A stretch of DNA of 64,000 bases. Source: Bifidobacterium sp. WK012_4_13 (lineage in GTDB: Bacteria; Actinomycetota; Actinomycetes; Actinomycetales; Bifidobacteriaceae). Below, piece after piece: positions 1-64,000 of this stretch (within the stretch, counting starts at the first letter, position 1; each line of letters begins with the position of its first letter). The stretch is from the NCBI RefSeq assembly GCF_041080835.1, contig NZ_CP129683.1, positions 1,364,001-1,428,000 of the forward strand. The letters run 5' to 3'. The notes under the pieces were generated by a model. That model was not told the origin of the DNA. It did not search any database and saw only the letters and a program-made list of their open reading frames with translations. Position numbers and translations under genes: made by a program.

Positions 1-2
1 TT

Positions 3-1028
3 GTCGCGCAGGTTTCTCGCAGGCAGCAGGCCTATGTACTGATAGATCCCTACGCCAATGCATTCAATCCCGCGTCAAACGCAGCAGGGCATCAGGATGA
101 CCATACGATGATGAGCCCTTGGATATGGGAACGCAAATATGAAGTGGACTCACTATGCGCGCCGATATATCTGGCATACGCCCTATGGTCCAGAACCGGG
201 GAGACCTCTCACCTGCATGATTTCGAGCAAGTGCTGCAGACCATACTGACGGTGTGGAGGATCGAGCAGCATCATGATGCACAATCCACGTATCTCTTCG
301 AACGCGATCACCCTTTCAAACCGTCGGACACGCTGGGAAGAAACGGCAAGGGCCCTGAATCGGGATTCACCGGAATGACATGGAGCGCCTTCCGACCAAG
401 CGACGACGCCACGGCATACGGATATAACATACCCGACAACGCATATGCGGTTCTTGTGCTCAGGCACGCGGCTGCAATCGTCCATGAAGTGCACCATAAC
501 GAGGCCCTGCAGCAGCAAGCCCTTGAACTCGCAGATGAGATCGAGCAGGGCATACTGACGCATGGAATCGTCAGCGTGCCAGGCATCGGTGACATCTATG
601 CCTATGAAGTCGACGGACTGGGGAACTCGATCCTGATGGATGACGCCAATCTTCCCAGTCTGCTTTCACTGCCCTTCCTGGGCTGGGACATAGACGATGA
701 CACGTACCGCAGGACTCGTGAATACATACTCTCACCATCAAACCCATTCTGGTATGAGGGCGCATGCGCGCAAGGGATCGGCAGCCCGCACACCCCTGAG
801 AACTATGTATGGCCCATAGCCCTGAGCATCCAGGGACTCACCAGCAACGATGCGGGCGAGCGCGAGCAGATACTCAAGACCCTGTCCCAGACAGACGCGG
901 GGACTGGACTCATGCACGAGTCTTTCGACGTCAACGATTCACAAAGCTACACGAGACCTTGGTTCTCGTGGGCAAACGCAATGTTTTGCGAATTCGTGCT
1001 GAATTATTCCGGATTCGATGCTGATTGA
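3..1028 (+). CDS. GH125 exo-alpha-1,6-mannosidase, 5' end missing
   Basis: Glycoside hydrolase family 125, which removes terminal alpha-1,6-mannose from oligomannosides. The reading frame is open from the first bases of the window (frame 3), so the true start lies upstream; 341 residues are visible. Family-typical stretches are present: a DDHTMMSPWIWERKYEVDSL segment near the window edge, a YNIPDNAYAVLVLR segment, and YAYEVDGLGNSILMDDAN followed by LPSLLSLPFLG. The fragment cannot show whether a signal peptide exists; family members of this type are usually cytoplasmic. It is followed at once by an ABC sugar transporter and a GH76 gene, which makes it the first visible gene of an alpha-1,6-mannoside operon. 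The assignment is by recognised family motifs; the mannoside role follows from family knowledge. Confidence 0.9.
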   Translation, partial: VAQVSRRQQAYVLIDPYANAFNPASNAAGHQDDHTMMSPWIWERKYEVDSLCAPIYLAYALWSRTGETSHLHDFEQVLQTILTVWRIEQHHDAQSTYLFERDHPFKPSDTLGRNGKGPESGFTGMTWSAFRPSDDATAYGYNIPDNAYAVLVLRHAAAIVHEVHHNEALQQQALELADEIEQGILTHGIVSVPGIGDIYAYEVDGLGNSILMDDANLPSLLSLPFLGWDIDDDTYRRTREYILSPSNPFWYEGACAQGIGSPHTPENYVWPIALSIQGLTSNDAGEREQILKTLSQTDAGTGLMHESFDVNDSQSYTRPWFSWANAMFCEFVLNYSGFDAD

Positions 1029-1060
1029 TCAGCTCGATCAGAGAGAAGGGGGAAGTTGGG

Positions 1061-2029
1061 GTGACTACTACAAACGATCTCGCGCTTGAGATGTCAGAAA
1101 TCAAGCAGACCCATGTCGATGAGGACAGGGCGCGACACCCGGTAACGGAAAATCCCAAGAATGAATCGGTTCGCAGACAGTCTCGTGCAGCCTGGATGTT
1201 TCTGGCGATACCGCTGCTGTTCTTTGCGGTCTTTGTCATCATACCGTTGCTGCTGGCGGTGGGGACGAGCTTCACCGACTATTCAATCGTCTCAGCGCCG
1301 CATTGGATCGGTCTAGCGAACTTCCGTGCAGTCTTGAGCGACTCGTTCTTCTGGGTTGCGATGCGAAATACCGTGTACTACACGGCCGTCTATGTGCCGC
1401 TCGGCCTGGTGGTCTCATTCGGCACTGCACTGCTGCTGAACAGAAGGACATGGTCGGCAAAGGTGTTCAGAACGCTGTTCTACATTCCCGTCGTCTCGTC
1501 GAGCGTGGCCACGGCGACCATCTGGGTGTGGGTGCTGAACAAGGACAAGGGCATGCTCAACATGGTGCTGGGCTGGTTCCATATCAACGGACCAAACTGG
1601 CTGAATGATTCTCAATGGGCGATGTTCGCGATAATCCTGATGAGCATCTGGGCTGGATTCGGCGTGAACATGATCATCTTCCTTGGCGGGTTGCAGAGCG
1701 TCCCGGTGGATCTCAGGGAGGCCGCGAAGCTTGATGGCGCAAACTGGTGGCAGATAGTCTGGAATGTCGTCATTCCGTCCATTCGACCGACGATGTTCCT
1801 GGTGACCATGCAATTGATCATCGGCTCGTTCCAAGTCTTCGATCAGGCGTATCTGCTCACTGGTGGCGGACCGGGGAACGCAACCATCACGATTGTCTAT
1901 TACATATATAATTCAGGATTCGGTTCGCTGAAGATGGGCTATGCATCAGCCCTGTCATTCGTCCTCTTTGCAATCATCCTTGTCTTTTCGCTCATTAACA
2001 TGCACTTCACCGATAAGGAGGAATCATGA
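1061..2029 (+). CDS. ABC sugar transporter permease, MalF type
   Basis: Integral membrane permease of a carbohydrate ABC importer (CUT1 class), about 322 residues. It has a hydrophilic N-terminus, then WMFLAIPLLFFAVFVIIPLL as the first membrane segment and about five more. The cytoplasmic EAA loop is visible as REAAKLDGANWWQIVWNVVIP. I chose GTG at 1061 because AGAAGGGGG lies 8 bases upstream; an in-frame TTG at 1025 overlapping the GH125 stop would add 12 residues and has no ribosome binding site. Its stop overlaps the next permease start (ATGA), so the two are translationally coupled. As usual for CUT1 systems, no ATPase gene is linked; a shared MsiK-like ATPase elsewhere is expected. Confidence 0.9.
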   Translation: MTTTNDLALEMSEIKQTHVDEDRARHPVTENPKNESVRRQSRAAWMFLAIPLLFFAVFVIIPLLLAVGTSFTDYSIVSAPHWIGLANFRAVLSDSFFWVAMRNTVYYTAVYVPLGLVVSFGTALLLNRRTWSAKVFRTLFYIPVVSSSVATATIWVWVLNKDKGMLNMVLGWFHINGPNWLNDSQWAMFAIILMSIWAGFGVNMIIFLGGLQSVPVDLREAAKLDGANWWQIVWNVVIPSIRPTMFLVTMQLIIGSFQVFDQAYLLTGGGPGNATITIVYYIYNSGFGSLKMGYASALSFVLFAIILVFSLINMHFTDKEES

Positions 2030-2946
2030 TCGGCAATGACCATTCGACCGCCGTTGCGATGAATCGGACCAATGGACTGACGCCGCGAAGGATGCTGACC
2101 GAGCTTTGCTGGTGGGCCGGCGTCATCATCATCAGCATATCGACCGTCTTTCCACTTCTTTGGTCGCTTGCGACATCGCTGAAACCGGCCAATGAAATTC
2201 TTCAGAACACGCTCTCGCTCATTCCCATGAGTCCGACCTTGAAGAACTATGCGGCGCTTTTCCAGACCATTCCGTTCGCACGGTATATCTTCAACACGCT
2301 TGTCGTGACAATTGGCGGAATTCTCACCAACCTCATCTTTGGCTCTGCGGCGGGGTATGCATTGGCCAAGCTCAAGTTTCGCGGCCGTCATACGGTGTTC
2401 CTGGCCTATCTTGCATCGATGATGATCCCTGGAATAGTGACGATGATCCCCACTTTCCTCGTATTGCGTCACATGCCCTTGGTAGGCGGAAATGACATCC
2501 TTGGTTCAGGCGGCACCGGTTTCATCAATTCGTATTGGGCGATCATTCTGCCGGGTGGCATCGGCGCGCTTGCTGTGTTCATGATGCGCCAGTTCTTCCT
2601 GAGTCTGCCCGATGAGCTCGGCGAAGCGGCGAGGGTGGATGGGGCGAACGAATTCCAGATCTTCTGGAAGGTCTATCTCCCCTTGGTCAAATCTGGCCTG
2701 GCAGTGCTTGGCGTCCTGACCTTCCAAGGCGGTTGGAACAACTTCATGTGGCCTCTTATCGTGCTGAACGACCCCAACAAGATGACCATTCAGGTCGGAT
2801 TGGCGTCATTCAGGGACGATACCTACGGCACGGACTATGGAGCGCTGATGGCAGGCACGGTGGTGACGATGCTTCCGGTGCTCATCGTATTTCTGCTTTG
2901 CCAGAAATGGATCATTCAAGGAATAGCGAATACAGGAGGCAAGTAA
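2026..2946 (+). CDS. ABC sugar transporter permease, MalG type
   Basis: Second CUT1 permease, 306 residues, six predicted membrane segments. The EAA loop is visible as GEAARVDGANEFQIFWKVYLP, and the C-terminus KWIIQGIANTGGK is the usual MalG-type end. The ATG overlaps the previous stop by four bases and has a GGAGG site just upstream, inside the preceding gene. With the preceding permease it would form the channel for the oligosaccharide delivered by the binding protein encoded next. The substrate is inferred as an alpha-mannoside only from the flanking GH125 and GH76 genes. Confidence 0.9.
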   Translation: MIGNDHSTAVAMNRTNGLTPRRMLTELCWWAGVIIISISTVFPLLWSLATSLKPANEILQNTLSLIPMSPTLKNYAALFQTIPFARYIFNTLVVTIGGILTNLIFGSAAGYALAKLKFRGRHTVFLAYLASMMIPGIVTMIPTFLVLRHMPLVGGNDILGSGGTGFINSYWAIILPGGIGALAVFMMRQFFLSLPDELGEAARVDGANEFQIFWKVYLPLVKSGLAVLGVLTFQGGWNNFMWPLIVLNDPNKMTIQVGLASFRDDTYGTDYGALMAGTVVTMLPVLIVFLLCQKWIIQGIANTGGK

Positions 2947-3006
2947 TTCATTCAATCTGTTTCTCAACAATCAAACAATGGAGTTTAGAAGGGGAGGAAG
3001 AAGAAG

Positions 3007-4263
3007 ATGTTTACGAAAAAAAGAATAATGCAGGCGGTGACCGTTTCCTTGGCCGCCGGGATGCTCCTTTCAGGATGCTCGGCAGGCTCGTCATCGTCAG
3101 GTGGCCGGGAGCAGCTGACGTTCTGGGGACCGTGGAGCGGCGACCAAGTCGCTCAGATCAACCAGATGACCAAGAAATACAATGCCTCGCAGACAAAGTA
3201 TACGGTCAAGTACACGGCTCAGTCGAGCGCGATGGAGCAGAAGCTTCTCACGAGCATGGCAGCCGGCGACTCCCCCGACGTGGTTCTGTGGGATAGCTTC
3301 AACACATCGACCTATGCGCCCAAAGGGGCCTTGCAGCCACTCAACGACCTTATCAAGAAAGACAAGATCGATACGAGCACATACTACCCAGCGGCATTGG
3401 ACCAGTTGAAATATGACGGAAAGACCTATGGGCTGCCTCTCGTTTCGGATGTGCGCGCATTGGTCTATAACAAGACGATGCTGAAAGATGCCGGAATCAC
3501 GACATTGCCCACGACATGGGATGAACTGCTTGCAGATGCGAAGAAGATGACGGTCTACAAGAATGGCAAGCTCGAGAAGTCCGGCTTCTCTCTGCAGGGT
3601 GTCGGCTTCTTCCAAATGTTCCTATGGCAGGCTGGCGGAGAGTCCGTCAGCAAGGACGGCAAGAAGGCGACATTCAACAGCGCGCAAGGCTTGGAGGTGC
3701 TGAACTTCTGGAAGCAGCTGCTCGACAACCACATCTATGAGAATGGCTATGACACCAATACCGACGAATTCTCGGCTGGCAACGTAGCCATGAAGATCGA
3801 TGCGCCGTGGGACATCCCAACGCTCGACAAAAGTGGTGTGGATTATGGCTTCGCCGAGCTGCCTGCAGGTCCGACGGGCATCAAGGCATCGCAGACCGGC
3901 GGATTCGGATTGGTCATTCCAAAGGGCGCCAAGCATGCCGATGGCGCATGGGACTTCATCAAGTGGTTTGCCGCCAACAAGGACAACGAACTTGCATTCT
4001 GCAAGATCGCACAGTGGCTTCCCGCCGATACCGAGGTCGCGAAGGATGCCTATTGGAAGAGCGAGAAGTGGACTCCGTTCATCAAGAGCCTCGAATACGC
4101 CCGACCGCGCCCGACCATAACCGGATGGTCAGATGCTTCCTCGAAGACTCTCGACCCGGCACTCCAGCAATTCATGGCTGGTCGTCTGACCGCGAAGCAG
4201 GCGCTCAATCAGGCCGAATCCCAGATCAATCCACTCTTGGAAAAGGCCGCCGCCAATCAGTAG
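3007..4263 (+). CDS. ABC sugar-binding lipoprotein, Sec type
   Basis: Extracellular solute-binding protein (family 1, MalE-like), 418 residues. The N-terminus is a classical lipoprotein signal: basic FTKKR, a hydrophobic core, and lipobox LSGC with the lipidated Cys at residue 24, followed by a Ser/Gly linker. The body has the features of the family, such as LTFWGPWSG at the start of the mature domain and YGLPLVSDVRALVYNK. There is a purine-rich GGGGAGGAAGAAG site before the ATG. It is the substrate-capture component of operon 1. Unlike the binding protein of operon 2 (position 20,459), it has no twin-arginine motif, so the two mannoside importers use different export routes for their binding proteins. 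Confidence 0.9.
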   Translation: MFTKKRIMQAVTVSLAAGMLLSGCSAGSSSSGGREQLTFWGPWSGDQVAQINQMTKKYNASQTKYTVKYTAQSSAMEQKLLTSMAAGDSPDVVLWDSFNTSTYAPKGALQPLNDLIKKDKIDTSTYYPAALDQLKYDGKTYGLPLVSDVRALVYNKTMLKDAGITTLPTTWDELLADAKKMTVYKNGKLEKSGFSLQGVGFFQMFLWQAGGESVSKDGKKATFNSAQGLEVLNFWKQLLDNHIYENGYDTNTDEFSAGNVAMKIDAPWDIPTLDKSGVDYGFAELPAGPTGIKASQTGGFGLVIPKGAKHADGAWDFIKWFAANKDNELAFCKIAQWLPADTEVAKDAYWKSEKWTPFIKSLEYARPRPTITGWSDASSKTLDPALQQFMAGRLTAKQALNQAESQINPLLEKAAANQ

Positions 4264-4296
4264 CAATCCATCGATAAGGGATATGGAAGAATCATC

Positions 4297-5349
4297 ATGA
4301 GCAAGACACAATGGGCACTGCGTGCCGATGTACTTCAGAACAGTCTGGACGATTACTTTTCGGCACCGCAGCCCCAATATCTGCATAATCGCTATCCTCA
4401 TACCAAGGAAGATGACGCGCTGTTCAACTATTGGTGGCTCGCTCATGTGATTGACTGCCGGCTCGATGCGTATCAACGCTCTCATGATGCGCATCGTCTC
4501 AGGCAGGCCACGCAGACACATGACAATCTCATCGCGAGGAATCATGGCTCGCTCTTCAATGACTACTTCGATGACATGCTGTGGTTCGCACTGGCCGATC
4601 TGAGACTGTATGAAGCGACTTCCCAACGAAGCTATCTGCAGGAGGTCCTTCGACTCTGGGATCACACGATCGAGAACGGATGGAACGACATTCTCGGACC
4701 ATCGCTGTCCTGGCGAAAGCAACAGCCATATTACAAGAACACTCCGGCCAATGCTCCGCTGTCCATTCTTGGAGCTCGTCTGCATAGGATCACGGGCGAA
4801 CAGCGCTATCTCGATTATTCACGGGCAGCCTTCGACTGGATAACCGACACGCTGGTTCGTTCGGATGGTTTTGTCGGAGACGGCATCAACAGACACCAGG
4901 ATCTCGTCAAAGACGATCAATGGAATTTCACGTATAACCAAGGAACATATATTGGCGCTGCCATCGAAATCGCCGACTGCACCAATGACCCAGGCCTTCC
5001 CCAGCTGGCCATTCGGACGGCAAAGGTCACGCTGCAGGAATTGGTACGCGATGGAGTCTTCGTCGTGGAAGGGGAGAACGGCGACGAAGGACTGTTCAAA
5101 GGCATCTTCTATCGCTATCTAGGCCTGCTCATCGACCATCTCAGTCCGGAATCACATGCCATGCCTGAGCTCATCTCCTTCATCGTTGGCAGCACGGACA
5201 GAATGTGGGAACATGCCAGACGCAACTCAGACGGAGCTCTGCTCCTCGGCAACGATTGGAATGCGCCGTCCCAAGGGCAGCAATACTATTCAACGGAGCT
5301 CAGCGGCATCATGGCTGCAGAGCTGCGTTCACACGTCGAGACAGACTGA
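4297..5349 (+). CDS. GH76 endo-alpha-1,6-mannanase, no signal peptide
   Basis: Glycoside hydrolase family 76, an (alpha/alpha)6-barrel that cuts alpha-1,6-mannan backbones; 350 residues. The catalytic Asp pair of the family is seen at residues 92-93 in YFDDMLWFALA. The conserved substrate-cleft stretch WNFTYNQGTYIGAAIEIAD is also present. There is no signal peptide and no anchor, so the enzyme should act in the cytoplasm on imported oligomannosides, not on polymer outside. It sits 33 bases after the binding-protein gene with a GGAAG site before the ATG and is the last gene of operon 1; hairpins follow it. Confidence 0.9.
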   Translation: MSKTQWALRADVLQNSLDDYFSAPQPQYLHNRYPHTKEDDALFNYWWLAHVIDCRLDAYQRSHDAHRLRQATQTHDNLIARNHGSLFNDYFDDMLWFALADLRLYEATSQRSYLQEVLRLWDHTIENGWNDILGPSLSWRKQQPYYKNTPANAPLSILGARLHRITGEQRYLDYSRAAFDWITDTLVRSDGFVGDGINRHQDLVKDDQWNFTYNQGTYIGAAIEIADCTNDPGLPQLAIRTAKVTLQELVRDGVFVVEGENGDEGLFKGIFYRYLGLLIDHLSPESHAMPELISFIVGSTDRMWEHARRNSDGALLLGNDWNAPSQGQQYYSTELSGIMAAELRSHVETD

Positions 5350-5366
5350 CAGAAGAGAAGCCATCC

Positions 5367-5401
5367 AGGTCAGGCAGCCGCAGCATGGGCCAGCCTGACC
5401 T
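5367..5401 (+). terminator. Hairpin after the GH76 operon
   Basis: Perfect 9-base arms AGGTCAGGC and GCCTGACCT with a 17-base loop, starting 17 bases after the GH76 stop. There is no clear T-run on either side, so it is a likely but not proven transcription stop between convergent genes. Confidence 0.5.
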
Positions 5402-5437
5402 GACCGCCAAGGCAAAAGCGCTCCTTCGACAACGCTT

Positions 5438-5467
5438 CGATGATTCAGGCCCGCGCCCGAATCATCG
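5438..5467. terminator. Hairpin at the 3' end of the first GntR/LacI regulator
   Basis: Perfect 9-base arms CGATGATTC and GAATCATCG around a 12-base GC-rich loop. It overlaps the regulator stop codon at 5462-5464 and could serve both converging transcripts. No T-run is seen. Confidence 0.45.
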
Positions 5468-6568
5468 ATGTTCCAGGGAAATCTCTCGAGTCGACTGGCC
5501 AAGCACGAGATGGGTGGGCAGCAGGATCTGCTCAGTGCTTGGCCCTTGCCGTATCTGCCGCAACGTCAGTTGAATCGCGAGCCTGCCAAGTTCCGCCTGC
5601 TGCTGCTCGACATGGGTGAAACGGAACAACTGCGAATCAAAGGCATAGCTGTTATGGTCAAAGCATATTACCGAGATATCTTCGGGAATGCGTCTGTGCA
5701 GACGCTCAAGGGCCAAGCGGGAAAGCAAGGCGATATTGTATTCCGCCACTATGCACGCCGTGATCTGGGGATGCTCGCTGAAGAAGCGGATGAGCTTCTC
5801 GACGTCTTCTTCCTCCTCGGCCTGCGACGAACCGGGAAGAGTGGATTTGAGATTGCCCAGGAAGAGCTCCTCGTCCAGCGAAATGCTTGCACTGGCGTGG
5901 GCCAGCTCCCATCCCCTTCGCCTTGAGATATTCGACGATGCATGTCCTCCCGATGAGATGAAGGCGATGTTTCTATGCCCCAGAGAGAATAAATGCGAGG
6001 TTGCATCCCTGGATGCCGTGAGATTGTCACTGGATACGGTGGCAATGGGAACATCGTGGAAGACCCTGTCAATGATTGTGACGGGGAACTTCTGAGATAT
6101 CAGATTAAGGATGCTCGCGGGGATGAATTCGGAATCGCTTGGGAGCAGAATCAAACCATCGACCTTGGCCTGGATCGCCGAATCGATCTCCTGCTCCTCG
6201 ATCGCATCGCTTCCCGATGACTTTGAAAGCAGGATATGCGCATTGTTCCGAGCCTGTTCCAAGGCCCCTTCAAGGAGAGGAGTTCCAAAGGAGTCTGCAA
6301 AACCTGTCATTATCACTGCAATGGTGGGGAGTCGCTCAGGATCGACGAACCCATTCTCTGGGTTTGAACTGATCACCGTGGTGCCGATTCGAGGCTGACG
6401 CGTTATGTATCCCTGCTTTCGCAGCAGATCCAATGCCCTTCGGATGGTGATTGCACTGACGTCGTACTGTGCACAGAGTTCCTGAACGGTTGGCAGCTTT
6501 GAGTTTTCCGGGTATTTTTTCGAAATTATCGCTTCACGCAATTGATCCGAAACATCCTTGTAGAGCAC
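5462..6568 (-). CDS. GntR/LacI hybrid transcriptional regulator (regulator 1)
   Basis: About 368 residues. The N-terminal 70 residues form a GntR-type winged helix (KLPTVQELCAQYDVSAITIR, then RALDLLRKQGYITRQPRIGT). The rest is a LacI-type periplasmic-binding-fold effector domain (PTIAVIMTGFADSFGTPLLE, then DGLILLPSDSEFIPASI). This layout is that of AraR-like sugar-responsive repressors. I start at GTG 6568, which follows GAGGAG by 5 bases; GTG 6574 overlaps that site. It is a paralogue of the regulator at 26,191 and aligns with it from this start codon onward. It lies between operon 1 and the alpha-galactosidase. Two copies of a shared AT-rich motif lie upstream of itself (6602-6621) and of the alpha-galactosidase (6840-6859), which makes self-control and control of that gene plausible. 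Confidence 0.85.
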   Translation of the reverse strand: MLYKDVSDQLREAIISKKYPENSKLPTVQELCAQYDVSAITIRRALDLLRKQGYITRQPRIGTTVISSNPENGFVDPERLPTIAVIMTGFADSFGTPLLEGALEQARNNAHILLSKSSGSDAIEEQEIDSAIQAKVDGLILLPSDSEFIPASILNLISQKFPVTIIDRVFHDVPIATVSSDNLTASRDATSHLFSLGHRNIAFISSGGHASSNISRRRGWELAHASASISLDEELFLGNLKSTLPGSSQAEEEEDVEKLIRFFSEHPQITACIVAEYNIALLSRLALERLHRRIPEDISVICFDHNSYAFDSQLFRFTHVEQQQAELGRLAIQLTLRQIRQGPSTEQILLPTHLVLGQSTREISLEHR

Positions 6569-6601
6569 GTGCACTCCTCACCCATCAATATTCTATATAA
6601 C

Positions 6602-6621
6602 TAATATGAATATTCCTATTA
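6602..6621. promoter_or_regulatory. AT-rich palindrome, candidate operator of regulator 1
   Basis: TAATATGAATATTCCTATTA is a 20-base palindrome with 9 of 10 half-site bases matching. It lies 33 bases upstream of the regulator start. A 16-of-20 match lies at 6840-6859 in front of the alpha-galactosidase gene. A GntR/LacI-type dimer site is the simplest reading. Confidence 0.5.
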
Positions 6622-6826
6622 TACGATATGGAATCCACACTGCACCGGCAGCCAGACAACTGAACCGATCATTCCCGCATCTCTGTTGGCTGCTTCGCTC
6701 CTGCCACCCGACATGTGGATGTGATTGGCACGGTTCGAAGCTCTTCATCATCATTATGCCCTCAACCGAGGCATGCAACCGGGATCGCCTTCAGCAGCCA
6801 TTCCTGATTAGAACAATGATTACAAG

Positions 6827-6864
6827 AGATATATTAGTATCATATGTATATTCTTAATATATCT
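6827..6864. promoter_or_regulatory. Inverted repeat and second operator copy before alpha-galactosidase
   Basis: Perfect 10-base arms AGATATATTA (6827-6836) and TAATATATCT (6855-6864) flank an 18-base spacer. Inside, 6840-6859 matches the palindrome at 6602-6621 in 16 of 20 positions. The element sits about 70 bases before the alpha-galactosidase start, where a promoter would be expected. Confidence 0.5.
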
Positions 6865-6932
6865 ATTTTACCAAGCTTCGAGCAGCAGCTTTCGCACATG
6901 ACTCTCTTCCAATCAACAGACAGGGGAAGCAT

Positions 6933-8498
6933 ATGAACGACATCGACTATATGCGAGTCCAGACTCCATCCGGATGGCATGACCTGCAGCAGGACTCCCT
7001 CGATGCATGGACCTTCGCAGACATCGACGTCTCGACCGCGCAGGGCCATATCACATTGCGTGCACACGAAACCGGCGTTCTCCGCATCCAGATCGGATGG
7101 CACATGTCGTTCCCCGAAGGAACGAGATTCGTTGGCGACAGCTTCGAACGCGACTATGGTGACATCGAATTCACTGGGTTCAATCCCGACAGAATCTATC
7201 ATTGGTATTGGTGCGCAAGACTCGATGGCGGTCCTGTAAGTTGCTGGGGTGTCGCAATCAGACCACATGCTTGGTGTGCCTGGACGGTTGCCCCTTCCGT
7301 GGTCGACCTGTGGATTGACGTCCGCAACGGCGACGATCCGCTGGTGCTGCACGGCCGCGCACTCGATGCCTGCACCCTGGTCATTCACGATTATGACTGC
7401 GATGAATTCGAGGCCCTCCGTCGACATTGCGCGGCGATGTCACAGGGAAGCCGTCCGGTCCCGAAAAGAAAGGTGGCTGGCTTCAACGACTGGTATTTCG
7501 CCTATGGCCGGAACTGCGCGGATCTGGAATATCGTGCAGCCGATTTCCTCGCCTCGATATGGCCCACCGAAGGCAAGACCCGTCCATGGGTCGTCATCGA
7601 TGATGGGTGGCAGACGTGCCATGACGAATCATATAACGGCGGCCCTTGGGACAAGGCCAATGCAAGCTTTGGCGACATGGGCGAGGTCGCATCGAGGCTG
7701 AGACAGGCTGGAGTGGAAGCTGGCATCTGGTTCCGCCCGCTCCTTACGCGAGACGAGGTCGATCCTGAATGGATTCTGCGCGGCAATCCCGATGGAACCA
7801 AGGTTCTTGACATCAGTCACCCGGCAGTTCTCAGGCACGTCAGCGAAGACATCAGAAGGTTCACCGAGTGGGGATTCGCATTGATCAAGCACGACTTCAC
7901 CACCTACGACATACTTGGCTGCTGGGGAAGCGACATGGATCTGAACTACCAGGCCGCCCCTCTGCACTTCTGGAACAGGAGCAAGACGACCGCAGAGATA
8001 TTCAACGATTTCTATGCAGCCATCCGCAAGGCTGCAGGTGACGCATTGCTTATGGGGTGCAATACCGTAAGCCATCTGTCAGCCGGCGTATTTGATCTGA
8101 TGAGAGTCGGGGACGACACCAGCGGCCACGATTTCAATCGCACGAGGCGGACTGGCGTCAACTCTCTTGCGTTCAGAATGCCGCAGAACGACCTTTTCTA
8201 CCAATGCGATGCAGATTGCGTTGGAATAACCGACGCCATTCCATGGGAGCTGAACCGTCGCTGGCTGAAGCTTCTTGCCGCCAGCGGCACTCCTCTGTTC
8301 ATATCCTGCAATCCCGATGAATTGGATGCCGGGCAGCGCAACGATATCAAGAGGGCATTCGAACTGGCCTTGAGGGAAGACTCGAAGGCAATGCCGACGG
8401 ACTGGGCACATTCACCGTATCCGGAGCACTGGAGCACCAGTCATGGCCCGATGGACCTTGAGTGGTACCCGACACCAAGATTCTTTCCCGCCGAATAG
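6933..8498 (+). CDS. GH36-type alpha-galactosidase
   Basis: Clan GH-D hydrolase of 521 residues, most like alpha-galactosidases that remove terminal alpha-galactose (melibiose, raffinose family). A beta-sandwich N-terminal part of about 170 residues precedes a TIM barrel starting at GFNDWYFAYGRN. The predicted nucleophile is Asp321 in LIKHDFTTYD, and the acid/base Asp lies in RVGDDTSGHD (394-395). WVVIDDGWQ is the usual barrel strand. No signal peptide, so cytoplasmic. CAGGGGAAGC precedes the ATG. It is a single gene that converges with the AraC regulator, and candidate operators of regulator 1 lie upstream. An alpha-N-acetylgalactosaminidase activity cannot be excluded from sequence alone. 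Confidence 0.75.
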   Translation: MNDIDYMRVQTPSGWHDLQQDSLDAWTFADIDVSTAQGHITLRAHETGVLRIQIGWHMSFPEGTRFVGDSFERDYGDIEFTGFNPDRIYHWYWCARLDGGPVSCWGVAIRPHAWCAWTVAPSVVDLWIDVRNGDDPLVLHGRALDACTLVIHDYDCDEFEALRRHCAAMSQGSRPVPKRKVAGFNDWYFAYGRNCADLEYRAADFLASIWPTEGKTRPWVVIDDGWQTCHDESYNGGPWDKANASFGDMGEVASRLRQAGVEAGIWFRPLLTRDEVDPEWILRGNPDGTKVLDISHPAVLRHVSEDIRRFTEWGFALIKHDFTTYDILGCWGSDMDLNYQAAPLHFWNRSKTTAEIFNDFYAAIRKAAGDALLMGCNTVSHLSAGVFDLMRVGDDTSGHDFNRTRRTGVNSLAFRMPQNDLFYQCDADCVGITDAIPWELNRRWLKLLAASGTPLFISCNPDELDAGQRNDIKRAFELALREDSKAMPTDWAHSPYPEHWSTSHGPMDLEWYPTPRFFPAE

Positions 8499-8544
8499 CA
8501 CCGTCCTGAATCGGATACGGGAAGATTCGAATCGCCCCTGGCCC

Positions 8545-9615
8545 TTACCGCACCGATGCGTCAGGACCAATCCGATGCCCCCATGACGATCGGCCAGCAA
8601 TGTCCCTGACGCGCGCGCTGCCAGACATCGCCCTGCCAGACATCGCCCTGTTCATGGAGTTTCTATATTGCGAAGGAGACATGCCGACGTGAGAGCGAAA
8701 CAGACGGCTGAAATAGAGAGGGTTGGCATAGCCGACCATGTCGGCGACTTCACCGATCGAGTAGCTCGTCGTTTCGAGAAGCAGCTTGGCCTCGCGGATT
8801 CGAATATCGATAAGGTAGCGCAATGGTGATTTGCCCGAAGCTTCCCGGAAGCTTCGTATGAACCAGCTCACGCTCATGCCATGGTCGTGTGCATAGGCAT
8901 CGATGTTGATGTCGCTGGGATAATGGCGATGAAAATACGTTATGGCACTCTGAATCTTCCCCGAACGTTCCCTGCCTGACTCTTCGCCAGGCCCAAGACG
9001 CTGACGCCTTATCAGCAGGAGCAGCCTTCGGAGGTTCATCTGGACGATGCTCTCAAATCCGAAACCTTGCAGTTGCAGCTCATTGATGGTTTGCGAGAAC
9101 AGCTGCGCGTACTCCGGCAACTGGCCTACCCGCATGATTCCGCTGCACGGCGATTCCCGGGCACCCCCTGAAGCGCCCCTACCGGCTGCCCCAAACCCGG
9201 CTGTCCCAAACCCGGCAGCCTCCAGAAGGCGCGAAGCCTGCGTGCCCGAGAAATGAATCCAATAGACGTCGGTTCGGTCTTCGGCGCCATATTCATAGCG
9301 CTGGGGCTCATCAGGGAAGAACACGACCATGCTTCCTGCAGACAGGCGGTGTGGCTCTCCCCTCTTGTAGAAGACGGCTTCGCCGCCGTGCACATACAGC
9401 AACTGGAAGTCCTTGCGCCCATAGGGCCGCAAGGTAGAGAATTCATTCCGGGTCACCATTCGGTAATGGCCGCAAGCGCTCACCACAAGGGGAAGGGTCG
9501 TCGAGGCAACGTCATTATCCATGGCATACAGATAGCCTGCATACATATCCATTCCACTGGAGGATATGTTCACCACATTGCGGTCAGTATATCTGCTTGA
9601 AGTCATTTTGTGCAT
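8545..9615 (-). CDS. AraC-family transcriptional regulator
   Basis: Sugar-responsive activator type, 356 residues. An N-terminal cupin-like sensing domain (for example QLLYVHGGEAVFYKRGEPH, then FPDEPQRYEYGAE) is followed by a C-terminal double helix-turn-helix with the AraC signature IGEVADMVGYANPLYFSRLF. The linker has a low-complexity GFG/GAAG stretch, and the extreme C-terminus carries a duplicated RAMSG caused by a 15-base tandem repeat (GCCAGACATCGCCCT twice, near 8623-8652). It diverges from the beta-galactosidase gene across about 100 bases, so that gene is its likely target. No clear ribosome site marks the start; ATG at 9606 is the alternative. Confidence 0.85.
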   Translation of the reverse strand: MHKMTSSRYTDRNVVNISSSGMDMYAGYLYAMDNDVASTTLPLVVSACGHYRMVTRNEFSTLRPYGRKDFQLLYVHGGEAVFYKRGEPHRLSAGSMVVFFPDEPQRYEYGAEDRTDVYWIHFSGTQASRLLEAAGFGTAGFGAAGRGASGGARESPCSGIMRVGQLPEYAQLFSQTINELQLQGFGFESIVQMNLRRLLLLIRRQRLGPGEESGRERSGKIQSAITYFHRHYPSDINIDAYAHDHGMSVSWFIRSFREASGKSPLRYLIDIRIREAKLLLETTSYSIGEVADMVGYANPLYFSRLFRSHVGMSPSQYRNSMNRAMSGRAMSGSARVRDIAGRSSWGHRIGPDASVR

Positions 9616-9675
9616 ATAAACACATAATAGCTATGGCATCAGTGCAGAACAACAGGGATAATGATTACGGATTGA

Positions 9676-13020
<3,345 letters not shown>

Positions 13021-13060
13021 CCCTGCGCTCTCCCTATGTGATTCATTCTGCTGAACGCAG

Positions 13061-13120
13061 CCGCATATCCCCCGCCTTCATGTGTGGGTCCCAGATGCAC
13101 ATGAAGACGGGGATATGCGG
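13061..13120. terminator. Bidirectional terminator hairpin between lacZ and GH92
   Basis: Arms of 24 and 23 bases (13061-13084 and 13098-13120) pair with one mismatch and one bulge around a 13-base loop. It lies between two convergent transcripts, lacZ and the long mannoside operon 2. Confidence 0.75.
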
Positions 13121-13200
13121 CACATCGTGTGGGCACGCCTCGATTGCTGCCTCGTCGATGGACCTTCAGACAGAGATCCCGGGACGGTCAGTTCCCTCCT

Positions 13201-16200
13201 TCAGCCTTCGAAATACTCGAGCTGACGCAGATCGAGCCTGGCATGGCCCGTCACGCGGAATCTGACGTATGTCGCCGCTTCCGGCTCTGCGATCATAAAT
13301 GCCCGAGTCTGCTCCTCCCAGCGATATGAGGGATCGTTCTGCTCGTCGATCACCCTCCAGTCAGAGCCATCGTCGCTGACCTCCAACACCCAGCCGAATC
13401 CGAGCTGCGCGCCCTCCTCCGCATGGGAGCCGCGAGCAATGGGTGCCTTCCCAAGGCTTACCGTATATAGCCCGACGCTGCGTCTCTCGGTAAATTCGTA
13501 GCTCACCCAATCCGACGGGTTCAGAGACAATCCGCCATCGAAGCAGTCATCGAATGCCGATGCGGCAAGGGACTGCGATTCCGAGTCCTTCGGCATGGCA
13601 CTTTCGCGATGTGACGATTCGAGTGACGTCGAAGCATTGTCAGTCGCATCCTTCGGATCCGTCAGATCGCAGACCACAAGGGGGGAAGTGCCACGACGCG
13701 TCAATGAATACAGCGGTGAATAGGCCTGTGAATACGCCGGTGAATCCGACGTGGTTCCCCATGAAGACGGCTCTGGCCCAAGATGCACATCGATGGTGAC
13801 TCCTTCACGAATCACATCGATGGGCATGCGCAGAGAGTCCCATGCCTTTCCATTGACTTGCACGGACTGAATGTAGACGTTCTCCTCAGACCAGTCGTGG
13901 GCTTGAATCGTGGTCTTCACCCCGTTGGGGAAGGCGATCGTGGACCGTGGCACCGACGGGGACGTAATGAGCATCTCTCCACTGGCAGGGGTCAACGGGT
14001 AGAGGCCGATGCTGCTGAATACGTACCATGCGGACATCTCCCCGTTGTCCTCGTCGCCCGGATACCCCTGACCGATGGATGATCCGAGGAACAGACGTCG
14101 CACGGCTTCCCTGACTATGGCCTGCGTCTTATATGGCGCGGCGGTAAAGGCATACATGTATGCGATATGGTGCGCCGGCTGGTTGGATAGGCCGAACATG
14201 CCCATGCGTATGTCGCGAGCCTCGACCATCTCGTGGATGACCCTTCGATAGCTGCCCACGAACTTTGCCGTCTCGGGAGTAGAGAAATAGGCGTCAAGCT
14301 TCTTCTCCAACCCGTCGGGCCCACCATAGAGCGACGCGAGACCGTTGCCATCATAGGGAACGGAAAAGGCCATGCCCCAGGCATTCGTTTCCGTGTAGTC
14401 GTAGCCCCAGATACGCGGATCGAACTCCTGCGGAAGGCTGCGGAAGTCACCGTCGTCATTCCGCCCCATGAAGAATCCGACATCCTTGTTGAACAGCCGT
14501 GGGTATGCCATGGCTCTGTTGCGGAAATACGACGCATTCGACCGATACTCGTCTCGACGCGGATCGTTCGCGTCCGCGTGGGCAAACAACCACTGGGATG
14601 CCTGTGCGATGCCGAAATCATTGAGATAATCCTCCAGAGACCACGACATCCCCTCCTCGGTCGAAGTCGATGCATACCCACGGAATATCGCATGTCCATT
14701 ATCGAATCTGCCGACCTGCATCCTATTGGAAACCGTCGTTGCGTCGCGCAACGACGCATCGTAGGACGATTGGGCATCAAGAAGGTCGACGCCGGAAATC
14801 ATCGCGTTTGCAATGACGATATCCGCACTTGAACCCACCATGCCTCCGGTGGGCCCTGGCGCGCACCAGCGGTCTATCCACCCACTGGCGCGATAATGAT
14901 CGACGAAGCCATCCAGCAGGCGGGCTGCCGCCTTTGGTTCAAACAGACAGTAAGCTGGCCATATCGTTCGATAGGTGTCCCAAAAGCCATTGTTCACATA
15001 TGACAGGCCGTTGCGAAGATCGCATCCGGTATGAACATCCGAGTGATCCCAATCACGGGGGTCGGAAACGTCGGCATAGACCCATTCGGGGGTTTCGTTG
15101 CTTCCCGCGTTTTCAGCGGCATTGTTCGGATACATGAACATTCGATACATGCTTGATGCAAAGCTGATCCTGCGCTCATCGTTCGCACCATCGATGGCGA
15201 CAAGGGAGAGCTTGTCTTCCCACAGCTTCTTGGAACGTTCAACGACATCATCGAATGTCATATCCTCTGGCATCTCAAGCGCCAGAGAATGCAGGGCCTG
15301 GTCGAGACTGATGAAAGAAGTCGCGATGCGCAGCACGACTGGTTCCGAAGTGTCGAAGGTGACGACTGCAGAGACATTCTCACGATCAGCGATCACTCCA
15401 GACTTCACCGATGCAATCTTCCTATCGCACGATATTGCGAAGAACATTCTTGGAACCGTTGGGTTATCTCCGAATTTGGATTCGTTATATCCAGAAATCT
15501 GGAATCGTGGATTTTCGACATCGAACGCGAGAGAGCCCCGTGAGTCGAATTGATCGAGGATCAGCCCCCCACCCGCAGGCATTGAAAAGCGCATCGCAAC
15601 GACATGGTCCGTGGATGTCATCTCGGCATGCACATGCCGTTCAAGCCTCACGCCATAGTAATAGGGCCGCGCCTGCTCATCTCGATGGCGGAATCCGAGC
15701 GCGCGTTCCCCACGCCCACAATGCCCGCTGGCAGCATCGGGCGTCGGCATGACATGCAGCACATTGCGTTCAGAGCCCCAATTGGTTGCCGTATGCGATA
15801 TCGCAAGCGCCTGCAGCGGCGTGAGGTTATCATCTCGATTGTCGGCATGGTACTTGTATGCCCATGACAGATCATCTGCATCCGTTATGGGAATCCCAAA
15901 ATTGAAGCCATGCGGAACGGTCACTGCAGGAGCGCAGTTTCCGCGGGAGAAGGAGAGCGACGAGTTCGTTCCGCGCCTTATGTCAATGAGTTCGACCGGA
16001 TTGTCGCTCAGCTCACGTCCTGGCTCGATCGAGACATCGCTTATCCACCCATGAGGCATCGTGGAGGATCGGCGGCTGCGCCAACAGACAATGTCAGCCT
16101 CCACCACCTTTTTCCCTTCAGCGGCAGTGAGTTCGATGCGCTTGTCATTCCACTGGTTCAGACTCAGCACCTTGGACTCATACTGGACATTGGGTTCGAT

Positions 16201-16512
16201 GCCATACCCAGCCTCATCGCAGACCTGCAGCTGCGACAGCCATGATCCATCGTCAAAGAGCAGATCGATGCCGACGGCCGTGGCCTCGAAACCATACCCT
16301 GCCTCAGCGTCAGAGTCGAAAACCGGGAAAACCGCATATCGTAGAGTGTCGTGAGATCCGACGATGCGGTCCAGGCTTGCCAGAGGAGTCCTTTGCAGCG
16401 CCTCACCCTCAGCGCTGATCTGATATGCGGTATTGTCCACGCTTTCCAACCCTGTGAAGGAATTGGCGGTCGGCGCACCTTCGGGACCTTGAATGCCTGC
16501 ATTGAATGTCAT
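13201..16512 (-). CDS. GH92 exo-alpha-mannosidase, cytoplasmic
   Basis: Calcium-dependent exo-alpha-mannosidase family 92, about 1,103 residues. An N-terminal beta-sandwich region (to about 160) precedes the GH92 core, which starts near NCAPAVTVPHGFNFGI. The predicted general-acid Glu is intact in DYTETNAWG (about residue 708), and the Ca/base Asp pair in PGDEDNGEMSAWYVF (about 820 and 822). The last 120 residues look like an F5/8 type C (discoidin) domain. No signal peptide is present, so it should trim imported oligomannosides in the cytoplasm. I use ATG 16512, with AAAGG 8 bases upstream, not the in-frame GTG at 16521. It is the last gene of operon 2, 18 bases after the preceding gene. Its exact linkage specificity (1,2, 1,3 or 1,4) cannot be read here. 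Confidence 0.9.
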   Translation of the reverse strand: MTFNAGIQGPEGAPTANSFTGLESVDNTAYQISAEGEALQRTPLASLDRIVGSHDTLRYAVFPVFDSDAEAGYGFEATAVGIDLLFDDGSWLSQLQVCDEAGYGIEPNVQYESKVLSLNQWNDKRIELTAAEGKKVVEADIVCWRSRRSSTMPHGWISDVSIEPGRELSDNPVELIDIRRGTNSSLSFSRGNCAPAVTVPHGFNFGIPITDADDLSWAYKYHADNRDDNLTPLQALAISHTATNWGSERNVLHVMPTPDAASGHCGRGERALGFRHRDEQARPYYYGVRLERHVHAEMTSTDHVVAMRFSMPAGGGLILDQFDSRGSLAFDVENPRFQISGYNESKFGDNPTVPRMFFAISCDRKIASVKSGVIADRENVSAVVTFDTSEPVVLRIATSFISLDQALHSLALEMPEDMTFDDVVERSKKLWEDKLSLVAIDGANDERRISFASSMYRMFMYPNNAAENAGSNETPEWVYADVSDPRDWDHSDVHTGCDLRNGLSYVNNGFWDTYRTIWPAYCLFEPKAAARLLDGFVDHYRASGWIDRWCAPGPTGGMVGSSADIVIANAMISGVDLLDAQSSYDASLRDATTVSNRMQVGRFDNGHAIFRGYASTSTEEGMSWSLEDYLNDFGIAQASQWLFAHADANDPRRDEYRSNASYFRNRAMAYPRLFNKDVGFFMGRNDDGDFRSLPQEFDPRIWGYDYTETNAWGMAFSVPYDGNGLASLYGGPDGLEKKLDAYFSTPETAKFVGSYRRVIHEMVEARDIRMGMFGLSNQPAHHIAYMYAFTAAPYKTQAIVREAVRRLFLGSSIGQGYPGDEDNGEMSAWYVFSSIGLYPLTPASGEMLITSPSVPRSTIAFPNGVKTTIQAHDWSEENVYIQSVQVNGKAWDSLRMPIDVIREGVTIDVHLGPEPSSWGTTSDSPAYSQAYSPLYSLTRRGTSPLVVCDLTDPKDATDNASTSLESSHRESAMPKDSESQSLAASAFDDCFDGGLSLNPSDWVSYEFTERRSVGLYTVSLGKAPIARGSHAEEGAQLGFGWVLEVSDDGSDWRVIDEQNDPSYRWEEQTRAFMIAEPEAATYVRFRVTGHARLDLRQLEYFEG

Positions 16513-16530
16513 TGAACCCACCTTTGAATA

Positions 16531-17331
16531 TCAGTTCCCCATTGTCACTGAAACGATTGCCGGAATGTGATCACTCGCCCAGGCACCATTGACCTGGAAC
16601 GGATATACAGACATCGAATGTACCAGCACGTCTGAAGATACCAGAATCCAATCGATGCGATCCCCACCCTCCACGGGAGCGCGATAATCTACGAAACTGC
16701 CATATTCGGGGGAATCGTGACGTTGTGCAATGCTCCACGCGTCCTTGAACCCGAATGGTCCTGCCATCGCCTCGAACTCTGCCGAGCGCCCCGCAGCCTC
16801 GTTGAAGTCCCCGCACAAGACAATTGGCAGCCCCTTCGAAGCAGCCTTCAGACGCTCACCGATGAGCTTCATCGATGAGATGCGTGCGAGTTCAGAGACG
16901 TTGTCTGTGTGGGTATTGGCAACTATGAACGTGTCTGCTGTCTCCACATCCCTGAGACGTGCCCAGACCGCGATGCGGGTGCAGACATTTCCCCAAGTCG
17001 ATGAAGCAATGACATCAGGCGTGTCGCTCAGCCAGAATTGATCCCATGCATCAACACGGTATCGACATGAATTGATGAAAATGGCGGAATGCTCGCCTTT
17101 GCTCCCTCCTTCCCGACCATAGCCAATCATTTCGTAATCTCTCCCTAGCCCTCGCCTGACCGCGTCTCTCTGATGGAAGAGCAGTTCCTGAGTGCAGAGA
17201 ATGTCAGGTCTGACGTGGTGGATCAGACGTGTCAGCACTGGCTCACGTCTCCCCCAATTATCAGGGCTGTCTGATGGAGAATCCGCATCCATGCGAATAT
17301 TCTGGGTCATGATCGTACATCTGCTAGTCAC
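16531..17331 (-). CDS. Endonuclease/exonuclease/phosphatase-fold hydrolase
   Basis: Metal-dependent phosphoesterase of the EEP superfamily, 266 residues, no signal peptide. Family landmarks are TMTQNIRMD-type start (IMTQNIRMD), DILCTQELL (metal-binding Glu), VANTHTDN, LCGDFNEA, DRIDWILVSS and the terminal ASDHIPAIVSV (catalytic His). The start is GTG 17331, with GAGG 7 bases upstream; ATG 17310 is possible. It lies between tatC and the GH92 gene inside the mannoside operon, not with DNA repair genes. A role on a phosphate ester of the imported glycan, for example phosphomannose, is inferred from context only. Confidence 0.8.
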   Translation of the reverse strand: MTSRCTIMTQNIRMDADSPSDSPDNWGRREPVLTRLIHHVRPDILCTQELLFHQRDAVRRGLGRDYEMIGYGREGGSKGEHSAIFINSCRYRVDAWDQFWLSDTPDVIASSTWGNVCTRIAVWARLRDVETADTFIVANTHTDNVSELARISSMKLIGERLKAASKGLPIVLCGDFNEAAGRSAEFEAMAGPFGFKDAWSIAQRHDSPEYGSFVDYRAPVEGGDRIDWILVSSDVLVHSMSVYPFQVNGAWASDHIPAIVSVTMGN

Positions 17332-17440
17332 TGTGAGACCTCACTGGTTTGGTTGCTGCACCCTGCGCACAGCTGCATGATTGAAGACGCATGATGCATG
17401 CAGGGATATTCTGTTCGTTCGTGTCGATTTCGCAGATCGT

Positions 17441-18283
17441 CTACTGGACCGATTGCGATTGCGACGATTGTGCGAGATGGAGCTTCGTCATGGCCTTTCT
17501 CAGCACGTGCGTGCATGCCGTTATCGGCGTGAGATGGCTGTTCACCAGATATTCTCTGATGGAGCATATCCCAACTGCAAGAAAATACAGCACAAGCAGC
17601 AGCAGCGCCTGGATGATCATTGGAATTGGATTCGGCACCGGATTCGCTATCGCAGCGAAGGTGAAGCACGCGACGACCGCCCACCTCCAAGCCTGAAGCA
17701 TCGAATGCACCTTGAGGGCTCCAGCGAAATTCAACGCCACCAGTATCTCCGGTGTAAGCAGAGACAGCCCGAAGACAAGGATGAGCTTCATGCAGAAGGC
17801 GACGAAGGTGTTGGCCTGAAGGAGCATCACCGCATCCTTGGGGACGAATGAATTGAGCGCGGACACGGCCTCTGGAATGGCACGCAATCCGGTATATGCG
17901 CCGGCAGCGAAGAGCGCGATGCCGATGATTCCGAATACGGCGACGTATCGCTTCTCGCTGCGCCGCAGCCCAGGGCCTATGAACATGCAGATCTGCAGTA
18001 TCCACCACGGACTTGAAATCAGGAATCCCAGCTGCAATGCAAGGTTGAACTTGAGGTCAAGCGCCCCGCCGATGGTCTGGAAGTTGAGCTGCGCGCTTCG
18101 ACCGCCGCTTTCCATAAGCAGTCGTTGAATGTAGGACAGCACCGGATCAAAGAGATACCATCCTGCAACTGTGCCCACGCCGATTCCTGGCAAGGTCCAC
18201 AGCAGTCGTTTCCGCAGCTCTCTCAGATGCTCGAAGACACCCATGTTTCGCTGCGGATCAGGCTTCTCTTTCACGGTCGTCAT
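17441..18283 (-). CDS. tatC: Twin-arginine translocase subunit TatC
   Basis: Polytopic receptor subunit of the Tat pathway, 280 residues with six predicted membrane segments. Conserved features are the N-terminal HLRELRKRLLW and the FIGPGLRRSEKRY loop, whose Glu is needed for signal recognition. AGAYTGLRAIP and NPVPNPIPM match later family positions. The ATG overlaps the tatA stop by four bases, so the two are coupled. It is the third gene of a tatBAC set in the GH38 operon, directly downstream of a binding-protein gene with a twin-arginine signal. Confidence 0.92.
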   Translation of the reverse strand: MTTVKEKPDPQRNMGVFEHLRELRKRLLWTLPGIGVGTVAGWYLFDPVLSYIQRLLMESGGRSAQLNFQTIGGALDLKFNLALQLGFLISSPWWILQICMFIGPGLRRSEKRYVAVFGIIGIALFAAGAYTGLRAIPEAVSALNSFVPKDAVMLLQANTFVAFCMKLILVFGLSLLTPEILVALNFAGALKVHSMLQAWRWAVVACFTFAAIANPVPNPIPMIIQALLLLVLYFLAVGICSIREYLVNSHLTPITACTHVLRKAMTKLHLAQSSQSQSVQ

Positions 18284-18612
18284 TCCCCGAAACTGTCACC
18301 TGAAGGAACGCGCTCCTGAGTCATGTTCGTTTCAAGAACGCGCTCCCTTGGTTCCACGTCGATGCGTCTTCGAATCGTCTGAGGCGAGGATGCGGCCGGA
18401 TCGCCAAGTGGCGGAGATGTCTTCTGCACCGCGGGCGACGGGGCTTGTGTCACTGGAACGGTCGCAGTTTCTTCATCGCCTTGAAGATCCTTCAGCTCAT
18501 GCTTCAGGATCTTGGCGGACTTGCCAAGCGAATGTGCAAGGTCCGGAAGCTTCGATGCTCCGAAAAGAAGCACCAGAATCAGCAATAGTACAAACAAATG
18601 AATGGGTCTCAT
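18280..18612 (-). CDS. tatA: Twin-arginine translocase subunit TatA
   Basis: Small Tat pore-forming subunit, about 110 residues. One N-terminal membrane helix (HLFVLLLILVLLFG) ends in the FG hinge, followed by the amphipathic helix ASKLPDLAHSLGKSAKILKH that is typical of TatA. The tail is polar and Pro/Thr-rich. I start at ATG 18612, which has AAGG 7 bases upstream; the ATG at 18627 adds five residues. It lies between tatB and tatC. Confidence 0.88.
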   Translation of the reverse strand: MRPIHLFVLLLILVLLFGASKLPDLAHSLGKSAKILKHELKDLQGDEETATVPVTQAPSPAVQKTSPPLGDPAASSPQTIRRRIDVEPRERVLETNMTQERVPSGDSFGE

Positions 18613-18656
18613 CTTGTATCCTTCCATGGAAACTATGTTTGTTGTGTTTTGACGTT

Positions 18657-19085
18657 TCAGGCTTGATTCACGGGATCGCGCTGAGCGCCTTGATTGCCAT
18701 CATTCGAAGGACCCTGCGAGTCCGCCGGGGAAGATCCCTGCGAAGCTTCCTCGGCGGATTGCGCTGGGTCGACGACGACATTCTTGGATTGCGCATTCGA
18801 CTTGGCCACCTCATCGACCCACTCAGTCATCTCTTCGCGGACAGCTCGGCGAATGATTTCTCGGGGATCGTAATCATCCAAGTTGAACGTTGGAAGATTC
18901 ACCTCCGGCATTTCGGCATGTGGCATGTCTCCTTTCGTTTCCTCACGCAGCTTCGCGCTCCAATGCCTGAGGGACTCGACTCCTGACTTGAAGCCCTTCA
19001 ACGCCTTCACGACGCTGTCAGGCCCGATGACGGCTGCGACCAAGATGAGGAGGACAAGAAATTCGGAACCACTGATACCCAGCAC
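18657..19085 (-). CDS. tatB: Twin-arginine translocase subunit TatB
   Basis: Single-helix Tat subunit, 142 residues. The N-terminus MLGISGSEFLVLLILVAAV has the membrane Glu at position 8 typical of TatB, then a GP hinge (IGPDSVVKALKGFK) and a long amphipathic/acidic region with a polar Ser/Gln-rich tail. Length and Glu8 favour TatB over a second TatA. GTG start with AAGG 9 bases upstream. It follows the twin-arginine binding-protein gene by 39 bases. Confidence 0.85.
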   Translation of the reverse strand: MLGISGSEFLVLLILVAAVIGPDSVVKALKGFKSGVESLRHWSAKLREETKGDMPHAEMPEVNLPTFNLDDYDPREIIRRAVREEMTEWVDEVAKSNAQSKNVVVDPAQSAEEASQGSSPADSQGPSNDGNQGAQRDPVNQA

Positions 19086-19124
19086 CTCGCATCACCTTCT
19101 TTCTGATTCGTGGGATCTCACGAT

Positions 19125-20459
19125 TCATGCCACGCAATATGGATCCAGCTGTGGCTGAACGCGTTTTTGCGCCGTCTCAAGAGCCTGTCTCGGCGTTGCA
19201 GAACCCTGCTGAAGCGACGATGTCGCCGCATCCAGCGAATTCCAGAGGAGATTGCCGACTGGTATCGCCGGTCGATGTGAGGAATATGCCAGCGCATCCG
19301 CGAAGAAGCTGATGCTTTTCTGATAGGACTTGTCCTCAAGCGCCTTGTGATCGGCCGGAAGGGCGATATATCGCTTCAGGGCTGTGCTCTCACCAGGATC
19401 ACTGCAGTAATACTTCATGAATTCCCACATCATCTTGGACTTGTTCGCGCCCTTCGGCACACATAGGCCGAAGCCTCCCGACCATGTCTTTGGCTTCTGT
19501 CCCTTCTTCTTCACAGGCAGATAGGTCACCCCGTATTTGAGATCCTTGACATATTCCATAACCGTCGACAGGGAAGAGGGAACCATGACCTGCATGGCAA
19601 GTCTTCCACTGTTGAACGCGGACTGTGCAGGCGGATGATTCGGCGGTTCATAGGTTGCCGTGAACGTATCGACCTTCTTGTAGTTCAATCGCTTGATCCA
19701 GCCTGCAAAGTCGTTGGCGCTTTCGACCAGCTTCGGGTCGAGCAGGGTCACCGAGCATGAGTTGCGATCATAGAATTGCGCACCGTTGTTGTTCGCCCAC
19801 GTATAGAGACTCCCCTGATCCTCCCATGGAATGAATCCCATGTATGTGTAGTTGCCCTTGGAGTCAGTTCTGGTGAACTGATCGGCTATCTTCCAGACCT
19901 CCTCGAAGGTCGGAGCGCCGTTCTTCGGATCGAGCGCACTGATGTCAATGTTCGCCTTTTCCAGAGCCCCCTTGTTATACACAAGCACACGAGAATCGGT
20001 GGTAAACGGCAGACCATATAGCTGATTCCTGTAGGTCATCTCGTCGATGGTGAAGTCAAGCCACTGACCGGTGACATCCTTGACCGAATCGGTGTCATAT
20101 TTCTTGATTATGGGATTTATCGGCTCCAAAAGACCTATCGCGGCATACTGGACGGTCGTGAATCTATCCAGAAGCCACAGATCTGGGGCCGTTCCGCTCC
20201 GGACCGCGGTGATGACCGCCGAAGCGTCTCCCTGCGTGGAAGTGGGTACCTGGGATTGCTTGACCTTGAATTCAGGATGGATCTTCTTGAACTTCCTGAT
20301 GATCGCCTCCTGACTCGGCAGGTCATTTGCCCATAGTCCCCATAGATTCACGTAGTTGGGATCGGCTGCGCTGCCACAGCCTGAAAGGGTGAGCGCGCCT
20401 GCTCCCAGTACCGTCGCTCCCAGCGAGAGTCGCAGAAAATCACGGCGTGAGACCATCAT
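19125..20459 (-). CDS. ABC sugar-binding lipoprotein with twin-arginine signal
   Basis: Family 1 extracellular solute-binding protein, 444 residues. The N-terminus is a Tat lipoprotein signal: SRRDFLR at residues 4-10 fits the S-R-R-x-F-L-K consensus, followed by a mildly hydrophobic core and lipobox LSGC with Cys28. The mature domain starts with VNLWGLWANDLPSQ, and PFTTDSRVLVYNKGALEKA is family-typical. A strong AAAGGAGG site precedes the ATG. It is the substrate-capture subunit for the two permeases encoded just upstream, and tatB-tatA-tatC follow it. The mannoside substrate is inferred from the GH38 and GH92 genes of the same operon. Tat export would imply folding in the cytoplasm before secretion. 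Confidence 0.92.
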   Translation of the reverse strand: MMVSRRDFLRLSLGATVLGAGALTLSGCGSAADPNYVNLWGLWANDLPSQEAIIRKFKKIHPEFKVKQSQVPTSTQGDASAVITAVRSGTAPDLWLLDRFTTVQYAAIGLLEPINPIIKKYDTDSVKDVTGQWLDFTIDEMTYRNQLYGLPFTTDSRVLVYNKGALEKANIDISALDPKNGAPTFEEVWKIADQFTRTDSKGNYTYMGFIPWEDQGSLYTWANNNGAQFYDRNSCSVTLLDPKLVESANDFAGWIKRLNYKKVDTFTATYEPPNHPPAQSAFNSGRLAMQVMVPSSLSTVMEYVKDLKYGVTYLPVKKKGQKPKTWSGGFGLCVPKGANKSKMMWEFMKYYCSDPGESTALKRYIALPADHKALEDKSYQKSISFFADALAYSSHRPAIPVGNLLWNSLDAATSSLQQGSATPRQALETAQKRVQPQLDPYCVA

Positions 20460-20535
20460 GACACCTCCTTTGATTCGTCAATGCGAGTTGATGGATGCAA
20501 GGCCTGACCCTTGTCGGATGCTGCTGCGGTTCGTG

Positions 20536-21474
20536 TCATTTGAACGCTCCCATCGTGATGCCTGAGATGAAGTAACGCTGGAACACAAAGAAGAGCAGCA
20601 CAAGAGGCAGCAGCACCAGCACACTCGCCGCCATGAGCAGCCCATAGTTGACGTTCGTTCCCCCCGTGCTTTGGAAGAACTGCAGACCGATTGCCAAGGT
20701 CTGCACGCTTTCATCGTGCAGATAGATCAACGGACCCATGAAATCGTTCCACGCGCCCACCGCGGAGAAGATTGCGATGGCCGTGAGCGCCGGCCCTGTC
20801 ATCGGGAAGACGATGGACCATGCGAGCTTCCATTCGCTGGCACCGTCGACTCGAGCGGCATCCAGCAGATCTCGTGGAATCTGTGACATGAACTGCCGCA
20901 GCAGGAATATGTTGAATCCGCTTCCAAACAGTGCCGGCACAACAAGTGGAATGAAGGTATTGATCGTGTGAAGCCCCGCCCAGAAATCGAACATGGGAAT
21001 GAGGGTGATGGGCATGGGAATGAACAGGGTGGCAATGACGACGAAGAAGATCTTGTCACGCCATGGCCAATCGATGCACGAGAATCCATACGCAATCACG
21101 AAGTTCGCGACAACGTTGAACAGGGTGCTCAGCGCAGTGATGATGACGGTATTGCGGAAATATGTCAGGAATGGCATCATCTTCGTTGCGTTAAGGAAGT
21201 TCTCCCAGTGCCATTCCCTGGGCCATAGTGTGGGTGGGTATTGCGCCAGCTCTTGCGGAGACTTCACCGCCGAGATGACCATCCAATAGATTGGGAGCAG
21301 GAACAGCAGCAGCACGAGGAACAGGATTATCCTCGCAGCCCATGCGCTGTACCAGGGCGCCCTCGATCCATCCGCCCTCTTGTTGTATTTGCTTGTTTTT
21401 CTTATTCCATCGTTGCCGCTCTTGCCGACTCCCGGCTGCGCGATTTGAGCGACGGGCGAAGCACCATGTGTCAT
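20536..21474 (-). CDS. ABC sugar transporter permease, MalG type
   Basis: CUT1 permease of 312 residues with a 40-residue polar N-terminus and six predicted membrane segments. The EAA loop is DAARVDGASEWKLAWSIVFP and the C-terminus QRYFISGITMGAFK is the usual MalG end. GAAAGGA precedes the ATG. It is 11 bases after the MalF-type gene and is followed by the binding-protein gene. Confidence 0.9.
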   Translation of the reverse strand: MTHGASPVAQIAQPGVGKSGNDGIRKTSKYNKRADGSRAPWYSAWAARIILFLVLLLFLLPIYWMVISAVKSPQELAQYPPTLWPREWHWENFLNATKMMPFLTYFRNTVIITALSTLFNVVANFVIAYGFSCIDWPWRDKIFFVVIATLFIPMPITLIPMFDFWAGLHTINTFIPLVVPALFGSGFNIFLLRQFMSQIPRDLLDAARVDGASEWKLAWSIVFPMTGPALTAIAIFSAVGAWNDFMGPLIYLHDESVQTLAIGLQFFQSTGGTNVNYGLLMAASVLVLLPLVLLFFVFQRYFISGITMGAFK

Positions 21475-21485
21475 GATGAGTCCTT

Positions 21486-22475
21486 TCAGTCAGCCGAAAC
21501 GTCGTAGTTAACGAACTTCTGTGAAATCCAATACACGAAGTAGGCAAGGATGATGCCAAAGACGAAGAGCAGCAGCGCCATAGCCGACGCATAGCCCAAT
21601 TGTGCATACCCGAATGCGTTGTTGTAGAGATACAGCATGTAGAACAATGTGCCATTGTCAGGACCGCCGTTGGTCATGATGAATGACTGCGTGAAGATCT
21701 GCAATGCTCCGGAGATTCCGGTTATGAGGTTGAACAGAATCGTCGGCGTCAGCAGGGGCAGGGTTATCGAGAAGAACTGCCTTATGGGACCGGCGCCATC
21801 AACACGGGCCGATTCATACAGCGTTCCTGGAATGTTGTGCAGACCTGCCAGATATATCAGCGCGGCATTTCCTGCGCCCAGCTGAGCCATGACGACCATA
21901 ACCACTTTTGCAGTCATGGGATCGCCCAGAAGATTCGAGTTAGGAACCCCAAACCAGCCCAGGAATATGTTGAACAGACCCATCGTGGGATTCGTGAACA
22001 CGATGAATATGAACGACAGCGCAAAGGCCGGAACAAGCGAGGGTATGTACAGCGCCGTTCTGTAGAGGGCCACCTCACGGACATTCTTGTTCATTGCGAA
22101 TGCCAGCAGCAAGGCGACGACCAATCCTATCGGAACTGCCATCGCCGCATATATGAGCGTGTTTTCCACTGACTTTGCAGTCAAGGGATCCGTGAATGCG
22201 CTCTTATAATTCTGCAGACCTATGTATTCCGGATTGTTCATGCCGGAATATCGGGTGAAGCTTATGACTGTCGAGTATACGATCGGATAGATCATGAACA
22301 CGCAGAAACCGATGATCCACGGGGAGATGAAAAGCAATCCTATCCTTGTGTTCCTTTTTTCATGTTCGGTCCATCTATGCCGGCGCTTCACTCGTTTCTT
22401 ACCACTGGTGAGTGAAGTCTCGGCCTCGTGGATGTTCTTCGGAGCTAGACCCCCAACCCCAACTAAAGTAGACAC
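21486..22475 (-). CDS. ABC sugar transporter permease, MalF type
   Basis: CUT1 permease of 329 residues. A polar N-terminus (ending RRHRWTEHEKRNTR) precedes six predicted membrane segments beginning with IGLLFISPWIIGFCVFMIYP. The EAA loop reads YESARVDGAGPIRQFFSITLP. Start GTG with AGGAGG 6 bases upstream. It follows the GH38 gene by 43 bases. Confidence 0.9.
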   Translation of the reverse strand: MSTLVGVGGLAPKNIHEAETSLTSGKKRVKRRHRWTEHEKRNTRIGLLFISPWIIGFCVFMIYPIVYSTVISFTRYSGMNNPEYIGLQNYKSAFTDPLTAKSVENTLIYAAMAVPIGLVVALLLAFAMNKNVREVALYRTALYIPSLVPAFALSFIFIVFTNPTMGLFNIFLGWFGVPNSNLLGDPMTAKVVMVVMAQLGAGNAALIYLAGLHNIPGTLYESARVDGAGPIRQFFSITLPLLTPTILFNLITGISGALQIFTQSFIMTNGGPDNGTLFYMLYLYNNAFGYAQLGYASAMALLLFVFGIILAYFVYWISQKFVNYDVSAD

Positions 22476-22518
22476 CTTTGTCCTCCTTCATTTTTCTGAC
22501 ACCGAAACCGTGAGAAGA

Positions 22519-25500
22519 TTATTCGACTTCCTTTCTCAAACGCAAGGTACTGATTTGGAAAGGCTTCATGCTCAGGAATATCTGATGGTCCTCATTCGCG
22601 AGAAGCTTGGGTGAACCATTCGACGAATCCTGCCGAGGCCATGACGAATCGTTGGAAAGCGAAGATTCAAGGGCATCACACCGATCGGCGCCCATGAATG
22701 TTCGATCGAGCTGGATCTGGACTGTGCCACGGCCGCCATGGGACTCATAGAGGCGGACGATGACGTCGCCCGACTCGTCATCCGCGAGTTTGATCGCCTC
22801 TATCACGGCATTGCCATCGACGATAGACGCAAGAGGCGCAACGGTCCGCGCACCATTGAGATGGTGGACTGGCGCGTTGAGTCGGTAGCCGTCCTCGATC
22901 GCATCCTCCACATCGGCACCGACCAGAAGATCGGTCTTCATCATGAAACTTCCCTGATCGGCATGTGGGTCAGGGGCCTCGGGGCCGCGAAGCAGCGATT
23001 CGCCGATGACCGTATACGGTCCCTTGCGTCCCGTGGCGCGGAATATCCCATGCCCATAGGTCTGATCGTTGGCGATGGCGACTCCGAAGTCGCCCTCTTC
23101 GACTCTGACCCAGCGCTGGGCCATCGTCTCGAACCGTGCCTTCTGCCACGAAGTGTTCGTATGTATTGCACGCGTGAGATGCCCGAACTGGATTTCAGAT
23201 TGAGCGAAATCAGTCATCAGATCCAGTGGGAACTCAAGCTTCAGGAGCTTTCGCTTTTCATGCCATTCGATTGCCGTCGTGAAACCCACCTGAGATGCAT
23301 GGGGAGCAAGGCAGATGGTCTGTCTATACGAGCTCTTCCCATGGTGACGTGTAATCGTCGCAACGGCAGCGCCGCTGTCGTCATGGGTCACGCTGACGCT
23401 GTCGCAGGAATCGATGACCTGCTCATGGCGACGGTAGTCATCGTCTATGTTCCACGCATCCCATTGGTTTGGAATGTCTCTGGCGATGACCAGCTTCCCG
23501 AGCGACTCGTTTTCAGGAATTAGCTGGCGTGCCCTTCTCCTGTCGACAAGCGAGTCCACCATGCCGCTCCCGCTCAGATGCAGTTCGAGAATTCCGTTGT
23601 CAATGGTCCACCCATCCCCATCGCAATCACGAATGTCCACCCGATCGAGGCTCTCGCTTCGCGCTTCGCCTATCTCTCCGGCACGGACTCCATCGACCGT
23701 GAAGGCTCCAGGATTGACGGCAAGTGTGAGATCCCCCTCTCCCACAAGTGCCTTCAGACTGGCGTCGATGATGCGTTGGGCACGGTCCATGAGATCCGCA
23801 TACATTCGTGTGGCATCCTCGTACACCCATTCGATCGCAGACCCCGGAAGGATGTCATGGAATTGAAGCAGCAACGCCGTCTGCCACAGATCGTGCAATT
23901 CATCATACGGGTATTGATCCCCCTCTCGGACAGCAGCGGTGGCAGCCCACATCTCAGCTTCGCGCAGCATATGCTCGCTGCGTCTGTTGCCTGCCTTCAT
24001 GTTGTGCTGTGATGTCAGCACTCCACGATGATTCTCCAGATAGAGTTCGCCAACCCATGTGGGAGCGTCGGGATACTCGCCTTCAGCCTGTTCGAAGAAA
24101 GCCTCGGGAGAGGCAAGCCTCACGCGAGGAGATGCCTCCATGTTCTGCTGCCTATGTGCAAGTTCAAGCATGTCGCGGGTTGGACCACCGCCGCCGTCGC
24201 CGAATCCGTAAAGCAGCATCGTTGACCTTGCCGAACCCAGTTCCTTGAAATTCGATTCTCCCCTTGCCAATTCCTCCGGACTGAAAGTGGCACCATACGT
24301 ATCCGCAGGAGGAAAATGAGTGAACACTCTGCTGCCATCGATGCCCTCCCACCAGAAGCTGGAATGAGGGAACACGTTGGTGTCATTCCACGACAGCTTC
24401 TGAGTGAGCATCCACTTCATGCCAACGTGCCGAGCGATTCCTGGCAGTGCCCCGGAATACCCAAAGCTGTCGGGCAGCCAGACTATCGAAGGCTTGACGT
24501 TGAAATACTTCTTGAAGAAGGCAATCCCCTCGCTGAATTGACGGATGTATGCTTCCGAGCCGATCATGTTCGCGTCGGCTTCGACCCATTCACCGCCCAC
24601 GACAACCCAGCGGCCTTCCGCAACGCGTTTCTGAATTCTCTGGAATATATCGGGATGGTCTTCCAGCAGCCACTTATATTGCACGGCACTGGACGCGGCG
24701 AAGGTGAACTGTGGGTCCAGGTCCATCAGATACAGGACGTTGGAGAAGGTGCGCGCAACCTTGCGACGCGTCTCCCGCAGAGGCCAAAGCCATGCGGAAT
24801 CGATATGCGCGTGCCCAACGGCATATACGTTGGTCGCCGATGCCACGGCCGGACTGTCCAGCGCCGGCTTCAAGGCCTTGCGCGCGGCCTGCACGCTGCC
24901 TCGGACATCGTCGGGGTCAAGCGCATCTATCGCCAGACTCAACGCGTGGATGATATCCGCCTTGCGCGTGCTTCTCTCTGGCAGGACATCAGCCCATCCA
25001 CGCAGCACCATGACATCATAGACAAAGCCATCGGCCTCACTGTCTATCGAAAGGAGCTGGGCCTTTCTCAGACGATAGATGGGCTCCTTGCCGGCCGTCT
25101 TTCTCGAGCCAAGAGGCATGGGAGTGGTCCACCCAAAGCTGGCAATGTCCGGATTCGAAGCGGCCTCTACATAGAACTCAACATGGTGCTCAGCCGCGTC
25201 AGAGAGCTCACCCTCCAAGGGGATGTTCAGATTGCGTGGCTCAATGCCCTTGACGACGGTGCCATCCGGGCGATATACGGTTCCCTCTGCCTGGAATCCC
25301 GGCCCGCCGCCTTGGAATCCAAGATCGATGGCCAGCTCAATCCTCTGATTGGCAAGGTCTGCGCGATGCAGCCAGTGCGCCGGTATCGTCCCGGAAATGT
25401 GAAACCAGGTCGTGCCCCATGGGAATGACCAGTTGTCACCAACCGATGTGGGCTCGAACTCGTGTGCGACTGCCTCCTTGAATGTGACGGGCTCTCCAGG

Positions 25501-25614
25501 AGCTTCCCATCTCGAAACGCTCACGGCAGTGCTTTCAGTAATGCGACCGGGAACGACCCAGTCTTTTACCAAATGATCGATACGCTCACAGATTGCATTT
25601 TCTTCTAAGAACAC
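22519..25614 (-). CDS. GH38 alpha-mannosidase
   Basis: Zinc-dependent retaining alpha-mannosidase, 1,031 residues, no signal peptide. An N-terminal beta domain (1-260) is followed by the GH38 barrel. Zinc ligands are seen in GHAHIDSAWLW (about 267-277), the predicted nucleophile Asp382 in WLPDSFGYSG, and a third motif in GFGDGGGGPTRDML. The mid and C-terminal beta-sandwich domains complete the usual length. Start GTG 25614 with AAAGGGG 8 bases upstream. It opens a nine-gene minus-strand operon that runs to GH92 with gaps under 110 bases throughout, so hydrolysis, uptake and binding-protein export are likely co-expressed. A promoter is visible upstream. Confidence 0.92.
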   Translation of the reverse strand: MFLEENAICERIDHLVKDWVVPGRITESTAVSVSRWEAPGEPVTFKEAVAHEFEPTSVGDNWSFPWGTTWFHISGTIPAHWLHRADLANQRIELAIDLGFQGGGPGFQAEGTVYRPDGTVVKGIEPRNLNIPLEGELSDAAEHHVEFYVEAASNPDIASFGWTTPMPLGSRKTAGKEPIYRLRKAQLLSIDSEADGFVYDVMVLRGWADVLPERSTRKADIIHALSLAIDALDPDDVRGSVQAARKALKPALDSPAVASATNVYAVGHAHIDSAWLWPLRETRRKVARTFSNVLYLMDLDPQFTFAASSAVQYKWLLEDHPDIFQRIQKRVAEGRWVVVGGEWVEADANMIGSEAYIRQFSEGIAFFKKYFNVKPSIVWLPDSFGYSGALPGIARHVGMKWMLTQKLSWNDTNVFPHSSFWWEGIDGSRVFTHFPPADTYGATFSPEELARGESNFKELGSARSTMLLYGFGDGGGGPTRDMLELAHRQQNMEASPRVRLASPEAFFEQAEGEYPDAPTWVGELYLENHRGVLTSQHNMKAGNRRSEHMLREAEMWAATAAVREGDQYPYDELHDLWQTALLLQFHDILPGSAIEWVYEDATRMYADLMDRAQRIIDASLKALVGEGDLTLAVNPGAFTVDGVRAGEIGEARSESLDRVDIRDCDGDGWTIDNGILELHLSGSGMVDSLVDRRRARQLIPENESLGKLVIARDIPNQWDAWNIDDDYRRHEQVIDSCDSVSVTHDDSGAAVATITRHHGKSSYRQTICLAPHASQVGFTTAIEWHEKRKLLKLEFPLDLMTDFAQSEIQFGHLTRAIHTNTSWQKARFETMAQRWVRVEEGDFGVAIANDQTYGHGIFRATGRKGPYTVIGESLLRGPEAPDPHADQGSFMMKTDLLVGADVEDAIEDGYRLNAPVHHLNGARTVAPLASIVDGNAVIEAIKLADDESGDVIVRLYESHGGRGTVQIQLDRTFMGADRCDALESSLSNDSSWPRQDSSNGSPKLLANEDHQIFLSMKPFQISTLRLRKEVE

Positions 25615-26190
25615 AGGTCAAACCCCTTTGCTTGACGGTGATTATATATTTATTATATCTTCCGATGACTATATTGCAACTTCTTTCGATTTATTTTTAT
25701 TATATATATTTTATATATTGTTTACTTAGCTTAAATATCCTTACATTCTCGGATTCCTGAGAAATTCCTATGAACCGTCTTCCCCATGCAGGTACATTTC
25801 AGTGATATATTGCATCAGCACCATCAATGATTTCCCTTACTAGAGCGTGTAATAGCTACTGGAAATAATCAATCTAACGAGTATACTTTTTGTATTATCA
25901 GAGTCTTGTGCCGGTACTGTTTCACAGAGGAGTCGCGATGTTCGAAGCTCATTGTTCCAACGGCTCACAGACCTGCCGCCCCATGTCGAAAGCAGTCGGA
26001 CACGGATCTCTCTCCAAAGGCGTCGAGGATGAACATCGTCGGGCGAGAACGGAGGCCCTGTCAATGGGCCACCCTCCCATGCACGCCATCTGAGCGTCGC
26101 CGGAAATGGTGGGATTCATATCGTGCAGTTTGGTTCATTACACTTAAGTCAAATAGATCGTCTTCACAGGCTTTATCCAAGGAGGATAAG
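25615..26190. other. Divergent intergenic region between GH38 operon and regulator 2
   Basis: About 575 bases. Positions 25,640-25,740 are more AT-rich than anything nearby and hold the GH38 promoter. From 25,860 to 26,190 reading frames continue in front of regulator 2, but they lack similarity to its paralogue and look non-coding. Confidence 0.55.
25652..25679 (-). promoter_or_regulatory. Promoter of the GH38-transport-tat-GH92 operon
   Basis: On the minus strand TTGCAA (25679-25674) and TATAAT (25657-25652) are separated by 16 bases, 38 bases before the GTG start. The surroundings are extremely AT-rich. The 10-mer AGATATAATA next to the -10 resembles the AGATATATTA arm in front of the alpha-galactosidase. 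Confidence 0.55.
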
Positions 26191-27321
26191 ATTCTCTACC
26201 ATCAGATTTATGAAAAGATTCGAGCGGACATACAGGGCAATGCGTACGAGATCGGCAGCAAGCTCCCCTCGGTAAAGCAACTCTGCGAAAAATACTCGGT
26301 GAGTGCAATAACCATCCGGCATGCACTCGACATGCTTCGCGACGAGGGCTTCATCACCCGCCAGCCCCGCATAGGAACGACGGTAACCAGCTTGAATCCA
26401 GGCACGGTCGCGAAGCCGACCTCGCCGTCAAATCTTCCTACGATCGCCTTCCTGACCACCGATTTCTCAGATTCATTCGGGACTCTCGTGCTGATGGGGG
26501 CATTGAAACGAGCTCAGAACAGGGCGCACATATTGCTTGGCAGAACTTCGGCAGACGACACTCTCCAAGAGAGCGAGATCGCCTCGGCACTCAGCGCGGA
26601 TGCGGATGGGCTCATCCTGATGCCCTCCAATTCGACATTCATTCCAAAGGCGATTCTTGATCTGATATCCCGCGGTTTCCCGGTCACGATTCTCGACAGG
26701 CTCTTTCAAGGCATTCCTGTCGCGACCATTTCGAGCGACAACGTCCAGGCGGCGAAGGAGGCGACGAATCATCTATTCGATCTCGGACACAAGAATGTCG
26801 CATTCATCGGATCCAAGTCGCACATATCGACGATCACCTCACGGCATAGCGGCTGGGCTATGGCCTATGCAAACAATGACATTGTGCTCGATGACGAGCT
26901 GAGCTTCACAGAGGTTCAATCCACGATCCCCGACTCCACGGCGGAGGAACGGGAAGACGACATCCGTAAGCTCGAAGAATTCATAACCGCCCATGGCTTC
27001 GTCACCGCATGCCTCGTTTCGGAATACAACATCGCGCTTCTGCTTCGAGAGGCCCTGCGAAGGGTCGGCAAATCCATTCCAGAGGATATGTCGGTCATCT
27101 GCTTCGACCACGCAAGCTACGCATTCGATCATGAGCTCTTCAGATTCACGCACGTCGAACAGGAGCAGAAGGCATTGGGCGAGAAGGCGATCGACGTGAC
27201 GCTGCGACAAATTGAGAACGGCCCCAGCAGCGAACAGATCCTATTGCCAACGTCACTGGTGACAGGGAATTCGACGGCAGAACCGCGGAAACGCACAGTG
27301 GCCACCCAGCCATGCGAATGA
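26191..27321 (+). CDS. GntR/LacI hybrid regulator with apparent ATT start (regulator 2)
   Basis: Same layout as regulator 1: winged helix (KLPSVKQLCEKYSVSAITIR, ALDMLRDEGFITRQPRIGT) and a LacI-type effector domain (PTIAFLTTDFSDSFGTLVLM, DGLILMPSNSTFIPKAI); 376 residues from the proposed start. The frame has no ATG, GTG or TTG near the beginning of the conserved region. AAGGAGG (26179-26185) lies 5 bases before ATT at 26191, and the protein then aligns residue for residue with regulator 1 from its GTG start. The next upstream candidates are ATG 26029 with AAAGG 8 bases before it, which would add 54 residues absent from the paralogue, and TTG 25906. It diverges from the GH38 operon, its likely target. 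Confidence 0.8.
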   Translation: MLYHQIYEKIRADIQGNAYEIGSKLPSVKQLCEKYSVSAITIRHALDMLRDEGFITRQPRIGTTVTSLNPGTVAKPTSPSNLPTIAFLTTDFSDSFGTLVLMGALKRAQNRAHILLGRTSADDTLQESEIASALSADADGLILMPSNSTFIPKAILDLISRGFPVTILDRLFQGIPVATISSDNVQAAKEATNHLFDLGHKNVAFIGSKSHISTITSRHSGWAMAYANNDIVLDDELSFTEVQSTIPDSTAEEREDDIRKLEEFITAHGFVTACLVSEYNIALLLREALRRVGKSIPEDMSVICFDHASYAFDHELFRFTHVEQEQKALGEKAIDVTLRQIENGPSSEQILLPTSLVTGNSTAEPRKRTVATQPCE

Positions 27322-27427
27322 CACGGCTCAGATGGCTCCGGGTGCCTATGTCAACGCAGTTCGAAGCCGGACGCGATCGCACGCTGGCCTCCATCGGCCA
27401 TGGCCTGCATGGATTCGTACGGATGAA

Positions 27428-29116
27428 TCAGCGTGACCTGACGATGTCATTGAGCGAATAGCTGAGTTTGACCGAGGCATTGCTCGATACCGTGATCTTG
27501 GATTTCGAATCGGTCGTGTACCGTGCCATCGAGTATGACTTTCCGCTTCCCTGAACGAAGAATTCCACGCTGCTCTGATCCTGGATAATATGGAAAGTCA
27601 AGGTTGCCGGGGATGCGATGCCGCTGTTGGCAGTTATTTTCTTCGTGTATTCATAGACACCGCCGCTGTCTTGGATGCGGGTGGTCGTTCTTGAGACTGA
27701 ATAGTCGCCGGTCGCAGCGGAATATTCAATTGTCTCCGAAGCGTCCTTATGCGTAAGGGACACGGTTATGTCACCGCCGAGCCTGCTCTCACCGCTCACA
27801 GTCGAGAACCGCAGCACTGCATTTTGGCTTGTTGACCGAGTGACGTCAAGCAATTGCCGATGACTCCGAGACCCATAGGCAGTGCCCTTCACGGCACGCG
27901 CATAGAGAGACGATGGTTCGACGAAGGTGTTGTCAAGGGTGTAGTTTCCGGCCTGTCCCCTCAGTTTCAAACGATGGGCGAGGCTCAGCGATCCCAGTCT
28001 GTAAGCCGTGCCATTCTCGTCGGCAATCGTCTTGTCGGAATAGCCCCAGTTTCCCATCCATGCAAGCGAGATCAGTGCAGCATCGCCTTGCTGCATGAAA
28101 TTCGCGCCATAGTAATCCGAACCATCATCCACGCGCTTGGGCTGCTGCTCTGGCACGAAAACATTCTTGCCGTCCAGATGACCGACCATGTAGTACGTCC
28201 CAGTGGTCTGACCATATTGGTATCCATTCGCGCCAAAGAACAGGATCGTCTTTCGCTCTCCGGTCTGAGGATCATACAGGGTCTTGATGTTTGGGCATTC
28301 GATCGTTCCCAGATCCTTGCCGCCCAAAGCCTCGGCATCGAGCATCGTATCGCCGACTTCAGTGAATGCAACGCCATCCTTGCTCGAATAGGTACCGATT
28401 CTGTCACCTTCAGCCAGATACATCATCAAAGTCTTCGATCGGGCATCATACGAGATATACGGATCTCTGAAATTGCTGCTCGCATCGGGAGCCGACATAA
28501 TCGCAGCATCGCGATAAGGCTCGAAGGTCCTGCCGCCATTCTTTGAATATGCAACGAACTGCTTCTGCACACCATCGATGTAGCTGGTGAAATACGCCAC
28601 GAGATCCGTCTTGGACAGATCCCCATAGAATCCGTTCTCATTCGTGATCACCGAACCAGTCGCCATCCAATACCAGACACCATTGAACTTTGGAATCGAA
28701 ACTCCGACATTCGTGTAGTGGACGAAGTCTTTGGTCTTGACGTGATACCAGACGGTTCCATCATCGTCGTGCCGGTAATTGGCATTCTGCAGATACATGA
28801 AGTGATAGTAGCCGTCACTGCCCTTCCAGATGGTCTGGATATCGTTCATGAAACCCTGCGACGCTTGATAATGATAGAACTGGTCAAATTGTGTCTTTGT
28901 CAAACTGTTGCTCTCCCCTGTGGCGTCGACGGAATCGGCAGCATCGACCGCGTTGGCCTGTGAGGAAAAGCTCATTCCCACTCCGGTCGATAGGACGGTG
29001 ACAAGGCAGACCGCGGCTGCCAGCATGCGCCTGGAACAGCGGTGAAGAAACCGCGTCTTCTGCGTGATCCCAATATTTCGCTCCCCATTGTCAAATCTCG
29101 GCTTATGCACTCTCAT
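27428..29116 (-). CDS. Secreted GH32 fructan hydrolase
   Basis: Glycoside hydrolase 32 (invertase/levanase/inulinase type), about 562 residues. A long signal region (basic RFLHRCSRR, hydrophobic AAAVCLVTVLSTGVGMSF, ending near QANA) indicates secretion; no wall anchor is seen. The five-bladed propeller carries the nucleophile Asp92 in GFMNDIQT, the RDP motif in SNFRDPYIS (217-219) and the acid/base Glu273 in TIECPNI. The usual NDPNG is NDIQT here, an uncommon variant. A C-terminal beta-sandwich completes it. I start at ATG 29116 with GGGGGA 7 bases upstream. A perfect LacI-type palindrome lies about 70 bases before the start, so sugar-responsive repression is likely. Confidence 0.88.
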   Translation of the reverse strand: MRVHKPRFDNGERNIGITQKTRFLHRCSRRMLAAAVCLVTVLSTGVGMSFSSQANAVDAADSVDATGESNSLTKTQFDQFYHYQASQGFMNDIQTIWKGSDGYYHFMYLQNANYRHDDDGTVWYHVKTKDFVHYTNVGVSIPKFNGVWYWMATGSVITNENGFYGDLSKTDLVAYFTSYIDGVQKQFVAYSKNGGRTFEPYRDAAIMSAPDASSNFRDPYISYDARSKTLMMYLAEGDRIGTYSSKDGVAFTEVGDTMLDAEALGGKDLGTIECPNIKTLYDPQTGERKTILFFGANGYQYGQTTGTYYMVGHLDGKNVFVPEQQPKRVDDGSDYYGANFMQQGDAALISLAWMGNWGYSDKTIADENGTAYRLGSLSLAHRLKLRGQAGNYTLDNTFVEPSSLYARAVKGTAYGSRSHRQLLDVTRSTSQNAVLRFSTVSGESRLGGDITVSLTHKDASETIEYSAATGDYSVSRTTTRIQDSGGVYEYTKKITANSGIASPATLTFHIIQDQSSVEFFVQGSGKSYSMARYTTDSKSKITVSSNASVKLSYSLNDIVRSR

Positions 29117-29186
29117 ACACATTTCCCCCAGCAATCCCGTAACTGCATTGTTACCGTGACTTCGTCGTACTGGGAAAGAGATTATT

Positions 29187-29204
29187 ACGTCAAACGTTTG
29201 ACGT
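29187..29204. promoter_or_regulatory. LacI-family operator before the GH32 gene
   Basis: ACGTCAAACGTTTGACGT is a perfect 18-base palindrome. Its GTCAAACGTTTGAC core is of the kind bound by sucrose/fructan LacI-family repressors (ScrR/CscR type). No matching regulator is adjacent. Confidence 0.75.
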
Positions 29205-29244
29205 CAAGTCGGAGAGAATCCAATGTAATCGTCCTCAACGACGG

Positions 29245-29282
29245 CATGGCACCCATGCCAACAATGTGGCATGGGTGCCATG
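29245..29282. terminator. Terminator hairpin after the Cna-B surface protein
   Basis: Perfect 16-base arms (29245-29260, 29267-29282) around the 6-base loop ACAATG, located 120 bases past the stop of the surface protein and upstream of the GH32 gene on the same strand. No T-run follows, but the stem is very stable. Confidence 0.7.
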
Positions 29283-29400
29283 CATATATCAGACAGAGCG
29301 CCGACCGTGCTGAAGAACTCCCCGACGCGGCAAGAGGATTGCAATCGTCAGGCAATCCCTCATGCCGTGTCGTTCATCCGCGCGACAGTCTCTTTGACCG

Positions 29401-32400
29401 TCAGTGCTTTCTTGTCGAGTACCTCGACCTCGCCAAGACCGAGCCCAATCCAAGGAATGCAAGCACGACCGCAACGCCCGCCACACCTGCAATCGCGGTT
29501 CCTGTCTTTGCCAGTGGAGATTCGCCGGAGGATTGCTGTGCGCCTGCAGGAATCTTGTCGTTCTTGGCATTGACCGTCGCATCTATGCTCTTGACCTGCA
29601 ACTCAATGGTGAACTTGAGCTTGGCGGCGTTCAACCTGTATCCCTTGGGAGACTGGGTTTCCTGGAAGTAATAGTCGCCGGGCTTCAAGCCATCGACCGT
29701 TACCTTGCCATCAGCGCCTGTCTTGAGACCGGACTGAATCTTCGTGCCGTCAGCCTTGTAGAGGCTGAACACAGCTCCAGCCAGCGTCTTGCCGGTCGCT
29801 CCATCGGTCTTGGTCAGGACGACAGACCCAGTGATCTCATCATTGGTCACGGAAACATTCGCAACCTTGGCAGTCGTCTGAAGATCCACCGTGAAGACCC
29901 ACTTGGCGCCGCTCTTCACATAGCCAGCAGGAGCCTTGGTCTCAACGAAGTAATAGTCGCCAGGCTTCAAGCCATCGACCGTCACCGTACCATCCTCACC
30001 AGTCTTGACACCGGTCTGAATCTTGGTGCCATCAGCCTTGTACAGATCGAACGTTGCACCGGCAAGAACCTTGTTCGTATCGCTGTCGGTCTTCGTCAGC
30101 ACCACCGAACCAGTCTTCTCTGCATTCGTTGCGGAGGCTGTGGCGACCTTTGCAGTGGTCTGAAGCTCGACCGTGAAGTTCAGCTTCGAATCATTGAGCA
30201 CATAGCCAGCAGGAGCCGCAGTCTCGACGAAGTAATAGTCGCCGGGCTTCAAGCCATCGACCGTCACCGTGCCATCGGCGCCAGTCGTCAGACCCGTCTT
30301 GACCTCCGTGCCATCAGCCTTGTACAGATCGAACGTTGCACCGGCAAGAACCTTGTTCGTATCGCTGTCGGTCTTCGTCAGCACCACCGAACCAGTCTTC
30401 TCGGCGTTCGTGGCCGAAGCCGTCGCAACCGTCACAGGACTCTGGAACGCAATCGTGAACGGAACATGATCGCCGCTCAGCTCATAGCCAGCAGGAGCCG
30501 CCGTCTCGACGAAGTAATAGTCGCCAGGCAGCAGACCATCGACCGTCACCCTACCATCAGCGCCAGTCGTCACACCAGACTTCACCGGAGTGGCGCTGTC
30601 ATTGGACGAATACACATCGAACACCGCACCAGCCAAAGGCTTGTTGGAATCACCATCGGTCTTCGTCAGCACGACCGAGCCGGTCGTTTCCTGATCCGAA
30701 ACTGTGCACTTATTGGTGTTGCTGGAGGTATCAACCGAGCAGGTGACATCGCTTGGCGAAGAACTTGCGGCAGCGGTTGTGTACGACACGGTAAATGTCA
30801 CGCCGTTCTTCAAATTGTCAGAGATGGTGTATCCCGCAGGAGCAGAGGTCTCGACAAGGATGTATTTGCCGGAAACCATGTTGCCCCAGGTCAGATTGCC
30901 ATCGCTGTCCGTCGTGCCTGTCTTGAGAAGCGTGGCCTTCTGGCCATTGGAGTCGACGCTGTAGAGTGCGAAGGAAGCGTTCGACAGGGCAGCCTTGGTC
31001 TCGGCGTCGATCTTGTTGATCTCGATAGTGGTGTTCTTGCCGTCTGCCGAACCGTTGTTGTTATATACGGCAACGTTATTGGACTTGCTGGTCTGCGATT
31101 GCTCCAGATTGTCAGCGGAAATTGTCACCGAGTTGCTGACCGTATCATTCTTAAGCGGCGTGTTCACCAACGTGCGATATTGCAGGTCATATGCAGTATG
31201 AATCGTATTGCTGAAAGCAATGGTCAAGGTCTGTACGCCAGTCGCGGCCACTGTCTGCAGATCGACGGTGTAGTCCTTGCCGAGCGTAAGAGCTTTGCTG
31301 GTATCAGGAGTATATGTCTGCCCATCGGCGGAGACACTCACCGGATAGATCTTGATTGAACTCTGGTCGACGATCTGATTCGACGTTGGATTATCGACAA
31401 TCTTCGCATTTTCCAAAGTGGACTGCGATTTATTGATCCAGACATTCCAATTCACATATGAGCTATCCGTGGAATCAGCGGTGCCAGACTTGTCAACATA
31501 GTTGCTGCCATTGGGAACGCTGATCGAAGCGTCAAGTTCGTTGTCGATCTTGTTATTGGTGTATGTTGCAGTGTTGCTTTCCTTCGTATCTGAAAGTACC
31601 TGATTGTCGAGACTCGTTTCGAACTGCAAGACGTATGCCTTGGTGCTGTCATCAGGAAGCTTTGCGGTCACCGTCTTGGAATCAGAATCAAAGCTCGGGC
31701 TGATCGAAGAGGTGACATCGCTGCCCAGGGAATATGATCCGTCGGCATTGATCGTTGCCTCGAACACCTTGGCGCTGTCAGGGACATAGGTCTGTGTGGA
31801 AGGAATCGGATCGGTGATCGACGCGTTGCTCAGCGTCCGTTGATTGTAATTTCCAACAACGGTCCAGGTGATGTCCTTGGTTGTCGCGTTATAGCTCCCC
31901 GACTTGCTTCCATCGTTTTGTGCACTGTCATTTGGGGAGAAGTCTGCCGAGCCGGTATTTGTATGCGTGGAGCCACTAGTGTCGGTCCACTGCGCTTCAG
32001 CGCTATTTTTCCAATCCTTATTGCTGGGCAAGTTCAGTGTGTCGAACGAAGTGTTGTAACTGAGGGTGTACCAATCTGGTGCGGACGTCTTCAAGTCACC
32101 AAGAAATTCGAGTGTGAATCCATCAGCAGTCGCCTTGACTTCATAGTCTGTACCATTGACGTAGGTAACGTTCTTATCTTTATCTTTAAGCACGAACGAA
32201 CTCATGTCTACGGTGAGGCCCTCGGGGACTGTATCTGTCAATATCCAGTTGCTCATATTCTGACGAGCTTGGTTAATGTCAAAATGCCATGCAACCTGCT
32301 TGGTATTGTAATCAACGGATCCACGGGTTTTGGTGAGGCCCTGCTGTCCCAATGAGCCGGAGTTCGTGGTCTTCGTAACGTCATCGCTCGAAGCCGTATT

Positions 32401-33786
32401 GGTAATTCCATCCTTGTCGCTGTCATCAATCGCACCGCTGATGGTTGACTGATAGGCGATTTTTACGGCCTTGTCCAATCCATTGACGAAGGACACCGTC
32501 ATCTGGTTGTGGTCTGCGTTATAGGCAATCGTGTAGTCTGCAGGATCAACCGTGCTTCCATCCGCATAGGTGAGCACAGGAGTTCCGGTGAACGTCCCCT
32601 TGTCGAGCGTATCGGTGATCACTGCATTGTCGGCCGACAGAGTCGCGTCCTGACCATTGTAGTCAATATGCCAGTTATATTTCTGGCTTCCGTCATTGTC
32701 CGCACCATCGAAGCTCTTGTCGAGGAACTTGCCATAATTTGCAGCCACTGATGCAGAGGCTGGCGAATCTTTCCCGTCATTGTTCAACGTGGCCGTGTTC
32801 TTGAATGTTTCGGTCCCGCCGTCCTTTGGCACCTTGGAGGTGTCGATATCGGACTTATATTCGATCTTGAACGCATCCCTTGTAGTAGCATACTTGCCAA
32901 TGAACGTGACCTTGCCGGCGGCATCCACGGTATAGTCCGTGCCTTCTGTAAGGGCAGCTCCGGTTGACGTCACGTTGCCTTTCGTGTCAACGGTCACTGG
33001 GTATACGGCAACGCTTTTCAGCGTGGAAGCAACGGAATCCTCGGTTGAGCTCGGCATGGGGTCAGTGACCGTCGCGTTGGTCAGGGTCTGCAAGCTTGTA
33101 TTGATGGTGACGTCCCATGTGATGCCCGTAGGGTTCTTGCCGTTCGTCTCTCCGTTCAGCGTTCCGGCCTTTGCGATGTCGGTGCCGCCAGTTGGCTGCA
33201 CAAAGTATGGGATGGCAGGTTCGTTGCTCGTTGTGGGAATGTCGAAGCTCTGTTCACCTGTCGTCGTCTCTTGAGAAATCGAGGAACTGTATTCGAAGGT
33301 TCCAGAAACGTCGTCCACTCCGTCAACATTGTCATTGAAGGTGAAGGTCACATTGCCTGAGGCGTCAACGGTATAGGTGCCATAATCGCCAAGTTTTCCA
33401 TTCGTGACGGTGTGATAGTCAATGTTCGCTGGCATCTTGAAGGTGAAGGTGTCGCCACCCTTCAGTCTGGTGCCGTCTGCCAACGGATCAGGAACGCTCC
33501 ATGTATATTTAAAATCAACGTTGGTCCCAGCATTGACCTGCGATGAATCTACCTCATTGCCATTGGCATCGGTGAATGTCGCCTTTGCTGTGTCAATGAT
33601 CGTTCCGTTCGAATCATCGGGAAGATTGGTGTTAATGGTGCCAGTTGTTACCCCTGGCGTCGTGTCATCTGCCAGTGCCGTTCCGCTTGAAGTCTGGAAT
33701 ACCACGAGCAATGTGGCCAAAGCCACCAGGAAAGTCACGATTCTCTTGACTATCCCTGTCTTCGCTAAATTTGAAGACTTTTTCAT
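29401..33786 (-). CDS. Cell-wall adhesin with collagen-binding-like and Cna-B repeats
   Basis: Surface protein of 1,461 residues. The signal peptide (KRIVTFLVALATLLVVFQTS, ending near TALA) is followed by roughly 1,000 residues of repeated beta-sandwich modules resembling Cna_A/SdrG-type collagen-binding or isopeptide domains, with recurring LDKS, LTKT and VDKSG stretches. Five Cna-B (SpaA/prealbumin-like) domains follow; domains 2-5 each begin GSVVLTKTD and contain LxPGDYYFxET. The C-terminus is a sorting signal: PLAKTG, a hydrophobic helix and the basic tail RSRYSTRKH. Isopeptide-stabilised rods of this kind act in adhesion or as pilus-like subunits. A sortase is not seen nearby. AGGGGGA precedes the ATG. 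A 95-base stretch occurs twice without change (30026-30120, 30308-30402). Confidence 0.9.
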   Translation of the reverse strand: MKKSSNLAKTGIVKRIVTFLVALATLLVVFQTSSGTALADDTTPGVTTGTINTNLPDDSNGTIIDTAKATFTDANGNEVDSSQVNAGTNVDFKYTWSVPDPLADGTRLKGGDTFTFKMPANIDYHTVTNGKLGDYGTYTVDASGNVTFTFNDNVDGVDDVSGTFEYSSSISQETTTGEQSFDIPTTSNEPAIPYFVQPTGGTDIAKAGTLNGETNGKNPTGITWDVTINTSLQTLTNATVTDPMPSSTEDSVASTLKSVAVYPVTVDTKGNVTSTGAALTEGTDYTVDAAGKVTFIGKYATTRDAFKIEYKSDIDTSKVPKDGGTETFKNTATLNNDGKDSPASASVAANYGKFLDKSFDGADNDGSQKYNWHIDYNGQDATLSADNAVITDTLDKGTFTGTPVLTYADGSTVDPADYTIAYNADHNQMTVSFVNGLDKAVKIAYQSTISGAIDDSDKDGITNTASSDDVTKTTNSGSLGQQGLTKTRGSVDYNTKQVAWHFDINQARQNMSNWILTDTVPEGLTVDMSSFVLKDKDKNVTYVNGTDYEVKATADGFTLEFLGDLKTSAPDWYTLSYNTSFDTLNLPSNKDWKNSAEAQWTDTSGSTHTNTGSADFSPNDSAQNDGSKSGSYNATTKDITWTVVGNYNQRTLSNASITDPIPSTQTYVPDSAKVFEATINADGSYSLGSDVTSSISPSFDSDSKTVTAKLPDDSTKAYVLQFETSLDNQVLSDTKESNTATYTNNKIDNELDASISVPNGSNYVDKSGTADSTDSSYVNWNVWINKSQSTLENAKIVDNPTSNQIVDQSSIKIYPVSVSADGQTYTPDTSKALTLGKDYTVDLQTVAATGVQTLTIAFSNTIHTAYDLQYRTLVNTPLKNDTVSNSVTISADNLEQSQTSKSNNVAVYNNNGSADGKNTTIEINKIDAETKAALSNASFALYSVDSNGQKATLLKTGTTDSDGNLTWGNMVSGKYILVETSAPAGYTISDNLKNGVTFTVSYTTAAASSSPSDVTCSVDTSSNTNKCTVSDQETTGSVVLTKTDGDSNKPLAGAVFDVYSSNDSATPVKSGVTTGADGRVTVDGLLPGDYYFVETAAPAGYELSGDHVPFTIAFQSPVTVATASATNAEKTGSVVLTKTDSDTNKVLAGATFDLYKADGTEVKTGLTTGADGTVTVDGLKPGDYYFVETAAPAGYVLNDSKLNFTVELQTTAKVATASATNAEKTGSVVLTKTDSDTNKVLAGATFDLYKADGTKIQTGVKTGEDGTVTVDGLKPGDYYFVETKAPAGYVKSGAKWVFTVDLQTTAKVANVSVTNDEITGSVVLTKTDGATGKTLAGAVFSLYKADGTKIQSGLKTGADGKVTVDGLKPGDYYFQETQSPKGYRLNAAKLKFTIELQVKSIDATVNAKNDKIPAGAQQSSGESPLAKTGTAIAGVAGVAVVLAFLGLGSVLARSRYSTRKH
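29600..30660. repeat. Tandem DNA repeats coding Cna-B domains
   Basis: Four copies of a roughly 280-base unit, one per GSVVLTKTD domain. The units around 30,026 and 30,308 share 95 identical bases at a period of 282 bases (94 codons). Such identity favours slippage or recombination that changes domain number in frame. Confidence 0.75.
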
Positions 33787-34577
33787 ACATCCCCCTTGAC
33801 CCTATCAATCCGGTCGGGGCCTTAGCCTTCGAGTATCGATAAGGTGTTTCTAACAATGAAGCCGGCCAGAAATGCCAGCGTCCCCCAGAAAGTAAAGAAT
33901 AGCACAAATGGCACTTCAGAAAATTATATTTGTCAAGTGCCACTAGGCATTTTTCCGATGTCCATTTGGCATGGAAAGTCCATGCAATGCATGTTATCCC
34001 TCAGTCATCAGGGATACGCGTTGAACGATTCATCATAGGGAATGAGACATAGTTCACTATATTGATTGTCCGAAATGACCAATGGCAAGCTAGACTAGCT
34101 TGCATTTCATCATCTCCAAGTCCGAAAAAACGATTCAGCGCCTTGCACCTGCCCAGTCTTTCACACTCGTTGCCGTCCTTTCCGGGATGGTCGGTCACCT
34201 GACCGTGAATCATGCACATCACCCCTTTGCATGCAGCATGGCGATCGACATGCGTGTCAGACGGCAGGCCGGATGCGAATCGATGGGGCGGATTGAATCC
34301 GCATTGCTCGCCGCAGACGCATATCAGTCGAATAATCCACATGCAAAGAGTGTGGGAATGTTTGATGGGCCGGATGACCACCGTCATTTTTTCTGTTTGA
34401 ATATCATGTGGTTGCGGATTGACTTCCTGAGTTGCACTGCACGACGAAAGGCTTGCGCGTATCGCTGACGTCTACTCCGATATGTCAGGGCTGTCGGATG
34501 AACCGCATACCAGCGGGCATTGGCACAGGAACCAATGGAATTCATGCCTCGCAACCATCGAGGATAGGGAGGACAGC
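33787..34577. other. Divergent intergenic region with no recognised gene
   Basis: About 790 bases between the adhesin and the beta-helix gene. The left third is AT-rich promoter DNA. Overlapping open frames on both strands in 34,000-34,470 have no ribosome site, recognised domain or plausible composition, so I do not call them. Small hairpins (CATGGA/TCCATG near 33,970 and ATCCCT/AGGGAT near 34,000) are visible. Confidence 0.5.
33909..33942 (-). promoter_or_regulatory. Inverted repeat over the promoter of the Cna-B adhesin
   Basis: TGGCACTT (33909-33916) and AAGTGCCA (33935-33942) are perfect 8-base arms with an 18-base AT-rich spacer, 123 bases before the adhesin start. On the minus strand the right arm runs into a consensus -35, TTGACA (33936-33931). 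A repressor or activator site at this promoter is plausible; the -10 is not clear. Confidence 0.4.
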
Positions 34578-36305
34578 GTGAGCACAGAGCCTCAGGGCTG
34601 GGGAGAGCAGCCACAGCCGTTGCACCCCGCAAGAGATTCCCGCCTGCTGACCATCGCTTCATCGAGCGCATGCCTGTTGCTCTCCATCGCACTGTTTCTG
34701 CTGTTCATCCCAACAAAAAGAGCGATCGCATACGAGGCGCATCATCTCGAACGTCTCGCCTCTGCGTCGTCTCGGATCATGGCTGCCCACCGTCTCCACG
34801 CAAGGACTCCGAACGAGCTCCAATATGCAGATGGGTACCACCCGATTGGCGAGGTGTCTGTTCCGAACATGCGGGACACGGACCATGTCGTCCGAATAGC
34901 CAAAAAGGGCGCAACCGATAAGTACGTCTGCTGGACGACCGGCACGAACCTGGAAACCTCACTTACCATGCCGGGAGCGAAGATCGACGGCATCAGCGGT
35001 TCGAGCGTGACGATCCCGCTGACCCTCAGACATTCCCCGCGAGTGCTGTGGGGAACCCCATACGTCGGCGACCACCATGTCATCAATGCTCTGGATGCCG
35101 GACTGGTAGCGAACGGAATCAGGAACAACACGACGCGGCTGAACCTGATTCTTGACATGCTGCCCACCTCGGTGGAGAAGACCCTGCTGTTCCCCGCAGG
35201 CCATTTCGCCTTCAGGGGAGTCATCAACATGGTCAGCAACATCACGATGCTCGGAATCAGAAATGAATCATTCGTCCAAATGCCCAAGGGGGTTCATGGC
35301 GGCATGGTCATCTGGTACCCGACAGGCGGTGCCACAGGATACGACGGAATGCATGATGTGACGTGGAGAAACATCACCTTCCGAGGTGAATACCATGACC
35401 TGATTCCGACGCAGACCATCTATCAGCCTCTTATTCACGCCAATCGCATCACTTACGATTCATGCACCTTCATGATGGTTCAGCGACCATTCGGACATCT
35501 TCTGGATGTCGATGGAAGTACCAATGTCACGGTTCGCAACAGTGTCGTGATTGGCTCGCCAAACCGCGGACAGACATTCAAGGAAGCATTCCAGATGGAT
35601 GTCGCAGCCCTCGGTGCAAGCGGCTACTATGACAGACAGACCGTCTTTGACAATCTTCCGACCACCAATATGTCGATCATCCACAACCGATTCCTGCCGC
35701 TTCGCAGCAAGACGGGCCAGCTGCTGCTTCCGGCAGCGGATCCTTTCGGAACCCATATGGCATATGCAAGGACGACGGCACTCAGCAGCTATATTCGCCA
35801 CGGCCTCTTTGCGAACAACTACGTCGAGGACCCCGCTGCCTTCGAGGGCGCTGGGGGATATAACAGCGCAGTCATACACTTTGACGCTGCCGACGACATC
35901 ACCATCATCGGCAACACCTTCAAATGGACAGGCGAGACGCCCCAGCCGTCCTGGGGGGTGGCGTTCTACGCCCGCTCCCATCGGATGGTGAAGCCTTCCG
36001 GCTGGCGAGGCATCACCATATCGGATAATCTCTTCGAGAATTTCGCTCCCAGGCGAGGCGTGTTCGAGCTCTATCAGGAACGAAGCAGTATCGATGTTCC
36101 TGGCAGATCAGTCTCAGCCGTTCACATTCAGGGCAACCGCTTCAATGGAACGCCGGAGCGCCTTGCATACCTCTGGCTTCGGGATTATTCAAGACTATTC
36201 ATTGCCACGCACGATCAGCGCATTCGTGGTCTAGACAACGTGGTGAACGGCACCATATATCTGGATTCCCACCCATCCACGAGATCGCGAGGAACCGTCG
36301 CCTAG
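34578..36305 (+). CDS. Membrane-anchored right-handed beta-helix protein
   Basis: About 575 residues from GTG 34578, chosen because GGGAGG lies 5 bases upstream. A polar N-terminus of about 25 residues precedes one membrane helix (ASSSACLLLSIALFLLFIP), so the bulk should be outside the cell, tethered at its N-terminus. The body resembles the pectate-lyase-like parallel beta-helix fold: regularly spaced strands with Asn/Ser turns such as ITMLGIRNESF, NVTVRNSVVIGSP, MSIIHNRFLPL, DITIIGNTFKW and GITISDNLFENF. Such folds occur in polysaccharide lyases, epimerases and some GH families. I cannot identify catalytic residues and do not assign a reaction. It is monocistronic and ends before a bidirectional hairpin. 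Confidence 0.7.
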   Translation: MSTEPQGWGEQPQPLHPARDSRLLTIASSSACLLLSIALFLLFIPTKRAIAYEAHHLERLASASSRIMAAHRLHARTPNELQYADGYHPIGEVSVPNMRDTDHVVRIAKKGATDKYVCWTTGTNLETSLTMPGAKIDGISGSSVTIPLTLRHSPRVLWGTPYVGDHHVINALDAGLVANGIRNNTTRLNLILDMLPTSVEKTLLFPAGHFAFRGVINMVSNITMLGIRNESFVQMPKGVHGGMVIWYPTGGATGYDGMHDVTWRNITFRGEYHDLIPTQTIYQPLIHANRITYDSCTFMMVQRPFGHLLDVDGSTNVTVRNSVVIGSPNRGQTFKEAFQMDVAALGASGYYDRQTVFDNLPTTNMSIIHNRFLPLRSKTGQLLLPAADPFGTHMAYARTTALSSYIRHGLFANNYVEDPAAFEGAGGYNSAVIHFDAADDITIIGNTFKWTGETPQPSWGVAFYARSHRMVKPSGWRGITISDNLFENFAPRRGVFELYQERSSIDVPGRSVSAVHIQGNRFNGTPERLAYLWLRDYSRLFIATHDQRIRGLDNVVNGTIYLDSHPSTRSRGTVA

Positions 36306-36450
36306 CAAGCCCACGCAGGGTTCGGCGCAGCCGCCATTCCCGAGATCGATGCAACGCGCTGCCACGAATTCCCGGTTGGTTCGCCTGCGTGGACTGCTCG
36401 GCATCGGTGCCAGCCCCGGTGCAATGGCACAGCATTGCATTTCGCAGCAT

Positions 36451-36490
36451 GATGGGGCGCGCAATCAATAACAGCATTGCGCGCCCCATC
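36451..36490. terminator. Bidirectional terminator hairpin
   Basis: Perfect 15-base GC-rich arms (36451-36465, 36476-36490) with a 10-base loop, between the convergent beta-helix gene and the small membrane-protein gene. Confidence 0.75.
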
Positions 36491-36551
36491 CATGAATTCT
36501 GATGCTTCGAATGACCGGATTCGCATTCAGACATGTCGAAGAACCGATGAA

Positions 36552-36935
36552 TCAGTCAAGAATCTGCTGCACTGAATCGCGAATCTTGGAAGTCGCGCCA
36601 TCAACCGCAGAGCCTGCGCTCCTGACGGTCTGATCGACGGCTGTGCCTGCATTGCTCAGCGTCTGATTCACCGCCTTGCGAACCTGCCTGTTCCCGCGAT
36701 CTATGGTCTTCTGCCAATTGTCTGGAATCTCGACCTTCGCGTCACGGCAGTACTTGAAGTAGAAGAACAGAGCGATGCCCGCAAGCACCGCAATGATGCA
36801 GAACATCTTCAGATGCCCATGTCCCTGCTCTTCCTCATCACCCCAGCCATAGGTGTCAGCGTTCTGCTCGGACTCCTTGAAGTCATCCTCATCGTTGTGT
36901 TCAGTGGTCGTATCTATATTCTTGTCGCTTGCCAT
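36552..36935 (-). CDS. Small membrane protein with acidic N-terminus
   Basis: About 127 residues, not recognised as a named family. An acidic N-terminal region (EDDFKESEQNAD, then WGDEEEQGHGH) precedes one membrane helix (MFCIIAVLAGIALFFYFKYC). The C-terminal half is amphipathic with a repeated pattern of small residues (VNQTLSNAGTAVDQTVRSAG, then AVDGATSKIRDSV), likely helical. I prefer ATG 36935, which has AGGGGG 6 bases upstream, over ATG 36941. Single gene between two hairpins. A structural or stress role is possible, but no function is claimed. Confidence 0.65.
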   Translation of the reverse strand: MASDKNIDTTTEHNDEDDFKESEQNADTYGWGDEEEQGHGHLKMFCIIAVLAGIALFFYFKYCRDAKVEIPDNWQKTIDRGNRQVRKAVNQTLSNAGTAVDQTVRSAGSAVDGATSKIRDSVQQILD

Positions 36936-37065
36936 AGTCATCCCCCTTTAGCCCAAGGTTACTCCACACGCGAGCATTTCCCAGGTCCCACACCCTTGGA
37001 GCGATATTTTTGTGACATATTTCATTGAAAGGAATCACAGGGATCCACCGATCGAAGGAATCATT

Positions 37066-37686
37066 TCAGGCACCTATGATCCGCTCCGCCCCGTCCCGAA
37101 TCTCGATGGCCTCATGATTTGAGATTCCCTGAAGGTCGTGGCTGCTCGAGTACTCATCCTGAATAGCCTTCGCAGCTGCCTTGAATGGAAAGTTGCCCAC
37201 ATGAGGCACCAGATAGAAGTCAAGAACGCCAAGTCCCGTATAGTCCCCGGCGAGCTCGGGAGCGGCATCCGTGGAATCCATATGGGAGATGTATCCGATG
37301 TCAGGAGCAAGGATCACCGAACCTGCTGACGCACCAATATAGGTTTTCCCAGCATCGATGTGATCGACGATGGCCTTGTCCGCTTCACTGCGACGCAATT
37401 CCTGAAGCAGATAGAACGTATTTCCCCCAGTTATCACAACATAGTCGCTCTGCCCGATGCATCTACGGATCTCCTGCGGGCTGGCGGTCGAGACTTCAAG
37501 GTCAGCAACGCGAATACCCAAGGATTTCAAAGCCGATCGATCCGCATTGACATAATGCCTCACCTTCTGCCTTGAACTCGCAGTCGGTATCAGACACGCC
37601 TTTTTACCAGTGCAGTCACCTCGGGCAAAATCATGGAATCTGGCGGCCATCGGTGCAAACATCGAAGTTAGAAAAAGCGTATGCAT
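37066..37686 (-). CDS. Peptidase E-like (S51) serine hydrolase
   Basis: Class I glutamine-amidotransferase-like fold of the S51 (dipeptidase E) family, about 206 residues, no signal peptide. The nucleophile Ser120 sits in YIGASAGSVIL, and VVITGGNTFYLLQEL and LVPHVGNFP are family positions. The family cleaves Asp-Xaa dipeptides or related substrates. I start at ATG 37686 with GGAGG 4 bases before it; the upstream in-frame start at 37743 lacks support. It stands alone on the minus strand. Confidence 0.85.
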   Translation of the reverse strand: MHTLFLTSMFAPMAARFHDFARGDCTGKKACLIPTASSRQKVRHYVNADRSALKSLGIRVADLEVSTASPQEIRRCIGQSDYVVITGGNTFYLLQELRRSEADKAIVDHIDAGKTYIGASAGSVILAPDIGYISHMDSTDAAPELAGDYTGLGVLDFYLVPHVGNFPFKAAAKAIQDEYSSSHDLQGISNHEAIEIRDGAERIIGA

Positions 37687-37740
37687 GCGTCCTCCATCTG
37701 ACTCAGACCATCCTATTACTTCCAATGCAGTGACGTGTGA

Positions 37741-37779
37741 CAATCAGCCCACGTCTGAATAACGAACGTGGGCTGATTG
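37741..37779. terminator. Terminator hairpin after the giant PAP2-GH92 gene
   Basis: Perfect 14-base arms CAATCAGCCCACGT and ACGTGGGCTGATTG with an 11-base loop, 35 bases past the stop of the giant surface gene and before the S51 gene. Confidence 0.75.
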
Positions 37780-37813
37780 GCGATTGACATTCAGTGCAAG
37801 GCACCGATTCGGT

Positions 37814-40800
37814 TCAGTCTCTTCCAGCTCGTGATCTGCCTGAGAATCTCAATGCCGCTCCCAGCGCTCCGAGAAGCATCGCAAGGGCAATGATGATGGC
37901 GAGTGGGCTTCCCGTCGTGGCCAAATCGGCATTCTCACTTGCGGACTTGCGTGAGGCATCCGATCCAGGCTCTCCGACCTTGCCTGCCAGACCGCCAGCC
38001 TGAGACCCAGCCATTCCCGTATTGGAACCGAACGATCCGCTGCCTGGCTGCGAACCCGAATTCGAACCTGCGCCTGTGCCACCTTGAGAACCCGATGACG
38101 ACCCGCCTGCCGTTCCTGTCCCCGTTCCCGAGTGCGACCCCGAACCGGAATCGTCGCCACCGGAGTTGCTCCCAGCCACTATGGAGAAACCGACTGAAGC
38201 GGACCAGTCTCCCGCGCCCTTTGCATTGCGTGCACGCACCTCGACAGTGTGCCGGCCTTTGGAAAGATTGCCTATCACGAGCGAAAGCTGGCTTGCATTG
38301 GTCTGCAACGGGGTCTTTCCCCCATCGATGCGGACATCATAGCCAGATATCGCGGAGTATCCGTCCTTCTCCGGTACCTTCCATGAAACCGTGACCTCGT
38401 TTCCCTTGCTCTTGGCGCTCACTCCCTCCGGAATGCCTGGAATGGTGACATCCGAGAGAAGAATCAGCGCATTCTCCGCTCCGACCAAGGTCCGATCCGC
38501 CGCATTCAAGGCATCGTCAGACGACGTGCTGATTCCAGACACATTCCTTGCGTTGGACAGCGCGTCATCGAACACCTTCCAGGTGTCCGCAGTGTATTGA
38601 GCCGAGTCGAGATCAGCTGCATCCGCTATATCGTATTCCAACTGCAGCCGTGCCTTCGGAATCAATTGCCGAATCGCTGCCTTCATCTGGTATGTCGCCT
38701 CGTCAACATCCGCCTGCGTCGCCACCGAGTTGGACACGGTCGCCTGCGACGCGGCAAGGACCTTTGCGAATGCGGCGTAGTCGACATCCGTGTACCGAGC
38801 CTTGTCCTTGACATATTGCTGCGCCGAATCAAGCTGCTGATTGAGTGCGGTCACGTCAAGCGTCGCCGGCTTCTCCGAGAATGCCAGGCTGTCGATGTTG
38901 GCAACGTAAGGATGGCTGCTGTCCGCAGTGGTGACCAGCTTGAGATACACGGTGTGCGTTCCTGTTATCGAGCTTGGAAGATCCACCGTCGTGGAGCCCT
39001 CGGTGTACCAATCGCTTCCGGTCGCAGGCAGTGCGATGGTGGCGAATGGCGTTCCCAGATCACTTTCCGAGGCCGCATCGAGATACATTTCGATACTTGA
39101 ATTCGTCCCGCATCGATTGCTGTTGTTGACATAGTTCACCGTCAGCCGCTGCAGGGCGGAGGAACCGAAGTCGACGTCGTCGTATCTCAGCCAGTCGCCG
39201 TTGCTGGTCCCCTTCAGAACCGTCTGCGACTTTCCAGTGTTGCTCATCGTATCGGTTTCGACACCAAGATTCGTACCACCACCCTTGTCTTGGAAGGATT
39301 CGGCTTCAAGCGTCTTGGTCGCTGAGCTGTCGTCCGTCTGCGTCCCAAATCGGAAGTAGTCGAAGTTCGATGCCCACGTGCGCCCAGAAGGAGCATGGAA
39401 CACGAACGAGACCGTTCCCGCTGCGGCGAGCTTTGCGAGCGCATCGGCGCTCAGTTCGGTTTCGACACTCGCATACTTGTCGTATCCGCCGGTTCCTTGC
39501 AGATCGACGGTCGCTACGACCGGGCTGTCCTTGTCCCCTGCATGGACTTCGACGGTGCTTGGCGTATCGCTCGCCGCATAGTTCGCGGCATATCGAACCG
39601 TGATCTGCGTCGTTTTGCCAGTCTTCGCGGCTGCGACAAGCGAATCGAAGTCCATGTCATTGTATTGGATCCAGGCACCGTCAGCGACGCCTCCCAGATC
39701 ACCATCCGAGTAATATGCTTCGTTCTTCAGGTCACCGCCAGACCACGCATCGCTGCTCTCAGCCTGCAGGGTGCGCAACGCGGATCCATGTATCGCCAAC
39801 GCGGATGCTGCGGATTGCAGCTTCTCGCCGGCCGACTGCACGTCGCTGGAGGTTGCGGCTGCGTCGGCGAGCACCTTCTGCGCCTGCTTCAGGGCATCGG
39901 AGAAGGCTTGATGGCTTTTGGTCGTGAAACTGACATCCTGTTCGATCTTCAAGTCATCGACGATGCCCTGCAGATCGAGCTTCTCCTTGCTGGTGATGTC
40001 GATGCTCAGCGGTTCCTGCACGCTCAGGCCTGGGCCGGAGAGCGATGAGGAAAGCGCTCCGTCCGAGAATGCGGCATCTGTCAACCCGATGTGGAAGTTC
40101 GTGGCTGCCTCGACGGTTCCATCGAGCTGCACAGTCAAGCTGTGATCGCCGGTGATCCGGGCCGTGACCTTCACTGTCCCAGGCAGACCGACAACGGTCA
40201 TGGCACCGCTTGACAGCGGATCTTCGCGCACGACTTGACTCGTGGCGAATGCTATGCCGTTGGGCAGCGTGAAGTTGAACGAGCCCTTGATCCTACCCGT
40301 TTCATCGGTGGTTATCGATGTCTTGTCAACCATTGCACGGTATGTCGATTCGTATGCTCCCGTGCTGGTTGGATCGCTCAGCGAATATGCCGCCGCACCA
40401 TTCGAACCCCAATCCGACGCGGTCGACTGCATGTCGAAGGACAGGCTTCCACCTGCAAGCAGTTCACTGTAATCCACCCAGGTGTTGTTGTAGGCCTTTC
40501 CGTTCAGTGTGGCTCCACCAATGTAATAGTTGGACGAGGAGGCGCCCTTCGCATTGATGGTGAAGCTTCGACCATCGCTTTGCTTGATCTTCACGCTGTC
40601 AAAGAATGGGCTTCCGATCTGATACTGCGACGATCCCGCTGTCACGGGGAACAGCCCGATGGCAGAGGCGACGAAGGTCGCCGACATCGTGCCTGCATCA
40701 TTGTCCATCGTCGGCAGGAATCCCTGCGGCGACAGCTTATAGACGCTGGCCTTTATCGGTGGCGTGAATTCGCCATTGCTGCTCGAATACTCATCGGTGC

Positions 40801-43800
40801 TGCCAGTTGCAATGTATCGGTTCCACGAGGGCTCGGTGAATATCTGACGCACCCATTTCTGCGTGCTGCTCGCCTGACCTACGTAATTGAACAGGTATTC
40901 CGTCTGCAGATCCACCTCATTGGTATTGGAATGCAGGATGCTGGAAGGATCGTCATTGCCGTCTTCGCCGAACATGTGGTGGAGGGCATCGGTCATTGCG
41001 GTCTTGCCACCCATGGCAGTCTGAAGACCTGCCATGTCATAGGCGTCATACCAATTGTATTGCCACAGCGTTCCTTGATATGCGTTTGCTGCCTGGAACT
41101 GTTCGAGATCGTCGTTCGCGAATGCACCCGAGCTGTTCTTCGACGATAGGACGTTCACCTTGGTCCCATCAGCCGCAGTCCACGCATCTTCCTTGTATTG
41201 GTTCGCAAGGGGAAGTGCCGCGAGCTGCGCATAGTTCTTGGCGTCATCAGCCTTGTTCAGCCGCGTGGCAATGATCGACATCGCCCAGTCGTCGTAACCG
41301 CGCTGCAGCGAGTCAGTCGGGTGATCGGCGATATAGCCCGCCTTCAACTCATCGGCGGTGTAGCTGCCGACAAGTCGCTGCAATGCAGGATACGCCTGCG
41401 ACAGATTTTCGAAACCTGTGTATCCCTTTGATATGGCATCCGCGATGATAACCGCGGAGCGTTCGAAACGGACCGTTGGCACGGACTGCATCAGATCTCC
41501 CGGCAGCTTGGTATCGCTTGCGGCCTGCGTGTCCGCGAAGATATTGATGAGCGACTGTGCCATGTCTCGATAGATTTCAGGGTAGAGATACGCGATGACC
41601 GAGAATTTTCGGAAGTCGTCCCAGCCTGACCACCCATCATATTCCGTATAGCCATTGGCCTTATGCACAACGCCGTCGACTCCTCGATATGTTCCCGATG
41701 TGCTGGTCGCGTTGACCGGCACAGCAAGCGTACTGTACAGATGCGTATAGAAGAGGCGTTTGAGCGTGCCGTCAGGGTCATTGGTCGACGATGCCGTGAC
41801 GTCGATGCGCGAGAGCAGGCTCTCCCAACTGTCTGCAGTATTCTGGCGCACCTGGGTGAAGGTGCTCGATCCGACCTCTGCCTTCTGGTCTGTCTTTGCC
41901 TGCGCTGCACTTATCGGGGACAGCGTGATGCGCAGATCGACCGGCTTGCCTGTCGACGTGCCGAAGTTAAGTACGGCGCCCGTATCCACACCGGATTGCT
42001 CCGTTGCGGAACTCGAATCGGCGATGTCTTGGAGAGAGCCGCCATCTCCCCAGGTCTGCACCGAATCGACCGGCTGATCGGTCGTCGCATAATAATACAG
42101 CGTGTAGTTCGGACCGTTGAACGAACCTTCAACCTTGCCGGATATGGCAATCGTGCCGTCATCGAGCTTCTGCACGCTCAGCGAGGATGCGATGCGCGAG
42201 GTGAAGTTATTCTTCAGGTCGAACACCACTGACTGGCGCTGACCTTGGGGGAAGGTGTATTCGTGCATTGCCGTCCGCGTCGTCGCAGTCACCTGTGCAT
42301 TGATGTATCCATCGGCTTGCTTGAAGTCCGAGTCGGTTCCTGAGCTGGAACGCAGATCGACGGAATAGTATCCCGGCGTTGCGCTTTCCTTGTCATGCGA
42401 GAAGGAGTGGGCATACGATGCCGTCGCAGGACGCTTGGTATATGAAACCGATGTCGGAACGACCAAGATGTCTCCGCCGCCACCCGATCCGCCGACTCCG
42501 TCAAGATTGTCATTCGTGAAGCCGGATATCTGCGTCGACGAATAGTTATACCCCGTGTGGTTGCGGTTGGAGGTGCTCAGAGGATTCACCTTTGCCAATC
42601 CATTCGGCGCCTCGGCTCCAGGCATGTCATTGCCATCGTCATCGGCTGTCGATACGAATGGGTCCACATACTGAGACATTGCACCGACCTGAACCGCCTC
42701 CTTCAACTTCACGACATAAGTATGGGAACTCGATCCATCAGCTGCGGTCACCACGATGGTCACTGCGCCGCCGCTGACCGAGGTCTTCACCGTAGCCTTC
42801 GAATTCGCCGTGGTCGCCTTGACGTCGTCTGCCGTTATGCCTGCAGCGCCGTTGACCTCGATGGTTGTGCCATCGCTGCTTGACGCCTCATCCACGTCTG
42901 CTGAAACGCCCTTGACCTGAATCGAAGACAGAGCCACATTCGTGGAAGGCAGCTCCTCGACCGTGACCGAGCCGTCTGCGTTCACCGTTACATGCGCGCT
43001 GAGGGCGGCGGCAAGATTGATGCGTTCCCAGCTTGCCTCATTCTCATTGGAACGATCGAGTGGATACCCCGAATCCAATGAGGTCTGCTCGATAATCGAC
43101 TTGCGTTGCGCATCGCTCAGATTGGGGTACTTGGTAATCAGCAGATCCTCGGCACCGGTCGGAATGATCAGGGAAGCCCCACTCGCCTGAACCTGGGGGA
43201 AACCATAGGTAAGCCTGTCCGTGTACGTCGACGTCGCCTGCGTGTCCGTCGCGACATCACCGGCGCACGATGCGATCGAATCGCCATACCCTGCGATCCT
43301 GCACTGGCCCAGCAGCACCGATTCCATCTCCTGATGGGCCTCTTGGAAGAGCTTCTGGAATTCAGGATCGCTCCAACGGTATCCGATCATGGCCTGCGCT
43401 CCCATGCGGCCTCCCATGACATCGATCGGGTAGTGGAAACCGAGCACGATTCGATTGTTGCCATATTCCGAGGTGCGTTGAAGCATCTGAGGCGCCAGTT
43501 CAGACAGCAGAGTCGCCAGAGTGGTTCCGGCAACATAGCCCGCCGTGGTGTGTCCGCTCGGGAATGAGTCGTTCGAGAAGCCATAGCCGATATTCTTCTC
43601 ATCGATGCGACCGATCAGCCGCTGATACGGTCTGGCCTCCTTATATTCGTTCTTTGCGGCGTCATGGCCGTCGATGCCGCTCGTGACCATGGCAAGCACC
43701 TGCGCCGTCTTGGGCAGCTTGCCTGAAGACATGGCCTTGAGATAAAGACTGCCTAGATTCGTCCCATATGCGTCACTCATGGTCTGGACCGGCGAATTAT

Positions 43801-45292
43801 TCGCATCGTTTATGGCCTTGTCGACCTGTGCGGTCGATGCGGTGTTATTTATTTGGACGATCTTCTTATCGTTCAGCGCTGTAAGCTTTTCACCGGGTTC
43901 AACCGTCTTGCCGCTCCAGACGCTCGGCGAGTCACTCAAATCGGTATAGCCCTTGAGCAGATCGACCCAATAGTCCTTCCCATCTGATGTCGCTGGCCAG
44001 GTACTCGAAGAATATTGAGCCGTGTATTCCGAATTCGTGTATGAGAATGACAGATAGTCAGAAGTCGCATAGAGCTGCGGCATGTCAAAATAGGCATCCG
44101 AGCTTGTGCCATTGCATTGATGGACCTCCACTGCAATGACATTGTCGCCGGCTTTCAAGACCGAGGCCGGAATGCTGAATAGGGCGGTCTGCGGATCCTC
44201 GCCCCCACCGAAGTTCAGAGGGGTGGTGTTCGAATCGACGTCGCCGTCATTGAAACCGGCGACTCGAGTGCCGTTGACATAGACCGTCGCTGTGTCGTCA
44301 AAGGTTATCTGTCCGATCAGGCCACCGATGCTGGCAAGTTGGGTGGAATCGAGGGCGAAGCTACGCTTGAAGAAATAGGCGGGGACGATTCCGTCAGCGC
44401 CGAGATAACGCTTGATGACCGTATTCGCGGTGAATCCGTCTCCAAGGTCTGCGGTATCGCTGTTATTGCTGTTCTTCACGCCGAAGGAAGCGGTTCCGCT
44501 CTTCCAGCCCGCCGAGGCGTCTGCATCGGAAACGCTGGTCGTCCACGACGTGCGATCACTCGCACCATGCGTCGGATCGCTCGTCGACTTCGTCGAATCC
44601 GTGGTGTCCCAGTATTCCCAATCCTCGGATTGCAGACCTGAGACATCCATTCCCTGCTGCTGGCCAACGAGGGTCCAGTCGGCCATCTGAAGCTGGTTGG
44701 TGCTGGTGCCGTCACTTTTATCGGTGATTCTCAGCTGGTAGTACTTGTATGCCTGGGGCTTGGCTATCGGGAATCCCCTGACCTGGTGGCGGTCGGAGAA
44801 GCTTTGACCGCTCTGTGAATCGAGCTGCTTCCATGAGGACGACGAAGCGTCCGCCGCCGCGGCATCGTCGTTGCTTCCGAGGACCGTCCAGCTTTTTGGA
44901 TCCCTGTTCTGAGAGTCATTTCCCGATGTGATGGTGTATCCGTATGCCGAAGACGCCTTGCTCAGCGAATAGATCACATATACCGGCGATGCCGAAGTCG
45001 GGGCGGCCTCGCCCTCATACCACTTGGTGCTTTCGTCGTTGTCCTTGACCTGCGAGACCGATTCCGAACCCGATCCCGCATGGTTGGAGCTTGCAGTCGA
45101 AACGAGCTCCTGTATGGATGTGGATGAGGCATCCTTCAATGAATCCGCCGTTTGGCTCAACGCATTCTGAGCCGTCGTCTGCGTGGACGACGTATCGTCT
45201 GCGGCCATTGCCGATGCTGGCATACCTGCAAAGAAAGTTCCTATCGTTGCAATCATCGCAACGCATAGCATGCCTGTTCGTGAATGTTTCAT
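37814..45292 (-). CDS. Giant wall-anchored PAP2 phosphatase-GH92 fusion
   Basis: 2,492 residues from ATG 45292 (GAGGGG 4 bases upstream). Domains in order: signal peptide (to about 31); discoidin-like (55-210); galactose-binding-like sandwich (225-410); PAP2 acid-phosphatase domain (about 440-665) with KEARP, SFPSGHTT and NNRIVLGFHYPID; a cadherin-like domain (785-865); GH92 (870-1,635) opening SQYVDPFVSTADD; FIVAR (1,770-1,835); two CBM6-like domains (1,840-1,985, 1,993-2,140); two FIVAR (2,145-2,280); FN3 (2,285-2,375); a Gly/Ser linker; LATTG at 2,457-2,461, a membrane helix and a basic tail. In GH92 the base Asp pair is kept (MDNDAG, 1,530 and 1,532), but the general-acid Glu of the YxEGxxWQY motif is Gln1406 (AYQGTLWQY, CAA at 41075-41077). 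It is preceded by two LacI-type operators. Role inferred: extracellular attack on phosphomannan. Confidence 0.9.
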   Translation of the reverse strand: MKHSRTGMLCVAMIATIGTFFAGMPASAMAADDTSSTQTTAQNALSQTADSLKDASSTSIQELVSTASSNHAGSGSESVSQVKDNDESTKWYEGEAAPTSASPVYVIYSLSKASSAYGYTITSGNDSQNRDPKSWTVLGSNDDAAAADASSSSWKQLDSQSGQSFSDRHQVRGFPIAKPQAYKYYQLRITDKSDGTSTNQLQMADWTLVGQQQGMDVSGLQSEDWEYWDTTDSTKSTSDPTHGASDRTSWTTSVSDADASAGWKSGTASFGVKNSNNSDTADLGDGFTANTVIKRYLGADGIVPAYFFKRSFALDSTQLASIGGLIGQITFDDTATVYVNGTRVAGFNDGDVDSNTTPLNFGGGEDPQTALFSIPASVLKAGDNVIAVEVHQCNGTSSDAYFDMPQLYATSDYLSFSYTNSEYTAQYSSSTWPATSDGKDYWVDLLKGYTDLSDSPSVWSGKTVEPGEKLTALNDKKIVQINNTASTAQVDKAINDANNSPVQTMSDAYGTNLGSLYLKAMSSGKLPKTAQVLAMVTSGIDGHDAAKNEYKEARPYQRLIGRIDEKNIGYGFSNDSFPSGHTTAGYVAGTTLATLLSELAPQMLQRTSEYGNNRIVLGFHYPIDVMGGRMGAQAMIGYRWSDPEFQKLFQEAHQEMESVLLGQCRIAGYGDSIASCAGDVATDTQATSTYTDRLTYGFPQVQASGASLIIPTGAEDLLITKYPNLSDAQRKSIIEQTSLDSGYPLDRSNENEASWERINLAAALSAHVTVNADGSVTVEELPSTNVALSSIQVKGVSADVDEASSSDGTTIEVNGAAGITADDVKATTANSKATVKTSVSGGAVTIVVTAADGSSSHTYVVKLKEAVQVGAMSQYVDPFVSTADDDGNDMPGAEAPNGLAKVNPLSTSNRNHTGYNYSSTQISGFTNDNLDGVGGSGGGGDILVVPTSVSYTKRPATASYAHSFSHDKESATPGYYSVDLRSSSGTDSDFKQADGYINAQVTATTRTAMHEYTFPQGQRQSVVFDLKNNFTSRIASSLSVQKLDDGTIAISGKVEGSFNGPNYTLYYYATTDQPVDSVQTWGDGGSLQDIADSSSATEQSGVDTGAVLNFGTSTGKPVDLRITLSPISAAQAKTDQKAEVGSSTFTQVRQNTADSWESLLSRIDVTASSTNDPDGTLKRLFYTHLYSTLAVPVNATSTSGTYRGVDGVVHKANGYTEYDGWSGWDDFRKFSVIAYLYPEIYRDMAQSLINIFADTQAASDTKLPGDLMQSVPTVRFERSAVIIADAISKGYTGFENLSQAYPALQRLVGSYTADELKAGYIADHPTDSLQRGYDDWAMSIIATRLNKADDAKNYAQLAALPLANQYKEDAWTAADGTKVNVLSSKNSSGAFANDDLEQFQAANAYQGTLWQYNWYDAYDMAGLQTAMGGKTAMTDALHHMFGEDGNDDPSSILHSNTNEVDLQTEYLFNYVGQASSTQKWVRQIFTEPSWNRYIATGSTDEYSSSNGEFTPPIKASVYKLSPQGFLPTMDNDAGTMSATFVASAIGLFPVTAGSSQYQIGSPFFDSVKIKQSDGRSFTINAKGASSSNYYIGGATLNGKAYNNTWVDYSELLAGGSLSFDMQSTASDWGSNGAAAYSLSDPTSTGAYESTYRAMVDKTSITTDETGRIKGSFNFTLPNGIAFATSQVVREDPLSSGAMTVVGLPGTVKVTARITGDHSLTVQLDGTVEAATNFHIGLTDAAFSDGALSSSLSGPGLSVQEPLSIDITSKEKLDLQGIVDDLKIEQDVSFTTKSHQAFSDALKQAQKVLADAAATSSDVQSAGEKLQSAASALAIHGSALRTLQAESSDAWSGGDLKNEAYYSDGDLGGVADGAWIQYNDMDFDSLVAAAKTGKTTQITVRYAANYAASDTPSTVEVHAGDKDSPVVATVDLQGTGGYDKYASVETELSADALAKLAAAGTVSFVFHAPSGRTWASNFDYFRFGTQTDDSSATKTLEAESFQDKGGGTNLGVETDTMSNTGKSQTVLKGTSNGDWLRYDDVDFGSSALQRLTVNYVNNSNRCGTNSSIEMYLDAASESDLGTPFATIALPATGSDWYTEGSTTVDLPSSITGTHTVYLKLVTTADSSHPYVANIDSLAFSEKPATLDVTALNQQLDSAQQYVKDKARYTDVDYAAFAKVLAASQATVSNSVATQADVDEATYQMKAAIRQLIPKARLQLEYDIADAADLDSAQYTADTWKVFDDALSNARNVSGISTSSDDALNAADRTLVGAENALILLSDVTIPGIPEGVSAKSKGNEVTVSWKVPEKDGYSAISGYDVRIDGGKTPLQTNASQLSLVIGNLSKGRHTVEVRARNAKGAGDWSASVGFSIVAGSNSGGDDSGSGSHSGTGTGTAGGSSSGSQGGTGAGSNSGSQPGSGSFGSNTGMAGSQAGGLAGKVGEPGSDASRKSASENADLATTGSPLAIIIALAMLLGALGAALRFSGRSRAGRD

Positions 45293-45441
45293 GCTTCCCC
45301 TCACACCTCAAACCGATCGAATTCAATCAGCGAATCCCCTGATCCGGTAAAACCCCAGATAAGGCTATAGGAAGACACTCTTGAATCGACGACTTGCAGA
45401 TGAAAGGAGGGATAAGGGAACATGAAGTTTAGGTAAACACA

Positions 45442-45455
45442 TGATAGCGCTTACA
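45442..45455. promoter_or_regulatory. LacI/cre-like operator, promoter-proximal copy
   Basis: TGATAGCGCTTACA, centred on the palindrome AGCGCT, about 150 bases before the giant gene. Its reverse complement differs from the copy at 45497 by one base. Confidence 0.65.
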
Positions 45456-45496
45456 GAATTGATGCTTTTTTAACATGAACCAGTTACATATCTATG

Positions 45497-45510
45497 TGTA
45501 AGCGCTTTCA
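45497..45510. promoter_or_regulatory. LacI/cre-like operator, distal copy
   Basis: TGTAAGCGCTTTCA fits the consensus of LacI/CcpA-type sites. It is placed 55 bases from its partner, close to a whole number of helical turns, as expected for cooperative or looping repression. Confidence 0.65.
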
Positions 45511-45716
45511 ATCGTACTTCGATCACAGACTTCTTGCTTCACATGATCCAAGCCATGATGCCAAGTCGCAGTCGAGATTCCGAGTTTTGCGGCCGACATG
45601 AACAACCCCTGCTCATCTCTGGCTATTTCCCGGTCACATTTCATGGATTTGAGATCCGTCTGCCCAGAATCTGCCGCAAAACTCGGGGTCGATGAAAAAC
45701 CGCCGCGCTTTGGGAA

Positions 45717-48305
45717 TCATCGCTCCTCGGCATTGGATGGGCTGGCTGCGAGATGCCTGCGAAGATACGTTCCCGTGACGCTCCGGGGATTTGCGGCTAT
45801 CTCCTCGGGCGTACCGGTTGCGACGATGCGGCCGCCGGCCTCTCCGCCGCCAGGTCCCATATCGATCACATAATCCGCATTCGCAATCATGTCAAGATCA
45901 TGTTCGACGAAGACGACCGTTGCCCCCTTGTCGACCAGTCTCTGCAACACCGCCAGCAGCGTGCGCACATCGAGCGGGTGCAGGCCTGTCGTCGGTTCAT
46001 CGAGCACGAACATCGTGCTCGCGTGCCTCTTGCCCAATTCATTGGCCAGCTTGAGCCGCTGGGCCTCTCCGCCGGAGAGCGATGGCGTATCTTCCCCAAG
46101 CTTCACATAGCCCAGACCGAGGTCCTCAAGCGTGCCCAGAGCCTTGCGAATGCGGCGAAGGAGCGCATCGGAAACATGGTCATCCACGATCGGTCGAGCA
46201 GCGAACGATTCCGCCAGCTCGTCCACGCCCATATCGAGCAGCTGAGGCAAGGTGCATCCGGGTTCCTGACGGTCCGCGCCAAGATGCAGATGGACCTTAT
46301 CGATGTCATCCCTGTAGCGCGACCCGCCGCACGCGGGGCAGGTAATCGTTACGTCCGGCAGGAATTGCACGTCGAGGCTTATCTGGCCTGTGCCATCGCA
46401 TTGCGCGCATCTCAGCGATCCAGTGTTGTATGAGAAGTCGGAAGGTCCATATCCCAGTTCGCGGGAATCATCGGTTGCTGCGAACGCACGCCGCAGCATA
46501 CCCATGATGCCCGTATAGGTCGCGACCGTCGAGCGCACATTGATGCCGATAGGCGTCGAATCGACCACGCGAACGCGCGTTATTCCCGCATGCTCCAGCT
46601 CACGCACATGCTCCGGCAGCTTCTCGCCATCAGCGATTGCCTGCAGGCCCGGAACCAGCGATTCAAGCACCATCGTGGTCTTGCCGGAACCCGATACGCC
46701 GGTCACGGCAGTCATCCTGCCCTTCGGCATCCGCACATCCAAGGCATGCACCGTATGCAGCGGACTGGTTGTCATATGCACGCATTCCCGGTCATGCAGA
46801 TGAGAAGGATTTCGGACACGGCACAGCACTGGCTCTGAGCCGTTCAGAAAGCCACCGATTCGGGAACTCGGACTGGCGGCGACTTCACTCGGCGTCCCTT
46901 GGCTGATGACCCTTCCACCAAGTCTCCCCGCACCCGGACCCATTTCAATCAGGTGGTCGACATTCCTGAGCACGCCGACATCATGATCTACCAAAACGAC
47001 CGAATTGCCATCTGCCAGCAAATCGCGCATCACACCCATCAATCCCTCGACGTTGCTGGGATGCAAGCCCGTCGATGGCTCATCAAGCACATACAGCACT
47101 CCTGTGGTCTCGTTTCGCACGGCCCTGGAGAGCTGCGCCCGCTGACGCTCACCGGTTGAAAGCGAGGCACTGGAGCGGTCGAGGGACAGGTATCCAAGTC
47201 CCAGCTGCACAAGCCTTCTGCTCATCAGCATGAAGGCTTCGACAAGGTCATCCGCCATGGCACGCATGTCCTCCGGCAAAAGGGCGGGCACCGTCTGCAC
47301 CCATCCCTGCACCTTCAGCAATGGCCACGAAGTCACCTCCGCCAATCCGCTTCCCTCGATCCGAGGTGCGCGGGCCGCATCAGACAGTCTTGTTCCATCG
47401 CAGGCAGGGCATCGGCGTTCAACCACAAACTTTGAGACCTTTGCCAGACGCTTCTCGTCATTGGCGCGCCTGAGCTCGTCCAAAACCGTGAGCCGTGCGT
47501 TGCGGAAGGTGAAATCCAATTCATGGACGCCTTTCACCGAAGTGAAGGTGATGTGCTTCTTCTCTTCAGGACCATTGAAGACGATGTCCTTTTCACGCTT
47601 CGTCAGCTGATTCCATGGCACGTCGATGCGAACGCCGAACTCACGCACGATGGCCGGCTGCACGTTGAACCCGAAGGTTCGCCAGGGAACGACCGCACCT
47701 TCATCGATGGTCATCGTCTCGTCGGGAACAATCGTGGAGTCATCGATCTCCCGCACGATTCCCGTACCCTGGCATTTCGGGCAGGCTCCCAGGGAGTTGA
47801 ATGCCAGCTCCTCTGCACTCGGAGCGTGCATGGCAGCACCGCACACCTCGCAGTTGAATGGAATCTCGGCGGCGACATTCAGCGTCGGCTTGTTGTAGTG
47901 TCCATTCGGGCAACGATGCGATGCCAGACGCGAAAACATCAGTCGCAAAACGTTCAGCAGCTCGGTGGATGTCCCGAACGTCGACCTCACGCCGCCGATG
48001 CCCGGTCTCTGCCGCAGAGCCAAAGCCGGGGGAATATATCTGACGGAATCCACCTGAGACCTCGCGGCCTGCGTCATCCTTCTGCGCGTATAGGTCGACA
48101 GGGCATCGAGATACCGTCTCGACCCCTCCGCGTAGAGGATGCCCAGAGCCAACGACGATTTCCCAGAACCCGACACCCCAGCGATTCCGACAAGTCGGTG
48201 AAGGGGAACCGAAAGACTGACGCTGTTCAGATTATGGTTGCGAGCGCCTCGTATCTCAATCGCGGATGGAATGCCGCTCCCACCAGATTCGTTCGATTCT
48301 GTCAT
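45717..48305 (-). CDS. UvrA-like ABC ATPase lacking the UvrB-binding domain
   Basis: 862 residues, shorter than canonical UvrA (about 940 or more). Two ABC halves are complete: Walker A GVSGSGKSSLA and GVSGSGKTTMV, signatures LSTGERQR and LSGGEAQR, Walker B VLDEPSTGLHP and VLDEPTTGLHP. Zinc-binding Cys pairs are CEVC/CPKC, CPAC and CAQC/CPAC. Only about 30 residues lie between the first Cys element and AFNSLGACPKCQGTG, where canonical UvrA holds its UvrB-interacting domain. This matches class II/III UvrA paralogues linked in some actinobacteria to drug or DNA-damage tolerance, not core excision repair. The main uvrA is presumably elsewhere. Monocistronic. Confidence 0.88.
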   Translation of the reverse strand: MTESNESGGSGIPSAIEIRGARNHNLNSVSLSVPLHRLVGIAGVSGSGKSSLALGILYAEGSRRYLDALSTYTRRRMTQAARSQVDSVRYIPPALALRQRPGIGGVRSTFGTSTELLNVLRLMFSRLASHRCPNGHYNKPTLNVAAEIPFNCEVCGAAMHAPSAEELAFNSLGACPKCQGTGIVREIDDSTIVPDETMTIDEGAVVPWRTFGFNVQPAIVREFGVRIDVPWNQLTKREKDIVFNGPEEKKHITFTSVKGVHELDFTFRNARLTVLDELRRANDEKRLAKVSKFVVERRCPACDGTRLSDAARAPRIEGSGLAEVTSWPLLKVQGWVQTVPALLPEDMRAMADDLVEAFMLMSRRLVQLGLGYLSLDRSSASLSTGERQRAQLSRAVRNETTGVLYVLDEPSTGLHPSNVEGLMGVMRDLLADGNSVVLVDHDVGVLRNVDHLIEMGPGAGRLGGRVISQGTPSEVAASPSSRIGGFLNGSEPVLCRVRNPSHLHDRECVHMTTSPLHTVHALDVRMPKGRMTAVTGVSGSGKTTMVLESLVPGLQAIADGEKLPEHVRELEHAGITRVRVVDSTPIGINVRSTVATYTGIMGMLRRAFAATDDSRELGYGPSDFSYNTGSLRCAQCDGTGQISLDVQFLPDVTITCPACGGSRYRDDIDKVHLHLGADRQEPGCTLPQLLDMGVDELAESFAARPIVDDHVSDALLRRIRKALGTLEDLGLGYVKLGEDTPSLSGGEAQRLKLANELGKRHASTMFVLDEPTTGLHPLDVRTLLAVLQRLVDKGATVVFVEHDLDMIANADYVIDMGPGGGEAGGRIVATGTPEEIAANPRSVTGTYLRRHLAASPSNAEER

Positions 48306-48794
48306 GTTCCGATCAACTTCTTGCCTGTCCTCGAAGATGTGGCGCGCATTTCAATCCACACGCCAATAGAATCCACTGTGCCCAGTCACAGAGACAAAGA
48401 CAGCCCCATCGGGGCGCAGCATCGCAGAGGGGAATGCGCATGTCGCATGAGTCCGCGGCCGCATTCCCGATTCCAGTGACTCATGCCTCAGATGGCCCTG
48501 ATCAAGCGGCATCGTCCTTCACCCATTCACTCCCAATCTCAAAGGCTGCAGGAAAACTGACGTGCCAACTTCGCCGTTGGCAAATAAATGTCTATTGCAT
48601 TACACTTCATCCTGATTCTGGTCAAATGGGTGCATAATGAGTTCAGGCAAGGGGGCCAGTGATGCATCTTTTTCCATTATTCAGTTCCCCGCCGCAGACG
48701 ATTCACATGCTGCGTCGGGCTTGTCAAGACCGCGCACAACACATGAAGAATCTGACCTTTACACGCGACACAATCGCCCAAGGAAGAGTGGCTC
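48306..48794. other. Divergent intergenic region, no gene
   Basis: About 490 bases between the UvrA-like gene and the aldehyde dehydrogenase. No coding sequence is supported. One perfect inverted repeat, TGCCAAC (48563-48569) and GTTGGCA (48576-48582), may be an operator or hairpin. Confidence 0.5.
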
Positions 48795-50186
48795 ATGGCA
48801 TATAAATCAATTAATCCGTATACCGGTGAACTTATTGAATCGTTCGAGACGGCTACTGACGATGAAGTCAGAAATGCCATCACCAAGGCAGATGAAGCAT
48901 TCCAATCATGGAAGGAGACATCATTCGCGAAACGCGCTGAGATTCTCGCGAACATTGCCAGAATTCTCAGAGAGAACCATACCGAATACGCACGCATTCT
49001 CACCACAGACATGGGTAAGCTTCTTGGCGAGGCTGAGGCGGAAGTCGAGCTCACCGCGAAGATGCTCGACTATTACGTCGAACATGGCGAAGAGGAACTG
49101 CAGCCTCGCACGATTCATGTGGAGGGATTCCCCGATGGCAAGGTCAAGCTTGACTACGAACCACTTGGCGTGCTCTACATGGTCGAACCTTGGAACTTCC
49201 CCTATTATCAGATCGTTCGCGTTGCCGCGCCGCAACTCATTGCAGGAAACACCCTGCTGCTCAAGCACGCTTCGAACGTTCCCCGTTCAGCCGTGGCCTT
49301 CGAGAAACTGTTCAAGGAGGCGGGACTGCCAGACGGCGTCTTCACCAATCTGTTCGCATCTCATGACCAGAACGAACTGATTCTTGCAGATTCACGCGTC
49401 AAGGGCGTTGCGCTCACTGGCAGCGAAGGCGCTGGCGCTGCAGTCGCATCGACGGCAGGCAAATATCTGAAGAAGAGCACGCTCGAGCTTGGCGGCTCGG
49501 ATCCATTCATCATTCTCGAAGACGCCGATCTGGACAAGGCAGTCAACTGGGCAGTCGTGGGTCGTCACTGGAACGGTGGCCAGGTCTGCGTCTCCTCGAA
49601 GCGCATCATCGTGGTCGAATCACTATACGATGAATTCCTTGAGAAATACCGGGCAGGCGTCGCCAAGCTCAAGATGGGCGATCCGCTTGATCCAGACACG
49701 ACGCTCGCACCGCTTTCGACGCAATCCGCCGTTGATATTCTTGACAGGCAGGTCAAGGAGGCCGTCAGGAATGGCGCCCATGCAGAGAAGGTCGGAGATC
49801 CGGTTCCACAGACAGGAGCCTTCTATCAGCCAACGATCCTGACCGACATCACACCTGACAACCCAGCCTATACAACGGAGATGTTCGGACCGGTGAGCTC
49901 GATCTATCGGGTCAAGGATGAGGCCGAGGCGATCAAGGTTGCCAACGGCACACCATTCGGACTCGGCGGTTCAGTATTCACCAAGGATTCCGCTCGCGCC
50001 TGGGACGTCTCGCGCAAGATCACGACCGGCATGATGTTCATCAACCATCCAACCGGCGTGAAGGCCGACATTCCATTCGGTGGCGTGAATCGCTCCGGAT
50101 ACGGCCATGAACTGATCGATCTCGGCATTCACGAATTCGTGAACATCAAGGTCATTGCCGAACCGAACATAGATGATGCCTTCTGA
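48795..50186 (+). CDS. NAD(P)-dependent aldehyde dehydrogenase (succinate-semialdehyde type)
   Basis: Aldehyde dehydrogenase superfamily, 463 residues, cytoplasmic. The Rossmann portion has EPWNFPYYQIVRVAAPQLIA and ALTGSEGAGAAVAS; the general-base Glu lies in LELGGSDPFI; the catalytic Cys265 in GGQVCVSSKR; and SGYGHELIDLGIHEFVN closes the protein. Closest in pattern to the short succinate-semialdehyde dehydrogenases (GabD1 type), but the substrate is not fixed by sequence. GGAAGAG precedes the ATG. Monocistronic, with no GABA genes nearby. Confidence 0.85.
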   Translation: MAYKSINPYTGELIESFETATDDEVRNAITKADEAFQSWKETSFAKRAEILANIARILRENHTEYARILTTDMGKLLGEAEAEVELTAKMLDYYVEHGEEELQPRTIHVEGFPDGKVKLDYEPLGVLYMVEPWNFPYYQIVRVAAPQLIAGNTLLLKHASNVPRSAVAFEKLFKEAGLPDGVFTNLFASHDQNELILADSRVKGVALTGSEGAGAAVASTAGKYLKKSTLELGGSDPFIILEDADLDKAVNWAVVGRHWNGGQVCVSSKRIIVVESLYDEFLEKYRAGVAKLKMGDPLDPDTTLAPLSTQSAVDILDRQVKEAVRNGAHAEKVGDPVPQTGAFYQPTILTDITPDNPAYTTEMFGPVSSIYRVKDEAEAIKVANGTPFGLGGSVFTKDSARAWDVSRKITTGMMFINHPTGVKADIPFGGVNRSGYGHELIDLGIHEFVNIKVIAEPNIDDAF

Positions 50187-50324
50187 GTGCAGACAGGCTC
50201 GAAAAGGTGCGGTGTTTCTCAGCTAACCGCTGATAACACTCCAATAACAACCAAATCCGACACTTTTGAAGGCTCAGCCTGTATATTCAAAAGTGAATTA
50301 TTCAACAAGCGAAGGGGGTTTGCA

Positions 50325-50582
50325 ATGGGATTAATGGATGATGCCAAGAAAGCTGCCAAAGACGCCGGTGATAAGGTTTCCGAAGCTGCAGCAGACTTGA
50401 AGGATGCAGTCAGCGAAAAATTTGCAGATGCAAAGAAGACTGGTTCTGAGAAGGCCGATGAAGTGAAGGACATCGCTTCGGATAAAGGCGATGAATTGAA
50501 GGCCAATGCCAAGGTCGCTCAGGCCGAGGCGGAAAAGAAGGGCGTCGAGTTCAAGAACGACGCAAAGGATGCAGCCCGCTGA
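50325..50582 (+). CDS. CsbD/LEA-like small stress protein
   Basis: 85 residues, hydrophilic, Lys/Ala/Asp-rich and almost surely helical (MGLMDDAKKAAKDAGDKVSE onward), with 11-residue-like periodicity as in LEA or CsbD-type proteins. Start ATG 50325 with AAGGGGG 6 bases upstream; the frame is open further 5' but without a start signal. It is followed by a strong hairpin. A general-stress role is inferred from composition only. Confidence 0.75.
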   Translation: MGLMDDAKKAAKDAGDKVSEAAADLKDAVSEKFADAKKTGSEKADEVKDIASDKGDELKANAKVAQAEAEKKGVEFKNDAKDAAR

Positions 50583-50670
50583 AGCATCACGCGTAGCCGG
50601 AAGGCGATCGGCGCCACATCGGTGAATGATCGATGAAAAGCTGCTCGACGCCATCCGACGAGTGATATGA

Positions 50671-50710
50671 GAGTTCCCCCACCCATCTCCACAGATGGGT
50701 GGGGGAACTC
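50671..50710. terminator. Strong terminator hairpin
   Basis: Perfect 18-base arms (50671-50688, 50693-50710) with tetraloop CCAC, about 90 bases after the small stress-protein gene; TTATAT follows. Confidence 0.85.
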
Positions 50711-50818
50711 TTATATGCATTGCGTTGCGCCGCCGCACAGACTCCTGCGTGTTCTCTCGGAATCTCGCCATCGCAGAGTTACCATTGAATATGCCTACAC
50801 GAAGCCGAGGTGATCACG

Positions 50819-51028
50819 ATGAAGTGTCAGCCTTTTTACACCAGAACTGGTGGCCGATGCCGTTTCTATCATGACGATGACGATTGCCCGTTTGGGAGGG
50901 CGATACCATCTGAAACCAGGTGCGAGGGGAAGGGCGACCGTCCGCACTGCTGGCTTTGCGCAGACCTTATGCGAGATCAGCAATGCGTCTCGCGTCCCGA
51001 TCCGAACATTGTCGAAAGCTTTTCCTGA
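50819..51028 (+). CDS. Doubtful small Cys-rich protein
   Basis: An open frame of 69 residues starting MKCQPFYTRTGGRCRF, with five Cys residues. GAGGTG lies upstream of the ATG. I do not recognise it. Frames overlap on both strands in this intergenic region (50,583-51,110), and nothing else supports expression, so this is a weak call. Confidence 0.2.
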   Translation: MKCQPFYTRTGGRCRFYHDDDDCPFGRAIPSETRCEGKGDRPHCWLCADLMRDQQCVSRPDPNIVESFS

Positions 51029-51110
51029 TTCCGCAGGAATCAATTGGGGGAATCCACCACAGCAGCCAGCCCGCAGTGGCGGCACTGCGCGTCGTCATCC
51101 ACCCAGCCTG

Positions 51111-51791
51111 TCATCGGATTCGAGAGCCACGCATCGTGATGAGCTCGGACATCATTGCCACACTGATCTGGGAATATGTTTCAATCGATGCGAACTGTGG
51201 TCCATCGGAATTGGAATTTCTTGAGTACCCTGTAATCGCAATCGTCGTAGCGCCCGACGCGGCCGCCGATTGCAAGCCCGGTTTCGAATCTTCAATGGCG
51301 ATGCACTCGCGAATCTCAGACAGTGCGACCTCAGCCACCTTGCACGCCTGAAGGTAGGGAGCGGGATCTGGTTTCTTGGGCAGATCGTCATCTCCACAGA
51401 CAAAGCCAGCAAACGCCTTTTCAGGAGCCTGACGAACTGCCGCTTCGGCCATGCGACGTGGGGAAGCCGTCACCAGAATCGATGGTATGTTTTGTTGCGC
51501 CAAGGCAACGAGAAGCTCGAGCGTACCTGGAATCCAAGGCATGCGCTCCTCTTCAAGCTCAGCGACCCGTTCGACCATCATCGTGGCGATCGTAGGCGCA
51601 GGAAGCCGTGTCCCGTGGTCTATCAACGCCTGGGCGCACACCAAGACAGGAAAGCCTGAATGCTGCCAGCCAAGTTCCTCCGTCCACTCACCACCATGCG
51701 CATGCGCTATTTCGATTTCAGCCTGATGCCAATATGGCTCGGAGTCGATAAGGGTTCCATCCATATCCCAGAAGACGGCCTTGGGCTTCAT
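51111..51791 (-). CDS. HAD-superfamily phosphatase (beta-phosphoglucomutase-like)
   Basis: 226 residues. Motif I FWDMDGTLID, motif II VTASPRR, motif III lysine in KKPDPAPYLQA and motif IV CIAIEDSKPG are all present, with a helical cap after DSEPYWHQAE. Sugar-phosphate phosphatase or mutase is the likely class; the substrate is unknown. ATG 51791 follows AAAGG by 9 bases. It is followed by no gene on the same strand. Confidence 0.85.
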   Translation of the reverse strand: MKPKAVFWDMDGTLIDSEPYWHQAEIEIAHAHGGEWTEELGWQHSGFPVLVCAQALIDHGTRLPAPTIATMMVERVAELEEERMPWIPGTLELLVALAQQNIPSILVTASPRRMAEAAVRQAPEKAFAGFVCGDDDLPKKPDPAPYLQACKVAEVALSEIRECIAIEDSKPGLQSAAASGATTIAITGYSRNSNSDGPQFASIETYSQISVAMMSELITMRGSRIR

Positions 51792-51960
51792 CAATCGTGC
51801 CTTTCTCGATCGTATGCACCGCGATGGTCGCGGTCTTGGCCTGTCAGGCTCTGGACTTGAGTCCAGACCCGCTCAGACCAAAGGCCGTGACCTGCGGCAT
51901 CATGCATCTTCGTTCCATTCAATCATCACATCTTGGCAGGAAACGACGATGCCTGAGTAA

Positions 51961-53619
51961 TCAGCGGCCAGAAATCCTGAAGGGTGCGCGGTTTTTCTTG
52001 GCGTGTCTGCGTGGTGCAGAGCCTCGAGAGTCATTCCCCCGCATCGAGCTGCGCTCGGAATTGTGCTGATGCTCGGAACGACGGCTACGGGAATTCTCGC
52101 CCCGTGAACCTGGCCTTGATGAAGATCCGTTCTGCCCGCCATGCCGACGTCCAGAACGCTCGCCCCGGCCGCCATGGCGATGGCTGCCCGATCCGTGAAC
52201 AGGCTCGAGTGGCTCCAATGTCCAACCATCGATGCGTTCGGCATGCTGCCCTACAAGCGATTCGACAGCCGGCGAGTCACTGGTGACAGAGATTGGCTTG
52301 CTCGTGATGTTGGCAATGCGAAGCATGCGACGCACGTCTCTGCGCTGCTCCGGAAGCACAAGCGTGACGACATCGCCCTCATGACCGGCACGAGCGGTTC
52401 TGCCCGACCGATGCAGGAAGGACTTCGCATCTGCCGGCGGGTCGACCTGGACGACCAGTTCGACACCGCTCACATCGACGCCACGGGCAGCCACATCGGT
52501 TGCCACCAGTACCTTGACCGAACCGTTGCTGAATGCGTTGAGATTCCTGTCTCGTTGATTCTGTGACAGGTTCCCATGAAGCTCTGCGGCTGGAATGCCG
52601 CTGTTGGTGAGGTTCTTGGCCAGTTTCTTTGCCTGATACTTCGTTCTGGTGAAGAGGATTCGCTTTCCCTTGCCGGAAGCCAGCGTGCGGACCAGCTCAT
52701 GCTTGGTCGCCTGCGTGGTCTCGAAGATATGGTGCGTCATGGTTGACACATGTGCCGTCGCATCGTCGATCTCGTGCACCTTCGGATTGTGCAGGAACCT
52801 ATGCACAAGCTCATCGATGCCGTGGTCAAGCGTTGCAGAGAACAGCATGTGCTGAGCCTCAACGGGTATCTGCTCAAGAAGCCGTTCGACGGCAGGCAGG
52901 AAGCCCATGTCTGCCATCTCATCAGCCTCGTCAAGAATGGTGACCTCAACCGCGTCGAGAGAAAGCAGGCGCTGTCTCAGCAGATCCTCGAGCCGTCCCG
53001 GGCATGCGACGACGATATCGGCACCGGCGCGCAACGCGTCAACCTGACGCTGCTGACGAACGCCGCCATAGACGGTTGTGGTCTGCAAGCGGCACAGAGC
53101 CGCCAAAGGCTCCACGACCTCATTGATCTGGTTCGCAAGCTCACGCGTTGGTGCAAGAATCAATCCGCGCGGCTCAGGCAGCGGCATGTTCCTCTGGTTT
53201 CTGCCGGAGCGGCGGCTGCCGCCGCGATTCCTTCCGTTGCGTCCCTCGTCCTCGAATTGGCCGCCACGCTTGCGCATCGCGCGCTCATAGCGTCCAAGCG
53301 TCTCATCGTCCTCTGCGCCTCCCTGCATGCCAAGTCGGACGATCAGCGGAATCGCGAATGCCAGGGTCTTGCCGGAGCCGGTCTTGCCGCGGCCAAGGAT
53401 GTCTCTGCCAGCCAGGGAATCAGGAAGCGTGTCCTTCTGGATGGGGAAAGCCGTCGCCTTGCCCTCAGAGGCGAGTGCGCGGCATATCATCTCGGGCACG
53501 CCGAGCTCAGAGAATGGAACGTTCGCCTCATCGCCATGCTGCGAATCGTCTTCATAGGACTTGAAATCCTGCTTTGAATGTGTTTGTACTGTTCTATGTT
53601 GTGAAACCGAAGTAGACAC
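51961..53619 (-). CDS. DEAD-box ATP-dependent RNA helicase
   Basis: 552 residues. Helicase motifs in order: Q-motif region (ICRALASEGKATAFPIQ), KTGSGKT, PTRELANQ, LDEADEMADMG, FSATLD, ATDVAARGVDVSG, HRSGRTARAG. An Arg/Gly/Gln-rich insert lies between motif I and Ia (GGQFEDEGRNGRNRGGSRRS), and the C-terminus is a basic Arg/Gly/Ser/His-rich tail, as in DeaD/RhlE-type helicases acting in cold response or ribosome assembly. GTG start with AAAGG nearby. Monocistronic. Confidence 0.9.
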   Translation of the reverse strand: MSTSVSQHRTVQTHSKQDFKSYEDDSQHGDEANVPFSELGVPEMICRALASEGKATAFPIQKDTLPDSLAGRDILGRGKTGSGKTLAFAIPLIVRLGMQGGAEDDETLGRYERAMRKRGGQFEDEGRNGRNRGGSRRSGRNQRNMPLPEPRGLILAPTRELANQINEVVEPLAALCRLQTTTVYGGVRQQRQVDALRAGADIVVACPGRLEDLLRQRLLSLDAVEVTILDEADEMADMGFLPAVERLLEQIPVEAQHMLFSATLDHGIDELVHRFLHNPKVHEIDDATAHVSTMTHHIFETTQATKHELVRTLASGKGKRILFTRTKYQAKKLAKNLTNSGIPAAELHGNLSQNQRDRNLNAFSNGSVKVLVATDVAARGVDVSGVELVVQVDPPADAKSFLHRSGRTARAGHEGDVVTLVLPEQRRDVRRMLRIANITSKPISVTSDSPAVESLVGQHAERIDGWTLEPLEPVHGSGSHRHGGRGERSGRRHGGQNGSSSRPGSRGENSRSRRSEHQHNSERSSMRGNDSRGSAPRRHAKKNRAPFRISGR

Positions 53620-53947
53620 CGGTTACCTTTCGTATTTAGGCATGAAAATATATATGCAGCAGACATGCCGAAGCCTTGCCGCGTAGTCGCAAGCAAGGCA
53701 GAAAATTCGTGAATTGGATCCCGAGAATCAAAGCGTTCCAGCGACGGGGACTGAATGCAGTCCCAAACGAGTATCGACTATACAGCAACGTCCCTATTTC
53801 GTGTCATTCAGCTGAAAAATGAATGTTCAGGCGCATGGTCAGAAGCCAACACGCAGCAATGCGCCGAACCGACGCCACGCGGAAGTCAGCGGAGATCGAA
53901 ACCGATGGAATGTCTGCACCGAACAGGCGGCAGGATGGATGGAGCCG
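53620..53947. other. Intergenic region with a small hairpin, no gene
   Basis: About 330 bases downstream of hspR and upstream of the helicase on the same strand. A perfect 7-base stem GGGACTG/CAGTCCC with loop AATG (53747-53764) is a possible terminator of the heat-shock operon. A second GCCTTGC/GCAAGGC inverted pair lies near 53,668-53,700. No coding sequence is supported. Confidence 0.5.
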
Positions 53948-54490
53948 TCAGAGATCCTGATCCGAGCCCCAGATGATCAGCGAACGTGACGAGTCGAGAT
54001 CTTCGACATCTTCGAATGCTACGAGCTCCTCATGCTTGCGGTGCATTTCGTGACGCCACAGCCTTGCGCGCTCGGAACGCTGCACCTCGATGACCTCGCC
54101 ATTGCGACCGGCGGCGAACACGCTCGATCCGCTTGGGACTCGCATTCGGCTGATTTCACGCCGAAGCTGTCGGTTTTCCTCTTGCAGGGCCAGAATCCTG
54201 GTGACACCGGCAAGGTTGATCGACTCATCCTGACTCAGGTGCTGAGCCTGACACAGCCGGTCGATGTCACGCAGCGAGTAGCGACGGGCACCGCCTTGCG
54301 TACGCCTGGGCACGACAAGGCCCAGACGGTCATACTGCCGCAGTGTCTGAGGGTGGATGTTGGCCAGGGTTGCGACTTTGCCGACGGTGAATACTGGAAG
54401 ATCGCTGTCGAAGCCGGAATCGTCGACATTGTCAAGATCGAGTCTGCCTTCGACCAGCGAGCGAGCGCAGATGATGTACATCTGTCGCAT
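53948..54490 (-). CDS. hspR: HspR, MerR-type heat-shock repressor
   Basis: About 180 residues. The MerR-type winged helix starts at FTVGKVATLANIHPQTLRQY and continues DRLGLVVPRRTQGGARRYS, the hallmark HspR sequence, followed by a coiled-coil region (ILALQEENRQLRREISRM). HspR represses dnaK operons in actinobacteria by binding HAIR sites with DnaK as co-repressor. It is the last gene of dnaK-grpE-dnaJ-hspR, and a HAIR site lies before dnaK. ATG 54490 is preceded by AGAAGG; GTG 54511 is an alternative. Confidence 0.92.
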   Translation of the reverse strand: MRQMYIICARSLVEGRLDLDNVDDSGFDSDLPVFTVGKVATLANIHPQTLRQYDRLGLVVPRRTQGGARRYSLRDIDRLCQAQHLSQDESINLAGVTRILALQEENRQLRREISRMRVPSGSSVFAAGRNGEVIEVQRSERARLWRHEMHRKHEELVAFEDVEDLDSSRSLIIWGSDQDL

Positions 54491-54587
54491 GTCTCTCGTT
54501 ACCTTCTGCACACTCGCTCACCTTCCTTACCCAGTCCAGGCCGCACATCAGAATCGATGCCGGCAAAGTCTCAGCGCTGCACGATTC

Positions 54588-55628
54588 CTAGCGCCTCAGC
54601 CGTTCCTCGGCAATGCCCTTCGAGAAGTTTTCGCTAGCCTTCTCAAATTCCTTCAATGCCTTCCGTTCAGCTATGCTCAGGCGTCCGGGCATGCGGATTT
54701 CGATCCTTGCGACCAAATCACCATTCCCACGCCTTGACTGCACACCCTTGCCCTTGATGCGAACGGTGTCTCCGGCGGAACTTCCCGATGGAATCTTGAA
54801 GGTGACCTCCTCGCCCTCGAAGTCAAGGGCTTGTATCTTTCCTCCAAAGGCCGCCTCGGAAACGGTCACCGGCAACGACATGACGATGTCACGGCCATCC
54901 ATGTCGAAACGGGAATCCTCGCGCACATGCACACTCAGATACAAGTCTCCGCGTGAACCGCCGTTTTCGCCGGCTGCACCTTTGGCAGCCAAGCGAATGC
55001 GCTGCCCATCGTGCACTCCGGCTGGAACGTGGGTCTTGAATTTCGAACCACCCACGCTCAGCGATACCGTTGCACCTTTCACCGCCTGACGGAAGGTCAG
55101 GGTTATGTCCGACTTGAGGTCCTTGCCCTGAACCGGTGCGGCAGGACGAGCCTGTCCGTAGCCGGAACCGCCGAAACCAGCATTGCCGAAACCGGCACGC
55201 CGGTGACCGGAGCCCCCGCCGAATGCAGAGAAGATGTCGGAGAAATCGCCCTGCTGGCCGCCGCCGGAGGTGCTGAAGCGGATGTTTCCTCCATTGCCTG
55301 CACCGGCATTGCCGAACATGGTGCCAAACATATCCTGGAATGAATCGCCAGAGAATCCGCCCTGACCGGATCCACCCGAGAACCGTGCGCCTCCCATGCC
55401 AAACTGCCGGATCGCATCATATTTCTGACGCTGCTCCTTGCTGTTCAAAACATCGTAGGCTTCCGAAATGTCCTTGAACTTGTCCTCTGCCTCAGCGGTC
55501 TTGTTCAAATCAGGATGATACTTTCGGGCGAGCTTGCGATATGCCTTCGTGATCTCTTCGGCACTTGCGTCCTTGGAGACACCAAGGACACTGTAGAAAT
55601 CCTTGTTCAGCCATTCATTCTCAGCCAT
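54588..55628 (-). CDS. dnaJ: DnaJ-family co-chaperone without zinc fingers
   Basis: 346 residues. The J-domain (residues 9-75) has the HPD motif in YHPDLNKT. A Gly/Phe-rich linker ([13 protein letters not shown] and following) and the two C-terminal substrate-binding beta domains are present. No CxxCxGxG repeats occur, so this is a type II (CbpA/DnaJ2-like) J-protein even though it occupies the dnaJ place of the dnaK operon. AAAGGAG precedes the ATG. It stimulates DnaK ATP hydrolysis. Confidence 0.9.
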
Positions 55629-55691
55629 GTAATCTCCTTTGTGGACTGTTCGAACGTGAATTCAATGCTGGAAAAAATCGTTCCGCCGCAG

Positions 55692-56479
55692 TCACTGCTC
55701 CTTTGGGGACGCCACCACCACGCGAGCCGCGCGAATCACGCGGTCCCCGATTCGGTAGCCTGCCTCGACAACCGTATCGACGGTTTCCTTTTCAGCATCG
55801 GCATCGGGCCTGTGCAGGATCGCCTCGTGCTTGGTGGGATCGAAGTCCTCGCCTTTCTCACCGAACTTCTCGACGCCAAACTTCTTGAATGTGGCATCGA
55901 TCCTCGATGAGACAGCCTTGAACGAATCGTCGAGCTGTCCATGTTCCTTGATGCGATCAATGTCATCAAGCGCTGGCAGCAATGCCGTAAGCACATCGGT
56001 TATTCCGTGCTGGCGGAACAGCGTCTGCTCCTTGAGGGCGCGGTTGCGATAGTTGACGAACTCCGCACGTTCACGCTGCAAGGCTTCCAGATACTGCGCC
56101 GCTTCCTTCTTTGCCTTACCCAAAGGCGTCAACTCCCCGTCGTCGGCATCTGACCTGTCTGATGTTCCCGGATGATCTGCGCCATCCGATGCGTCAGACT
56201 TGGCAGACTCGGACTTCCCATCTTCCGAACCCATGTCATCCGAGGACTTTGCATTATCGGAACCGGTCGAAGGCGCATTCGGATCCACATTCGTCCCAGC
56301 TTCCGGCGATGGACCTTCGGCCGCATCGTCGGCGGCCGCGCTTGGCGCATCGCCCGATGCCGGTGTCTCCACACCTTCACCGGCATGCTTCCCCGATGTA
56401 CCGGCAGATGCCGGGCCATGCTTCAATGACTCGACATCCTCCATGTTTCGCAAGTAATCGTCCTTGCCAAAATCGGACA

Positions 56480-56480
<1 letters not shown>
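55692..56480 (-). CDS. grpE: GrpE nucleotide-exchange factor
   Basis: About 262 residues. The N-terminal half is a long acidic Ser/Asp/Ala-rich, probably disordered extension; the GrpE domain starts near LGKAKKEAAQYLEALQRERA and contains FVNYRNRALKE and FDPTKHEAILH. The family end VIRAARVVVASP is present. ATG 56480 overlaps the dnaK stop; AAGAAGG is 9 bases upstream. Confidence 0.92.
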
Positions 56481-58372
<1,892 letters not shown>

Positions 58373-58869
58373 GTTATGTTTTCCTTCTGTTGTCGTGTGG
58401 CGCAGCGTTCTTCGCGCAACGCCTGTTCTATGGTTTCCCGCTCATGTTCTCAACCAGCTGCTGAAGCTCTCACCCAACAGCCTTTCCAAAACTTGAGCCT
58501 ACATCACTCAAGTTCTGAACGCAAACCATTATTCCCGATTCCTGAAAAAACATCGAAATCATTCGTGCGAGATTGCACAGAAATCATCAGAATCATTGAA
58601 ACGGCAGCGAACATGAAAGCGCCGCGCCCGGCGATGCAAACGCGGCGGCTTCGACGCCAGGGCAAGGCAGCAACTGAGAAAACCGACAATCAACCCTCCA
58701 CCGCGCCTGGCAGGTAGAACCATGACGCAACCACCAAGGCGACATATATCACACCGATAAGAGCCATCGCCAAGGCCGCACCGGGGGCAATTGCATGTCA
58801 GGAAGACGGCGTCGCGATGCCTCTCCACGAACGCAGACTTTCAGAAGCTGAGACGTGTCCTACGAATCG
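58373..58869. other. dnaK upstream region, otherwise no gene
   Basis: About 500 bases. It contains the HAIR operator and dnaK promoter. A 25-codon hydrophobic frame on the minus strand (58690-58767) has no ribosome site and is not called. Confidence 0.55.
58492..58512. promoter_or_regulatory. HAIR operator for HspR before dnaK
   Basis: CTTGAGC, 7 bases, ACTCAAG matches the HspR-associated inverted repeat CTTGAGT-N7-ACTCAAG in all but one base. It lies 120 bases before dnaK. On the minus strand TTGCGT (58524-58519) and TAGGCT (58501-58496) with 17-base spacing form a promoter that it covers. Confidence 0.88.
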
Positions 58870-59568
58870 TCATTGGTTCCAGAACTGGATCACATTATCA
58901 CCCTTGTATTGGGATAGGGTCGAGAAATGTGCCGTATCCATCCTGAACAGACGCGCAGCGGCAGGGTCAAGCCCCAGCCAGCAGGTCGTAAGGATCCTCA
59001 ATATATGCGCATGGGCCACCAAGACGACCATCTGTCCGTCCGCCACAAGCGGTTCGATGGCATCGATGACGCCCTGCGCCCTGTTCGCCACCTGTTTCAG
59101 GGTCTCACCCTCACCATTGTGAACGGAAACGTGTTCGCCGCCTGGCAGAACGGCATCCCAGTCCCCCAACAGATCGTGGTTGATGCCCTCTGTCCCCTGA
59201 CGCCACAGATTCCAGTCCTTGCCGTTGGCCTCGCGGATATCCGCCCTTGTTCGTCCCTCTGCAGGGCCGTAGTCCCACTCCATGAGACCATCAAGAAGCT
59301 GTGTCGGATGCAGTCCTGCAAACATTGCCGTCTGCCGTGCACGCCTGAGGGGGCTGCTGAAAACATATTCAGGAGTTCGGTCATCGAACTGGGCGCGCAA
59401 TCTCCTGCCCGCTGCGAGAGACTGCCGTTCTCCTTCCACCGTCAGAGGAATATCGGTTCGGCCCGTGTGCTGACCGGAAAGGCTCCACGCCGTCTGACCA
59501 TGCCGCAGGAGAACGATGGCTCCTGATCTCGAGGCTTCCTTGCATTCGACATATACGGAATTAACCAT
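58870..59568 (-). CDS. Histidine phosphatase (phosphoglycerate mutase-like)
   Basis: 232 residues of the histidine phosphatase superfamily. The phosphorylated His is in VLLRHGQTAWS, followed by GRTDIPLTVEG; the second His is in VLVAHAHILRI, and the acid Glu in LMEWDYGPAEGRT. Most like the cofactor-dependent, broad-specificity phosphatase branch, not glycolytic Gpm. Its start is uncertain; no clear ribosome site precedes ATG 59568. It diverges closely from the small membrane-protein gene. Confidence 0.85.
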   Translation of the reverse strand: MVNSVYVECKEASRSGAIVLLRHGQTAWSLSGQHTGRTDIPLTVEGERQSLAAGRRLRAQFDDRTPEYVFSSPLRRARQTAMFAGLHPTQLLDGLMEWDYGPAEGRTRADIREANGKDWNLWRQGTEGINHDLLGDWDAVLPGGEHVSVHNGEGETLKQVANRAQGVIDAIEPLVADGQMVVLVAHAHILRILTTCWLGLDPAAARLFRMDTAHFSTLSQYKGDNVIQFWNQ

Positions 59569-59594
59569 GTCTATACTGTACTCTCCAACTTTGC

Positions 59595-59984
59595 ATGTGG
59601 AATAATGACACCATGAAGGATTCAGAGAACACGGAACTTTCCGACCTTGCAGACAAGGTCGGCAGTCAGTTGGGAACCATCGACAGTAAGGTCAATGACA
59701 TGCGCAAACAAGTCGAGAACGACCCGGAAACGGTAGGAGACAAATTACTCAAGGTTGCAATACCGGCGGTGTCAGCATTGATTGCAAGCCAGCTTTTCAA
59801 AATATTCTGGAACAAGACCACAGGCAATTCCAAGGACGATGTCGACGACAGCCAGCAGGGCATATTCATGACGATTCTCTTTGCCGGGCTCTCTGCCGCA
59901 CTTTCCAGTGCGGTAAGCCAATTCTCTGGCATCGGATCGAGCACCTATGTCAAGCATCGCCAGAAGAAGCGCAGCACCCGCTGA
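59595..59984 (+). CDS. DUF4235-like small membrane protein
   Basis: 123-129 residues depending on the start (ATG 59595 or 59613). A polar, helical N-terminus precedes two hydrophobic segments (LLKVAIPAVSALIASQLFKI and IFMTILFAGLSAALSSAVSQ), and the basic tail is KHRQKKRSTR. The pattern is that of actinobacterial DUF4235 membrane proteins, whose function is unknown. Followed by a large inverted repeat at 60063-60109. Confidence 0.65.
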   Translation: MWNNDTMKDSENTELSDLADKVGSQLGTIDSKVNDMRKQVENDPETVGDKLLKVAIPAVSALIASQLFKIFWNKTTGNSKDDVDDSQQGIFMTILFAGLSAALSSAVSQFSGIGSSTYVKHRQKKRSTR

Positions 59985-60062
59985 AATGGCTTAGCATGCT
60001 CCGCTGTCTGAATGCACAGACCGCGTAGCCAACACAGCCTACGCAGACCGCACAGACCGCCC

Positions 60063-60109
60063 GACTTCGCCGGATTGCCCATGACCTCATCGGGCGGTCC
60101 GGCGAAGTC
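60063..60109. terminator. Inverted repeat, likely terminator
   Basis: Perfect 12-base arms GACTTCGCCGGA and TCCGGCGAAGTC with an inner GCCC/GGGC pairing. It separates the DUF4235-like gene from the permease remnant. Confidence 0.65.
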
Positions 60110-60110
60110 A

Positions 60111-60520
60111 TCATCCCTTGATGGCTTCTGCCATCACGCCCTTGATGATGTATTTCTGACAGATGATTGACAGATGCTGCAGAACACGACAATAGGCACT
60201 TTGGCGCGCACCAGGCATCCCACATCACCGCTCCCCCGTCGACGACCTTATAAAGCATCAACATCACCATCCGGAATGGCACGATCATGTTGAGCAGCAA
60301 TAGAAGCTACAGTGTCTTCGCCGCCATGTCGTCGACGCGTACGATCCACCACGCGCACATCGAGGCACACAGCAGAATCAGCCCCACGGAACCGACGGTC
60401 ACGAAGACGGTCCAGCCGAAGCTTCCGATCAGGTCGGTTCTTTCGATGCCGCGAGCGCAGTTCTCCAACCCGACGAATGCCTGCCCGACGGGGATTGAGA
60501 AATGAGTTCGCGAGCATCCG
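60111..60520 (-). pseudogene. Decayed MalG-type ABC permease
   Basis: On the minus strand a frame reads FSIPVGQAFVGLENC, then FVTVGSVGLILLCASM and RVDDMAAKTL, then a TAG, then LLLLLNMIVPFRMVMLMLYK. This is the N-terminal third of a CUT1 permease with an internal stop. After about 60 further bases another frame gives QKYIIKGVMAEAIKG and a stop, the usual MalG C-terminus. The middle, including the EAA loop, is deleted. It lies next to a GH13 alpha-glucosidase gene and is probably the remains of an alpha-glucoside transporter. Confidence 0.8.
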
Positions 60521-60738
60521 AAGAATCCCTAGATTATGAAAACGTTGTATGTAGGAAAAATACATATATCACAACATAAATCTAGAGATTATCTGCATAT
60601 AATGATACCGTTGTCATTCTGGGTTGTCATCGGTTCGATACCGAATTCATCCCGAACGACGAGGTTCACTATGCCGGCAACAGTCCTCGTCTCAGACTAT
60701 GAAAGGCGCCGGATCCACCCTACGAGGAGAAAGAGACC
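60521..60738. other. Upstream region of the GH13 alpha-glucosidase
   Basis: About 220 bases, no gene. An exact TATAAT (60598-60603) is followed by the operator-like AATGATACCGTTGTCATT, whose halves match in 7 of 9 positions. Confidence 0.55.
60601..60618. promoter_or_regulatory. LacI-type operator before alpha-glucosidase
   Basis: AATGATACCGTTGTCATT is an imperfect palindrome with a central CG, as usual for LacI-family sites. It overlaps the end of a TATAAT -10 at 60598-60603. The LacI gene at 62,711 is the natural candidate regulator. Confidence 0.5.
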
Positions 60739-62496
60739 ATGACAGACAACAACCTTAGAGACGACTGGTGGAAGCAGGCTGTGGTGTATCAGGTCTATCC
60801 ACGCAGCTTCAAGGATTCCGATGGCGATGGACTTGGCGACATTGCGGGCGTGACGGAAAAGATCCCCTATCTGAAGGCTCTCGGCGTGGATGCCATATGG
60901 CTTTCGCCCTTCTATCCCTCTGCCCTGGCTGACGGTGGATACGACATCATCGATTACCGCAATGTGGATCCACGGCTCGGAACCATGAAGGATTTCGATG
61001 ATATGGAAAAGGCAGCCCACAGGTCAGGCATCAAGATAGTCGTGGATATCGTTCCGAACCATACCTCAAACGAGCATGTCTGGTTCAAGCAGGCTCTGGC
61101 CGATGGGCGGGGCTCGGCCGCCCGCGAGCGCTACATCTTCAAGGAAGGCTCTGGGCCCAATGGCGAGTTCCCCCCGAACGACTGGGGTTCTCTCTTCGGT
61201 GGACCAGCATGGGAGCGAGTCGATGATGGACAATGGTATCTCCATATCTTCGCCAAGGAACAGCCTGACCTCAATTGGAACAACCCCGAAGTGCATGAGG
61301 AGTTCAAGAAGACCCTGCGTTTCTGGGCAGATCACGGAGCTGACGGATTCCGCGTCGACGTTGCCCACGGCTTGGCAAAGAAGCTTGATGGCGCATCCAT
61401 GAAGGACCTGTCACGATGGACCGTGCACGACTCGCTCTGCCATGACGGCACCCATCCACTCTGGGACCGCGCGCAGGTTCACGACATCTATCGCGAATGG
61501 CGTCAGGTCTTCAACGAATATACGCCGCACCGCTTTGCAGTAGGCGAGGCATGGGTCGTGCCGGAGCATCAGTATCTCTATGCCTCCCCGGATGAACTCG
61601 GCCAGGTCTTCAACTTTGAGTTTGCCAAGGCGAACTGGGACAGTTCGGCGATGCGCACGGCTATCACGGAAGGTCTCAAGGCAGCCGAACGGTCAGGGTC
61701 GACTCCGACCTGGGTCATGAGCAATCATGACGTTCCACGCCACGCCTCCCGATATGGCCTGCCACAGGTTCCCAGCCAGGCGCACCATCAGCTCGCCAAG
61801 GATTGGCTGCTCAGAGATGGCACCAGCTACTACGAAGACCGCGATCTGGGAACCAAGCGTGCACGGGCTGCCATCATGATGGAAGCCGCACTTCCCGGCT
61901 CCGTCTATGTCTATCAAGGTGAAGAACTCGGTCTGTTCGAAGTGGCAAACATCCCATGGGATCGGCTGGAGGACCCGACTCCATTCAAGACCCGCTACAA
62001 TTTCACCGACAAGGGTCGCGATGGATGCCGTGTGCCGCTGCCTTGGGACAACGCCGACATGCCCCGTGCCGCAACCTGGGATGCTTCATTCGGCGCAGGT
62101 GCATCGTTCGGATTCTCACCCAAGACCAAGGCCGATGGCACCGTCTCCGCCGAGGCTCATCTTCCGCAGCCACTGTGGTTCAAGGACTTTGCGGTGAATG
62201 CCGAGGATGACGATTCGGGATCCATGCTCAACCTCTATCGCCGCTGTCTTGAGCTACGCGCCCAGATGCTCACACCGACCCAACTCAGTACGATCGATTG
62301 GCTCGATCTTGGCAGCCAGGTCATAGCATATGCGCGCAAGGCATCCGACGATAGCGGGTTCCAGCAGATCGTCTCCGTAACGAACTTTGGCAATGAGCCA
62401 GTCGAACTTCCGAAGGGCAAGGTGCTTTTGAGCTCGCAGACATTGCCACAGGATGGAACGATTCCGCAGGATGTGACCGTCTGGATCGCTCGCTGA
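60739..62496 (+). CDS. GH13 alpha-glucosidase (oligo-1,6-glucosidase type)
   Basis: 585 residues, cytoplasmic. GH13 regions: region I DIVPNHTSNEH, region II GFRVDVAHG with nucleophile Asp207, region III AVGEAWVV with acid/base Glu270, region IV VMSNHDVPRH. The start QAVVYQVYPRSFKDSDGDGL is typical of alpha-glucosidases of actinobacteria (subfamily 30-like). It would hydrolyse maltose, isomaltose or similar alpha-glucosides. GAGGAG precedes the ATG. Followed by a terminator hairpin and a LacI gene. Confidence 0.9.
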   Translation: MTDNNLRDDWWKQAVVYQVYPRSFKDSDGDGLGDIAGVTEKIPYLKALGVDAIWLSPFYPSALADGGYDIIDYRNVDPRLGTMKDFDDMEKAAHRSGIKIVVDIVPNHTSNEHVWFKQALADGRGSAARERYIFKEGSGPNGEFPPNDWGSLFGGPAWERVDDGQWYLHIFAKEQPDLNWNNPEVHEEFKKTLRFWADHGADGFRVDVAHGLAKKLDGASMKDLSRWTVHDSLCHDGTHPLWDRAQVHDIYREWRQVFNEYTPHRFAVGEAWVVPEHQYLYASPDELGQVFNFEFAKANWDSSAMRTAITEGLKAAERSGSTPTWVMSNHDVPRHASRYGLPQVPSQAHHQLAKDWLLRDGTSYYEDRDLGTKRARAAIMMEAALPGSVYVYQGEELGLFEVANIPWDRLEDPTPFKTRYNFTDKGRDGCRVPLPWDNADMPRAATWDASFGAGASFGFSPKTKADGTVSAEAHLPQPLWFKDFAVNAEDDDSGSMLNLYRRCLELRAQMLTPTQLSTIDWLDLGSQVIAYARKASDDSGFQQIVSVTNFGNEPVELPKGKVLLSSQTLPQDGTIPQDVTVWIAR

Positions 62497-62507
62497 ATTC
62501 TGAGTTC

Positions 62508-62544
62508 CGATTTTTGTGCGCTTCACTGAAGTGCACAAAAATCG
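62508..62544 (+). terminator. Terminator after alpha-glucosidase
   Basis: Perfect 12-base arms CGATTTTTGTGC and GCACAAAAATCG around a 13-base loop, 11 bases after the stop codon. Confidence 0.75.
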
Positions 62545-62710
62545 CATGGACGCGGCACAAGACCCATCTTGCCCTTGCAAGTAGCTACGATAGGTAGATG
62601 CCGACCAGACCCGACAGCACGATGGGTAAATCGGCCGACGGGCATGGCAACGTTGCTATGCTGCATGAGGATATTCGGAACCAATTCCGCGAGATAAGAA
62701 GGATGCAACG

Positions 62711-63724
62711 ATGAGCGCAACCATTCATGACGTCGCTGACCGGGCTGGCGTATCGATTTCGACGGTCTCACGCGCATTCACCCACCCGGAAATGGTCTCG
62801 GCGGCGACTCGGGAAACGGTTGTCCGCGTCGCAGACCAATTGAATTTCTCCATCTCTCGCTCAGCCGCGGCACTCAAGTCGGGCATGTCCCTTCGCATCG
62901 CCCTGCTGCTGAGCGACCATAGCAGCACATGGTTCAATGCAACGGTGAACGAGGGGTTGAACGACATATTCCACCCGGCAGGATACGACCTTTCGATTTT
63001 CCAGATAGACAGCCGACAGGATCGCAAGATATTCTTCGACACCCTCCCGACTCGCAGCAATGCAGATGCAGTCATCGTGAACTCCTTCGACGTCGACGAA
63101 AACGAAGTCGCACGACTCAATTCCTTGCATGTTCCCCTGATTGGCATCAATTCCGCCAGCATGAACGCATTCTCGGCTTCGGTGTCGATCGACGACCGCC
63201 AAGGCGAGACCATAGCGGTCAGGCATCTGATCTCTCTGGGGCATCGCCAGCTCACCTATGTGCAGACACAGACCGCGAACTCCCTGCTGTTCAGCGTCCA
63301 ACAACGCATGGAAACCTTCATGGAGCTATGCAAGAAGCAGTCGCTACCAGCTCCACGAATCATCATGGCCTCGCAGTCCCGCAATCAGGTCGCTGACGTC
63401 GTCTCGCAGATTCTCGCGATGGATGCCCTGCCAACCGCAATCGTCTGCCAGGAAGACAGCATTGCCATTCCACTCATCTTCCAGCTCAAAAGAAGCGGCA
63501 TCAGCATTCCCGAGGATGTCTCAGTCATCGGATTCGACGACAGCACCTTCGCGGATGACATCGGCCTTACCACCATCCGACAGGATCCCCTGAACATGGC
63601 AAAACTTGCGGCACAGATGACATTGAAGCTGCTCAACGACGAGGAAATCGACAAACCGCAGCGCATATTCACGCCGCAACTGATACTCCGCTCCAGCACC
63701 GGAGCGGCAAGAAGGGACGCCTGA
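62711..63724 (+). CDS. LacI-family transcriptional regulator
   Basis: 337 residues. An N-terminal LacI helix-turn-helix (TIHDVADRAGVSISTVSRAF) and hinge precede a periplasmic-binding-fold effector domain (IALLLSDHSSTWFNATVNEG, VSVIGFDDSTFADDIGLTTI). AAGGA 7 bases before the ATG. Its stop overlaps the start of the next GH13 gene, so it is co-transcribed with a likely target, and it may also act on the operator at 60,601. Confidence 0.92.
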   Translation: MSATIHDVADRAGVSISTVSRAFTHPEMVSAATRETVVRVADQLNFSISRSAAALKSGMSLRIALLLSDHSSTWFNATVNEGLNDIFHPAGYDLSIFQIDSRQDRKIFFDTLPTRSNADAVIVNSFDVDENEVARLNSLHVPLIGINSASMNAFSASVSIDDRQGETIAVRHLISLGHRQLTYVQTQTANSLLFSVQQRMETFMELCKKQSLPAPRIIMASQSRNQVADVVSQILAMDALPTAIVCQEDSIAIPLIFQLKRSGISIPEDVSVIGFDDSTFADDIGLTTIRQDPLNMAKLAAQMTLKLLNDEEIDKPQRIFTPQLILRSSTGAARRDA

Positions 63725-64000
63725 TGCTGCCTTGGCTGCGCGATGCCATATTCTACGAGATCTACCCACAGAGCTTCTATGACTCGAACGATGACGGCAT
63801 TGGCGACATCAACGGAATCACCGAGAAACTGGGCTACATTCGGGACTTGGGATGCAACGCCCTCTGGATCAACCCTTGCTTTGACTCGCCTTTCAAGGAC
63901 GCCGGCTATGACGTTCGCGACTACGCACAGGTAGCATCTCGATATGGGAGCAATGCAGATTTGGAGCGACTCTTCAGGCAGGCACACACGATGGGCATGC
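63724..64000 (+). CDS. GH13 alpha-glycosidase, 3' end outside window
   Basis: Only the first 92 residues are visible. They read as the start of an alpha-amylase-family barrel: DAIFYEIYPQSFYDSNDDGI, then GYIRDLGCNALWINPCFDSP and DAGYDVRDYAQVASRYGS. The catalytic regions lie beyond the window, so the activity cannot be stated. The ATG overlaps the LacI stop by one base. Confidence 0.85.
   Translation, partial: MLPWLRDAIFYEIYPQSFYDSNDDGIGDINGITEKLGYIRDLGCNALWINPCFDSPFKDAGYDVRDYAQVASRYGSNADLERLFRQAHTMGM

Follow-up and report, generated by a model that had tools for sequence, protein, structure and literature searches.

A predicted wall-anchored bifidobacterial protein joins a PAP2 acid phosphatase domain to a GH92 domain with glutamine at the general-acid position

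Class A non-specific acid phosphatases (PhoN, PhoC and EB-NSAP; PDB 2a96, 9qcj and 1d2t) carry the catalytic motifs KX6RP, PSGH and RX5HX3D, the last usually with Ser before the Arg (SRX5HX3D). The GH92 enzyme CcMan5 from Cellulosimicrobium cellulans (PDB 2xsg, 4aq0) has Gln at the position of the general acid. Phosphate leaving groups need no acid as a matter of general chemistry, and Tiels et al. reportedly drew this very conclusion from the Gln. CcMan5 targets Man-α-1,6-PO4-Man linkages (PMC5930347), and the CBM6 modules of a C. cellulans GH92 protein differ in that module a, unlike module b, binds yeast mannan (PMC5798181). In Bacteroides thetaiotaomicron, as described in PMC10154615, a GH38 enzyme takes off phosphate-attached mannose, after which phosphatases take off the phosphate.

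Here, we describe a gene in a 64,000-nucleotide stretch of the genome of Bifidobacterium sp. WK012_4_13 (the window), whose product combines domains related to CcMan5 and to class A acid phosphatases. The GH92 domain shares with CcMan5 the fold, the Gln and the MDNDAG motif, and the PAP2 domain shares with class A enzymes the three motifs and the fold; unlike these, it is part of a wall-anchored carbohydrate enzyme and has Asn in the place of the Ser that usually precedes the motif Arg.

Domain organization and catalytic residues

The start at ATG 45292 follows the Shine-Dalgarno-like sequence GAGGGGAAG and gives a protein of 2,492 residues, whereas the enclosing open frame (minus strand, window 37814-45304) reaches GTG 45304 and counts 2,496 codons; subtracting 4 converts the numbering of the open frame to that of the protein. 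In the 2,496 numbering, Pfam searches identified PAP2 (536-640, 41.2 bits, cut-off 27.2), GH92N (879-1129, 175.1 bits, cut-off 34.5) and GH92 (286.7 bits in two stretches, the best at 1135-1490, E 4.8e-85, cut-off 24.6). These matches above the curated cut-offs bear out the claim of an earlier note that PAP2 and a full GH92 domain lie in one frame. CBM6 (in two stretches) and fn3 were also recognized, and a single FIVAR match (1793-1836) before the spacer region scored below cut-off. The coordinates of all features are listed in Table 1.

Table 1. Features of the window and of the second Gln-type GH92 clade
Feature	Position	Strand	Basis or remark
GH125 α-mannosidase family protein	108..1028	plus	
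ABC transporter, two permeases and binding protein	1025..4263	plus	
GH76, no signal peptide seen	4297..5349	plus	only copy found in genome
Second GH92, Glu type, no signal peptide seen	13201..16521	minus	aligned column YTETNAWG
EEP-family protein, no signal peptide seen, adjoining Glu-type GH92	16531..17331	minus	homologue of solved mannosyl-6-phosphatase 4c1r
TatC, inside mannan island	17441..18283	minus	PF00902, E 5e-45
Second ABC transporter, binding protein and two permeases	19125..22475	minus	
GH38 α-mannosidase family protein	22519..25614	minus	Pfam
Whole fused gene	37814..45292	minus	ATG 45292, stop 37814, 2,492 aa
Predicted Sec signal peptide	45200..45292	minus	sequence and hydropathy scan
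N1 domain, CBM32/discoidin-like by inspection only	44645..45217	minus	homology to relatives
X domain	44075..44647	minus	comparison with relatives
PAP2/class A acid phosphatase domain	43265..44077	minus	Pfam PF01569, PDB class A acid phosphatases, Foldseek
PAP2 motif KX6RP (KNEYKEARP)	43628..43654	minus	motif reading
PAP2 motif FPSGHT	43547..43564	minus	motif reading
PAP2 motif RX5HX3D (NRIVLGFHYPID)	43421..43456	minus	motif reading
Post-PAP2 domain, probably cadherin-like β sandwich	42695..43267	minus	accompanies PAP2 in relatives
GH92 catalytic region, CcMan5 type	40325..42697	minus	Pfam, PDB and structure comparison
Gln1406 codon CAA, general-acid position	41075..41077	minus	alignment
MDNDAG, Asp pair (D-x-D), general-base position	40691..40708	minus	alignment
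CBM6-like module a	39275..39757	minus	Pfam and relatives; limits chosen by hand
CBM6 module b	38876..39268	minus	Pfam PF03422 and relatives
Spacer region, conserved in relatives	38435..38857	minus	comparison with relatives
Fibronectin type III domain	38192..38431	minus	Pfam PF00041
Predicted wall anchor: LATTG, hydrophobic stretch, basic tail	37817..37927	minus	inspection and hydropathy scan
LacI-type operator-like palindrome TGATAGCGCTTACA, upstream of gene	45442..45455	plus	
Second operator-like palindrome TGTAAGCGCTTTCA, upstream of gene	45497..45510	plus	
Second GH92 Gln clade	L122:5100-12620; L126-L139; L156-L168	minus (L122)	Gln in 14/14

The N1 domain gave no Pfam match at 0.01, and its homologues are the N1 domains of separate PAP2 genes (loci L085, L076 and L121). 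The X domain, also without a Pfam match, is found in relatives upstream of PAP2 or of purple acid phosphatase, and the copy of the post-PAP2 domain in L007 overlaps a Pfam Cadherin-like match below cut-off. Inspection revealed the signal peptide, LPXTG-like motif (LATTG, 37910-37924), hydrophobic stretch (peaking near residue 2467 in the hydropathy scan) and basic tail of a sortase-anchored wall protein, in agreement with the predicted secretion and anchoring. LAXTG motifs suit class E sortases.

All three PAP2 motifs named in the earlier note were read in the protein, and they are complete in 59 of the 60 PAP2 domains of our set (B. jacchi counted twice). The sole exception is the fused PAP2 of Streptomyces lushanensis (L019:14224-15018), which departs from two of the three motifs. 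The Asn preceding the motif Arg is present in all 26 alignment rows, the window protein included, and was treated as a minor difference. The PDB profile matches of this part were class A acid phosphatases (1iw8, 9jq0 and 1d2t); its structural model was mediocre (pLDDT 76), and Foldseek agreed with class A acid phosphatases at an rmsd of 5-12 Å. A quick PAP2 tree placed the domains of the window, B. psychraerophilum and B. jacchi in one group (support 98) and 45 C-terminal PAP2 domains in another (96).

In the GH92 domain, Gln1406 (Gln1410 in the 2,496 numbering) occupies the acid position, where ordinary GH92 α-mannosidases have Glu, and the D-x-D of MDNDAG falls in the aligned general-base columns, as had been read from the sequence before. 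The earlier note had linked the protein to a Cellulosimicrobium enzyme through the shared Gln, and had proposed an alignment with characterised mannosyl-phosphate hydrolases and a structure prediction. The kinship proved far closer than one residue: the domain has the same fold as CcMan5, with 55% identity over 763 structurally aligned residues and Gln aligned with Gln. Sequence, fold and Gln place it in the CcMan5 clade (CcMan5 being represented in the tree by C. cellulans loci), and K1233, R1279, K1293 and H1458 (2,496 numbering) are invariant in this clade and not in Glu types. Since Gln replaces the Glu acid, as in CcMan5, the protein was not filed as an ordinary GH92 α-mannosidase. A genome search found GH92 in only two frames, the fused gene and the second GH92 of the window, which keeps Glu, as previously noted.

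Relatives of the fused protein

Relatives were collected by scanning genome contigs with query-derived peptide patterns from which the Gln itself was excluded; the best 80 of 82 were kept and their architectures tallied manually. All 80 CcMan5-type loci (best 80 of 82 relatives) carry Gln, and the seven further GH92 copies within them all have Glu. With this constancy and the E value of the GH92 match, the observation is not due to chance. An ordinary α-mannosidase, or a dead GH92 domain serving as a lectin, with the Gln neutral in either case, might be envisaged, since acid-to-Gln variants of an ordinary GH92 enzyme are substantially weakened on mannobiose (PMC10167667). However, the Gln in 80 of 80 loci (best 80 of 82), the retained Asp pair and the enzymatic activity of CcMan5, which has this Gln as well, make this explanation highly improbable. 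On homology, an uncapping role of the GH92 domain is very likely.

At 46 of the 80 loci (best 80 of 82 relatives), a single ORF or ORF piece encodes both domains, beginning with GH92 and ending with PAP2. These include L018, cut by a contig end, as well as L086 and L061, which have frame breaks inside GH92 and near the start of the GH92 region, respectively, with the rest of GH92 and PAP2 within the same piece in each. In these Streptomyces-type GH92-CBM6-fn3-PAP2 proteins (L016 and 45 more loci), both domains are homologous to those of the window protein, but PAP2 stands at the C terminus, and no N1 or X domain was found in the representatives L007, L010 and L016. The domain order of the window protein recurs in B. 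jacchi (L054:3-7437), where a frame break separates PAP2 from the greater part of GH92, and in B. psychraerophilum, where tandem genes encode N1-X-PAP2-link and then GH92. PAP2 lies in an adjoining gene at four of the 80 loci (best 80 of 82), from B. psychraerophilum (L085), C. arenosum (L013), C. terreum (L024) and Luteimicrobium (L076), and in one (Microbacterium excoecariae, L065) the gene directly upstream encodes a purple acid phosphatase, as identified by Pfam. The remaining 28 of the 80 (best 80 of 82) contain neither phosphatase within the locus. These several ways of joining the two steps suggest that the pairing matters.

Two stronger propositions were rejected by these counts from the best 80 of 82 relatives: the fusion is not unique, 46 loci joining both domains in the opposite order, and a linked phosphatase does not accompany every Gln-type GH92, 28 loci showing none. 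The earlier note knew of no described protein combining both steps. We found no description of a GH92-PAP2 fusion in the literature searched, which was mainly open-access, but the combination itself is common in sequence data. The component domain kinds are known; the fused arrangement, the swap to another phosphatase and the second Gln clade described below look new.

Among 33 genomes outside the C-terminal fusions, PAP2 was matched at E 1e-8 in 11 and above 180 bits in ten, four of which are the neighbouring-gene loci. Pfam analysis of ten ORFs (chosen by length, some maybe not genes) near the GH92 of six phosphatase-less loci and L171 gave no PAP2 or purple acid phosphatase-type match and recognized only the HAD domain of a P-type ATPase. 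C. cellulans locus L052 has CBM6-like modules after GH92, like the window protein. Unlike the latter, the C. cellulans GH92 ORFs examined have no PAP2; C. cellulans genomes with PAP2 carry it as a separate gene elsewhere, beside a Glu-type GH92 in the two examined.

CcMan5-like GH92 domains are spread over many actinobacterial genera. Two tandem genes for Gln-type GH92 are present in Compostimonas suwonensis (L062:2855-14670), and the Gln-type GH92 of Solimonas flava (Pseudomonadota; L067:6666-11448), which is short and stand-alone, adjoins an α-galactosidase and was possibly acquired by transfer between phyla.

A second Gln-type clade and the pairing with phosphatases

Following up a PAP2 match in Cellulomonas sp. 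HZM, we found a protein of 2,507 residues (L122, minus strand) with the order N1-X-PAP2-link-GH92, as in the window protein. Its GH92 domain has Gln at the acid position despite its distant kinship to CcMan5 (122 bits) and is closer to the Glu-type 6f8z (249 bits). The L122 GH92 was used to search 121 genomes of the family of Cellulomonas sp. HZM, and loci were read for 30 matches, including the strongest 18. The 14 matches of at least 565 bits (L122 included) all have Gln and the other 16 all have Glu. In wider regions, four of the 14 (L162, L163, L164 and L167) are fused to purple acid phosphatase (PF16656, PF00149), L122 is fused to PAP2, and nine have neither (L168 is cut by a contig end). 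None of the 24 Glu-type rows of the tree set (22 distinct proteins) has PAP2 or purple acid phosphatase in its ORF, although the Glu-type loci from this search are pieces of about 5.3 kb, with at least two ORFs cut.

In a quick GH92 tree, the two Gln clades were apart (2 changes, SH-aLRT 100 each), and an AU test of a single Gln clade did not reject it (p = 0.07); a single origin of the Gln is not favoured. We lean towards the view that the acid was lost at least twice in GH92 for phosphodiester uncapping, in the CcMan5 clade and in the distinct second clade from the Cellulomonas sp. HZM family, with some members of each joined to PAP2 or purple acid phosphatase in differing orders.

Within the bacterial family of the window, CcMan5-type GH92 was detected in three of 189 genomes. 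The PAP2 query matched 58 of these genomes at E 1e-8, exceeding 200 bits only in the same three and reaching at most 109 bits in the others; one of the three (G079) has a frame break, and its pieces match B. jacchi L054. In an even sample of the class (394 genomes), GH92 was present in six, PAP2 in five and both in three; without the window's genome (393) the numbers were five, four and two (hypergeometric p = 0.0008). The three GH92 genomes lacking PAP2 showed a purple acid phosphatase directly upstream in one, about 5 kb upstream in another and none in the third. At the ORF level, fused phosphatases occur in 46 of 80 CcMan5-type (best 80 of 82; Fisher p = 6e-8) and 5 of 14 second-clade proteins (p = 0.004), compared with 0 of 24 Glu-type proteins, all these p values, including the hypergeometric one, ignoring relatedness and similarity-based sampling.

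Some observations run counter to a two-step pairing: three of the six class-sample GH92 genomes have no PAP2, and Cellulosimicrobium PAP2 genes also adjoin Glu-type GH92 genes. The Asn before the motif Arg and the mediocre quality of the PAP2 model likewise count against the proposed function. A linked phosphatase is not required, being absent at 28 of 80 loci (best 80 of 82) and from nine of the 14 members of the second clade. Together with the non-specificity of class A acid phosphatases, the absence at the 28 loci and the Glu-type neighbours would agree with a GH92 domain that uncaps mannosyl phosphate beside a PAP2 domain acting as a broad phosphate scavenger, which the fusion merely places on the surface. 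We regard this as unlikely, since Gln-type GH92 is paired with phosphatases in several arrangements and also with an unrelated phosphatase family, and 0 of 22 distinct Glu-type ORFs has either. As two unrelated phosphatase families are joined to Gln-type GH92, it is likely that PAP2 acts on the phosphate exposed by GH92.

Genomic context and proposed function

The window also encodes GH125, GH76, GH38 and Glu-type GH92 proteins, two ABC transporters and regulators, which fits a set for α-mannan. The adjoining EEP-family protein (113 bits to 4c1r and 142 bits to the related 3g6s) is a homologue of a mannosyl-6-phosphatase that we take to come from the B. thetaiotaomicron yeast-mannan pathway. 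A genome-wide search for GH76 brought up no secreted endo-mannanase, the only copy found looking cytoplasmic, which counts against the two-step reading.

Upstream of the fused gene, the strict operator pattern TGWWAGCGCTTWCA matches only at the two palindromes in the 2.47 Mb genome, so an operator tying the gene to the mannan island is not supported. A loose one-mismatch search of the window gave four matches (shuffle mean 2.2), and a promoter and terminator scan showed no excess over shuffles. Next to the gene lies a UvrA-like protein of only 862 residues, below UvrA cut-offs (45717-48305, minus strand), and the gene at 29401-33786 (minus strand) encodes a large surface protein that has both collagen-binding and SpaA domains.

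Homology, catalytic residues, fold, domain order and repeated phosphatase pairing are the basis for a two-step reading, from which we infer the substrate, the activity of both domains and the order in which they act on it. The protein, predicted to be secreted and wall-anchored, is probably a two-step enzyme acting on phosphorylated forms of fungal mannan or of N-glycans. In the first step, an inverting, Ca-dependent GH92 would cut the C1-O bond of Man-α-1-phosphate-6-Man, the Asp pair serving as base. A general acid would be unnecessary because the phosphomonoester is a good leaving group, and therefore Gln could stand where other GH92 enzymes have Glu. This would free mannose and expose Man-6-phosphate, from which PAP2 would remove the phosphate as Pi, with the CBM6 modules holding the mannan. 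The two steps would yield free mannose and phosphate together with an uncharged glycan open to other mannosidases. This mechanism, in essence that of the earlier note, gains support from the phosphatase pairing in several arrangements and with two superfamilies, and from the mannosyl-6-phosphatase homologue in the island. The two-step logic resembles that of B. thetaiotaomicron, which differs in using separate enzymes, GH38 instead of GH92 as uncapper, and an intracellular location after import.

The same chemistry might be directed at other α-linked sugar-1-phosphate diesters, such as bacterial wall or capsule polymers, given the many actinobacterial genera with CcMan5-like GH92 and the α-galactosidase beside the Solimonas copy. 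This appears quite improbable in view of the α-mannan set of the island (GH76, GH125, GH38, GH92 and the mannosyl-6-phosphatase homologue) and of yeast mannan binding by one CBM6 of the C. cellulans GH92. Yeast phosphomannan is a probable, if inferred, main substrate of the proposed two-step enzyme.

If this function is correct, one protein converts mannosyl-phosphate mannan to neutral mannan, and Gln at the acid position is a residue-level marker that would help function prediction from sequence. Uncapping is needed when Man-6-phosphate glycans are made from yeast (PMC5992200). For this purpose, both Gln clades offer new candidate uncapping enzymes in their GH92 parts, and the natural fusion is a warning that an attached phosphatase could destroy the Man-6-phosphate product. 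Should the acid indeed have been lost at least twice, Glu-to-Gln replacement with a linked phosphatase would mark an uncap-and-dephosphorylate class drawing mannose and phosphate from fungal walls. For a Bifidobacterium-like organism, the protein would point to fungal phosphomannan as a source of both carbon and phosphate.
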